Shown piece after piece: positions 1 to 64,000 of a stretch of DNA of 64,000 bases; position 1 is the stretch's first letter; each line of letters starts with the position of its first letter. Where the stretch lies: contig CM049307.1 in assembly GCA_026874595.1 (NCBI GenBank), positions 27,130,362 through 27,194,361 of the forward strand, in the 5' to 3' direction. The position numbers were made by a program, and so were the translations under genes. This stretch comes from Sipunculus nudus. Lineage: Eukaryota; Annelida; Sipuncula; Golfingiida; Sipunculidae. The notes below the pieces were generated by a model, which was not told the DNA's origin, made no database searches, and worked only from the letters and a program-made list of their open reading frames with translations.

Positions 1-3000
1 GTTGATACCAAACTTGATGGGTTGTTTAGCGTATTTTAAAATTTATAACACTTTAAAATTGAAGAGAAATTAAAAAAAATGAATAATAGTCGTATCAGGC
101 TGCTCTAAAACGCTCACTTGTGCCACTCTGATTTTTATCCCATGGGACTACCAGTGCAAAGTACTTTCCGTTGATACCAAACTTGATGGGTTGTTAAGCG
201 TATTTAAATATATATAACACTTTAAAATCAACGCGAAATTTAAAAAAAAAATGAATAATAGTCGTATTTGACTGCTCTAAAACGCTCACTTGTGCCACTC
301 TGATTTTTATACCATGTGACTACCAGTGAAAAGTTCTTTCCGTTGATACCAAACTTGATGGGTTGTTTAGCGTATTTTAAAATTTATAACACTTTAAAAT
401 TGAAGAGAAATTTTAAAAAATGAATTATAGTCGTATCTGACTGCTCTAAAACGCTCACTTGTGCCACTCTAATTTTTATACCATGTGACTACCAGTGAAA
501 AGTACTTTCCGTTGATACCAAACTTGATGAGTTGTTAAGCGTATTTAAATATATATAACACTTTAAAATCAACGCGAAATTGAAAAAAAAAATTGAATAT
601 TATTCGTATCCACCTGCTCTAAAACGCTCACTTGTGCCACTCTGATTTATATACCATGGGACTACCAGTGCAAAGTACTTTCCGTTGATACCAAACTTGA
701 TGGGTTGTTAAGCGTATTTAAATATATATAACACTTTAAAATCCACGGGAAATAAAAAAAAATGAATTATAGTCGTATCAGTCTGCTCTAAAACGCTCAC
801 TTGTGCCACTCTAATTTTTATACCATTGGACTACCAGTGAAAAGTACTTTCCGTTGATACCAAACTTGATGGGTTGTTTAGCGTATTTTACAATATATTA
901 CACTTTAATATCCAAGAGAAATTAAAAAAATGAATATTAGTCGTATCTGACTGCTCTAAAACGCTCACTTGTGCCACTCTATTTTTTATACCATGTGACT
1001 ACCAGTGAAAAGTACTTTCCGTTGATACCAAACTTGATGAGTTGTTAAGCGTATTTAAATATACATAACAATTTAAAATCCACGGGAAATTAAAAAAAAT
1101 GAATAATAGTCGTATCAGGCTGCTCTAAAACGCTCACTTGTGCCACTCTGATTTTTATACAATGGGACTACCAGTGCAAAGTACTTTCCGTTGATACCAA
1201 ACTTGATGGGTTGTTAAGCGTATTTAAATATATATAACACTTTAAAATCCACGGGAAATAAAAAAAAATGAATTATAGTCGTATCAGTCTGCTCTAAAAC
1301 GCTCACTTGTGCCACTCTAATTTTTATACCATTGGACTACCAGTGAAAAGTACTTTCCGTTGATACCAAACTTGATGGGTTGTTTAGCGTATTTTACAAT
1401 ATATTACACTTTAATATCCAAGAGAAATTAAAAAAATGAATATTAGTCGTATCTGACTGCTCAAAAACGCTCACTTGTGCCACTCTATTTTTTATACCAT
1501 GTGACTACCAGTGAAAAGTACTTTCCGTTGATACCAAACTTGATGAGTTGTTAAGCGTATTTAAATATACATAACAATTTAAAATCCACGGGAAATTAAA
1601 AAAAATGAATAATAGTCGTATCAGGCTGCTCTAAAACGCTCACTTGTGCCACTCTGATTTTTATACAATGGGACTACCAGTGCATAGTACTTTCCGTTGA
1701 TACCAAACTTGATGGGTTGTTAAGCGTATTTAAATATATATAACACTTTAAAATCAACGCGAAATTAAAAAAAAATGAATAATAGTCGTATGAGGCTGCT
1801 CTAAAACGGTCACTTGTGCCACTCTAATTTTTATACCATGGGACTACCAGTGAAGAGTACGTTCCGTTGATACCAAACTTGATGGGTTGTTTAGCGTATT
1901 TAAAGATATATAACACTTTTAAATCCAAGAGAAATTAAAAAATGAATAATAGTCGTATTTGACTGCTCTAAAACGCTCACTTGTGCCACTCTGATTTTTA
2001 TACCATGGGACTACCAGTGCAAAGTACTTTCCGTTGATACCAAACTTGATGGGTTGTTAAGCGTATTTAAATATATATAACACTTTAAAATCAACGCGAA
2101 ATTAAAAAAAAATGAATAATAGTCGTATCTGACTGCTCTAAAACGCACACTTGTGCCACTCTAAAATTCATACCATGTGAATACCAGTAAAAAGTACTTT
2201 CCGTTGATACCAAACTTGATGGGTTGTTTAGCGTAATTAAAGATATATAACACTTTAAAATCCAAGAGAAATTGAAAAAAAAATTGAATAAAAGTCGTAC
2301 TTGACTGCTCTAAAACGCTCACTTGTGCCACTCTAAAATTCATACCATATGAATACCAGTAAAAAGTACTTTCCGTTGATACCAAACTTGATGGGTTGTT
2401 TAGCGTAATTAAAATTTTATATCACTTTAAAATTTACGCTAAATTAAAATAAAATTAAATAAAAGTCGTATTTGACTGCTCTAAAACGCTCACTTGTGCC
2501 ACTCTAAATTTCATACCATGTGACTACCAGTAAAAAGTACTTTCCGTTGATACCAAACTTGATGGGTTGTTTAGCGTAATTAAAATTTTATATCACTTTA
2601 AAATTCACGCTAAATTAAAATAAAATTTAATAAAAGTCGTATTTGACTTCTCTAAAACGCTCACTTGTGCCACTCTAAAATTCAAACCATATGAATAACA
2701 GTAAAAAATACTTTCCGTTGATACCAAACTTGATGGGTTGTTTAGCGTAATTAAAATTTTATAACACTTTAAAATTCACGCTAAATTAAAATAAAATTGA
2801 ATAATAGTCGTATTTGACTGCTCCAAAACGCTCACTTGTGCCACTCTAAAATTCATACCATGTGACCACCAGTAAAAAGTTCTTTCCGTTTATACCAAAC
2901 GTGATGGGTTGTTTAGCGTATTTAAAGATAAATAACACTTTAAAATTCACGCTAAATTTTAAAAAAAATGAATAATAGTCGTATTTGACTGCTCTAAAAC

Positions 3001-4644
3001 GCACACTTGTGCCACTCTAAAATTCATACCATGTGAATACCACTAAAAAGTCCTTTCCGTTGATACCAAACTTGATGGGTTGTTTAGCGTATTTAAAGAT
3101 GTATAATACTTTAAAATTCACGCTAAATTAAAAAATTTGAATAAAAGTCGTACTTGACTGCTCTAAAACGCTCACTTGTGCCACTCTAAAATTCATACCA
3201 TAAGACTACCAGTGAAAAGTTCTTTCCGTTGATACCAAACTTCATGGGTTGTTTAGCGTAATTAAAATTTTATATCACTTTAAAATTCACGCTAAATTAA
3301 AATAAAATTGAATAATAGTCGTATTTGACTGCTCTAAAACACTCACTTGTGCCACTCTAAAATTCATACCATGTGACTACCAGTAAAAAGTTCTTTCCGT
3401 TTATACCAAACTTGATGGGTTGTTTAGCGTATTTAAAGATTAATAGCACTTTAAAATTCACGCTAAATTTTAAAATAATGAATAATAGTCGTATCTGACT
3501 GCTCTAAAACGAAAACTTGTGCCACTCTAAAATTCATACCATGTGAATACCAGTAAAAAGTACTTTCCGTTGATACCAAACTTCATGGGTTGTTTAGCGT
3601 ACTTAAAATTTTATAACACTTTAAAATTCTCGCAAAATTAAAATAAAATTGAATAATAGTCGTATTTGACTGCTCTAAAACGGTCACTTGTGCCACTCTA
3701 TAAAATTCATACCATGTGACTACCAGTAAAAAGTTCTTTCCGTTTATACCAAATGTAATGGGTTGTTGAGCGTAATTAAAATTTTATATCACTTTAAAAT
3801 TCACGCTAAATTAAAATAAAATTGAATAATAGTCGTATTTGACTGCTCTAAAACACTCACTTGTGCCACTCTAAAATTCATACAATGTGACTACCTGTGA
3901 AAAGTACTTTCCGTTGATACCAAACTTGATGGGTTGTTTAGCGTATTTAAAGATGTATAATACTTTAAAATTCACGCTAAATTAAAAAAAAAAAAAAATA
4001 ATAGTCGTACTTGACTGCTCTAAAACGCTCACTTGTGCCACTCTAAAATTCATACCATGTGAATACCAGTAAAAAGTACTTTCCGTTGATACCAAACTTG
4101 ATGGGTTGTTTAGCGTAATTAAAGATATATAACACTTTAAAATCCAAGAGAAATTGAAAAAAAATTGAATAAAAGTCGTACTTGACTGCTCTAAAACGCT
4201 CACTTGTGCCACTCTAAAATTCATACCATATGAATACCAGTAAAAAGTACTTTCGTTGATACCAAACTTGATATTTTAATTTAGCGTAATTAAAATTTTA
4301 TATCACTTTAAAATTTACGCTAAATTAAAATAAAATTAAATAAAAGTCGTATTTGACTGCTCTAAAACGCTCACTTGTGCCACTCTAAATTTCATACCAT
4401 GTGACTACCAGTAAAAAGTACTTTCCGTTGATACCATACTTAATGGGTTGTTTAGCGTAATTGAAATTTTATAACACTTAAAAATTCACGCTAAATTAAA
4501 ATAAAATTGAATAAAAGTCGTATTTGACTTCTCTAAAACGCTCACTTGTGCCACTCAAGAATTCATAATATGTGACTACCTGTGAAAAGTACTTTCCGTT
4601 GATACCAAACTTGATGGGTTGTTTAGCGTATTTAAAATTTCATA
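1..4644 (-). repeat. Tandem satellite array, ~170-bp monomer (copy 1 right arm)
   Basis: Monomers start with GTTGATACCAAACTTGATGG at 1, 170, 342, 511, 683, 853, 1021, 1190, 1359 and onward, so the period is 168-172 bp. Each has a conserved block (GTTGATACC...GTTTAGCGTA), an AT-rich variable stretch with an A-run, and a second conserved block (AATAGTCGTAT...CTCTAAAACGCTCACTTGTG...TACCAGTGAAAAGTACTTTCC). A trimer of 507 bp repeats at 683 and 1190. Monomers from about 2300 on, nearest the terminal repeat, are of the 'TTCACGCTAAATT' subtype, while 1-2200 are mostly 'TCAACGCGAAATT' or 'CCACGGGAAAT' subtypes. Short ORFs here are by-products of the repeat and not genes. The strand given is that of the monomer as read in 20361-28188, taken as forward. 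Confidence 0.95.
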
Positions 4645-4928
4645 ACATTTTTTATATCAAGCAGATTTAAAAATAAGAATAATAGTCGCATTATTAGTTT
4701 TATTAATAGTGAAATTTGTCTATTAGAAAGCGTGTATTGGCACCGTTTGATATACATGATCTTGACGAAGCCTTGAGGGCAGCGATGATCAGCGAAATAC
4801 ACTGCAAAGCGGTGAACAGAAGGCTGGTCAGGGAAATATGTTTCCGGCTAAAAGCGGAGGAAGAGCAGGCATTCACGGAGCATTTTCACGAAAAATGGAC
4901 CTCGGACGTCCGTCGAACTTCACAGTCG
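4645..4928 (+). repeat. Terminal repeat of foldback element copy 1
   Basis: A unique segment of about 284 bp shared by the three visible element ends: here, 40713-40996 in the same orientation, and 20076-20360 inverted. It is much richer in GC than the satellite from about 4715 on and ends in CACAGTCG. It holds a frame open from 4716 (a TTG; the first ATG is at 4785) that runs in frame into the H1 sequence. In the left repeat of copy 2 the same frame carries a stop, so coding function is doubtful. Confidence 0.85.
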
Positions 4929-5363
4929 TCCTCCCTGGCTGCCATCAAGAAATACATCACCGCCAACTTCAAGGCTGACGCCGCCAAGCTGGCTCCATTC
5001 ATCCGCCGCTTCTTGAAGAAAGCTGTTGCTGACGGTAAGCTGGTGCAGGTGAAAGGCACTGGTGCTGCAGGCTCCTTCCGCTTGAGTCAGACTGCCAAGG
5101 CCGAGAAGCCCAAGGAGGCCAAGAAGCCAGGTCGCCCTAAGACTGTCGAGAGACCCGCTGTCATGAAAGCCAAGAAACCGACCGCCGCCAAGAAGTCGCC
5201 CAAGAAACCCGCGGCCATGAAACCAACCGAAAAGAAGAAGACAAAGTCCGACCCCAAGAAGGCAGCCAAGTCCAAGAAATCGACAGCCAAGAAACCCGCG
5301 GCTAAGAAACCACCAGCCAAAAAAGCCAAGAAACCGGCAGCAAAGAAACTTGTCAAGAAGTAA
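4929..5363 (+). pseudogene. Linker histone H1, 5'-truncated by element insertion (H1-A)
   Basis: This is the 3' part of an H1 gene, starting at the serine pair of the globular domain (codon about 42 in the intact paralogs: [14 protein letters not shown]). It keeps the rest of the winged helix with the GTGAAGSF loop and the lysine/alanine/proline tail with a KSPKK motif, and ends at TAA 5361-5363. The promoter, the N-terminal tail and helix 1 are missing because foldback element copy 1 abuts at 4928. The frame continues upstream without a stop into the element (to 4716), which would give an element-H1 fusion of up to 215 codons, or 193 from the ATG at 4785. With half of the globular domain gone it is unlikely to bind nucleosomes as H1 does. 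Its 3' flank is closest to that of H1-G. Confidence 0.85.
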
Positions 5364-5393
5364 AGCGAACTTAGTGCCTCTGCTATTCCCAAA

Positions 5394-5409
5394 GGCTCTT
5401 TTCAGAGCC
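5394..5409 (+). terminator. Histone 3' stem-loop of H1-A
   Basis: GGCTCTTTTCAGAGCC is the canonical 6-bp stem and 4-nt loop bound by SLBP in replication-dependent histone mRNAs, 31 bases after the stop codon. It survives although the gene is truncated. A purine-rich histone downstream element is not evident. An AATAAA-like sequence follows about 90 bases later. Confidence 0.9.
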
Positions 5410-6760
5410 AACCACTTCATTCTGATCTAATCTCTTCTTCACTCTTCTTGTGCATTATTTTCATTTCTTGCAGCGCTTTCGTCACAAAATTAATGAAAAT
5501 AAAAACCCAGGGATTATAAAAAGGTCTCAGGCCAAAAAAAGGTATTATTCTCAGGCACCGCCCGCGTCCAATTTAACCCCATCCCCCTCATAAAAATATT
5601 TATTTTGATTTTCATATTTCATGAAGATAAAATAATACAATGTTGGTAAGACTTCCTTTGTTATGTCGTACTTTTTATCTGTGGAGCAAACAAATCTGAT
5701 TTTATCAGGCCTTTTGCTGGCCATATGACATTTTTATCGAAACATACAAAAAAAAAAAGGAAAAAATTGCTACCCGCACCTGATTTCTGAAAAAGTGCCT
5801 GATAACCAACCCTTTTCTTTGATCTTTCTACATTTTATTCATATGTAAACGCATCCCATCACATCACCCTTCAGCCAGTCAATCAAGTCGGGACACTTGT
5901 CTCTGCTCTCGGTCAAGTCCTCCAGTCATATTACATTGAACGCAGTTAGCTCACGTCAACTTTCACTGCTTCCCGCTAGATGTCGCCACCAGGGAACGTC
6001 AGGAGTGCGACATCACATCGCAATAACTTTTGGAATAACTATTCACAGAAAGTCCATGTAAATAATAATTGTTGACAAATTTATAAAATAAAGTCTTGTC
6101 AAAAATGTTTGAATTTTATCTAAAACACATATACGCACATAACATTAATTACACTTGCTAAACACGTTCAGGGAGAATTTATTATACTCACAGCCCGGTA
6201 AGCCTTATCATCTTTCTTCCTGCACCATGTTTTTCTGATGAGGTCGGCAATACTTGTTTGCTTTTTTTAAAACTAAAATGTTAGTATGTTATATATTCAC
6301 ATTGCAAGGAAATGCCGTGAAATATTCATTATGTAAACTGCCCATACCGGTACCAGCGTCAGTCGCGCACACTTCTCTGATAACATCGCTGAACCCGGGC
6401 GCACAAGCAAACAGGGAGGGTCTGTGTTTCCCTCCAGTCTTTGTGTTTATTTCTCTATAAGCTGTAACAATCAATTTAAACAAGTTGTGTATTATATAAA
6501 ACCCCATATTGTTGTTTATCGGTAAAAAATAATTTTGTCGTGACAGAAACGAAATAAAATGTGATTTTGGAGAAAAATCTGTGCCTATACATGTAAATTG
6601 AACAAGAAGTTTCAATGAGATGGTAGAAAATAATCGGAACTATTCGATTTGTGTTGGTAATTTGCAAATGGAGGCCCAGGTAAATATATTAAAGTTTATT
6701 GGTGCGAAGTTTGGCTGCGAAATTTACCCGGACGACAGTTTTATTAAAAAAGAAAAACTG
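5410..6760. other. H1 spacer between H1-A and H1-B (short class)
   Basis: Non-coding spacer with no gene. It belongs to the short class shared with the D/E spacer: it lacks the roughly 320-bp block found in the long-class spacers and instead holds about 100 bp (6125-6230) that those lack. It contains the conserved inverted repeat GATGTCGC/GCGACATC (5979-5986 and 6007-6014). Small frames such as 6254-6460 recur in every spacer and look like chance. Confidence 0.8.
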
Positions 6761-6763
6761 ACA

Positions 6764-6859
6764 GGAAGCACAGGTTTGAGTTGAGACAGGTGACATAGCC
6801 GAGCACTTGTTGATTTCAGCTGGTTTGTTTCGTTCAGGTTCTCACGCGTGTTTTATATA
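6764..6859 (+). promoter_or_regulatory. H1-B promoter: H1-box-like motif and TATA box
   Basis: GGAAGCACAGG at 6764-6774 resembles the H1 box (AAACACA) of metazoan H1 promoters, and paralogs F and E have the exact AAACACA at the same place. TATATA at 6854-6859 lies 77 bases before the ATG. The H1-box to TATA spacing is close to that of known H1 promoters. Confidence 0.65.
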
Positions 6860-6936
6860 CCCGGCATCTGGCCCCTGATTGACATGAGTTGATAACTCTC
6901 CGAGGTTGCAACACGATTAATTAACGGTAAAGCAAA

Positions 6937-7485
6937 ATGTCTGACGCCACTGCTCCCGTCAAGGCTAAGAAGCCAGCCAAAACGAGGGCTACGCCAAGCC
7001 ATCCACAAGTAGCCAGCATGGTAGTGGCTGCCGTCAAGTCTCTGAAGGAGCGGCAAGGCTCCTCCCTGGCTGCCATCAAGAAATACATCACCGCCAACTT
7101 CAAGGCTGACGCCGCCAAGCTGGCTCCATTCATCCGCCGCTTCTTGAAGAAAGCTGTTGCTGACGGTAAGCTGGTGCAGGTGAAAGGCACTGGTGCTGCA
7201 GGCTCCTTCCGCTTGAGTCAGACTGCCAAGGCCGAGAAGCCCAAGGAGGACAAGAAGCCAGGTCGCCCTAAAACTGTCGAGAAACCGGCTACCAAGAAAG
7301 CCAAGAAAACGACCGCCGCCGAGAAGTCGCCCAAGAAACCCGCGGCCAGGAAACCAGCCGAGAAGAAGAAGACAAAGTCCGACCCAAAGAAGGCAACCAA
7401 GTCCAAGAAATCGACAGCCAAGAAACCCGCGGCTAAGAAACCACCAGCCAAGAAACCGGCAGCAAAGAAACTTGTCAAGAAGTAA
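6937..7485 (+). CDS. Linker histone H1 (H1-B), intact
   Basis: Intronless gene for a 182-residue H1, which binds linker DNA at the nucleosome dyad and compacts chromatin. A short basic N-terminal tail (1-20) is followed by the winged-helix globular domain (about 21-95: [23 protein letters not shown], then [20 protein letters not shown], then the GTGAAGSF wing at 84-91). The C-terminal tail (96-182) is rich in Lys, Ala and Pro, with a KSPKK phosphorylation-type motif and repeated AAKKP units. The start follows the TATA box by 77 bases in an AAAATG context shared by all paralogs. The histone stem-loop lies 31 bases after the stop. The sequence is identical to H1-C. Length and layout are normal for animal H1. 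Confidence 0.97.
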
Positions 7486-7515
7486 AGCGGTCTTAGTGCC
7501 TCTGCCATTCCCAAA

Positions 7516-7531
7516 GGCTCTTTTCAGAGCC
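7516..7531 (+). terminator. Histone 3' stem-loop of H1-B
   Basis: GGCTCTTTTCAGAGCC, perfect 6-bp stem, 31 bases after the TAA. It marks the 3' end of replication-dependent histone mRNA. AAAATAAAA occurs about 90 bases further on, so a polyadenylated form is also possible. Confidence 0.93.
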
Positions 7532-9096
7532 AACCTCTTCATTCAGATCTAAGCTCTTCTTCACTCTTCTTGTGCATTATTTTCGTTTCTTGCAGCGCTT
7601 TCGTCACAAAATCAATGAAAATAAAAACCCAGGGATTATAAAAAGGTCTCAGGCCAAAAAAAGATATTGTTCTCAGGCACCGCCCGCGTCCAATTTAACC
7701 CCATCCCACTCGTAAAAATATTTATTTTGATTTTCATATTTCAAGAAGATAAAATAATACAATGTTGGTAAGACTTCCTTTGTTATGTCGTACTTTTATC
7801 TGTGAAGCAAACAAATCTGATTTTATTAGGCTTTTTACTGGTCATATGACATTTTTATCGAAACATACAAAAAAGAAAGAAATTATGCTACCCGTACCTG
7901 ATTTCTAAAAAAGTGCCTGATAACCAATCTTTCTACATTTTATTCATATGTAAACGCATCCCATCACTTCACACTTAAGCCAGTCAGTCAAGTCGGGACA
8001 CTTATCTCTGATCACGGCCCAGTCCTCCAGTCATATTACATTGAACGCAGTTAGCTCACCTCAACTTTCACTGCTTCCCGCTAGATGTCGCCACCAGGGA
8101 ACGTCATGAGTGCGACATCACATGGGACTCATACGCCTGCCCTACAAGATTTCTTTAAAGGAATTCAGGAAGCCAGTGCAAAACAATATTTTTTTTATTT
8201 CATCTAATTTCGACAAGAGTAATGTAATTTCTGGTTCCTAACGTCTACTTCATCCTTGACCAAAAGATTTCCGCCATGTCTTTGATTTCTACCAGCTTAA
8301 CAAACCACCTGATGCACAAGGTAAACTGGGATTTCAACCCCCCTAAAAAAACAAAATTGAACACACACAGACGCACATACGCGCATAAATGAGCGAGCGC
8401 AAAAAGAGAAAATCATTTTAACTGTTAACCATTCACAGGATTAAAACAAGATTCAAATTTATTTTGGAATAACCATTGACAGAACGTCCATGTAAATAAT
8501 AATTGTTGACAAATTTTTAAAATAAAGTCTTGTCAAAAATGTTTGTATTTTATCTAAAACATGTTTTTCTGATGAGGTCGGCAATACTTGTTTGCTTTTT
8601 TAAAACTAAAATGTTAGTATGTTATATATTCACATTGCAAGGAAATGCCGTGAAATATTCATTATGTAAACTGTCCATACCGGTACCAGCGTCAGTCGCG
8701 CACACTTCTCTGATAACATCGCTGAACCCGGGCGCACAAGCAAACAGGGAGGGTCTGTGTTTCCCTCCAGTATTTGTGTTTATTTCTCTATAAGCTGTAA
8801 CAATCAATTTAAACAAGTTGTGTATTATATAAAACCCCATATTGTTGTTTATCGGTAAAAAATAATTTTGTCGTGACAGAAACGAAATAAAATGTGATTT
8901 TGGAGAAAAATCTGTGCCTATACATGTAAATTGAACAAGAAGTTTCAATGAGATGGTAGAAAATAATCGGAACTATTCGATTTGTGTTGGTAATTTGCAA
9001 ATGGAGGCCCAGGTAAATATATTAAAGTTTATTGGTGCGAAGTTTGGCTGCGAAATTTACCCGGACGACAGTTTTATTAAAAAAGAAAAACTGACA
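7532..9096. other. H1 spacer between H1-B and H1-C (long class)
   Basis: Non-coding. It includes the conserved inverted repeat at 8084-8091 and 8112-8119, and the block at about 8124-8460 that the short spacers lack. No gene is visible. It is part of the 2333-bp unit duplicated in tandem with the next one. Confidence 0.8.
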
Positions 9097-9192
9097 GGAA
9101 GCACAGGTTTGAGTTGAGACAGGTGACATAGCCGAGCACTTGTTGATTTCAGCTGGTTTGTTTCGTTCAGGTTCTCACGCGTGTTTTATATA
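9097..9192 (+). promoter_or_regulatory. H1-C promoter: H1-box-like motif and TATA box
   Basis: Same arrangement as H1-B: GGAAGCACAGG at 9097-9107 and TATATA at 9187-9192, 77 bases before the ATG. Confidence 0.65.
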
Positions 9193-9269
9193 CCCGGCAT
9201 CTGGCCCCTGATTGACATGAGTTGATAACTCTCCGAGGTTGCAACACGATTAATTAACGGTAAAGCAAA

Positions 9270-9818
9270 ATGTCTGACGCCACTGCTCCCGTCAAGGCTA
9301 AGAAGCCAGCCAAAACGAGGGCTACGCCAAGCCATCCACAAGTAGCCAGCATGGTAGTGGCTGCCGTCAAGTCTCTGAAGGAGCGGCAAGGCTCCTCCCT
9401 GGCTGCCATCAAGAAATACATCACCGCCAACTTCAAGGCTGACGCCGCCAAGCTGGCTCCATTCATCCGCCGCTTCTTGAAGAAAGCTGTTGCTGACGGT
9501 AAGCTGGTGCAGGTGAAAGGCACTGGTGCTGCAGGCTCCTTCCGCTTGAGTCAGACTGCCAAGGCCGAGAAGCCCAAGGAGGACAAGAAGCCAGGTCGCC
9601 CTAAAACTGTCGAGAAACCGGCTACCAAGAAAGCCAAGAAAACGACCGCCGCCGAGAAGTCGCCCAAGAAACCCGCGGCCAGGAAACCAGCCGAGAAGAA
9701 GAAGACAAAGTCCGACCCAAAGAAGGCAACCAAGTCCAAGAAATCGACAGCCAAGAAACCCGCGGCTAAGAAACCACCAGCCAAGAAACCGGCAGCAAAG
9801 AAACTTGTCAAGAAGTAA
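9270..9818 (+). CDS. Linker histone H1 (H1-C), intact
   Basis: 182-residue H1 whose protein is identical to H1-B, with the same globular domain (21-95), lysine-rich tail, promoter and stem-loop. It is the second member of the 2333-bp tandem duplication. Both copies are intact, so the duplication doubles the dose of this variant. Compared with H1-D it has Q at position 40, TAAEKSPKK in place of TAAKKSPKK, and lacks a three-residue KAK repeat near the C-terminus (AKKPAAKKL against [12 protein letters not shown]). Confidence 0.97.
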
Positions 9819-9848
9819 AGCGGTCTTAGTGCCTCTGCCATTCCCAAA

Positions 9849-9864
9849 GGCTCTTTTCAGAGCC
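9849..9864 (+). terminator. Histone 3' stem-loop of H1-C
   Basis: GGCTCTTTTCAGAGCC with a perfect stem, 31 bases after the stop codon, as in H1-B. Confidence 0.93.
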
Positions 9865-11432
9865 AACCTCTTCATTCAGATCTAAGCTCTTCTTCACTCT
9901 TCTTGTGCATTATTTTCGTTTCTTGCAGCGCTTTCGTCACAAAATCAATGAAAATAAAAACCCAGGGATTATAAAAAGGTCTCAGGCCAAAAAAAGATAT
10001 TGTTCTCAGGCACCGCCCGCGTCCAATTTAACCCCATCCCACTCGTAAAAATATTTATTTTGATTTTCATATTTCAAGAAGATAAAATAATACAATGTTG
10101 GTAAGACTTCCTTTGTTATGTCGTACTTTTATCTGTGAAGCAAACAAATCTGATTTTATTAGGCTTTTTACTGGTCATATGACATTTTTATCGAAACATA
10201 CAAAAAAGAAAGAAATTATGCTACCCGTACCTGATTTCTAAAAAAGTGCCTGATAACCAATCTTTCTACATTTTATTCATATGTAAACGCATCCCATCAC
10301 TTCACACTTAAGCCAGTCAGTCAAGTCGGGACACTTATCTCTGATCACGGCCCAGTCCTCCAGTCATATTACATTGAACGCAGTTAGCTCACCTCAACTT
10401 TCACTGCTTCCCGCTAGATGTCGCCACCAGGGAACGTCATGAGTGCGACATCACATGGGACTCATACGCCTGCCCTACAAGATTTCTTTAAAGGAATTCA
10501 GGAAGCCAGTGCAAAACAATATTTTTTTTATTTCATCTAATTTCGACAAGAGTAATGTAATTTCTGGTTCCTAACGTCTACTTCATCCTTGACCAAAAGA
10601 TTTCCGCCATGTCTTTGATTTCTACCAGCTTAACAAACCACCTGATGCACAAGGTAAACTGGGATTTCAACCCCCCTAAAAAAACAAAATTGAACACACA
10701 CAGACGCACATACGCGCATAAATGAGCGAGCGCAAAAAGAGAAAATCATTTTAACTGTTAACCATTCACAGGATTAAAACAAGATTCAAATTTATTTTGG
10801 AATAACCATTGACAGAACGTCCATGTAAATAATAATTGTTGACAAATTTTTAAAATAAAGTCTTGTCAAAAATGTTTGTATTTTATCTAAAACATGTTTT
10901 TCTGATGAGGTCGGCAATACTTGTTTGCTTTTTTAAAACTAAAATGTTAGTATGTTATATATTCACATTGCAAGGAAATGCCGTGAAATATTCATTATGT
11001 AAACTGTCCATACCGGTACCAGCGTCAGTCGCGCACACTTCTCTGATAACATCGCTGAACCCGGGCGCACAAGCAAACAGGGAGGGTCTGTGTTTCCCTC
11101 CAGTATTTGTGTTTATTTCTCTATAAGCTGTAACAATCAATTTAAACAAGTTGTGTATTATATAAAACCCCATATTGTTGTTTATCGGTAAAAAAAATAA
11201 TTTTGTCGTGACAGAAACGAAATAAAATGTGATTTTGGAGAAAAATCTGTGCCTATACATGTAATTTGAACAAGAAGTTTCAATGAGATGGTAGAAAATA
11301 ATTGTAATTATTCGTTTTGTGTTGGTAATTTGCAAATGAAGGCGCAGGTAATATATATTAAAGTTTATTGGTGTGAAGTTTGGCTGCGATATTTACCCGG
11401 ACGACAGTTTTATTAAAAAATAAAAACTGACA
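9865..11432. other. H1 spacer between H1-C and H1-D (long class)
   Basis: Same content as the B/C spacer up to about 11185, then it follows the D-type upstream sequence, for example the altered AATATATATTAAAG near 11352. The change in similarity marks the edge of the recent tandem duplication. No gene is seen. Confidence 0.8.
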
Positions 11433-11528
11433 GGAAGCACAGGTTTGAGTTGAGACAGGTGACATAGCGGGGCACTTGTTGATTTCAGCTGGTTTGTTTC
11501 GTTCAGGTTCTCACGCGTGTTTTATATA
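11433..11528 (+). promoter_or_regulatory. H1-D promoter: H1-box-like motif and TATA box
   Basis: GGAAGCACAGG at 11433-11443 and TATATA at 11523-11528, 78 bases before the ATG. One extra base lies between TATA and ATG compared with B and C. Confidence 0.65.
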
Positions 11529-11606
11529 CCCGGCATCTGGCCCCTGATTGACATGAGTTGATAAACTCTCCGAGTTTGCAACACGATTAATTAACGGTAA
11601 AGCAAA

Positions 11607-12164
11607 ATGTCTGACGCCGCTGCTCCCATCAAGGCTAAGAAGCCAGCCAAAACGAGGGCTACGCCAAGCCATCCACCTGTAGCCAGCATGGTAGTGGCTG
11701 CCGTCAAGTCTCTGAAGGAGCGGAAAGGCTCCTCCCTGGCTGCCATCAAGAAATACATCACCGCCAACTTCAAGGCTGACGCCGCCAAGCTGGCTCCATT
11801 CATCCGCCGCTTCTTGAAGAAAGCTGTTGCTGACGGTAAGCTGGTGCAGGTGAAAGGCACTGGTGCTGCAGGCTCCTTCCGCTTGAGTCAGACTGCCAAG
11901 GCCGAGAAGCCCAAGGAGGCCAAGAAGCCAGGTTGCCCTAAGACTGTCGAGAGACCCGCTGTCATAAAAGCCAAGAAACCGACCGCCGCCAAGAAGTCGC
12001 CCAAGAAACCCGCGGCCAGGAAAACAGCAGAGAAGAAGAAGCCAAATTCCGACCCCAAGAAGGCAGCCAAGTCCAGGAAATCGACAGCCAAGAAACCCGC
12101 GGATAAGAAACCACCAGCCAAGAAAGCCAAGAAACCGGCAGCAAAGAAAATTGTCAAGAAGTAA
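11607..12164 (+). CDS. Linker histone H1 (H1-D), intact divergent variant
   Basis: 185-residue intronless H1. The tail 1-20 differs slightly (MSDAAAPIK). The globular domain (21-95) is the same as in B and C except PPVAS and ERKG for PQVAS and ERQG. The basic tail carries [13 protein letters not shown] and PADKK. It includes a cysteine (GCPK), which is unusual in H1 and may be a drifted arginine codon (GRPK in paralogs). The frame is open from ATG to TAA and promoter and stem-loop are complete, so it is probably functional, although the Cys, the Asp in the tail and IVKK at the end suggest relaxed constraint. Confidence 0.95.
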
Positions 12165-12194
12165 AGTGGTCTTAGTGCCTCTGCTATTCCCAAA

Positions 12195-12210
12195 GGCTCT
12201 TTTCAGAGCC
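12195..12210 (+). terminator. Histone 3' stem-loop of H1-D
   Basis: GGCTCTTTTCAGAGCC with a perfect stem, 31 bases after the TAA. Confidence 0.93.
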
Positions 12211-13587
12211 AACCTCTTCATTCAGATCTAAGCTCTTCTTCACTCTTCTTGTGCATTATTTTCGTTTCTTGCAGCGCTTCGTCACAAAATTAATGAAAAT
12301 AAAAAGCCAGGGATTATAAAAAGGTCTCAGGCCAAAAAAAAGGTATTATTCTCAGGCACCGCCCGCGTCCAATTTAACCCCATCCCACTCGTAAAAATAT
12401 TTATTTTGATTTTCATATTTCAAGAAGATAAAATAATACAATGTTGGTAAGACTTCCTTTGTTATGTCGTACTTTTTATCTGTGAAGGAAACAAATCTGA
12501 TTTTATCAGGCCTTTTACTGGCCATATGACATTTTTATCAAAACATACAAAAAAAAGGAAAAAATTGCTACCCGCACCTGATTTCTGAAAAAGTGCCTGA
12601 TAACCAACCCTTTTCTTTGATCTTTCTACATTTTATTCATATGTAAACGCATCCCATCACATCACCCTTCAGCCAGTCAGTCAAGTCGGGACACTTGTCT
12701 CTGCTCTCGGTCAAGTCCTCCAGTCATATTACATTGAACGCAGTTAGCTCACGTCAACTTTCACTGCTTCCCGCTAGATGTCGCCACCAGGGAACGTCAG
12801 GAGTGCGACATCACATCGGAATAACTTTTGGAATAACTTTTACAGAAAGTCCATGTAAATAATAATTGTTGACAAATTTTAAAAATAAAGTCTTGTCAAA
12901 AATGTTTGTATTTTATCTAAAACACATATACGCACATAACATTAATTACACTTGCTAAACACGTTCAGGGAGAATTTATTATACTCACAGCCCGGTAAGC
13001 CTTATCATCTTTCTTCCTGCACCATGTTTTTCTTATGAGGTTGGCAATACCTGTTTGCTTTTTTTAAAACTAAAATGTTAGTATGTTATATATTCACATT
13101 GCAAGGAAATGCCGTGAAATATTCATTATGTAAACTGCCCATACCGGTACCAGCGTCAGTCGCGCACACTTCTCTGATAACATCGCTGAACCCGGGAGAC
13201 AAGCAAACAGGGAGGGTCTGTGTTTCCCTCCAGTCTTTGTGTTTATTTCTCTATAAGCTGTAACAATCAATTTAAACAAGTTGTGTATTATATAAAACCC
13301 CATATTGTTGTTTATCGGTAAAAAATAATTTTGTCGTGACAGAAACGAAATAAAATGTGATTTTGGAGAAAAATCTCTGCCTATACATGTAATTTTAACA
13401 AGAAATTTCAATGAGATGGTAGAAAATAATTGTAACTATTCGATTTGTGTTGGTAATTTGCAAATGGAGGCGCAGGTAAATATATTAAAGTTTATTGGTG
13501 CGAAGTTTGGCTGCGATATTTACCCGGACGACAGTTTTATTAAAAAAGAAAAACTGACAGGAAACACAAGTTTGAGTTGAGACAGGT
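12211..13587. other. H1 spacer between H1-D and H1-E (short class), cut by an insertion
   Basis: Non-coding spacer of the short class, matching the A/B spacer including the block of about 100 bp at 12920-13025. It ends at GACAGGT (13581-13587), where unrelated sequence starts. An exact H1 box AAACACA lies at 13562-13568. It belongs to the promoter of H1-E but is now nearly 2 kb from that gene's TATA box. Confidence 0.8.
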
Positions 13588-15528
13588 TGTAACATTCTTG
13601 CCCTTTGACCTTGCCGGGGAGGGGCATCAACACTGATTGACAGTCGATATAGAGATGCCCCAGAGCCAATCACAGGCAGCTAAGGACTTTGCCCTCTGTC
13701 CCTCTGGGATAAAACCCCCTTGCCCTGGCGATTCTCCCTCTCTTGGATCATCGAGCAGTGGACCCCTATGCCTGCCCTCTGTGGCAGGCAGAGGGTATAT
13801 GGCTTCTTTTTCACCTTGGGGTTGGTTTTACGACAATGTCGGCTACCCAGGTGAAGAGCCACCCACATCCAAAGAGCAGTCCTTTTATCTAGTCTGGTGA
13901 GTATCTTTCTGTTTCATTTATAAGTCTAGATAATAATATGCAGTCCTGATATTTTGAAGGTTTAGGCTCTAAATTTTATTCCAGTAAAAAGTGTTATTTT
14001 ATCTCTTTAAATTGTGCGAGTGCATGTTGCCCAAGCCCAATTTCCTCCCAGAATAAATAAGCAGCTACATCTGGCGAGCATGTCATCGGTTGTTACTAAC
14101 AGCTAGGAGACGAATTCTGGTAAATAAATTGCTTATTTTGAGTTAATTCTGTTTTTTTTTAGCATCAGTATATACTTAAGGGGCTTAGGTTGTAAAATTC
14201 TGCTAAATAAGCGATCTATTCAAATGGAAACATAGTAACAGGTTTAAAAATGCTTGACTTTCATTTCTTAAGAAAATTTTTTATTTAGTGCACTCGTTTT
14301 GTGAACTAGAATAGGGGCTGTTTATAAATGTAGGCCCGTCTCTTATTAAAGTATAATGCGTATTATTTTATTTGAAAAGGCTAGTACTACCTTAGACTCC
14401 TTTTAATAAACCATTATAGTAATTTGCCTTTCTTTGGCTATGAAACGGCGTATACATTAGAAAACAGTGTATGCTTCAATAATCATCTTCTAAATTCAAA
14501 ATCATTGGTAGGTGTATACAGTAATCCCACAGTACTGAACCTTTATCTGTACACTTTACAGTCAATACTACGGTTATTGGGAATTTTCATTGTGGATAAA
14601 CCAGCATATTGGTTTTACATTCTTATAAAATGAAAGCCTTAATATCAATGTATTTCTAATTACTTCAGTCCTTAATTGAAATTAAATCCCACAGTATTAA
14701 ACTTGAATTGTGTGTTCCCACTAGGAGGTTATATATAAAAGAAAAAGAAAATAAAAAAAAAGTGTCCTATAATTATGTTATAAATTATGTGTAACTAAGA
14801 TGTAAAAGCAAGAGAAATAAAACGTGCTATGTGTACCTTTAGGGGATGTGTAAAAACTGTAACACGCATCTTCTTATTATATTGGGCGTAAGTGTCATCC
14901 GCAAATATTTCATGACCCCCATACAAACAGCCAGGCAACTTGTGCCTGCAATTGTATATATGTCATATTTTACTTATAATGAATGACCTTTTCTTTGCAA
15001 AATTAATCAGTTGATCAGATTTATGTATAGAACAACTTACAGGACTTGATCTAAATTAGCTGGATTATACTGAAATAAAAGGAACAGCTCAATCTTTTAT
15101 TATGCGTAGCTGTCTCTTGAATAAAAGTAACATAGCTTTTATTTTGTACATATGTATAGATGCTGTAGAATGGTACATATTTAAACTGTTATGTTCTGCA
15201 TGTACATATTGAATGAATACTACTGAAATGGTAATTGTGAATGTATTTTGATAGAAATATCAGTTACATATCTTATTATTCCAATCTGGATTGTCTGTTA
15301 AAAATATTTTATAAGCCTGATCTACATTCAAATGTTATTTTAAAACCCGATATTCAGTGATCTTTATGTTTAAACAAAATGGGTTTCTTGTGTAAAGAAA
15401 TTTAGCCTACATGCTATTTTTTAAAACAAGGCTGTATTTCATTTACCTTAAACAGTGGTTTAAAAACCTGTGCACATGTAACTCAAAGGAACGACCGTTT
15501 GACCAAAAGTAACAAGGGTCATAAGTCA
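13588..15528. mobile_element. 1.94-kb foreign insertion in the H1-E promoter, family uncertain (possible solo LTR)
   Basis: Sequence found once in the window that interrupts an otherwise continuous H1 promoter between GACAGGT and ACATAGCCGAGC. The ends read TGTAAC...GTCA, the TG...CA form seen in LTRs. The first 320 bp hold promoter-like features: a CCAAT box (AGCCAATCAC near 13664), a TATA-like GATAAAA near 13708, and a splice-donor-like CTGGTGAGTATC with the junction at 13896. The rest is AT-rich with several AATAAA sequences. No clear target duplication is seen, and about one H1 base is missing at the junction. No protein is recognisable. It may instead be a fragment of another gene brought in by rearrangement. 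Confidence 0.45.
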
Positions 15529-15589
15529 ACATAGCCGAGCACTTGTTGATTTCAGTTGGTTTGTTTCGTTCAGGTTCTCACGCGTGTTT

Positions 15590-15595
15590 TATATA
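15590..15595 (+). promoter_or_regulatory. TATA box of H1-E, separated from its H1 box
   Basis: TATATA, 77 bases before the ATG of H1-E. Only about 60 bp of the native upstream sequence remain next to it; the H1 box is at 13562-13568, beyond the 1.94-kb insertion. Confidence 0.6.
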
Positions 15596-15672
15596 CCCGG
15601 CATCTGGCCCCTAATTGACATGAGTTGATAACTCTCCGAAGTTGCAACACGAATAATTAACGGTAAAGCAAA

Positions 15673-16230
15673 ATGTCTGACCCCGCTGCTCCCGTCAAGG
15701 CTAGGAAGCCAGCCAAAACGAGGGCTACGCCAAGCCATCCACCTATAGCCAGCATGGTAGTAGCTGCCGTCAAGTCTCTGAAGGAGCGGAAAGGCTCTTC
15801 CCTGGTTGCCATCAAGAAATACATCACCGCCAACTTCAAGGCTGACGCCGCCAAGCTGGCTCCATTCATGGGCCGCTTCTTGAAGAAAGCTGTTACTGAC
15901 GGTTAGTTGGTGCAGGTGAAAGGCACTGGTGCTGCAGGCTCCTTCCGCTTGAGTCAGACTGCCAAGGCCGAGAAGCCCAAGGAGGCAAAGAAGCCAGGTC
16001 GCCCTAAAACTGTCGAGAAACCCGCTACCAAGAAAGCCAAGAAACCGACCGCCGCCGAGAAGTCGCCCAAGAAATCCGCGGCCAGGAAACCAGCCGAGAA
16101 GAAGAAGACAAAGTCCGACCCAAAGAAGGCAGCCAAGTCCAAGAAATCGACAGCTAAGAAACCCGCGGCTAAGAAACCACCAGCCAAGAAAGCCAAGAAA
16201 CCGGCAGCAAAGCAACTTGTCAAGAAGTAA
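15673..16230 (+). pseudogene. Linker histone H1 with a nonsense codon (H1-E)
   Basis: Full-length H1 copy that would encode 185 residues, but codon 78 is TAG (15904-15906) where the paralogs have AAG (Lys, DGKLVQ). The break falls inside the winged helix, before the GTGAAGSF wing, so the product would be a 77-residue fragment. Further departures at conserved sites (I66M, R67G, A75T, A45V) support relaxed selection. The reading frame after the stop is still open to TAA 16228-16230, so it decayed recently. Its promoter is split by the insertion at 13588-15528, which may have come first and silenced it. Confidence 0.93.
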
Positions 16231-16260
16231 AGCGGTCTTAGTGCCTCTGCCATTCCCAAA

Positions 16261-16276
16261 GGCTCTTTTCAGAGCC
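16261..16276 (+). terminator. Histone 3' stem-loop of H1-E
   Basis: GGCTCTTTTCAGAGCC, unchanged although the gene is broken. Confidence 0.9.
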
Positions 16277-17848
16277 AACCTCTTCATTCAGATCTAAGCT
16301 CTTCTTCACTCTTCTTGTGCATTATTTTCATTTCTTGCAGCGCTTTCGTCACAAAATCAATGAAAATAAAAGGCCAGGGATTATAAAAAGGTCTCAGGCC
16401 AAAAAAAAAGATATTGTTCTCAGGCACCGCCCGCGTCCAATTTAACCCCATCCCACTCGTAAAAATATTTATTTTGATTTTCATATTTCAAGAAGATAAA
16501 ATAATACAATGATGGTAAGACTTCCTTTGTTATGTCGTACTTTTATCTGTGAAGCAAACAAATCTGATTTTATTAGGCTTTTTACTTGCCATATGACATT
16601 TTTATCGAAACATACAAAAAAAAGAAATTATGCTACCCGTACCTGATTTCTAAAAAAGTGCCTGATAACCAATTTTTCTACATTTTATTCATATGTAAAC
16701 GCATCCCATCACTTCATACTTAAGCCAGTCAGTCAAGTCGGGACACTTATCTCTGATCACGGCCAAGTCCTCCAGTCATATTACATTGAACGCAGTTAGC
16801 TCACCTCAACTTTCACTGCTTTCCGCTAGATGTCGCCACCAGGGAACGTCATGAGTGCGACATCACATGGGACTCATACGCCTGCCCTACAAGATTTCTT
16901 TAAAGGAATTCAGGAAGCCAGTGCAAAACAATATTTTTTTTTATTTCACCTAATTTCGACAAGAGTAATGTAATTTCTGGTTCCTAACGTCTACTTCATC
17001 CTTGACCAAAAGATTTCCGCCATGTCTTTGATTTCTACCAGCTTAACAAACCACCTGATGCACAAGGTAAACCGCGATTTCTACCCCCCCCCCCCCTAAA
17101 AAAAACAAGATTGAACACACACAGACGCACATACGCGCATAAATGAGCGCAAAAAGAGAAAATCATGTTAATTGTTAACCATTCACAGGATTAAAACAAG
17201 ATTCAAATTTATTTTGGAATAACTATTGACAGAACGTCCATGTAAATAATAATTGTTGACAAATTTTTAAAATAAAGTCTTGTCAAAAATGTTTGTATTT
17301 TATCTAAAACATGTTTTTCTGATGAGGTCTGCAATACTTGTTTGCTTTTTTTAAACTAAAATGTTAGTATGTTATATATTCACATTGCAAGGAAATGCCG
17401 TGAAATATTCATTATGTAAACTGTCTGTACCGGTACCAGCGTCAGTCGCGCACACTTCTCTGATAACATCGCTGAACCCGGGCGAACAAGCAAACAGGGA
17501 GGGTCTGTGTTTCCCTCCAGTATTTGTGTTTATTTCTCTATAAGCTGTAACAATCAATTTAAACAAGTTGTGTATTATATAAAACCCCATATTGTTGTTT
17601 ATCGGTAAAAAAATAATTTTGTCGTGACAGAAACGAAATAAACTGTGATTTTGGAGAAAAATCTGTGCCTATACATGTAATTTGAACAAGAAGTTTCAAT
17701 GAGATGGTAGAAAATAATTGTAATTATTCGATTTGTGTTGGTAATTTGCAAATGGAGGCGCAGGTTATATATATTAAAGTTTATTGGTGTGAAGTTTGGC
17801 TGCGATATTTACCCGGACGACAGTTTTATTAAAAAATAAAAACTGACA
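16277..17848. other. H1 spacer between H1-E and H1-F (long class)
   Basis: Non-coding long-class spacer similar to the B/C spacer, with several percent divergence and an expanded C-run near 17083-17095. No gene is seen. Confidence 0.8.
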
Positions 17849-17944
17849 GGAAACACAAGTTTGAGTTGAGACAGGTGACATAGCGGGGCACTTGTTGATT
17901 TCAGCTGGTTTGTTTCGTTCAGGTTCTCACGCGTGTTTTATATA
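17849..17944 (+). promoter_or_regulatory. H1-F promoter: exact H1 box and TATA box
   Basis: AAACACA at 17851-17857 is the exact metazoan H1-box sequence. TATATA is at 17939-17944, 78 bases before the ATG. Confidence 0.65.
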
Positions 17945-18022
17945 CCCGGCATCTGGCCCCTGATTTACATGAGTTGATAAACTCTCCGAGTTTGCAACAC
18001 GATTAATTAACGGTAAAGCAAA

Positions 18023-18248
18023 ATGTCTGACGCCGCTGCTCCCGTCAAGGCTAAGAAGCCAGCCAAAACGAGGGCTACGCCAAGCCGAGAAACCCGCGGC
18101 CAGGAAAACAGCAGAGAAGAAGAAGCCAAATTCCGACCCCAAGAAGGCAACCAAGTCCAGGAAATCGACAGCCAAGAAACCCGCGGCTAAGAAACCACCA
18201 GCCAAGAAAACCAAGAAACCGGCAGCAAAGAAACTTGTCAAGAAGTAA
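18023..18248 (+). pseudogene. Linker histone H1 with internal deletion (H1-F)
   Basis: The first 20 codons of H1 ([20 protein letters not shown]) are joined after 18086 to the middle of the C-terminal tail, removing about 330 bp that cover the whole globular domain. The junction reads GCCAAGCC then GAGAAACCCG; similar short GCC(C)AAG and GCCGAGAAG strings lie near both original edges, which fits slippage or a short-homology deletion. The frame is shifted after the junction and stops at 18188-18190, giving at most 55 codons. The original stop (18246-18248) and the stem-loop remain. It cannot act as a linker histone. Confidence 0.93.
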
Positions 18249-18278
18249 TGCGGTCTTAGTGCCTCTGCCATTCCCAAA

Positions 18279-18294
18279 GGCTCTTTTCAGAGCC
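18279..18294 (+). terminator. Histone 3' stem-loop of H1-F
   Basis: GGCTCTTTTCAGAGCC, intact. Confidence 0.9.
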
Positions 18295-19877
18295 AACCTC
18301 TTCATTCAGATCTAAGCTCTTCTTCACTCTTCTTGTGCATTATTTTCATTTCTTGCAGCGCTTTCGTCACAAAATCAATGAAAATAAAAAGCCAGGGATT
18401 ATATAAAGGTCTCAGGCCAAAAAAAAAGATATTGTTCTCAGGCACCGCCCGCGTCCAATTTAACCCCATCCCACTCGTAAAAATATTTATTTTGATTTTC
18501 ATATTTCAAGAAGATAAAATAATACAATGTTGGTAAGACTTCCTTTGTTATGTCGTACTTTTATCTGTGAAGCAAACAAATCTGATTTTATCAGGCCTTT
18601 TACTGGCCATATGACATTTTTATCGAAACATACAAAAAAGAAAGAAAAAATTGCTACCCGCACCTGATTTCTAAAAAAGTGCCTGGTAACCAACCTTTTT
18701 CTTTGATCTTTCTACATTTTATTCATATGTAAACGCATCCCATCACTTCACACTTAAGCCAGTCAGTCAAGTCGGGACACTTATCTCTGATCACGGCCCA
18801 GTCCTCCAGTCATATTACATTGAACGCAGTTAGCTCACCTCAACTTTCACTGCTTCCCGCTAGATGTCGCCACCAGGGAACGTCATGAGTGCGACATCAC
18901 ATGGGACTCATACTCCTGCCCTACAAGATTTCTTTAAAGGAATTAAGGAAGCCAGTGCAAAACAATATTTTTTTATTTCATCTAATTTCGACAAGAGTAA
19001 TGTAATTTCTGGTTCCTAACGTCTACTTCATCCTTGACCAAAAGATTTCCGCCATGTCTTTGATTTCTACCAGCTTAACAAACCACCTGATGCACAAGGT
19101 AAACCGCGATTTCAACCCCACTCCCCTAAAAAAACAAAATTGAACACACACAGACGCACATACGCGCATAAATGAGCGCAAAAAGAGAAAATCATCTTAA
19201 TTGTTAACCATTTACAGGATTAAAACAAGATTCAAATTTATTTTGGAATAACTATTGACAGAACGTCCATGTAAATAATAATTGTTGACAAATTTTTAAA
19301 ATAAAGTCTTGTCACAAATGTTTGTATTTTATCTAAAATATGTTTTTCTGATTAGGTCGGCAATACTTGTTTGCTTTTTTTTAAACTAAAATGTTAGTAT
19401 GTTATATATTCACATTGCAAGGAAATGCCGTGAAATATTCATTATGTAAACTGTCTGTACCGGTACCAGCGTCAGTCGCGCACACTTCTCTGATAACATC
19501 GCTGAACCCGGGCGCACAAGCAAACAGGGAGGGTCTGTGTTTCCCTCCAGTATTTGTGTTTATTTCTCTATAAGCTGTAACAATCAATTTAAACAAGTTG
19601 TGTATTATATAAAACCCCATATTGTTGTTTATCGGTAAAAAATAATTTTGTCGAGACAGAAACGAAATAAAATGTGATTTTGGAGAAAAATCTGTGCCTA
19701 TACATGTAATTTGAACAAGAATTTTCAATGAGATGGTAGAAAATAATTGTAATTATTCGATTTGTGTTGGTAATTTGCAAATGGAGGCGCAGGTAAATAT
19801 ATTAAAGTTTTTTGGTGTGAAGTTTGGTTGCGATATTTACCCGGACGACAGTTTTATGAAAAAAAGAAAAACTGGCA
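18295..19877. other. H1 spacer between H1-F and H1-G (long class)
   Basis: Non-coding spacer, nearly the same as the E/F spacer. It contains the conserved inverted repeat GATGTCGC/GCGACATC near 18863-18898. No gene is seen. Confidence 0.8.
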
Positions 19878-19983
19878 GGAAGCACAAGTTTGAGTTGAGA
19901 CAGGTGACATAGTGGATCACTTGTTGATTTCAGCTGGTTTGTTTCGTTCAGGTTCTCACGCGTGTTTTATATACCCGGCATCT
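19878..19983 (+). promoter_or_regulatory. H1-G promoter: H1-box-like motif and TATA box
   Basis: GGAAGCACAAG at 19878-19888 and TATATA at 19978-19983. The promoter is complete, but the gene it drives is cut 25 bases after the ATG by the foldback element. Confidence 0.6.
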
Positions 19984-20050
19984 GGCCCCTGATTGACATG
20001 AGTTGATAACTCTCCGAGGTTGCAACACGATTAATTAACGGTAAAGCAAA

Positions 20051-20075
20051 ATGTCTGACGCCGCTGTTTCCGGCA
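20051..20075 (+). pseudogene. 5' stub of H1-G (codons 1-8), upstream of the element
   Basis: ATGTCTGACGCCGCTG is the normal H1 start, followed by TTTCCGGCA, which is the target-site copy, and then the element. The rest of the gene is at 40997-41540, about 20.9 kb away. Transcription from this promoter would run into the element's left terminal repeat. Confidence 0.9.
20065..20075 (+). repeat. Target-site duplication, left copy
   Basis: TGTTTCCGGCA here and TGTTCCCGGCA at 40997-41007 flank the element. Undisturbed paralogs read TGCTCCCGTCA at this place. Both flanking copies share the T at position 3 and the G at position 9 that the paralogs lack, so they look like two copies of one original site. 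Because CA/TG can be given to either flank or element, the duplication may be 7-11 bp; 9-11 is the most natural reading. Confidence 0.8.
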
Positions 20076-20360
20076 CGACTGTGAAGTTCGACGGACGTCC
20101 GACGTCCATTTTTCGTGAAAGTGCTCCGTGAATGCCTGCTATTCCTCCGCTTTTAGCCTGAAACATATTTCCCTGACCAGCCTTCTGTTCACCGCTTTGC
20201 AGTGTATTTCGCTGATCATCGCTGCCCTCAAGGCTTCGTCAAGACCGTGTATATCAAACGGCGCCAATACACGCTTTCCAACAGACAAATATGACTATTG
20301 ATAATACTAATAATGCGAGTATTATTCTTTTTTTTAAAAATCTGCTTGATATAAAAAATG
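20076..20360 (-). repeat. Left terminal inverted repeat of copy 2
   Basis: Inverted counterpart of 40713-40996, with the outer end CGACTGTGAAGTTCG at 20076. It differs from the right repeat at scattered positions. The frame open in both right-hand repeats is closed here by a stop (TAG in place of GAG at 20145-20147, read on the - strand). Confidence 0.88.
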
Positions 20361-23300
20361 TTATAAAATTTTAAATACGCTAAACAACCCTTCAAGTTTG
20401 GTATCAACAGAAAGTTCTTTTCACAGGTAGTCACATTTTTTAAAATAAATTTTAGAGAGGCATAGTGAGCGTTTTAGAGCAGTCAGGTACAACTGTTATT
20501 CATTTATTTTAATTTCGAGTGAATTTTAAAGTGTCATAAAATTTTAAATACGCTAATCAACCCATCAAGTTTGGTATCAACGGAAAGTACTTTTCACTGG
20601 TAGTTATATTGTATAAAAATTAGAGTGGCACAAGTGACCGTTGTTAGAGCAGTCAAATACGACTTTTATTAAAATTTTTAATTTAGCGTGAATTTTAAAG
20701 TGTCATAAAATGTTAGATACGCTAAAGAACCAATCAAGTTTGGTATCAACGGAAAGTACTTTTCACTGGTAGTCACATTCTATAAAAATTACAGTGGCAC
20801 AAGTGAGCGTTTTAGAGCAGCCGGATACAACTATTATTCATATTTTTAATTTCCCGTGGATTTTAAAGTGTTATATATATTTAAAAACGCTTAACAACCA
20901 ATCAAGTTTGGTATCAACGGAAAGTACTTTTCACTGGTAGTCCCATGGTATATAAATTAGAGTGGCACAAGTGAGCGTTTTAGAGCAGGCAGATACGACT
21001 ATTATTCATTTTTTTAATTTCTCTTGGATATTAAAGTGTTATATATTGTAAAATACGCTAAACAACCCATCAAGTTTGGTATCAACGGAAAGTACTTTGC
21101 ACTGGTAGTCCCATGGTATAAAAATCAGAGTGGCACAAGTGAGCGTTTTAGAGCAGCCTGATACGACTATTATTCATTTTTTTAATTTCTCTTGGATATT
21201 AAAGTGTTATATATATTTTAAAACGCTTAACAACCAATCAAGTTTGGTATCAACGGAAAGTACTTTTCACTGGTGGTCCCATGGTATATAAATTAGAGTG
21301 GCACAAGTGAGCGTTTTAGAGCAGGCAGATACGACTATTATTCATTTTTTTTAATTTCCCGTGGATTTTAAAGTGTTATATATATTTAAAAACGCTTAAC
21401 AACCCATCAAGTTTGGTATCAACGGAAAGTACTTTTCACTGGTAGTCACATGTTATATAAATTAGAGTGGCACAAGTGAGCGTTTTAGAGCAGGCAGATA
21501 CGACTATTATTCATTTTTTTAATTTCTCTTGGATATTAAAGTGTTATATATATTTAAAAACGCTTAACAACCAATCAAGTTTGGTATCAACGGAAAGTAC
21601 TTTTCACTGGTGGTCCCATGGTATATAAATTAGAGTGGCACAAGTGAGCGTTTTAGAGCAGGCAGATACGACTAATATTCAATTTTTTTTTAATTTCCCG
21701 TGGATTTTAAAGTGTTATATATATTTAAATACGCTTAACAACCCATCAAGTTTGGTATCAACGGAAAGTACTTTTCACTGGTAGTCACATGGTATAAAAA
21801 TCAGAGTGGCACAAGTGAGCGTTTTAGAGCAGCCTGATACGACTATTATTCATTTTTTTTTATTTCCCGTGGATTTTAAAGTGTTATATATATTTAAATA
21901 CGCTTAACAACTCATCAAGTTTGGTATCAACGGAAAGTACTTTTCACTGGTAGTCACATGGTATAAAAATTAGAGTGGCACAAGTGAGCCTTTTAGAGCA
22001 GGCGGATACGACTAATATTCAATTTTTTTTCAATTTCTCGTTGATTTTAAAGTGTTATATATATTTAAATACGCTTAACAACTCATCAAGTTTAGTATCA
22101 ACGGAAAGTACTTTTCACTGGTAGTCACATGGTATAAAAATTAGAGTGGCACAAGTGAGCGTTTTAGAGCAGTCAGATACGACTTTTATTCATTTTTTTA
22201 ATTTCTCTTGGATTTAAAAGTGTTATATATCTTTAAATACGCTAAACAACCCATCAAGTTTGGTATCAACGGAAAGTACTTTTCACTGGTAGTCCCATGG
22301 TATAAAAATCAGAGTGGCACAAGTGACCGTTTTAGAGCAGTCAAATACGACTATTATTCATTTTTTTTTAAATTAAGCGTGAGTTATAAAGTGTTATATA
22401 TCTTAAAATACGCTAAAGAACCCATCAAGTTTGGTATCAACGGAAAGTACTTTTCACTGGTAGTCACATGGTATAAAAATTAGAGTGGCACAAGTGAGCG
22501 TTTTAGAGCAGGCGGATACGACTAATATTCAATTTTTTTTCAATTTCTCGTTGATTTTAAAGTGTTATATATATTGAAATACGCTAAACAACTCATCAAG
22601 TTTGGTATCAACGGAAAGTACTTTGCACTGGTAGTCACATTCTATAAAAATTACAGTGGCACAAGTGAGCGTTTTAGAGCAGCCGGATACAACTATTATT
22701 CATTTTTTTTAATTTCCCGTGGATTTTAAAGTGTTATATATATTTAAAAACGCTTAACAACCAATCAAGTTTGGTATCAACGGAAAGTACTTTTCACTGG
22801 TAGTCCCATGGTATATAAATTAGAGTGGCACAAGTGAGCGTTTTAGAGCAGGCAGATACGACTATTATTCATTTTTTAATTTCTCTTGGATATTAAAGTG
22901 TTATATATTGTAAAATACGCTAAACAACCCATCAAGTTTGGTATCAACGGAAAGTACTTTTCACTGGTAGTCCCATGGTATATAAATTAGAGTGGCACAA
23001 GTGATCGTTTTAGAGCAGGCGGATACGACTAATATTCAATTTTTTTTCAATTTCGCGTTGATTTTAAAGTGTTATATATATTTAAATACGCTTAACAACC
23101 CATCAAGTTTGGTATCAACGGAAAGTACTTTTCACTGGTAGTCCCAAGGTATAAAAATCAGAGTGGCACAAGTGAGCGTTTTAGAGCAGCCTGATACGAC
23201 TATTATTCATTTTTTTTAATTTCCCGTGGATTTTAAAGTGTTATATATATTTAAAAACGCTTAACAACCCATCAAGTTTGGTATCAACGGAAAGTACTTT

Positions 23301-26300
23301 TCACTGGTAGTCACATGGTATATAAATTAGAGTGGCACAAGTGAGCGTTTTAGAGCAGGCAGATACGACTATTATTCATTTTTTTAATTTCTCTTGGATA
23401 TTAAAGTGTTATATTTATTTAAAAACGCTTAACAACCAATCAAGTTTGGTATCAACGGAAAGTACTTTTCACTGGTAGTCCCATGGTATATAAATTAGAG
23501 TGGCACAAGTGAGCGTTTTAGAGCAGGCAGATACGACTATTATTCATTTTTTTAATTTCTCTTGGATATTAAAGTGTTATATATTGTAAAATACGCTAAA
23601 CAACCCATCAAGTTTGGTATCAACGGAAAGTACTTTGCACTGGTAGTCCCATGGTATAAAAATCAGAGTGGCACAAGTGAGCGTTTTAGAGCAGCCTGAT
23701 ACGACTATTATTCATTTTTTTTTAATTTCCCGTGGATTTTAAAGTGTTATATATATTTAAATACGCTTAACAACTCATCAAGTTTGGTATCAATGGAAAG
23801 TACTTTTCACTGGTAGTTATATTGTATAAAAATTAGAGTGGCACAAGTGACCGTTGTTAGAGCAGTCAAATACGACTTTTATTCAATTTTTTTAATTTAG
23901 CGTGAATTTTAAAGTATTATACATCTTTAAATACGCTAAACAACCAATCAAGTTTGGTATCAACGGAAAGAACTTTTCACTGGTAGTCTTATGGTATGAA
24001 TTTTAGAGTGGCACAAGTGAGCGTTTTAGAGCAGTCAAGTACGACTTTAATTCCAATTTTTTTAATTTAGCGTGAATTTTAAAGTATTATACATCTTTAA
24101 ATACGCTAAACAAGCCATCAAGTTTGGTATCAACGGAAAGGACTTTTACTGGTATTCACATGGTTTGAATTTTAGAGTGGCACAAGTGTGCGTTTTAGAG
24201 CAGTCAGATACGACTATTATTCATTTTTTTTAAATTTAGCGTGAACTTTAAAGTGTTATTAATCTTTAAATACGCGAAACAACCCATCACGTTTGGTATA
24301 AACGGAAAGAACATTTTAATGGTAGTCACATGGTATGAATTTTAGAGTGGCACAAGTGAGCGTTTAAGAGCAGTCAAATACGACTATTATTCAATTATCT
24401 TTTAATTTAGCGTGAATTTTAAAGTGTTATAAAATTTTAATTACGCTAAACAACCCATCAAGTTTGGTATTAACGGAAAGTACTTTGCACTGGTAGTCCC
24501 ATGGTATATAAATAAGAGTGGCACAAGTGAGCGTTTTAGAGCAGCCTAATACGACTATTATTCATTTTTTTTAATTTCCCGTGGATTTTAAAGTGTTATA
24601 TATATTTAAAAACCCTTAACAACCCATCAAGTTTGATATCAACTGAAATAACTTTTCACTGGTAGTCCCATGGTATATAAATTAGACTGGCACAAGTGAG
24701 CGTTTAAGAGCAGCCTGATACGACTATTATTCATTTTTTTTAATTTCCTGTGGATTTTAAAGTGTTATATATATTTAAAAACCCTTAACAACCCATCAAG
24801 TTTGGTATCAACGGAAAGTACTTTTCACTGGTAGTCACATGGTATAAAAATTAGAGTGGCACAAGTGAGCGTTTTAGAGCAGTCCGATACGACTATTATT
24901 CATTTTTTTAATTTCTCTTGGATTTAAAAGTGTTATATATCTTTAAATACGCTAAACAACCCATCAAGTTTGGTATCAACGGAAAGTACTTTTCACTGGT
25001 AGTCCCATGGTATAAAAATTAGAGTGGCACAAGTGAGCGTTTTAGAGAAGCCTGATACGACTATTATTCATTTTTTTTATTTCCCGTGGATTTTAAAGTG
25101 TTATATATATTTAATTACGCTTAACAACTCATCAGGTTTGGTACCAACGGAAAGTATTTTTCACTGGTAGTCACATGGTATAAAAATTAGAGTGGCACAA
25201 GTGAGCGTTTTAGAGCAGTCAGATACGACTATTATTCATTTTTTTAAATTTCTCTTGGATTTAAAAGTGTTATTTATCTTAAAAATACGCAAAACAACCC
25301 ATCAAGTTTGGTATCAACGGAAAGTACTTTGCACTGGTAGTCCCATGGTATATAAATTAGAGTGGCACAAGTGAGCGTTTTAGAGCAGCCTGATACGACT
25401 ATTATTCATTTTTTTTTTATTTCCCGTGGATTTTAAAGTGTTATATATATTTAAATACGCTTAACAACTCATCAAGTTTGGTACCAACGGAAAGTATTTT
25501 TCACTGGTAGTCACATGGTATAAAAATTAGAGTGGCACAAGTGAGCGTTTTAGAGAATTCAGATACGACTATTATTCATTTTTTTTTTTTAATTTCGCGT
25601 TGATTTTAAAGTGTTATATATATTTAAATACGCTTAACAACCCATCAAGTTTGGTATCAACGGAAAGAACTTTGCACTGGTAGTCACATGGTATAAAAAT
25701 CAGAGTGGCACAAGTGAGCGTTTTAGAGCAGTCCGATACGACTGTTATTCATTTTTTTAAATTTCTCTTGGATTTAAAAGTGTTATATATCTTTAAATAC
25801 GCTAAACAACCCATCGAGTTTGGTATCAACGGAAAGTACTTTTCACTGGTGGTCACATGGTATAAAAATCAGAGTGGCACAAGTGACCGTTTTAGAGCAG
25901 CCTGATACGACTATTATTCATTTTTTTTAATTGTTATATATATTTAAATACGCTTAACAACTCATCAAGTTTGGTACCAACGGAAAGTATTTTTCACTGG
26001 TAGTCACATGGTATAAAAATTAGAGTGGCACAAGTGAGCGTTTTAGAGCAGTCAGATACGACTATTATTCATTATTTAAATTTCTCTTGGATTTAAAAGT
26101 GTTATTTATTTTAAAATACGCTAAACAACCCATCAAGTTTGGTATCAACGGAAAGTACTTTTCACTGGTAGTCCCATGGTATAAAAATCAGAGTGGCACA
26201 AGTGAGCGTTTTAGAGCAGCATGATACGACTATTATTCATTTTTTTAATTTCCCGTGGATTTTAGAGTGTTATATATATTTAAAAACGCTTAACAACCCA

Positions 26301-28188
26301 TCAAGTTTGGTATCAACGGAAAGTACTTTGCACTGGTAGTCCCATGGTATAAAAATTAGAGTGGCACAAGTGAGCGTTTTAGAGCAGCCTGATACGACTA
26401 TTATTCATTTTTTTTATTTCCCGTGGATTTTAAAGTGTTATATATATTTAAATACGCTTAACAACTCATCATGTTTGGTACCAACGGAAAGTACTTTTCA
26501 CTGGTATATACATGGTATAAAAATTAGAGTGGCACAAGTGAGCTTTTAGAGCAGCCTGATACGACCAATATTCAATTTTTTTTCAATTTCGCGTTGATTT
26601 TAAAGTGTTATATATATTTAAATACGCTTAACAACTCATCAAGTTTGGTACCAACGGAAAGTATTTTTCACTGGTAGTCACATGGTATAAAAATTAGAGT
26701 GGCACAAGTGAGCGTTTTAGAGCAGTCAGATACGACTATTATTCATTATTTAAATTTCTCTTGGATTTAAAAGTGTTATATATTTTAAAATACGCTAAAC
26801 AACCCATCAAGTTTGGTATCAACGGAAAGTACTTTTCACTGGTAGTCCCATGGTATAAAAATTAGAGTGGCACAAGTGAGCGTTTTAGAGCAGCCTGATA
26901 GGACTATTATTCATTTTTTTTTATTTCCCGTGGATTTTAAAGTGTTATATATATTTAAATACGCTTAACAACTCATCAAGTTTGGTACCAACGGAAAGCA
27001 TTTTTCACTGGTAGTCACATGGTATAAAAATTAGAGTGGCACAAGTGAGCGTTTTAGAGCAGTCCGATACGACTATTATTCATTTTTTTAAATTTCTCTT
27101 GGATTTAAAAGTGTTATATATCTTTAAATACGCTAAACAACCCATCGAGTTTGGTATCAACGGAAAGTACTTTTCACTGGTGGTCACATGGTATAAAAAT
27201 CAGAGTGGCACAAGTGACCGTTTTAGAGCAGCCTGATACGACTATTATTCATTTTTTTTAATTTTCTGTGGATTTTAAAGTGTTATATATATTTAAATAC
27301 GCTTAACAACTCATCAAGTTTGGTACCAACGGAAAGTACTTTTCACTGGTAGTCACATGGTATAAAAATTAGAGTGGCACAAGTGAGCGTTTTAGAGCAG
27401 TCAGATACGACTATTATTCATTTTTTTTTATTTCTCTTGGATTTAAAAGTGTTATATATTTTAAAATACGCTAAACAACCCATCAAGTTTGGTATCGACG
27501 GAAAGTACTTTTCACCGGTAGTCCCATGGTATAAAAATTAGAGTGGCACAAGTGAGCGTTTTAGAGCAGCCTGATACGACTATTATTCATTTTTTTTTTA
27601 TTTCCCGTGGATTTTAAAGTGTTATATATATTTAAATACGCTTAACAACTCATCAAGTTTGGTACCAACGGAAAGTACTTTTCACTGGTAGTCACATGAT
27701 ATAAAAATTAGAGTGGCACAAGTGAGCGTTTTAGAGCAGGGGGATACGACTAATATTCAATTTTTTTTTCAATTTCGCGTTGATTTTAAAGTGTTATATA
27801 TATTTAAATACGCTTAACAACTCATCAAGTTTGGTATCAACGGAAAGTACTTTTCACTGGTAGTCACATGGTATAAAAATTAGAGTGGCACAAGTGAGCG
27901 TTTTAGAGCAGTCAGATCCGACTATTATTCTTTTTTTCTTAAATTTCTCTTGGATTTAAAAGTGTTACATATTTTAAAATACGCTAAACAACCCATCAAG
28001 TTTGGTATCAACGGAAAGTACTTTTCACTGGTGGTCCCATGGTATAAAAATTAGAGTGGCACAAGTGAGCGTTTTAGAGCAGCCTGATACGACTATTATT
28101 CATTTTTTTTATTTCCCGTGGATTTTAAAGTGTTATATATATTTAAATACGCTTAACAACTCATCAAGTTTGGTATCAACGGAAAGTA
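20361..28188 (+). repeat. Satellite left arm, forward monomers
   Basis: About 45 tandem monomers read as ATCAAGTTTGGTATCAACGG ... GGCACAAGTGAGCGTTTTAGAGCAG ... ATTATTCATTTTTT. The period is about 168-173 bp. Monomers close to the terminal repeat and a patch at 23800-24460 carry the 'GCGTGAATTTTAAAG' subtype; the rest carry 'CCCGTGGATTTTAAAG', 'CTCTTGGAT' or 'CGCGTTGATTTTAAAG'. Frames of up to about 90 codons recur with the repeat (MAQVSVLEQSDTT...) and are not genes. Confidence 0.95.
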
Positions 28189-28196
28189 ACGGAATC
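28186..28196. other. Inversion junction between satellite arms
   Basis: A forward monomer breaks off after GGAAAGTA (to 28188) and a reverse monomer starts in its middle at about 28194 (ATCATCGCGAAATTG). Only about five bases belong to neither. The two arms are therefore fused directly, without a spacer or gene. Confidence 0.85.
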
Positions 28197-31100
28197 ATCG
28201 CGAAATTGAAAAATATTGAATATTAGTCGTATCCGCCTGCTCTAAAACGGTCACTTGTGCCACTCTGATTTTTATACCATGGGACTACCAGTGAAAAGTA
28301 CTTTCCGTTGATACCAAACTTGATGGGTTGTTAAGGGTTTTTAAATATATATAACACTTTAAAATCCACGGGAAATTTAAAAAAAATGAATAATAGTCGT
28401 ATCTGACTGCTCTAAAACGATCACTTGTCCCACTCTGATTTTTATACCATGGGACTACCAGTGAAAAGTACTTTCCGTTGATACCAAACTTGATTGGTTG
28501 TTAAGCGTATTTAAATATATATAACACTTTAAAATCAACGCTAAATTGAAAAAAAATTGAATATTAGTCGTATCCGCCTGCTCTAAAACGATCACTTGTG
28601 CCACTCTAATTTATATACCATGGGACTACCAGTGAAAAGTACTTTCCGTTGATACCAAACTTGATGAGTTGTTAAGCGTATTTAAATATATATAACACTT
28701 TAAAATCAACACGAAATTGAAAAAAAATTGAATATTTGTCGTATCCGCCTGCTCTACAACGCTCACTTGTGCCACTCTAATTTTTATACCATGGGACTAC
28801 CAGTGAAAAATACTTTCCGTTGGTACCAAACTTGATGAGTTGTTAAGCGTATTTAAATATATATAACACTTTAAAATCCACGGGAAATAAAAAAAAAATG
28901 AATAATAGTCGTATCAGGCTGCTCTAAAACGCTCACTTGTGCCACTCTAATTTTTATACCATGGGACTACCAGTGAAAAGTACTTTCCGTTGATACCAAA
29001 CTTGATGGGTTGTTTAGCGTATTTAAAGATATATAACACTTTTAAATCCAAGAGAAATTTAAAAAAATGAATAATAGTCGTATCTGACTGCTCTAAAACG
29101 CTTTCTTGTGCCACTCTAATTTTTATACCATGTGACTACCAGTGAAAAATACTTTCCGTTGGTACCAAACTTGATGAGTTGTTAAGCGTATTTAAATATA
29201 TATAACACTTTAAAATCCACGGGAAATAAAAAAAAATGAATAATAGTCGTATCAGGCTGCTCTAAAACGCTCACTTGTGCCACTCTAATTTATATACCAT
29301 GGGACTACCAGTGCAAAGTACTTTCCGTTGATACCAAACTTGATGGGTTGTTTAGCGTATTTTAAAATATATAACACTTTTAAATCCATTGGAAATAAAA
29401 AAAAATGAATAATAGTCGTATCAGGCTGCTCTAAAACGCTCACTTGTGCCACTCTAATTTTTATACCATGGGACTACCGGTGAAAAGTACTTTCCGTCGA
29501 TTCCAAACTTGATGGGTTGTTTAGCGTATTTTAAAATATATAACACTTTTAAATCCAAGAGAAATTAAAAAAAAATGAATAATAGTCGTATCTTACTGCT
29601 CTAAAACGCTCACTTGTGCCACTCTAATTTTTATACCATGTGACTACCAGTGAAAAGTACTTTCCGTTGGTACCAAACTTGATGAGTTGTTAAGCGTATT
29701 TAAATATATATAACACTTTAAAATCCACAGAAAATTAAAAAAAAATGTTATATTTAAAGATTAATAACACTTTAAAATTCACGCTAAATTAAAAAAAATG
29801 AATAATAGTCGTATCTGACTGCTCTAAAACGCTCACTTGTGCCACTCTAATTTTTATACCATGTGACTACCAGTGAAAAGTACTTTCCCTTGATACCAAA
29901 CTTGATGAGTTGTTAAGCGTATTTAAATATATATCACACTTTAAAATCAACGCAAAATTGAAAAAAAATTGAATATTAGTCGTATCCGCCTGCTCTAAAA
30001 CGCTCACTTTTCCCACTCTAAAATTCATACCATGTGACTACCAGTGAAAAGTACTTTCCGTTGGTACCAAACTTGATGAGTTGTTAAGCGTATTTAAATA
30101 TATATAACACTTTAAAATCAACGCGAAATTGAAAAAAAAATGAATATTAGTCGTATCCGCCTGCTCTAAAACGGTCACTTGTGCCACTCTGATTTTTATA
30201 CCATGGGACAACCAGTGAAAAGTACTTTCCGTTGATACCAAACTTGATGGGTTGTTAAGGGTTATTAAATATATATTACACTTTAAAATCCACGGGAAAT
30301 TTAAAAAAAAATGAATAATAGTCGTATCTGACTGCTCTAAAACGCTCACTTGTGCCACTCTGATTTTTATACCATGTGACTACCAGTGAAAAGTACTTTC
30401 CGTTGATACCAAACTTGATGAGTTGTTAAGCGTATTTAAATATATATCACACTTTAAAATCAACGCGAAATTGAAAAAAAAATTGAATATAAGTCGTATC
30501 CCCCTGCTCTAAAACGCTCACTTCTGCCACTCTAATTTTTATACCATGGGACTACCAGTGAAAAGTACTTTCCGTTGATACCAAACTTGATGGGTTGTTA
30601 AGCGTATTTAAATATATATAACACTTTAAAATCAACGCTAAATTGAAAAAAAATTGAATATTAGTCGTATCCGCCTGCTCTAAAACGATCACTTGTGCCA
30701 CTCTAATTTATATACCATGGGACTACCAGTGAAAAGTACTTTCCGTTGATACCAAACTTGATGAGTTGTTAAGCGTATTTAAATATATATAACACTTTAA
30801 AATCAACACGAAATTGAAAAAAAATTGAATATTTGTCGTATCCGCCTGCTCTACAACGCTCACTTGTGCCACTCTAATTTTTATACCATGGGACTACCAG
30901 TGAAAAATACTTTCCGTTGGTACCAAACTTGATGAGTTGTTAAGCGTATTTAAATATATATAACACTTTAAAATCCACGGGAAATAAAAAAAAAATGAAT
31001 AATAGTCGTATCAGGCTGCTCTAAAACGCTCACTTGTGCCACTCTAATTTTTATACCATGGGACTACCAGTGAAAAGTACTTTCCGTTGATACCAAACTT

Positions 31101-34100
31101 GATCGGTTGTTTAGCGTATTTAAAGATATATAACACTTTTAAATCCAAGAGAAATTTAAAAAAATGAATAATAGTCGTATCTGACTGCTCTAAAACGCTC
31201 ACTTGTGCCACTCTAATTTTTATACCATGTGACTACCAGTGAAAAATACTTTCCGTTGGTACCAAACTTGATGAGTTGTTAAGCGTATTTAAATATATAT
31301 AACACTTTAAAATCCACGGGAAATAAAAAAAAATGAATAATAGTCGTATCAGGCTGCTCTAAAACGCTCACTTGTGCCACTCTAATTTATATACCATGGG
31401 ACTACCAGTGCAAAGTACTTTCCGTTGATACCAAACTTGATGGGTTGTTTAGCGTATTTTAAAATATATAACACTTTTAAATCCATTGGAAATAAAAAAA
31501 AATGAATAATAGTCGTATCAGGCTGCTCTAAAACGCTCACTTGTGCCACTCTAATTTTTATACCATGGGACTACCGGTGAAAAGTACTTTCCGTCGATTC
31601 CAAACTTGATGGGTTGTTTAGCGTATTTTAAAATATATAACACTTTTAAATCCAAGAGAAATTAAAAAAAAATGAATAATAGTCGTATCTTACTGCTCTA
31701 AAACGCTCACTTGTGCCACTCTAATTTTTATACCATGTGACTACCAGTGAAAAGTACTTTCCGTTGGTACCAAACTTGATGAGTTGTTAAGCGTATTTAA
31801 ATATATATAACACTTTAAAATCCACAGAAAATTAAAAAAAAATGTTATATTTAAAGATTAATAACACTTTAAAATTCACGCTAAATTAAAAAAAATGAAT
31901 AATAGTCGTATCTGACTGCTCTAAAACGCTCACTTGTGCCACTCTAATTTTTATACCATGTGACTACCAGTGAAAAGTACTTTCCCTTGATACCAAACTT
32001 GATGAGTTGTTAAGCGTATTTAAATATATATCACACTTTAAAATCAACGCAAAATTGAAAAAAAAATTGAACATTAGTCGTATCCGCCTGCTCTAAAACG
32101 CTCACTTTTCCCACTCTAAAATTCATACCATGTGACTACCAGTGAAAAGTACTTTCCGTTGGTACCAAACTTGATGAGTTGTTAAGCGTATTTAAATATA
32201 TATAACACTTTAAAATCAACGCGAAATTGAAAAAAAATTGAATAATAGTCGTATCCGCCTGCTCTAAAACGGTCACTTGTGCCACTCTGATTTTTATACC
32301 ATGGGACAACCAGTGAAAAGTACTTTCCGTTGATACCAAACTTGATGGGTTGTTAAGGGTTATTAAATATATATTACACTTTAAAATCCACGGGAAATTT
32401 AAAAAAAAATGAATAATAGTCGTATCTGACTGCTCTAAAACGCTCACTTGTGCCACTCTGATTTTTATACCATGGGACTACCAGTGAAAAGTACTTTCCC
32501 TTGATACCAAACTTGATGAGTTGTTAAGCGTATTTAAATATATATCACACTTTAAAATCAACGCGAAATTGAAAAAAAATTGAATATAAGTCGTATCCCC
32601 CTGCTCTAAAACGCTCACTTGTGCCACTCTAATTTTTATATCATGTGACTACCAGTGAAAAGTACTTTCCGTTGGTACCAAACTTGATGAGTTGTTAAGC
32701 GTATTTAAATATATATAACACTTTAAAATCCAAGGGAAATAAAAAAAAATGAATAATAGTCGTATCAGGCTGCTCTAAAACGCTCACTTGTGCCACTCTA
32801 ATTTTTATACCATGGGACTACCAGTGAAAAGTACTTTCCGTTGATACCAAACTTGATGGGTTGTTTAGCGTATTTTAAAATATATAACACTTTTAAATCC
32901 AAGAGAAATTTAAAAAAAAATGAATAATAGTCGTATCTGACTGCTCTAAAACGCTCACTTGTGCCACTCTAATTTTTATACCATGTGACTACCAGTGAAA
33001 AGTACTTTCCGTTGATACCAAACTTGATGAGTTGTTAAGCGTATTTAAATATATATAACACTTTAAAATCCATGGAAAATAAAAAAAAATGAATAATAGT
33101 CGTATCAGGCTGCTCTAAAACGCTCACTTGTGCCACTCTAATTTTTATACCATGGGACTACCAGTGAAAAGGACTTTCCGTTGATACCAAACTTGATGGG
33201 TTGTTTAGCGTATTTTAAAATATATAACACTTTTAAATCCAAGAGAAATTTAAAAAAAATGAATCATAGTCGTATCTGACTGCTCTAAAACGCTCACTTG
33301 TGCCACTCTAATTTTTATACCATGTGACTACCAGTGAAAAGTACTTTCCCTTGATACCAAACTTGATGAGTTGTTAAGCGTATTTAAATATATATCACAC
33401 TTTAAAATCAACGCGAAATTGAAAAAAAAATTGAATATCAGTCGTATCCCCCTGCTCTCAAACGCTCACTTGTGCCACTCTAATTTTTATATCATGTGAC
33501 TACCAGTGAAAAGTACTTTCCGTTGGTACCAAACTTGATGAGTTGTTAAGCGTATTTAAATATATATAACACTTTAAAGTCCACGGGAAATAAAAAAAAT
33601 GAATAATAGTCGTATCAGGCTGCTCTAAAACGCTCATTTGTGCCACTCTAATTTTTATACCATGGGACTACCAGTGAAAAGTACTTTCCGTTGATACCAA
33701 ACTTGATGGGTTGTTTAGCGTAATTTAAAATATATAACACTTTTAAATCCAAGAGAAATTAAAAAAAAATGAATAATAGTCGTATCTGACTGCTCTAAAA
33801 CGCTCACTTGTGCCACTCTAATTTTTATATCATGTGACTACCAGTGAAAAGTACTTTCCGTTGGTACCAAACTTGATGAGTTGTTAAGCGTATTTAAATA
33901 TATATAACACTTTAAAATCCACGGGAAATAAAAAAAAATGAATAATAGTCGTATCAGGCTGCTCTAAAACGCTCACTTGTGCCACTCTAATTTTTATACC
34001 ATGGGACTACCAGTGAAAAGTACTTTCCGTTGATACCAAACTTGATGGGTTGTTTAGCGTATTTTAAAATATATAACACTTTTAAATCCAAGAGAAATTT

Positions 34101-37100
34101 AAAAAAAATGAATAATAGTCGTATCTGACTGCTCTAAAACGCTCACTTGTGCCACTCTAATTTTTATACCATGTGACTACCAGTGAAAAGTACTTTCCGT
34201 TGATACCAAACTTGATGAGTTGTTAAGCGTATTTAAATATATATAACACTTTAAAATCCACGGGAAATAAAAAAAAATGAATAATAGTCGTATCAGGCTG
34301 CTCTAAAACGCTCACTTGTGCCACTCTAATTTTTATACCATGGGACTACCATTGAAAAGGACTTTCCGTTGATACCAAACTTGATGGGTTGTTTAGCGTA
34401 TTTTAAAATATATAACACTTTTAAATCCAAGAGAAATTTAAAAAAAATGAATCATAGTCGTATCTGACTGCTCTAAAACGCTCACTTGTGCCACTCTAAT
34501 TTTTATACCATGTGACTACCAGTGAAAAGTACTTTCCCTTGATACCAAACTTGATGAGTTGTTAAGCGTATTTTAATATATATCACACTTTAAAATCAAC
34601 GCGAAATTGAAAAAAAAATTGAATATCAGTCGTATCCCCCTGCTCTAAAACGCTCACTTGTGCCACTCTAATTTTTATATCATGTGACTACCAGTGAAAA
34701 GTACTTTCCGTTGGTACCAAACTTGATGAGTTGTTAAGCGTATTTAAATATATATAACACTTTAAAGTCCACGGGAAATAAAAAAAATGAATAATAGTCG
34801 TATCAGGCTGCTCTAAAACGCTCATTTGTGCCACTCTAATTTTTATACCATGGGACTACCAGTGAAAAGTACTTTCCGTTGATACCAAACTTGATGGGTT
34901 GTTTAGCGTAATTTAAAATATATAACACTTTTAAATCCAAGAGAAATTAAAAAAAAATGAATAATAGTCGTATCTGACTGCTCTAAAACGCTCACTTGTG
35001 CCACTCTAATTTTTATACCATGTGACTACCAGTGAAAAGTACTTTCCATTGATACCAAACTTGATGAGTTGTTAAGCGTATTTAAATATATTTAACACTT
35101 TAAAATCCACGGGAAATAAAAAAAAATGAATAATAGTCGTATCAGGCTGCTCTAAAACGCTCACTTGTGCCACTCTAATTTATATACCATGGGACTACCA
35201 GTGCAAAGTTCTTTCCGTTTATACCAAACGTGATGGGTTGTTTAGCGTATTTAAAGATGTATAATACTTTAAAATTCACGCTAAATTAAAAAATTGAATA
35301 AAAGTCGTACTTGACTGCTCTAAAACGCTCACTTGTGCCACTCTAAAATTCATACCATGTGACTACCTGTTAAAAGTACTTTCCGTTGATACCAAACTTG
35401 ATGGGTTGTTTAGCGTATTTAAAGATGTATAATACTTTAAAATTCACGCTAAATTAAAAAAATTGAATAAAAGTCGTACTTGACTGCTCTAAAACGGTCA
35501 CTTGTGCCACTTTAAAATTCATACCATGTGACTACCGGTAAAAAGTTCTTTCCATTTATACCAAACTTGATGGGTTGTTTAGCGTATTTATATATTAATA
35601 ACACTTTAAAATTCACGCTAAATTAAAAAAAAATGAATAATAGTCGTATCTGACTGCTCTAAAACGCTCACTTGTGCCACTCTAAAATTCATACCATGTG
35701 AATACCACTAAAAAACCCTTTCCGTTGATACCAAACATGATGGGTTGTTTAGCGTAATTAAAATTTTATAACACTTTAAAATTCACGCTAAATTAAAATA
35801 AAATTGAATAATAGTCGTACCTGACTGCTCTAAAACGGTCTCTTGTGCCACTCTAAAATTCATACCATGTGAATACCACTAAAAAGTCCTTTCCGTTGAT
35901 ACCAAACATGATGGGTTGTTTAGCGTAATTAAAGATTAATAACATTTTAAAATTCACGCTAAATTTTAAAAAAAATGAATAATAGTCGTATCTGACTGCT
36001 CTAAAACGCTCACTTGTGCCACTCTAAAATTCATACCATAAGACTACCAGTGAAAAGTTCTTTCCGTTGATACCAAACTTGATGGGTTGTTTAGCGTAAT
36101 TAAAATTTTATATCACTTTAAAATTCACGCTAAATTAAAATAAAATTGAATAAGAGTCGTATTTGACAGCTCTAAAACACTCACTTGTGCCACTCTAAAA
36201 TTCATACCATGTGAATACCAGTAAAAAGTCCTTTCCGTTGATACCAAACTTGATGGGTTGTTTAGTGTATTTAAAGATGTATAATACTATAAAATTCACG
36301 CTAAATTAAAAAAAAAATTAATAACAGTCGTACTTGACTGCTCTAAAACGCTCACTTGTGCCACTCTAAAATTCATACCATGTGAATACCAGTAAAAAGT
36401 TCTTTCCGTTTATACCAAACGTGATGGGTTGTTTAGTGTATTTAAAGATTAATAACACTTTAAAATTCACGCTAAATTAAAAAAAAATGAATAATAGTCG
36501 TATCTGACTGCTCTAAAACGCATACTTGTGCCACTCTAAAATTCATACCATGTGACTACCAGTGAAAAATACTTTCCGTTGGTACCAAACTTGATGAGTT
36601 GTTAAGCGTATTTAAATATATATAACACTTTAAAAACCACGGGAAATAAAAAAAAATGAATAATAGTCGTATCAAGCTGCTCTAAAACGGTCACTTGTGC
36701 CACTCTGATTTTTATACCATGTGACCACCAGTGAAAAGTACTTTCCGTTGATACCAAACTCGATGGGTTGTTTAGCGTATTTAAAGATATATAACACTTT
36801 TAAATCCACGGGAAATTAAAAAAAATGAATAATAGTCGTATCAGGCTGCTCTAAAACGCTCACTTGTGCCACACTGATTTTTATACCATGGGACTACCAG
36901 TGAAAAGTACTTTCCGTTGATACCAAACTTGATGAGTTGTTAAGCGTATTTTAAAATATATAACACTTTAAAATCAACGCGAAATTGAAAAAAATGAATA
37001 ATAGTCGTATCTGACTGCTCTAAAACGCTCACTTGTGCCACTCTAATTTTTATATCATGTGACTAGCAGTGAAAAGTACTTTCCGTTGGTACCAAACTTG

Positions 37101-40100
37101 ATGAGTTGTTAAGCGTATTTAAATATATATAACACTTTAAAATCCACGGGAAATAAAAAAAAATGAATAATAGTCGTATCAGGCTGCTCTAAAACGCTCA
37201 CTTGTGCCACTCTAATTTTTATACCATGGGACTACCAGTGAAAAGTACTTTCCGTTGATACCAAACTTGATGGGTTGTTTAGCGTATTTTAAAATATATA
37301 ACACTTTTAAATCCAAGAGAAATTTTAAAAAAATGAATAATAGTCGTATCAGGCTGCTCTAAAACGCTCACTTGTGCCACTCTGATTTTTATACCATGGG
37401 ACTACCAGTGAAAAGTACTTTCCGTTGATACCAAACTTGATGGGTTGTTAAGCGTATTTAAATATATATAACACTTTAAAAATCAACGCGAAATTGAAAA
37501 AAAAATTGAATATTAGTCGTATCCGCCTGCTCTATAACGCTCACTTGTGCCACTCTAATTTATATACCATGGGTCTACCAGTGCAAAGTTCTTTCCGTTG
37601 ATACAAAACTTGATGAGTTGTTAAGCGTATTTAAATATATATAACACTTTAAAATCAACGAGAAATTGAAAAAAAAAATGAATATTAGTCCTATCCGCCT
37701 TCTCTAAAACGCTCACTTGTGCCACTCTAAAATTCATACCATGTGAATACCAGTAAAAAGTACTTTCCGTTGATACCAAACTTGAAGGGTTGTTTAGCGT
37801 AATTAAAATTTTATAACACTTTAAAATTCACGCTAAATTTAAAAAAAAATGAATAATAGTCGTATCTGACTGCTCTAAAACGCTCACTTGTGCCACTCTA
37901 AAATTCATACCATAAGACTACCAGTGAAAAGTTCTTTCCGTTGATACCACACTTGATGGGTTGTTTAGCGTAATTAAAATTTTATATCACTTTAAAATTC
38001 ACGCTAAATTAAAATAAAATTGAATAATAGTCGTATTTGACTGCTCTAAAACACTCACTTGTGCCACTCTAAAATTCATACCATGTGAATACCAGTAAAA
38101 AGTCCTTTCCGTTGATACCAAACTTGATGGGTTGTTTAGCGTATTTAAAGATTAATAACACTTTAAAATTCACGCTAAATTTAAAAAAAAATGAATAATA
38201 GTCGTATCTGACTGCTCTAAAACGCTCACTTGTGCCACTCTAAAATTCATACCATAAGACTACCAGTGAAAAGTTCTTTCCGTTGATACCACACTTGATG
38301 GGTTGTTTAGCGTAATTAAAATTTTATATCACTTTAAAATTCACGCTAAATTAAAATAAAATTGAATAATAGTCGTATTTGACTGCTCTAAAACACTCAC
38401 TTGTGCCACTCTAAAATTCATACCATGTGAATACCAGTAAAAAGTCCTTTCCGTTGATACCAAACTTGATGGGTTGTTTAGTGTATTTAAAGATGAATAA
38501 TACTTTAAAATTCACGCTAAATTAAAAAAAAATTAATAACAGTCGTACTTGACTGCTCTAAAACGCTCACTTGTGCCACTCTAAAATTCATACCATGTGA
38601 AAACCAGTAAAAAGTTCTTTCCGTTTATACCAAACGTGATGGGTTGTTTAGCGTATTTAAAGATTAATAACACTTTAAAATTCACGCTAAATTAAAAAAA
38701 ATGAATAATAGTCGTATCTGACTGCTCTAAAACACTCACTTGTGCCACTCTAAAATTCATACCATGTGAATACCAGTAAAAAGTCCTTTCCGTTGATACC
38801 AAACTTGATGGCTTGTTTAGCGTATTTAAAGATGTATAATACTTTAAAATTCACGCTAAATTAAAAAATTGAATAAAAGTCGTACTTGACTGCTCTAAAA
38901 CGCTCACTTGTGCCACTCTAAAATTCATACCATGTGACTACCTGTTAAAAGTACTTTCCGTTGATACCAAACTTGATGGGTTGTTTAGCGTATTTAAAGA
39001 TGTATAATACTTTAAAATTCACGCTAAATTAAAAAAAATTGAATAAAAGTCGTACTTGACTGCTCTAAAACGGTCACTTGTGCCACTTTAAAATTCATAC
39101 CATGTGACTACCAGTAAAAAGTTCTTTCCATTTATACCAAACGTGATGGGTTGTTTAGCGTATTTAAAGAAGTATAATACTTTAAAATTCACGCTAAATT
39201 AAAAAAAAAATGAATAATAGTCGTATCTGACTGCTCTAAAACGCTCACTTGTGCCACTCTAAAATTCATACCATGTGAATACCACTAAAAAGTCCTTTCC
39301 GTTGATACCAAACATGATGGGTTGTTTAGCGTAATTAAAATTTTATAACACTTTAAAATTCACGCTAAATTAAAATAAAATTGAATAATAGTCGTACCTG
39401 ACTGCTCTAAAACGGTCTCTTGTGCCACTCTAAAATTCATACCATGTGACTACCAGTAAAAAGTTCTTTCCGTTGATACCAAATGTGATGGGTTGTTTAG
39501 CGTATTTAAAGATAAATAACACTTTAAAATTCACGCTAAATTTAAAAAATTTGAATAAAAGTCGTACTTGACTGCTCTAAAACGCTCACTTGTGCCACTC
39601 TAAAATTCATACCATAAGACTACCAGTGAAAAGTTCTTTCCGTTGATACCAAACTTGATGGGTTGTTTAGCGTAATTAAAATTTTATATCACTTTAAAAT
39701 TCACGCTAAATTAAAATAAAATTGAATAATAGTCGTATTGGACTGCTCTAAAACACTCACTTGTGCCACTCTAAAATTCATACCATGTGAATACCAGTAA
39801 AAAGTCCTTTCCGTTGATACCAAACTTGATGGGTTGTTTAGCGTATTTAAAGATGTATAACACTTTAAAATTCACGCTAAATTAAAAAAAAAATTAATAA
39901 GAGTCGTACTTGACTGCTCTAAAACGCTCACTTGTGCCACTCTAAAATTCATACCATGTGAATACCAGTAAAAAGTTATTTTCGTTTAAACCAAACGTGA
40001 TGGGTTGTTTAGCGTATTTAAAGATTAATAACACTTTAAAATTCACGCTAAATTAAAAAAAAAATGAATAATAGTCGTATCTGACTGCTCTAAAACGCAT

Positions 40101-40712
40101 ACTTGTGCCACTCTAAAATTCATACCATGTGAATACCAGTAAAAAGTCCTTTCCGTTGATACCAAACTTGATGGCTTGTTTAGCGTATTTAAAGATGTAT
40201 AATACTTTAAAATTCACGCTAAATTAAAAAATTTGAATAAAAGTCGTACTTGACTGCTCTAAAACGCTCACTTGTGCCACTCTAAAATTTATACCATGTG
40301 ACTACCTGTTAAAAGTACTTTCCGTTGATACCAAACTTGATGGGTTGTTTAGCGTAATTAAAATTTTATATCACTTTAAAATTCACGCTAAATTAAAATA
40401 AAATTAAATAAAAGTCGTATTTGATTGCTCTAAAACGCTCACTTGTGCCACTCTAAATTTCATACCATGTGACTACCAGTAAAAAATACTTTCCGTTCAT
40501 ACCATACTTTATGGGTTGTTTAGCGTAATTAAAATTTTATAACACTTTAAAATTCATGCTAAATTAAAATAAAATTGAATAAAAGTCGTATTTGACTTCT
40601 CTAAAACGCTCACTTGTGCCACTCTAAAATTCATACCATGCGACTACCTGTGAAAAGTACTTTCCGTTGATACCAAACTTGATGGGTTGTATAGCGTATT
40701 TAAAATTTTATA
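28194..40712 (-). repeat. Satellite right arm, reverse monomers, with higher-order repeats
   Basis: About 73 monomers in the opposite orientation. Larger repeats lie on top: about 28470-30560 and 30567-32660 are nearly identical at an offset of 2097-2098 bp (about 12 monomers), and about 32940-34130 and 34128-35320 match at an offset of about 1188 bp (7 monomers). A dimer of 343 bp repeats near 37911 and 38254. From about 35200 to the end the 'TTCACGCTAAATT' subtype dominates, except for an island at 36560-37700 of the inner subtypes. Confidence 0.95.
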
Positions 40713-40996
40713 ACATTTTTATATCAAGCAGATTTAAAAAAAAAGAATAATAGTCGCATTATTAGTATTATTAATAGTGAAATTTGTCTATTAGAAAGCG
40801 TGTATTGGCACCGTTTGATATACATGATCTTGACGAAGCCTTGAGGGCAGCGATGATCAGCGAAATACTCTGCAAAGCGGTGAACAGAAGGCTGGTCAGG
40901 GAAATATGTTTCCGGCTAAAAGCGGAGGAAGAGCAGGCATTCACGGAGCATTTTCACGAAAAATGGACGTCGGACGTCCGTCGAACTTCACAGTCG
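40713..40996 (+). repeat. Right terminal inverted repeat of copy 2
   Basis: Nearly identical to 4645-4928 and inverted to 20076-20360. It ends in CACAGTCG at 40996. An open frame runs from 40784 (TTG) to 41014, with its first ATG at 40853. Its peptide (…[17 protein letters not shown]…) matches no family I recognise. Confidence 0.88.
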
Positions 40997-41007
40997 TGTT
41001 CCCGGCA
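40997..41007 (+). repeat. Target-site duplication, right copy
   Basis: TGTTCCCGGCA, one mismatch to the left copy at 20065-20075. It is followed at once by AAGGCTAAGAAGCC, the normal continuation of the H1 N-terminal tail. Confidence 0.8.
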
Positions 41008-41540
41008 AGGCTAAGAAGCCAGCCAAAACGAGGGCTACGCCAAGCCATCCACCTGTAGCCAGCATGGTAGTGGCTGCCGTCAAGTCTCTGAAGAAGCGGA
41101 AAGGCTCCTCCCTGGCTGCCATCAAGAAATACATCACCGCCAACTTCAAGGCTAACGCCGCCAAGCTGGCTCCATTCATCCGCCGCTTCTTGAAGAAAGC
41201 TGTTGCTGACGGTAAGCTGGTGCAGGTGAAAGGCACTGGTGCTGCAGGCTCCTTCCGCTTGAGTCAGACTGCCAAGGCCGAGAAGCCCAAGGAGGCCAAG
41301 AAGCCAGGTCGCCCTAAGACTGTCGAGAGACCCGCTGTCATGAAAGCCAAGAAACCGACCGCCGCCAAGAAGTCGCCCAAGAAACCCGCGGCCAGGAAAC
41401 CAGCCGAGAAGAAGAAGCCAAATTCCGACCCCAAGAAGGCAGCCAAATCCAGGAAATCGACAGCCAAGAAACCCGCGGCTAAGAAACCACCAGCCAAGAA
41501 AGCCAAGAAACCGGCAGCAAAGAAACTTGTCAAGAAGTAA
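40997..41540 (+). pseudogene. 3' part of H1-G, downstream of the element
   Basis: H1 sequence from codon about 5 to the stop at 41538-41540, holding the rest of the N-terminal tail, the whole globular domain (with A→T-type changes such as KANAAK for KADAAK) and the lysine-rich tail. It has lost its promoter and start codon to the insertion. The first in-frame ATG is Met 28 of the globular domain (41064), giving at most 158 codons. Apart from the insertion the coding frame has no stop, so the insertion is the main damage and is probably not ancient. Together with 20051-20075 it rebuilds one full H1 locus. Confidence 0.92.
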
Positions 41541-41570
41541 AGCGGTCTTAGTGCCCCTGCTATTCCCAAA

Positions 41571-41586
41571 AGCTCTTTTCAGAGCC
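41571..41586 (+). terminator. Histone 3' stem-loop of H1-G, weakened
   Basis: AGCTCTTTTCAGAGCC: the first G of the usual stem is A, so the base pair at the foot of the stem is lost. This is the only copy in the array with an altered stem-loop and fits loss of constraint after insertion. Confidence 0.85.
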
Positions 41587-42650
41587 AACCACTTCATTCT
41601 GATCTAAGCTCTTCTTCACTCTTCTTGTGCATTATTTTCATTTCTTGCAGCGCTTTCGTCACAAAATTAATGAAAATAAAAACCCAGGGATTATAAAAAG
41701 GTCTCAGGCCAAAAAAAGGTATTATTCTCAGGCACCGCCCGCGTCCAATTTAACCCCATCCCCCTCATAAAAATATTTATTTTGATTTTCATATTTCATG
41801 AAGATAAAATAATACAATGTTGGTAAGACTTCTTTTGTTATGTCGTACTTTTTATCTGTGGAGCAAACAAATCTGATTTTATCAGGCCTTTTGCTGGCCA
41901 TATGACATTTTTATCGAAACATACAAAAAAAAAGGAAAAAATTGCTACCCGCACCTGATTTCTGAAAAAGTGCCTGATAACCAACCCTTTTCTTTGATCT
42001 TTCTACATTTTATTCATATGTAAACGCATCCTATCACATCACCCTTCAGCCAGTCAGTCACACTCAGGACACTTGTCTCTGCTCTCGGCCCAGTCCTCCA
42101 GTCATATTACATTGAACGCGGTGAGCTCACTTCAACTTTCACTGCTTCCCACTAGATGTCGCCACGGGGGAAACGTCATGAGTGCGACATAACATGGGAC
42201 TCGTGTATCTGCCCTACAAGATTTTTTTTATAAAGGAAATGAGGATTTTTCATATCTAAACTCTTCTTTACTCTTCTGGTGCATTATTTTCATTTTCTCT
42301 CACGTTTTCGTCTCAAAGTCACCGAAAATAAAAAGGAAAATAAAAACACCTCGTGTTAAACTAGATGTTATTTATATCTGAACTAGTGATAAATCTTTTT
42401 TCATTCAATTTCGACCGGAGTAACCTTATTTACAATTCAAATATTTACTCAATCCTAAATTAAATGATTTGCGTCTTTGATTTAGACGGCTTATCACAAC
42501 CCTTGATGCACAATGTAAATCGCCCGACCTAAAAACACAACAAAACAAAAAATTGCACACAGACGCACAGTCGTGCATACACGTGACAAAAAAAATTCAT
42601 TTAAATTGTTTGCCATTAACAGAATTAAAGGAAGTTTGACAATGTTCGTA
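41587..42650. other. 3' flank of H1-G and older, diverged H1 spacer
   Basis: Up to about 42190 this matches the H1-A 3' flank closely. 42190-42650 is a strongly diverged copy of the long-class spacer: recognisable landmarks include CTTCTGGTGCATTATTTTCA, TTTCGACCGGAGTAA, CCTTGATGCACAATGTAAA and CACACAGACGCACA, each with a counterpart in 8160-8450. A second, degenerate copy of the sequence after the H1 stem-loop sits at about 42257-42330. No H1 coding sequence accompanies it. It marks the end of the array. Confidence 0.7.
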
Positions 42651-44780
42651 GTGTTGATATAAATAAATTGTTTCTATTTATTTTTTATTATCTTCATTTA
42701 AAAAAATATTATGTAGTTTTTGGTGGAAGGGGTATAACATTTACAAAAACACGAAGATACAACCTTTCGGAAAAGAAAGAAGTTTCATTGACTGTATTTG
42801 TGACTTCACAATATACTTTCTGGTCCAAAAATATGGCGAGATCCATTATCCTCACAGGTGAGACAGTGCTGAACATTTATAGGAATGCTATTTGCCAAGC
42901 AGACGTGCACAACTGAAACGTGACCGGATGATATGATGCCTGTCAAACAAGAATCATAGCGTCAGGTATATATAAGTTTCAGCTCTGCTGTATACACGAT
43001 GAGAAGCAGCATGGTTGCTAGGTAACAGCACGCGCACTGTGCAAACAAAACCTAATTACAAAGGTTGCATTCCTTTAGATTAAGACCCCGCCATGTGTTT
43101 AATGTTCCCGTATGTATGTGATCTTCGATGACCCAAATAGTTTCTGCGCAAAGTGGCTATTATAACGTGTTCACTTTTAAAGCCACCTATTTACCGACCT
43201 TTTCTATAGTATTTATGTGATTTCTTGCTTACTCTGCTATATATCAATGAACTTTGGGTAATTTCTGTTACGAAACATTCTGATAACGCCTCTGTGACGT
43301 ATATATGAGCTTGTTTATCTACAAGCTGTTAGTAAACATAGCAATGTTGACAAATGGAAAAACGATGTGACCTAAGGTAGTTGTTTGCATATGTGCGGAA
43401 ATTGAATGGTCAAAACGCCCTTTGAAAAATGCTAGTGTGTCTGACTTGCCACCAGATGTCCTTCATGAATGAGTTTGGATTATTTTGGCGGGCTCTCCAC
43501 CATTTATAAACAAAACGAACATCCTGTGTGCTGTAGGATCGGCGTGTTATGGCCTATTATTTATAAAAGGTTTAAGATATTATCTTTAGTAAATAGACGT
43601 CGGATATCGAAATAGGCCCCTTTAAAGGACAAGCACTCAGTCTGCACCATGCAGGAAGAAACGCCCTGATCTATCTCACGATGCATGACTGGGTCAATTA
43701 GTCAACCTCATGACAGATCAATCTCAGCATATGCACTTTTAGTGATTTAATCGATGTTATAATTTTGTTAATATATATTAAAATTAAGATCGTTCCAATT
43801 AATAAATTCATCACTGATTCTTATCAGCTTTGGAAACACGTGTACCAGAAGAGGTTAACGTTTGAATTCATTGGCATAAGTGGCCCGATCTGCTAATCCG
43901 TATGCATATTCAAAGTTATAATATGAATGTTTTGACATTTTAATATCTAAATTTTTATTTCATTATCATAAGAATAGAGACATAGCCAAAAATGTGAAGA
44001 GACATCTTATTCCATACGCTTCAGTATTTTAAACTTCCGAGTCCGTCTCTACTCACAGTTAACCTACGGACGTTTTCTCAGTGTCGAGACTGCAATTGAC
44101 TATACCGACGGTATATACAGTTATACACTTAATTATTACGGACGGTTGAGACAGCACAGTGCTTTCCGTAACAGAGAGTTATTTAAATAGGAATTCGCCA
44201 ACGAGTGATACTGATCTATACAAATAGCATGCGCCGCGATATTACGTACGGCATTCTCGAAAGCATAGATTTTGACATGGTGTGCAACAGGGAGTTTATA
44301 TACATTAAAAAAATGTACCACCCTTCTGTAAATAACTGAATTTTATACCTAGTATACAGACAATATCACAGTGGACAGTGGACACCACAGTACATGTCCT
44401 TTACAGATATACAGCGGTTACTAACTGGGCGAACAGGAGATATAGTTCCATACGGACAGAGTGTACTTGAGACACACATAATATCTCATACAGAAGTCGT
44501 ATAGCCGTGACTAGACTAAACATATTGACATTGATGGCTGAAGTGGACAGGTATCGCGAGCACGGATTGACGATGTGTACACGCTGTAAGCCGGTATATA
44601 TAGCCGTCGGGAGTCCTAGGATAATGTGGTATATGTGGACCTATAGTATACCCGGCAGATAGTCACTGCGTCCTCTGCTTATAATACTAGTATATATATG
44701 AACAGACAGATTGCGAATCAGTCTTAAGAAGGGCGGGATGAAATACTACACACATTTTAATAGGTTCTGAACAAATCCAT

Positions 44781-44846
<66 letters not shown>

Positions 44847-45570
44847 GTGTGTGTGTATGCAAATTCAGTAAAGACTCTATAATAATAATAAAAATAATAA
44901 TATAATAATAATATTTTTTTATACTGAACAGCCAATCATAAATTTGTTAGTAAAATTAAAAACAAATGCTTTGAGCAAGAAATAAATATATGATAATTTC
45001 GTCCTGTTGGTCAGATCGGTGTTTTTTTCTTGTGTTCGCTTCCCGGTGCGATACCAACTCTAGGATTTCTAGCTATAAGGTTTTCCTCTACTGTCCGTAA
45101 AACATTATACATATGCACAGAGGAAAGGATTGCAGCTGATACATATTAAAACAATTTAAAAAATATTCTGTTCTATATAATATTTTCTAAATGATTTGTT
45201 TTCCCCCCAATGCAATGTAAATAAAGCATTTTAAGAAGAACTCGCCTTTAAAATGCAATAATAAAGAAAAAAAATCCTCTTTATGTATTCAGAGTATGAT
45301 TTGTTCCGGCAACCCTAATGGTTCTGAACAAACTTCCGACTTTGTCAAATAGAATGTCTCGGTATGCATTCTTTGGTTTCCCGTAACTGAGTCATTCCAA
45401 CAAAAGCTTTGACGCCCTTCCTATATATTATTGTTGGTAGAATGGACATGCGTTGGGGGCCGGCACAGCTGACTAAACGAGTGCCGTGTGCAAAACTGGC
45501 CCGATCGGAAGTACGCGTTCCGAGGTGAACGATTTCGTGCTGGCTTTAGTGTAGTAACGTTAGGCTTGGT
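42651..45570. other. Intergenic region, no gene recognised
   Basis: Unique AT-rich DNA between the H1 array and the PDZ gene. Frames such as 42668-42916 lack an ATG start and look like chance. It holds a TG/TA microsatellite (44781-44857), and an E2F-like TTTTGGCGGG near 43473 followed by TTTATAAAC near 43504, not enough to call a promoter. An E-box CAGCTG is at 45466-45471, about 100 bp before the TATA box of the PDZ gene. Confidence 0.6.
44781..44857. repeat. TG/TA microsatellite
   Basis: (TG)n then (TA)n then (TG)n, about 77 bp, followed by AATAATAAT-rich sequence to about 44910. Confidence 0.95.
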
Positions 45571-45574
45571 AACT

Positions 45575-45581
45575 TATAAAA
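45575..45581 (+). promoter_or_regulatory. TATA box of the PDZ gene
   Basis: TATAAAA, 36-42 bases before the ATG at 45617. Transcription would start near 45605, giving a very short 5' UTR. The 150 bp upstream are GC-richer than the surroundings. Confidence 0.6.
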
Positions 45582-45616
45582 GCTAGTTGCTGTGCGCGGT
45601 GACAACTTTCGCCAAG

Positions 45617-45727
45617 ATGCCGGCGATGACAATCTCAGCTAAGCTGGACCGGTCGGACGGTTCCACACCCTGGGGATTCCGTCTTCAAGGAGGGAAAGAT
45701 TTTAGTGCACCGCTGACTATTCAACGG
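45617..45727 (+). CDS. First coding exon of an ALP/Enigma/Zasp-type PDZ(-LIM) protein
   Basis: Encodes 37 residues from ATG to a splice donor (CGG|GTGAGTAAG, phase 0). Residues 17-37, [21 protein letters not shown], contain the carboxylate-binding PWGF loop and the LQGGKDF...PLTI signature that opens the PDZ domain of PDLIM1-4, LDB3/Cypher and insect Zasp. In that family the PDZ domain binds alpha-actinin at Z-discs and stress fibres, and LIM domains follow. The family's exon 1 usually ends at about this point. The ATG has A at -3 and lies about 40 bases after a TATA box. The 15-residue N-terminal extension ([15 protein letters not shown]) is longer than in vertebrates. The rest of the gene is not visible in the window, so the exact member cannot be named. 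Confidence 0.88.
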
Positions 45728-46453
45728 GTGAGTAAGCTTGGATTGTCGTGAGCGTTCCCTCTGATTGTGGGCGTCAGTGAGGTTCACAGAGTACAGGGAT
45801 TGCTGCCCCAGCTGTCAGTTCTCACAAAAATCACTGTGATTTTTTTAAAATCTTTAAATATACGTCTATAAGTCACTGGTTATATAATGGATTTCTTTTA
45901 TACCGGCACTTTTAACGGGTGTATGTAATATTTTGATTTTTCGGGAAACCCCTATTGGGGCCCCATAGACTGGTACCAGGACTGGTTTTCCTCTCACCTG
46001 GGCTGCACGTATCTCGACCTCTTTCTGGGGCAAGAGGCTCCATAAATGGAAGATCCTTTTCCTGGATGCTAAATATATTACATACACCAAAGAGTGTTGG
46101 TATCACTGGCCATCAGAAGCATGCCCAAGTCACACATGGTCCCACGGGCTGAGTTTATTTACCAACTGTCAAAACTACCCCCCCCCCCCCCTCCCACTTG
46201 CAGAAAGCTTCACTGTATGTGCATGCCTGCACAGATTGTATATCATATGCAATGGTGTTGATACAGCTCTGTGAATGCGGGCTGGGCAGTATTTATAAAT
46301 ACACTGCACCACTGTATAGAATATGGAGCTTCATATCATTGCAATATACATTACATTTATATATGTACAGTACTTTTATGCATAATATATGTATATTCAT
46401 AACTTATTTATGTTGGCAATTGTTTACAAGTTAAATCATAATTTCATTTGAAT

Positions 46454-46475
46454 TATATATACATATATATATATA

Positions 46476-46512
<37 letters not shown>
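46454..46512. repeat. TA microsatellite
   Basis: AT/TA dinucleotide run with a few interruptions. A C-run of about 14 bases lies 260 bp upstream near 46178-46191. Confidence 0.95.
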
Positions 46513-46515
<3 letters not shown>

Positions 46516-46742
46516 TTATTAGTATTAATGATAAAGTGATTGTAAAATCAAAATGAACATGGTGTTTTCCTTGGTTTTTAGAGATGGATTTTAAATAGTG
46601 TGCAGAATATTGTTGTAGTTTTGCTGGCTTTTGATAGCCTGACCCTAACCATACTTACCGTTCAGCATTGAGTCATATATTGTGGATTAGTTGAATCACA
46701 TCAATCAAGCCAGTCCTAACATGAGCCCCTAGACACATTCAT

Positions 46743-46842
46743 AATAAATCAGTAGTTTTTCAAAAACAATACATGCTTCCACCAAGTAACTTACTTGGAG
46801 GATGCATATATCATTTTTGTTTTAAAAAACTACTGATTTATT
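46743..46842. repeat. 100-bp near-palindrome (hairpin)
   Basis: AATAAATCAGTAGTTTTT (46743-46760) is repeated in inverse at the far end (AAAAAACTACTGATTTATT, to 46842). The centre CCAAGTAACTTACTTGG is itself a palindrome. The arms pair over most of 45 bp with small bulges. This could be a small foldback element of Tc1/mariner type or a hairpin RNA precursor; it lies in the intron of the PDZ gene. Confidence 0.7.
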
Positions 46843-47204
46843 CTGATTTTACACATCAGGTGCCTGTGCCCTTTAGATGTTACAAGTCTTGACAACTGTT
46901 AACTGGAGTTTGTTAACCAAAGATTCTGAATTAGAAGATCCTGTCAAATATCAGAGTGTTGTGTTTTTTCTATTTATTTAAAAAAAAATAACAGTATAGC
47001 GCCTTGCAGGCTCTATTTATTTAAATATCTTTTTTCTTGGAAAGTCTCAGTGTAAAATGTTCATATTTTGTGCAACCTTGGTTTAAGATTAAAACCGTTT
47101 CTGGGTATAGTATATCCCATAGTGACAGCCTGACAGGAGCATAAAGGCATTTTTACCAAGATATACAAGTAATACAACATAAACTGCAGGTATTTTCTTT
47201 TTAT

Positions 47205-48501
47205 CAAGGTTGGGGCCAGTTACATTGAAAAGTAATCATTACAATTACAATTACTTCCAAAAATCCAAATTAAAATATAAATTACTTAAATTTGAAAAGT
47301 AATTAATTACTTTCAATTAATATTTTTAAAATTATACAGCGGCATGATTCATGTTAAGTATCATTCATGGTAGAAAGACCAACTGATTAAATTTTATGAA
47401 AGGAAAAACTGCAAACAGCCATATCCAGACTGGTGTCATATATAAAAGTGCACAGTAACTATACTTATGATAATATATCATTGCATAATGATCAAATTTA
47501 CACTTTTTCTCTTATGGAAAGGCAAAACTGGGTGTCATCATCATATATAAACATTGCATGTATTCTTTATAGCATCAGGCACTGAAACATTTGCTGAATT
47601 AGTGTTTTGACACAAAATAGAAATATCTGAAAGCACATATGGGTAAACTATAGTTTAAACATATTATCTTGAAGTCATTTGTGCAAAAAATTTCATCTAA
47701 TATTCTTTTATCACATCCTTTATTGGGTAAAATATCTTGCTTCCTGATAACACTGGCATGTGCTAGTTTGAGCACATTTGGAAATAATTGTTGGTTTAAA
47801 CCTTTGATGATGAAAAACCTTTTTAGCGATTACCTTAATCCTATACAGTAATCCTACACATGAGGATTAGTAGAGAATGTTCAAGTGTTAGAGCCAGCCA
47901 ACTGAGACTGGAAGCCCTGCTATCTTGATAGCTATCTCTATTTGCCTCAATGGCCAATGACTTGAGGTAATTCTTGAGGTATGACTTGAGGTAATTCTGA
48001 TATTAGCCTTCCCTGATCATTAGCCCCTTGTTCCTGTGGCTCTCTGACTGTCAGCTAATTAGCAGATAAACACTGGTGTAACCAGATCAGTGTGAGTATG
48101 TTCCAGCCTCCATTTTAGTGAAAGTGTGAAATGTAGCTAGCCCACACTCGTTGTAGTGTAGCTGTGGACAGTGGTACAGCTTGTTACTTTATCTACATTG
48201 CAGTGGAGGCATTTGCAAAAAAAGGCCTGACCCAAGGCCTTACAATCCTTACCCAAGAGTGTTTTGATAAACAGTGCAAAGGAATGAGGTATAAGGTACA
48301 GTGCTCTGCCATGAATTTGGAAAGTAATCGGAAAGTAATTAAAAAGTAATTGAAATTACATCTATTTTTACCCCTGTAATCATTACAATTACAATTTCTT
48401 GTAATTGAATTTTGTTCAATTACAAATTATATTCAATTACTTGAAAACATGTAATTAATTACCGGTCATTACAATTACACATTACAATTACCCAAACCCT
48501 C
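47205..48501. mobile_element. Non-autonomous hAT-type DNA transposon
   Basis: The ends CAAGGTTGGGG (47205) and CCCAAACCCTC (ending 48501) are imperfect inverted repeats, followed inward by mirrored TAATCATTACAATTACAATTAC-rich stretches (47230-47340 and 48310-48490). The flanks CTTTTTAT (47197-47204) and CTTTTCAT (48502-48509) form an 8-bp target duplication with one mismatch, the size typical of hAT elements. The 1.3-kb body has no transposase reading frame; frames at 47669-47851 and 48164-48349 are short and unlike one. It probably moves, or moved, by a related autonomous element. Confidence 0.72.
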
Positions 48502-50089
48502 CTTTTCATAAACCATTGTCATTCATTCTGTGTAAACATGCAAAGTATATTGAGTCAAGATTCAGGGCAATTCTACTTATTTGATCTGAGTCCATTGTAA
48601 TATACCTTGTTACTTAACAAGATCAGAGAACCAACATGGCAAGCTGTAATTTTGGAAGTATTAGGGAGATTTCTCATAAAAATCTGTCCTAGACCCAAAA
48701 TTTTAGCCATATTTCTAATAGCATTAAATACACTTCTTTTCTTTCACTAATCTTCTTTTCTGGTTCCTTTCAGCCTTGTTCATATGTAAGTGTCAAGAAC
48801 AGGCCATTGACCTGTATGACTGTCAAAATTACAATGAAGCCATCAATCTTCAGGCATGGGAAGTTGGATAGAATCTCTGTTTTCTGCAAAATACAGTGAT
48901 ACAACTAAATCAGCATGCAAAGATGAATTTAACATACTCTTCATTGTGAATAAATTATACTTATTAGTTTTAACCTCTAATTAACTGACTGGGGAAGATG
49001 CATCTAATTAAGCCCTCTGGGATCATACAGGTCCTGTTGCAGTATTTGTTCATCTGGTGAATACTTTGTTATTCTTTTGGTCTCTGAAAGGTTGTGAATA
49101 TTGGCAGTGTGAATATTTCATAAGCTCAGATATTTAATCATAAGTTAGATGTTCAGCGAAAAGTTAAACATATATTGTCCATTTCAGAAACTGTGAATAA
49201 TCATTAACAGATGCGTGTGTACATAAATCCTTCGAAAGACAGCTGTTGACTTATATATTCCAGGTTATTCATTATTGGAAACAAAAAAACTAAATAACAC
49301 AAATAGTATTTTCAATTTCATGAATCATTACATAATCTACAGATGTATTTTTTGGAGCCACAGCATGTGTGATCTGTTCATTGTCCTGTTAACGACTGAG
49401 AGGTGATTGACACAAGCAGCAGTCTTTAATCATTTATTATTAAGGATGAGTAACTGGCATATTTTCTGCTTGGGTTATTTACGGTCTTTTCATGGGTGAT
49501 TTGTCAGTGTTTATAGCAACAATATTGTGCCTCCTGGAGTCAGGCATATAAAATATTAGGATGGAGAATTAATCTGATACAGATGGTGACTAATGGATAC
49601 AGCTGTTAAGCGGAGCAGCTGCCTGTGGAGTACAATATTTGGCAGGTCAGGGTGGGAAGGTGGGAAGTTATGTTATTTTATCCTCAGGGTCTCCATTATT
49701 AGTGAACTGCTTGATCCATATCACATGAAGATAAGTTTTTGCTAGCATCCACTCCCCCTCTAATTTATAGAAAAGCAAACACAATGTCAGATATTTTGAA
49801 CAAATGCACTGGAATTCTTTACAAAATAAGTTTTTTGTACCATATCATGTCATGTTCAGCATCTATAAAATTGCCTCAGTGGTGATTTAGTGCTAACTGA
49901 AGTGAAGTTTTGATCACTCTCCATGATGAAAATGATGAAATGTCACCACTCAAAGGTAATGGAGGGCTTTATAGTCCCTGATATCCCCAACAGTGTCTGT
50001 CTCAATCTCATTTGACCTTACTGTACACTTTGCATTCCTATTTTTTTACCCATTCATTTTTGTTGCCTTCTCAGCTTCTTGATGAGCAT

Positions 50090-50320
50090 ACAAGTTCCAA
50101 ACATATAGCAATAATAGGCACTAGAAGGTTGTTCATTCCACATTTGCCTGTCCCCATGACCAGCCCCCATTCCATCCTGGGTGAGGAGAGCGTGCACCCT
50201 TGTGGTTAAGACTTTGGCCGGGAGTGCTAGTGCAGAAAGCAGCCAGAACAGGATGTGAACCCACAACTTGCAGTCACAGGTTTAACAGCCAATAATTTAA
50301 ACCATTATGCCACCATGGTG
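50090..50320 (-). mobile_element. tRNA-derived SINE
   Basis: Read on the - strand, the head contains an A box TGGCATAATGG (50302-50312) and, about 40 bases later, a B box GGTTCACATCC (50251-50261), the internal RNA polymerase III promoter of a tRNA-like head. A non-tRNA body follows (50110-50240). The exact tail end and target duplication were not resolved. It lies antisense to the PDZ gene in the presumed intron. Confidence 0.6.
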
Positions 50321-50763
50321 AAATCTCCCCTTATCTGCTGAGATTTGATCATCTCTCTTGTGTTAATCCATCCTCTGTTCAGTTTCATGATCATATTTAG
50401 CCAAATGTGTAAGAATAAACTGACACCACAAGGCTTGTTATGTCCTGTCATGTGCTTGTTTATTATTATATCAGGCTTCATTCTCATTAAATTTGTGGTG
50501 TCAACTACTGAATATGAAAAAAAAAATAATAAATAAATGCTACAGCTTGAAAAAGGGTAATTTAGAAATAGAAATGTGATCTAAAGTATAAGAAAACATA
50601 ATTAGTTGTACATACTGGTTTTTGGTAAAAAATTTATCACTGTCAAGGCTTAGTTTCAATGTATGTAACATTTATAAACATGATGTATACTTTAACATTA
50701 CATATACATTTTCAGCACCAATGTACATATACTAAATCTACACCTCTACAGTAGTCTAAATAA

Positions 50764-51167
50764 CAGGGCTAGACATTAATGGTTAACAGCTTGCCTGGGG
50801 CAGGTAAAAGTTTCAGAAAATGTTGGTGGGGCAACCAAAAGTCAGCTCCCAATATTGGAGCAAGTGGGTGCAAAATAAACAGGTCTTTACCCAAAGGCCA
50901 CGAATCTTCAAGGATCTTCAGTTAGCCATTTTCTTTCTTGGAGAAGGAAATTATATTGACAAGACCTTTTCATCTTAAATTACCTTTACTAATTAACAAA
51001 CAAACATTTCAACACTTTTTTTGTCTGTCATACACAATCATGCAACACTATCATATGGAAAATACTTTCAGCCATGTTGCAATTAATAATTTTTGTAGGG
51101 CAGGTAAGTTTTAGATGTTATGTGCCTGACTGGGCAAGTACTTTTCAAAAGTTTATGTTAAGTCCCC
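50764..51167. mobile_element. Short hAT-like non-autonomous element
   Basis: The left end CAGGGCTAGACATTAAT (50764) resembles the inverse of the right end (TTATGTTAAGTCCCC, to about 51166). GGCAGGTAA near the left and GGGCAGGTAAG/GGGCAAGTA near the right are repeated inside. CAGGG ends are usual for hAT. No convincing 8-bp target duplication was found, so the boundaries are provisional. Confidence 0.4.
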
Positions 51168-54100
51168 AATATAGGAGGATAAGTCTTCACCTTGGGGGAA
51201 CACAGTGAAGTATTATATAGAATGCAAACAACTTAGCTGTAATAAGGTCTGTTGCTAGTATGTCATGGCAGAATGCTGCAGAGATGGTTATTGTTGATAC
51301 AGCTGATGAAGCAGCCATCACAAGCATGTACAGTATTGTATAAGACTACTCTCAAGGCTTGCTGCAGCAGCACGTACTCAGTGACTGTTACAGCTTGGAA
51401 GACTGGTGCTGCTGCTGAACCAGGACCAGACATATGGTGTGATCAGATAGGTGTCTGAGGTGACTTACTGCATGCTGCTAAGTCACATCAGCTGTCAGTG
51501 TGAGCAGATGAGAGGATGTTGTATAGCCACAATAGTTCACTCTATCTAGTATTCACCAGCAACAAAAGTTCAACAAATGGCTATTTGTTATTCTGCATTT
51601 CAAATCTAGGAAATTCTGAGCCCTATGGGTTTTTTTTGTTAAAATTGCACTTAATTGACAATTAAATGTTGAAAGAATGTCACAAAAATAATAACATACA
51701 CTTTTCTTGAAATCCTGATGTTCATGGACCTGTTTTACAACATCTTGATTAATTGTCTGTGGAATTGTGCTTTGTTAAAGACGGGTCTCAGATGGGTAAT
51801 ATTACGGAGTCGGAAAAGTCTGCCCGTTCCTTAACCTTAACCTGTAGTTGCAGTAACTGAGCAATATTTGATGGAATTTCATAAAACTTGCTACAACTAT
51901 TAACCAATGGATTATTATGCTGGAGTTTGATTCTCAACACAGTCCATACATTATGAATCAGTCACAAGACTTCAGTGTTGCTGTGATGAATGAACAGAAA
52001 TTTGATAGATTTTTAAGAAACTCATTTTAAATATTTAACAATAGAGCTTCTCATAGGATATCAATTCTCAGTAAAATTGTGCATATTTAATGAGACCAGA
52101 GGTCACCAGACATGTGGTATTACAGTGATAATTAGGCTAGTATGGATTTTGATTAAGTTCATTATGAATGTTTAAGCAATAAAGGAATTCACAAATCTGT
52201 GTATATTTAATAAGTTTAGTTGTCATAGGACATATGACAGATGTTTTATGCACTTTTCTGGTGCTCTTGAATTACAGGGCCTGGACTGTTTGGTAAGGCA
52301 TCAACTAACAACAAGCTTGTGCATAAATATAGCAGTGGATTCTGCAAGGTGGATCCATATATTTTGAAAAGTAAATGACAGCTCATTGTTTTGGAACCAA
52401 GTAACTCAAACATTCAACCTTTTTTTCAAGAGGTGTGTATCTTATTTTTAATGAAGATTTTATTCAAGTTAGCATGTGTTTTATATCATATTTGATGGCT
52501 GAAGCTAGTGCTATAAACAGCCAGGTAACTGCACTGATGATAACCACAACATGAGAGACAGGTGAGGTAAGCCCTGAGTACCAATACAATACAGAACTGA
52601 TTGTTTGTGTGACATGTTTATAGACATATGGAGATACATCACATTGAACGTGCCAAGGCCCGTGTCCAGATGGGTCTCACTATTTATAAAGGTAACTACA
52701 CCATTGCATGGTCCATGCACCTCACTGTGCGCATTACTTATCATCATAAAGAAATGAGTCATTAATCTTATTTGTTGAAGGGAAGATTATACATAATATA
52801 CTTGGAGAGCCGTATTTTATGATCACACCGGCATTACCATTACAGAAGAATATCTTTGCAGGGTCTGTTTTTTATAGTGCAGGCAATTGACATAGCATAT
52901 TACCTACCATGCAGATGCTATTAATACTAAGGGTCTTGGCAGCAATATCAAAGAATATTTAGTATACTTCATTTGCTGAATATAAGGAATTATGAAATGG
53001 GTTGTTTAAACAGTCTTGAAAGTATGTGCATTCTGATGTATCAGAATGTAATGAGTACTATGATGTGTTATAGAACATAGAACTTATAAATTGAGCAGTT
53101 CACTTGAAAACATGCACCATACCAACATCATATTTACATGCCCAGGGTCATATGATCTTCATATTAAAAAATCTCCTGTTTAATTTGGATGTTCCATCTC
53201 TGTTTTGCATTAGTTGCTAATTACACCAAAATTGTTGTGTTCCAATACATGGGAGATATTTAATTTGGGAGTTGACATGATAAACACAGCAAAAATAGTA
53301 CCTACAGAATGGTGAGAATAAAACGTGTACAGATAAAAATAGGACATATTAAAAAACCTGGTGCAACTTGTGTATTATAGAAAAAAATTCACTTCACTTG
53401 CCATGGGCACTTCACGTATGGCCTAATTTAATGACTGCAAATGGTTTGGATGCAATAATTGCCTATCCTGATCAGACTGAATTACAAATTTAAATAAAAT
53501 TTACATTTTGCTTTTAAATTCTTGTGTGTATATGTTCAAAAATTATGATTCCAATTAGAATCTTATGCAAATAAAGAACACTTTAATACATGTCAGTGTC
53601 AATAAGACGAGTGGCCCTGATTAAAACAGACAGAACTGAAGGTGTCATAGATATGGGTAGAGGTGAGGAAGGGCTGGAAGGGAAAAACTATACGGATATA
53701 GTCTATATTTTCCAAGTTAGGGATATTTAAGAAAGCGAGTTTAAGGAAAAGAGGGTTTTTAAAAGATAAGGTGTTAGGGTTCTGTTCAGTTGATATTTAT
53801 TAACTTGAGCTTTTACAGCACTACAGCTGTAGAGCTGGGACAGAGACTGTTTTATCCCTGTGTTTCTTCCTTTGTGAACTTTGAAGTGAACCCACTGGAA
53901 CTTGTGGCACCAAAACATTAGAGATGTGAGGTTAGAGAGACAAAACAGACCAGACATATAAATGATCTGACCACATTTCAGGAAGGGGCAGTGTGCTCAG
54001 AAGCAGATACACAAAGAGGGGTCGGTCTTGTGTGTGTGTTATTTTGAAAATCAGCTCTGCTGTGTAGCTGTTCAACAGACTGCTGCTGTACTCTAGCTTG

Positions 54101-57100
54101 AAAACAAAAACCAGGCTTACAACTAGCTTGTGCTAAGCACTGTGTTAAAGAGTCTACCAGGATAGCAGGTTCAAGTGAATGATTGCTGTTTGCAGTTATT
54201 AGTTCATTTGTGAACATTTACAGCTTTCTATATCTGTCAGCACTAATTTTAGCACCTGTGAAACACTTGTGTTTGATTAATACTCTGGGTACAGGACTGA
54301 GATTAAATATAGCTTGCATTTTGATCATTAGGAGCATGTTACAATCACATTTATAATAACTCTTGTCTGTTGATAACAAGTAATTTCATTTGCGTACCAG
54401 AGACACAGCTAGATAGCTTCTTTATGATGGAGCATTAATTATTAATTATCAGTAGGGGGCAATATTATGGGGTTCTCTGTCAGAATGATCATGAAAGATA
54501 AGTCTCAGTCAAACTGTCATGCAGTGAATCTGTGAGTGTTAGGATTTATCATCAGTGTCACACTGCAAAAAAGGGAGGTTGATATATAGTAGTCGGCTCA
54601 ATGTCTCGTGTTTGTCTGGCCGTCCATACATTTTTACTTTAACTTTTCATGTGCTACATGATAACTTTAAAAAGTGCTCCTTAGATCTACTTTTATTTAA
54701 AGGGGCTGACCATTATACCTTGTGGGTTTCTATATCTGTTAGACTTTGGTTTATATTTTTTATTTCTTATTTTAACCGTCTTTTAATTGAAACAGTAGGT
54801 GATTTTCTTTACCTGAATTTGTCTATGCCAAATTTGGATAATTTACTTTTTTTGTGAATTTTTTAGTTTCCATGGTATTAAAATCTGTATCTCCATTTAA
54901 ACTTACTTTTACTCTCATCTATGTTGACTTAACACACCCCATGTGTATTTGACTGAATAAATGTAAAAATGAACAGCAGTTCTTGATAGGAGATCATATA
55001 AATGGAAAATATTGATCAAACATTGTGACCAATTGAATGAAGGATACTGAGTGTTCTGTTATGGCACCTATTTTTGCATTACCTTGGTCAAGTCAGAGTG
55101 ATTGCTTTTGTATCTCAATTACTGAGGGGTACCATATTTTCCAATTTATCATTTGTGAGCACAGTCTTTTCTGGTTCGGGTCAGCTTATTTATCTCAGAC
55201 TTCTGTGAGGAGTGATTGGTTCACAGCAGGAAGAATGATAGGCAGCAGCTTGAATGAAATTTACTTTTTGGTTTATGATGTGGCCCTGATGATTTGATTC
55301 CCTCGCAGAAATCTTGTATGACTTTTGTGTTTTCTAAATTCAATTTTCCTATTATTGATTTGTTGGATGTTAAAGTAATTTTAGTGGAAAGATTAATATT
55401 TATTCTGGAGGAAGGTGATGTAATATTTTTACATGGGAGGGTATTATGGATTTTCATTAGAAAATTTGACTTATTAGAAAAGTCCTTCAAATTATAATTA
55501 ACTTTTAGTGATGTGCCTTTGACATTTAAATTTATCTGAAAACTGACATTTTAAGAAGATGAACATAATTATTTAAATTAATTAACTACAAGCTTTATTC
55601 GACCATGATTAACTCTCTAACAATGTTCACTCTAAATGTTTTATTTACAAATTATTGCCAGGATTGTCATTCATGTAAATGATATGTGAATTTATTTTTG
55701 CATGGGAAAGATTTGCAGAACTTACTGAATTGTGAATCTATGTTCCCTACATGTTGGTCTATATTTAACTGGTTAACTGTACTTTACCATACTGTTCTGT
55801 ATAGTAAACCTGTAAACCCCCTGACTATGTCCTGGTCCATATTGGTCTGTATACCGGCAGGTCTATATTGGTGTGATAAGCCCAAAATGTTAGGTTTTGG
55901 ATATAGTACCTGCAGCAGTTGTATTGCTGGTCAGCAGCAGGCTGGGCTGTCAGTCATGTTATACTATAGGTGCTGCTGGGTAAGCAGTCTGAGGCTGTAG
56001 AAGCTGCACAGACTGCTGCAGACAGACTGTGATCATCTGTAATAGAAGGTGGATAGATACACATATATCACCTGGCCACTTTCATTAGGTTACTGACCAA
56101 CGCCCAAGCTCACAGTTCTGTACATGTTATGGTCTCTCAAATCACAGCAGCTCGATGCATTGATTGTGTTTTTTGCACTCCTTATATAACTATGAAACAT
56201 CCCTATCTGTATTTGATTTTAATGAGAAAAATATTTTCTGATAATAATACATATTAACATTTAATGATTTATAATAATGATGAAATTATTAGAAACTGTA
56301 AGAATGAACAATTATATAACATTGGTATGAATTATCACTCTTTTACCGGTCACCATTCACCTTGTGAAGTAAATTTTAGGAGTACTGAGTTCACCTCCGA
56401 CACAATTGGAAACAACTAAAGTATACTGTAAGTTACGCATAAAAAAATTGCTTTAAAACTTCTTGGCAATTTAGATTAGGATATAAGTTTGAATTGCACA
56501 ACTAAAAATGTAATAATTTTGATTTTGTTAGTTTTATCATATATGCAAAATATATACCAGTGAGCATTTAGCCATTGAACCCATGTTAATCAGAATGAGT
56601 ATTTATTATGTTGTCTTGTATAAATGTTTCTACCATTGGTGGCCCCAGGGGAGGTCTTGACATACCCCACAGTAAGTGTAGTGTGACATGCCAGAATCAT
56701 CATTGTACTGAATCAATGAGGATGTCACCTGGTACACAGCGAGAGTAATTACTGTCCTACCTGCACCCAGGTAACACTATCACAGGTATTCCCTGTACCC
56801 TGGATCAAAGACTGCCCCCTCCAGGCAAATTAAGGGAGGGATGAGGAAGGGAGTACATAATTATAATACAGGAGGAAATGTGTTCACTTTCTTTGAGGTA
56901 TTTATCTAAACTGAATATTTATTTTATTCATGTTATTTATTGTGTGTTGTGACTATTTTGCTTACATAAAAGAACTTTTTTTTTAAATATATGTGTGTTT
57001 GAAGGTATGTTGCAGATGCTTAGTTTGATATAAAATGAGTTTTCTAATGAGGTAATAGGTTACAAATAAGACAACAGTATTTTTCTCAATAGTGACATTA

Positions 57101-59324
57101 CTTTGATAAATGGAGAAATATGCACCTGTCTCATCACTCCGGCTCTGCCACTTCCTCGACATCATCCTTTCTGTAATCTGTAGCCACATGTTGCTGACCT
57201 TCTAACTTGTCAGTCTCTCACCAACTCGTACATTTATTTTGGCCTCTGTTTTATCTCATAACATTTCACTGTCACCAGCTCCCCCCACCCTGTCTCTCTC
57301 TTTACCTGTATGTAATGTGTGTGTGTGTGTTTCATACAGAGATATGTACCTGTGGTTACTTGATATTTTTTACATTCTCAGTGTCTCAGCTATTTATGTA
57401 GATGAAAGTCCCCACAGGTGTTCAGTAGTTTCCTTCTTACATAAAGTATTGTGTAATGTTTATACTGACAGAACTGATCTTGTGAGATTTGGAAGGACTC
57501 CGTTAGTCAAATAAACTGTCATATGAACAGTTTTGCCATGGTCACCACTCACAAGCATATGGCAGGGTATCCCAGATGTCATTGAGTCATGGACATCTTT
57601 GGAGTCACAGGTACCATCTTATGGACATTATAAATGGTAGAATTTGGATGTAATTCTACAATAATACTTTTGTTTGTCTCCTGTGGGTTGCCACTACAGA
57701 TCCTGTAATATAATCTTACAATTTAACCAGCTGGACATACCCTCAAGGCAATGCCATCAAAATGGGGTGTTAAAAAGAGGCATGGGCAGTTGGAGAAGGG
57801 AAGGATGGTGAATGGTCTACATAATTATCCTGTGAATTCTTGAGAATATGAAAATTCATTGATAAGGTTAGAATTACTAAGAGTAATTTATTACTATCAT
57901 AGACTCGTAAACAAATTTAATTTTATGTTTATATTTTGTTGAGCTTTTCAAGTGTTTTAAGTACTTTGTATTTTTTAGATCATTTTATATAATATATAAG
58001 ACACTCAACTTTCAAAGTTACAGAGACATTCTTCCTTATGCATGACCTGTCCATGCAGAGGACACTCAGAGGTCATGTCAGGTCAGGTTAGTGAATATCA
58101 GTATAAAAAGTCATTTCAGTCAGTCCAAGCTTAATTTTTACATAAGCAGTTCACCACACTTGCTGCCTCTCTCTGGTGCAGTTTAAGCTACAACTGAACA
58201 GTTCATCGTGTATAGACCTTCTGCCATATCAGATATTTAATCAGATCAACTCTCAGAGTTCACTGACCTTTCTTTGCCCTTTATTTTGCCCCATTGTCAT
58301 CAGTCTGTTTTACAATACCCAATTCTTCCTGTAGATGTCACTGTCAGTAGCAGTTCCTTACTTTGGAGCAGATCAACTCTCATGATTAACATATTTTTGT
58401 GCCCAAAAGCACACACGACCACTAGCTAACTCTCAGTGAAATCCATGCCCATCTTTTAAGATCCGTTGTAAATAAACATAGAGACAGACCAACAGATAGA
58501 CAAACATAGACAGATGCATTGATAACTAGAGAGATTGGGGTGTCAGTGTAACATCTGATTTGTTCAGATTTGTTGGCATAGGAAATGGTTCATGAAACAA
58601 GTTTGATTCATCAAATGTATAATATATAGGTAAAAAGAATATGTTACGTTGATGAAAAATGAAACAATATACAACGGCATGAGTTGTGGTACATATATTA
58701 ATGATAGGTTTTCATTTAGAAGATAAATGATTATTCTATAGCTAGACTAGACAATCACTGCCAACCCTCAGGCCAACAAACCACAGAATTCTGACTGCAG
58801 CTCGCTTGCCTTATAAGGAAGTGTCACACACTTGTATATTTACATGGTGAGGCAGAGAACAATCAGGGTGGTGTGTGGGCATTCTGACATCATGATGGAT
58901 CTTTACGCTCGTTCTGATCCAGCGGTCGTGACCACCACTAGATATAGCCAGAATATACGTCATTATAACACAGGCCCTCCTCCCAACCTGAACTCAATGC
59001 AATTACAACACAGGCTTCCCTCCTCTCGGAGTGTGAACTCTGCCCAGACACATGTTATAAATAGTTTACATTGTTGACTGTGTTTCCTGACACAATAATA
59101 GTGGTGATAAGTTTCTGTAATGGAATGTTTCCATGACCAGCCTTGTTATGACAGTTATGTGCTTTAGAAATCAAATGATTTAATACCAGTGAGTCCACAT
59201 AATGTTTTCTGCTGAGTGTTACATGAATTGGTTTGGTTATGCTACAAGTAATTGGTTAATGAGCTTATCTTCAAATCAAGTAATGCTTTGTAAGCCCATG
59301 AAAGGTGTGGGACAAAATTCCAAA

Positions 59325-59527
59325 TAGAAAATGATAGGATGGGATAGGTATAAATGAATAGGATAGAATGGAATGGAATGGAATACAATCAGGGGTTGAT
59401 GACATAGCACAGAACTGGCTGTAATCAGGCAAAAATATCATAGATATGGTTGGATATGATAAGAGTAAAAAGGATAGGATACAGAAGATAAGATCAGCTA
59501 TAACCAGATATAGAGGATAGGATATGC
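59325..59527. repeat. Degenerate GGATA/GGAAT simple repeat
   Basis: Scattered GGATA, GGAAT and GATAAGA units, including three consecutive GGAAT, over about 200 bp. The frame on the - strand through it is a by-product. Confidence 0.8.
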
Positions 59528-60959
59528 AGTTAACCAAGCAATTATTTTAATAATATTAACTTTCCACGAGCAAATATGCAACATTTACTTTAAGTTTCAA
59601 GTTTATTCTACAATGTATTTATGAGTTCAGATTTTGACATATATGCAAATTACCTTTGTAAAAATCAATTAAGTTTTATGATGATAATTGGCAATTTAAT
59701 TATGAAGCTATGGTTACCATGGAGAGTGAAAGTTAGGTAGAATAAAGGAAGGGTAGGGAGTAATGTGTACCTTTGTATAATAGTAAGGGTGGGAGTATAG
59801 TATACCTTAGTTTATTGAGACCATCAGGAGAGGGTGAGGGGGCAGGTTTTATCTACAAGTGTCCCAAGTTTGATATAACTCCATTGAGAAAATAAAACTC
59901 AAAAAGTTTATATATACGGGTGAGTGGCAATGAGAGGGTACTTGTAGATATGTGAAAAACCGGAGACCAGAAGAAAATTTATGATACACCACAAAAGGGA
60001 GCTATCATCAGGAACCAGAGAGAAAGAATGGATTAAGTTGTAGAGAGAAAAGAAATGAAACAAATCCTGATTTATGAAAGTGATACAGCCAATTAATGTC
60101 AACAGTCAATGCTGTTATAAGAAGTCTGTATACAACAGTACAGAGGGTAGATCATGACCTCATGCCCTGAACGGAGTGTGTACAGTACCCTGGTGTTGAT
60201 ACAGGGTACCTGATGGCCTATCACTGGTCTGTGATTGGTTGATGAGTATCAGGTATTGACAGGAAGGTGTAAGAGCCATATGAGGGACTTATCCACTTAG
60301 ACCATGAGATGAGGGTTGTTTTAAGAGATCAAGAGATTATATAGCTGGGGTTATTGCTAAGTGGCAAATAGTGTAAAAATGTAGGTATGTACAAGCTGGC
60401 CAGGTCAACTAGGAGGTAGTTCTTTGATTAGAGCATTAGCAGCATTACAAGACAAAGTGTTTAATATAAACGAGCACTATCTGACCCCAGTGTCTGTTAA
60501 ACCATGTCAGCACCTCTCCTGAAAATTGCAAAATGGTAATGTATAGAATAATGCACTGTAATTAATATTTTATTAATTAAAAGGTTCAAGGCAACATGTC
60601 ATGGTTCTGTATTCAGAAAAGAAAAAAAATCTTAGGTTAACATCTGATTTCCCTGTAAATAATACTGTAAGCTTTGGGTATTATCATAATGTTGGTAGTA
60701 GGATGAATTTTCATAAATTTTCAACAGTAAATGTTTTCTTATTATATGCTAATGAACAAATGTATTTGAAATTCAGATTCTGTTATACTTTGGTGAATAA
60801 CATTTTAAAATTAAGGAAAAGGTTTTACTGATTAATTATTAAAAATATAAAAGAATAAGTATATTTGGAATAAGTTAGTGCAGTAATGTAAATATCCTTT
60901 GGTGAACTGGACTTTGGAATAAATTGTTGTCTGCCTGCAGATAGCTTACCACAGTTCTT

Positions 60960-61870
60960 ATGAGTCTTGCTGATTCAGTTCAACCAGTACGCTCTTTACA
61001 CAGCGCTTTACCTATAGGGCTACTACCTATATCGTAAGGCGCTGTTTGTTATGACCTCGTATCCTGCTTTGCAACACCAGAGGGAAGCACTGTATTTTTG
61101 TCCAATCAGATTAAACTTTGTGCTGGAAGACAAAGCCAAGCGAGGAATACACGGAGCCAATCATATTCATTTCTTTTTGAGTGACAGCTTCTCCCCCAGC
61201 GTAACCATCTAAACAGGCCACAGGCTCAGAGAGAATTGCCCCTGACGTGGTTTGCTTAGGGCCTTGGCACATAGGATGCTCGGCCGGTGAGCTGTAATTC
61301 AAACGAAACGTAACAACAAAGGCTGCTTGCACACCTCGCTCGCTGGTTTCAGTTCTGCAGACAACAGATACATGGCTACGCTAACACAGTCATAATGTCA
61401 TAATCGAATCGGTCGATGATGCGAGAATGCAGAGGGAGCAATTTAAATTCGACCGGAAACTCATCAAACAGCGATTGAAGCGCGGCAATGGGCGGAGCCA
61501 GGATGCCTGTTGAGTGTTTGTTTTTTGGCATCTGATTGGCTGCTTGTCACATCGTACGCATGTTTATTTCAGGGGACAACAAACCGCCACCTGGTGTCTA
61601 AATATATCATAAACGGTCACAGCTGGCAGCGTGAAAATCAGTTGCTTCTTTAGAAGCACAAGATTTCCGCTGCCTCGGGAGCGTAGTTCAACCAGTTGCA
61701 CAGCACACTACATTGTACCTTGGCAGAATAAACAGACACTGTTTTATGTTTTACTGAGAGATGTTCATTGTAAGTGAGGAACCTGTGTTTATAATAGCTC
61801 TGTGTACACTGGCACTCGCTGCACGGCCTCATCATCATAGAAGCCTCATAACTCAGACTTCTTGGTCAGG
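60960..61870. promoter_or_regulatory. CpG-richer block, possible alternative promoter or enhancer
   Basis: This stretch is clearly richer in CG dinucleotides than the surrounding intron. It holds CCAAT boxes (CCAATCA near 61098 and 61157; inverse ATTGGC near 61539), a GC box (GGGCGGAGCC near 61490), and a CTCF-like CCGCCACCTGGTG near 61584. A 44-bp hairpin sits at its start (61001-61044). No coding exon with the PDZ signature follows. Genes of this family often use several promoters, but transcription here is only an inference. Confidence 0.35.
61001..61044. repeat. Strong 44-bp hairpin
   Basis: CAGCGCTTTAC pairs with GTAAGGCGCTG (11 bp, one G-U) and, within it, TATAGG with CCTATA (6 bp), leaving a loop of about 7 bases. 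It is too short for a usual microRNA precursor. Confidence 0.7.
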
Positions 61871-62772
61871 TTTAATGGAATAGGTTGCAATATTTTCTTT
61901 TCATTCAGTATTTTTAATGTGCTGATGCATAAGTTGTTTTTTATAGTTCTTTAAAAACAGAATAATCAAGATAAATTCAACAGACACTCAGTCTTTTCTT
62001 AAAATCAAAAGTGTGTCATCTTAATATAATGAGTAGGTTATGTAAGGAGGGGGGATGGGGTCCATATTGTGGGATGCTCCCAAAACCATGTGTGCATTCA
62101 CTTGTTTAGCCAATATTCCCAGGTACATTCATACAAAGTGACTGTACATATGTTGGTATTTCTTGATAATGTTCCTGAAAACAGATAATGATCAAGTTCT
62201 ACACCAAGATTTAATTGATTCTTCATTGGCCCATTCCTGAAATGCCCTGAAAATTTCATGAGATTCCATTCATGATTGCGTAAGTAATGTTTTGAACAAT
62301 CACACAAACATCAGACACACATAAACACACGCATGAATACACAGGGATAAACATTTAGCCTCCAGGAAGAGGCAATTACAAGAAAAATTGTGGAGTATTT
62401 ATAAAGGTGAACTGTCTGTATGAACATTTAAGATATAAACCAGACCAACTCATGTTACTGTAAAAATAACATGTACATCTGCAAGGTCCAGATAACACTA
62501 AATCTGTAAATACCACACACTGTTCCCAGATGCATCGTCAGCAATATAAAATGATAAAACCTCCAGAAGCTGTGATATTAGGTACATGTTTTTCCTACCA
62601 GCATGGTGTGAGCAGTCAGTGTTATTCTCTAAGGCAGGAGAGAGTATGAGTTGTATGACTACAAATCAGTTCATAATACAATACTCTCCACCTGGCTCCA
62701 CGGCTTGTTTAATGTACACGCTGCACTCGCCTGACCCTGTGTATATTGACTGCTCATGATTTGACTGGTATA

Positions 62773-62825
62773 TACAGGTATATGTCCCTGTGATAGATAT
62801 TCTTATATGTACAGGTATATGTCCC
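62773..62825 (+). repeat. Short direct repeat
   Basis: TACAGGTATATGTCCC occurs at 62773-62788 and again at 62810-62825, 37 bp apart. No function is suggested. Confidence 0.8.
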
Positions 62826-64000
62826 AATGACAGGTGAAGTCAGGTAGCAGTCTGTGTTTGTGGTTAGCTTATATCTGTCTGAAATTACATACCATGCTCA
62901 CATTTATTACCTCCAGGTTTGAAGTGCAACAGAGGTTATGTTTTCATCTGTTGTTTGGCCTTTCAGTTTTTTTATATATCTCTCATAAAATTCAAGAGAA
63001 ATTACTTTGAATGTTTGAAGTATGTGGAAGAAAACATTTCAAGTGACTTATTCACATTCCAGGTATAATTAATATACAGTGTATTCCCTTAAAAATTTTA
63101 TGGTAATAATTATGTCAGTATTTCATTCTAAAACTGGTCACTTACTCCTGAACAGAAGTGGAAAAAGCTTGCACCAAATGAGACCAGTGGTACAAAACGT
63201 AATGTAATGAGAACCAACAGTAGATTCAAATTTTAATTGAATTTGCTAAATAAGTTAAATATCTTTGAAATAGTCAGACATCAGTAATAACAGGTCAAAA
63301 CAGCTTTTTAGGAACTTAGGATATTAAGTGCAATCACTGGTGACCTGGTCAAATTTCAGCTAGGTGAATAAATACATTCTTGATTCATCAGCACTAGTTT
63401 GCATTCCCCAGGTGTTCATTACAAGTCACTGATTACTCAGGACAGGACTAATGCACTAGATGACCTGTCAGAGGTCAGTTAAGGTCCAGGTCACAGAGTA
63501 CAGTGTCAGAGCCTGGATCTTTGTTGCTGGTGACACTTCATATGAGTGTATGGTCACTAATTTTGTATAATGTATAATTTATGTAGAAATTTACCTTTCA
63601 GGTGCTTTCGGTATGTTGATATGGGATAAATTGACATATTTCTATCATGACAGTTCACTCTGTGGGGGCATTCTGGTACAGTGTCCCATTATTTCATAGA
63701 GACTTGCAACAGTGAATTCCAAACAGAATGATGTAATAATTGAAAGAGATACACATATATTTATAGCTATGGTATCCTGAGTACACAGATATCTTACTTT
63801 GTCAGGGAAGAATTGACTGGTAAAAATTTGAAGGTGAAACCGAATAGACCATTTCAGCATCACAGGCGCACAAGTGCGATGACCGACCTTGAGCCCAAGG
63901 TGAAAGGTCACCATTACCAAAACAAACTACATGCAGTCCTGACAACTTCTGCCGCTTCGTTTGTCAGACGCAGCAGATACACTGTGTTACTTGTTTCTCG

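Follow-up and report, generated by a model that had tools for sequence, protein, structure and literature searches.

How satellite arrays reach new sites among genes is an open question. The window analysed here, a 64,000-nucleotide stretch of DNA that carries a tandem histone H1 cluster, offers a concrete vehicle for such arrays, with its two ends, a duplicated target site and one further insertion, and suggests that satellite arrays can travel through the genome as the arms of a transposon. The reading that we favour, and consider highly probable, is that the locus holds a non-autonomous cut-and-paste (TIR) DNA transposon of the foldback type, with satellite arms, with ends that are ~238-bp unique domains and with a likely Mutator-like enzyme. 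At this locus, where tandem histone H1 genes were hit twice independently, two questions also become open to test: do long arrays move as a whole or lengthen once inserted, and is a satellite retained because it functions as a transposon end?

A 20,923-bp insertion in a histone H1 gene

In the H1 cluster, where the gene starts at 6937, 9270 and 11607 lie ~2.3 kb apart and an intact copy matches Pfam Linker_histone (E 2e-28), one gene is broken after codon 8 by an insert of 20,923 bp, hereafter the first element (20075-40997). The 5′ part of this gene (codons 1-8; 20051-20074, forward strand) runs through 20074 and H1 sequence restarts at 40998, so that the two flanks overlap by 9 bp. The left copy of this target-site duplication, GTTTCCGGC (20066-20074, forward strand), and the right copy, GTTCCCGGC (40998-41006, forward strand), fall in H1 codons 6-8 and differ by one base (8 of 9 identical). 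The 3′ part of the same gene (41007-41540, forward strand), whose intact paralogue matches Linker_histone, is open in translation as far as its stop codon, and joining the flanks with a single 9-bp repeat yields an open H1 frame (22 aa). When the left copy was aligned with the five uninterrupted H1 starts of the window, these read GCTCCC[G/A]TC at the duplication site, whereas both flanks have T at position 2 and G at position 8, bases absent from all five. A match at 8 of 9 positions has a chance of ~1e-4 by a naive calculation with equal base frequencies; because both flanks are H1, the exact 9-bp overlap and the two private bases are better evidence than this figure. The initial annotation had placed the insertion within an H1 gene, with H1 sequence on both outer sides, and the overlap and the open joined frame confirm this. 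Judged from the sequence, the overlap reads as the mark of a single integration event.

The two inverted ends of the first element start with ACGACTGTGAAGTTCG and are identical in 269 of 286 aligned columns of their terminal part. A blastn search with 20030-20420 against the window (E up to 1e-3) found the outer part of this query in two further places, both inverted: at 40998-40654 (94.2% over 347 bp) and at 4929-4586 (93.9% over 346 bp). Each end carries ~238 bp unlike the satellite. On the left, a comparison of three ends places this unique outer domain at 20075-20312 (forward strand), with satellite similarity setting in near 20313; on the right, the end comparison places it at 40760-40997 (reverse strand; inner boundary approximate). 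Inward of 20313 the end is a diverged monomer, so the inverted repeat continues into the arms, ~285 bp of it standing ahead of the long arrays. The inverted terminal repeats of ~285 bp proposed earlier are borne out by the 94.2% match and the 269 of 286 identical columns, and the element is complete with both ends, although the limits first given for it (20076-40996) were one base short on each side. Folding of four terminal stretches was no better than that of shuffled sequences (z 0.29, −0.23, −0.45 and 0.08).

Two satellite arms without a unique centre

Tandem-repeat analysis of the interior resolved a left array of a 168-bp unit (20355-28188; 46.4 copies) and a right array of a 171-bp unit (28199-40756; 73.2 copies), in opposite orientation as the initial annotation had claimed. 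Taken from the unique domains inward, the left arm comprises ~47 monomers of ~169 bp (20313-28188, forward strand) and the right arm, which contains a block duplication, ~73 monomers of ~170 bp (28199-40759, reverse strand; outer boundary approximate). The arms meet at a 10-bp junction, ACGGAATCAT (28189-28198), where the orientation inverts, and the claimed lack of a unique centre thus holds. The first six of these 10 bases repeat letters of the neighbouring monomer, and the arms may have been joined by end-joining with templated filler. Among open reading frames of at least 95 aa (ATG, GTG or TTG start; introns ignored), none inside the element exceeded 106 aa, and no gene or transposase was found there.

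Both arms bear traces of their internal history. A segment of 3,633 bp in the right arm recurs at an offset of 2,097 bp with 96.8% identity, and single monomers inside the duplicated block are identical. Over 2,258 bp the innermost left arm is colinear with a central part of the right arm (95.35%). Monomer order, compared arm against arm, exceeded all of 100 shuffles at both thresholds used (0.329 against a null maximum of 0.177, and 0.580 against 0.404); at the lower threshold the reversed monomer order also reached 0.513. Length variants occur in both arms: a 151-bp monomer in the left arm (25814-25964), and, in the duplicated block, two 223-bp monomers of which one is a copy of the other (29683-29905 and 31780-32002).

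A second element and the history of the arrays

The inverted match at 4929-4586 belongs to a second element, absent from the initial annotation, whose right end and arm (1-4929) lie in another H1 gene. Its satellite arm (1-4691, reverse strand; ~27 monomers; outer boundary approximate) reaches base 1 of the window and is cut there, its left end and duplication lying beyond the window; its right end (4692-4929, reverse strand; inner boundary approximate) is followed by the 3′ part of the second interrupted H1 gene (4930-5363, forward strand). This right end matches that of the first element in 280 of 286 columns and stops at the same terminal base (CAGTCGT) at a different H1 position, the junction lying ~100-109 bp deeper in the coding sequence. 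Since the two insertions occupy different positions in different H1 genes, the second is not a simple copy made by tandem duplication of H1. The foldback-type transposon with satellite arms that had been proposed is accordingly supported by the paired ends, the 9-bp duplication, the comparison with empty sites and this second insertion of the same end. Neither insertion is dated by the H1 coding sequence: compared with intact copies, the interrupted halves have dN of 0.018-0.040 and dS of 0.016-0.042, values no larger, or hardly so, than those between two intact copies (dN 0.050, dS 0.039).

Comparison of the three ends also bears on their age. The left end of the first element matches the right end of the second in 267 of 287 columns. 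Within the initial 300 columns of the alignment, 12 substitutions distinguish the left end from the pair of right ends, whereas private substitutions number four in the second right end and one in the first (12 against 1, binomial P = 0.003; the first right end included one extra flanking base in this count). Both ends of one insertion are equally old since that insertion, so most of the difference between left and right should be older, assuming no later conversion. The left and right ends probably differed from each other by the time of insertion, as in a mobile unit whose two ends are stable.

The end of the second element lies in frame with the remainder of its H1 gene, forming a chimeric 215-aa open reading frame with a TTG start (4716-5363). 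Gene capture by this end was considered and is not supported: its 72-aa open frame had no Pfam match at E up to 5, and against solved structures it gave one chance-level match (E 1.4).

We cut 144 monomers from the arrays (46 from the left arm, 72 from the right arm and 26 from the second element), reading each array from its end inward. Average-linkage clustering separated 47 outer-type monomers (two clusters pooled) from 97 inner-type monomers, and both right arms showed the same order of end, outer-type monomers and inner-type monomers. The first 18 of the 72 monomers in the right arm of the first element were of the outer type, with eight more in a second block; in the second element the first 15 of 26 were of the outer type, followed by inner-type monomers only; and the left arm had two outer-type monomers at its end and four in a block further in. 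The monomer tree moves one monomer of each right arm to the inner group. In each of the three arrays, type switches were fewer than in every one of 10,000 shuffles. Inner-type monomers were about as similar between the elements (mean identity 0.920-0.921) as within them (0.919-0.925), and so were the outer-type monomers of the right arms (0.906 between, 0.904-0.910 within). In the tree, where support is weak for 71 of 128 inner branches, 19 changes between elements were required, six of them forced by well-supported branches; shuffles gave a mean of 24.3 changes and only one in 500 was as low as the observed value, so the elements are weakly clustered.

Closest relatives, counted between sets of unequal size, lay within the first element for 110 of its 118 monomers (41 of 46 in the left arm, 69 of 72 in the right), with mean best identities of 0.976 (left arm) and 0.985 (right arm) within the element against 0.949 and 0.953 across. 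The 26 monomers of the second element behaved otherwise, 10 being closer to others of their own array and 12 to the first element, with four ties. With set sizes matched, the mean best identity of left-arm monomers was still 0.008 higher against the right arm than against the second element. No 300-bp stretch at 95% was common to both elements. At the lower threshold, the monomer order of the second element exceeded 100 shuffles against the left arm (0.226 against 0.145) and the right arm (0.208 against 0.171); at a threshold of 0.94 it was marginal against the left arm (0.074 against a null maximum of 0.068) and not above shuffles against the right arm (0.067 against 0.088). These results support a common ancestor in which several monomer lineages already formed, at the least, a zoned array that moved with the ends; exchange between arrays could also account for the lineages that the elements have in common. 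The 110 within-element closest relatives indicate that, once separated, the arrays also underwent turnover and perhaps grew. Given this turnover within the elements and the later block duplication in the arms, the array may have had a different length at the moment of transposition.

The insertion might instead have been of a smaller foldback with only a few monomers per inverted repeat, the arrays then growing mostly in place; we regard this as unlikely. It agrees with our reading on the transposon and differs on whether the long arrays themselves transpose. The predominance of within-element relatives in the first element (110 of 118) speaks for it, as do the 3,633-bp stretch repeated at 96.8% with a 2,097-bp shift and, in the excerpted text of PMC4079207, the proposal that large Tetris arrays arise inside the element and disrupt its transposition; the several monomer lineages and the outer-to-inner zoning common to both elements tell against it, and so do the monomers of the second element, which are not closer to each other (10 of 26 within, 12 across, four ties).

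Long satellite arrays are difficult to assemble, and separate arrays might have been misjoined or a chimeric palindromic read incorporated. This is very improbable, because both flanks form one target site, and because the arms match each other at 95.35% and the duplicated block at 96.8%, where a chimera or stutter would be near 100%. Such flanks are hard to obtain through misassembly, but the array lengths may still be wrong. A Helitron or Helentron with a satellite array, as in oysters, is scarcely credible here. Monomers of 160-180 bp dominate the tandem repeats of Crassostrea gigas (PMC7492417, in excerpt) and a mobile-element-associated array of 89 monomers has been reported (PMC8268682, in excerpt), so the Helentron satellites of that oyster resemble the present ones in unit length and in being borne by a mobile element. 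Helitrons, however, make no target-site duplication according to the same excerpt of PMC7492417, and the arrays of C. gigas Helentrons are described in the excerpts of PMC7492417 and PMC8268682 as lying between two modules, without such a duplication, and not as two inverted arms; here the insertion has a 9-bp duplication and long inverted ends.

The foldback plan and its known relatives

We return to the satellite-armed foldback transposon as the preferred reading. Terminal inverted repeats together with a target-site duplication place the first element among TIR transposons, and long inverted repeats that hold tandem repeats place it among foldback elements. The sea urchin TU and Arabidopsis FARE foldbacks likewise have long modular inverted repeats and 8-9 bp duplications; to our knowledge, their inverted repeats are smaller and are without satellite-sized arrays. 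Foldbacks from sea urchin and Arabidopsis are also cited in PMC4079207, where most foldback elements are thought to be members of the Mutator superfamily. Mutator-like elements are marked by 8-10 bp duplications and inverted repeats of >100 bp (PMC5225508, in part), and the values here are 9 bp and ~285 bp. Mutator-type mobilization is likely but unproven, as judged from the lengths of the ends and of the duplication.

The closest likeness is to Tetris of Drosophila virilis, which we compared by its description in excerpts of PMC4079207, not by sequence. As in the first element, its inverted repeats combine an outer flanking domain with a tandem-repeat domain, and its complete copies have 8-9 bp duplications; its tandem-repeat units are ~220 bp, its known copies are without transposase, and it has been linked to satellite arrays that originated within it and reach 66 copies. 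There are also differences: the inverted repeats of Tetris are at most 1,735 bp in these excerpts, against ~8.1 and 12.8 kb here, which is about five to seven times as long; a middle domain is present in Tetris and absent from the first element; and the excerpts treat the 66-copy arrays of Tetris as satellite arrays and not as the arms of an element with two complete ends. Among the matches listed from open-licence PMC papers, as far as their excerpts go, there was no description of a satellite-armed foldback of such size, Tetris being the closest. The suggestion that no family of this architecture is known at this scale needs qualification, since Tetris has the architecture in smaller form. 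What is new, by these partial descriptions, is the foldback plan with satellite-sized arms between two complete ends; the plan itself was already known. Muta1 of Aedes aegypti, a Mutator-like foldback whose terminus is an imperfect palindrome with a 10-bp motif, shares inverted repeats of >100 bp, subterminal tandem repeats and 8-9 bp duplications with the first element, but is only 3,198 bp long, has 145-bp inverted repeats with 12-bp repeats and encodes a transposase (excerpts of PMC5225508).

We propose that the ~238-bp unique end domain would be recognized by a transposase supplied in trans, most likely Mutator-like given the 9-bp duplication and the long inverted ends. The satellite array extends each end as part of the inverted repeat, and the arms meet at a short junction without a coding centre, possibly a product of repair. 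The element entered the H1 gene, duplicating 9 bp of codons 6-8, and a second member of the family, seen by its right end, entered another H1 gene independently; the arms were later altered by block duplication within the element, as seen in the right arm. In Galileo, tandem repeats within the ends hold extra transposase-binding sites (PMC4079207, in excerpt), and by analogy extra predicted binding sites could explain why monomers are kept beside the end. Much more tentatively, the ~170-bp satellite might in this species itself be the inverted repeat of a giant Mutator-type foldback family that moves whole, with an array of at least 20 kb, into genes; its monomers would be multiplied transposase-binding sites, transposition would both build and spread the satellite, and standalone arrays would be elements whose ends have been lost.

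Further searches returned no relatives. Five satellite strings had no occurrence in open-licence PMC papers, and no Rfam family was found at gathering score. The satellite pattern gave no match in viral or in genome contigs, and the end pattern none in viral contigs, collections of viral and prokaryote sequence that have little bearing on the host. The end-encoded peptide gave three stretches in the viral contigs, none confirmed, and the H1 protein 265 stretches in the genome contigs of the viral and prokaryote collections, none confirmed. The appearance of the H1 protein hints, as a guess, at a mollusc or other lophotrochozoan host.

The H1 cluster itself showed several minor features. A histone 3′ stem-loop-like motif, GCTCTTTTCAGAGC, which had no Rfam match at gathering score, occurs in seven places after H1 coding ends between 5395 and 41585, including those of both interrupted genes. 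An H1 copy at 15673-16230, for which only a partial open reading frame (15907-16230) was listed, is probably a pseudogene, and another copy (18023-18100) lacks ~330 bp of coding sequence, with a junction near 18081. Between H1 units, ~1.94 kb of DNA is inserted at 13588-15528, with no inverted ends in self-comparison.
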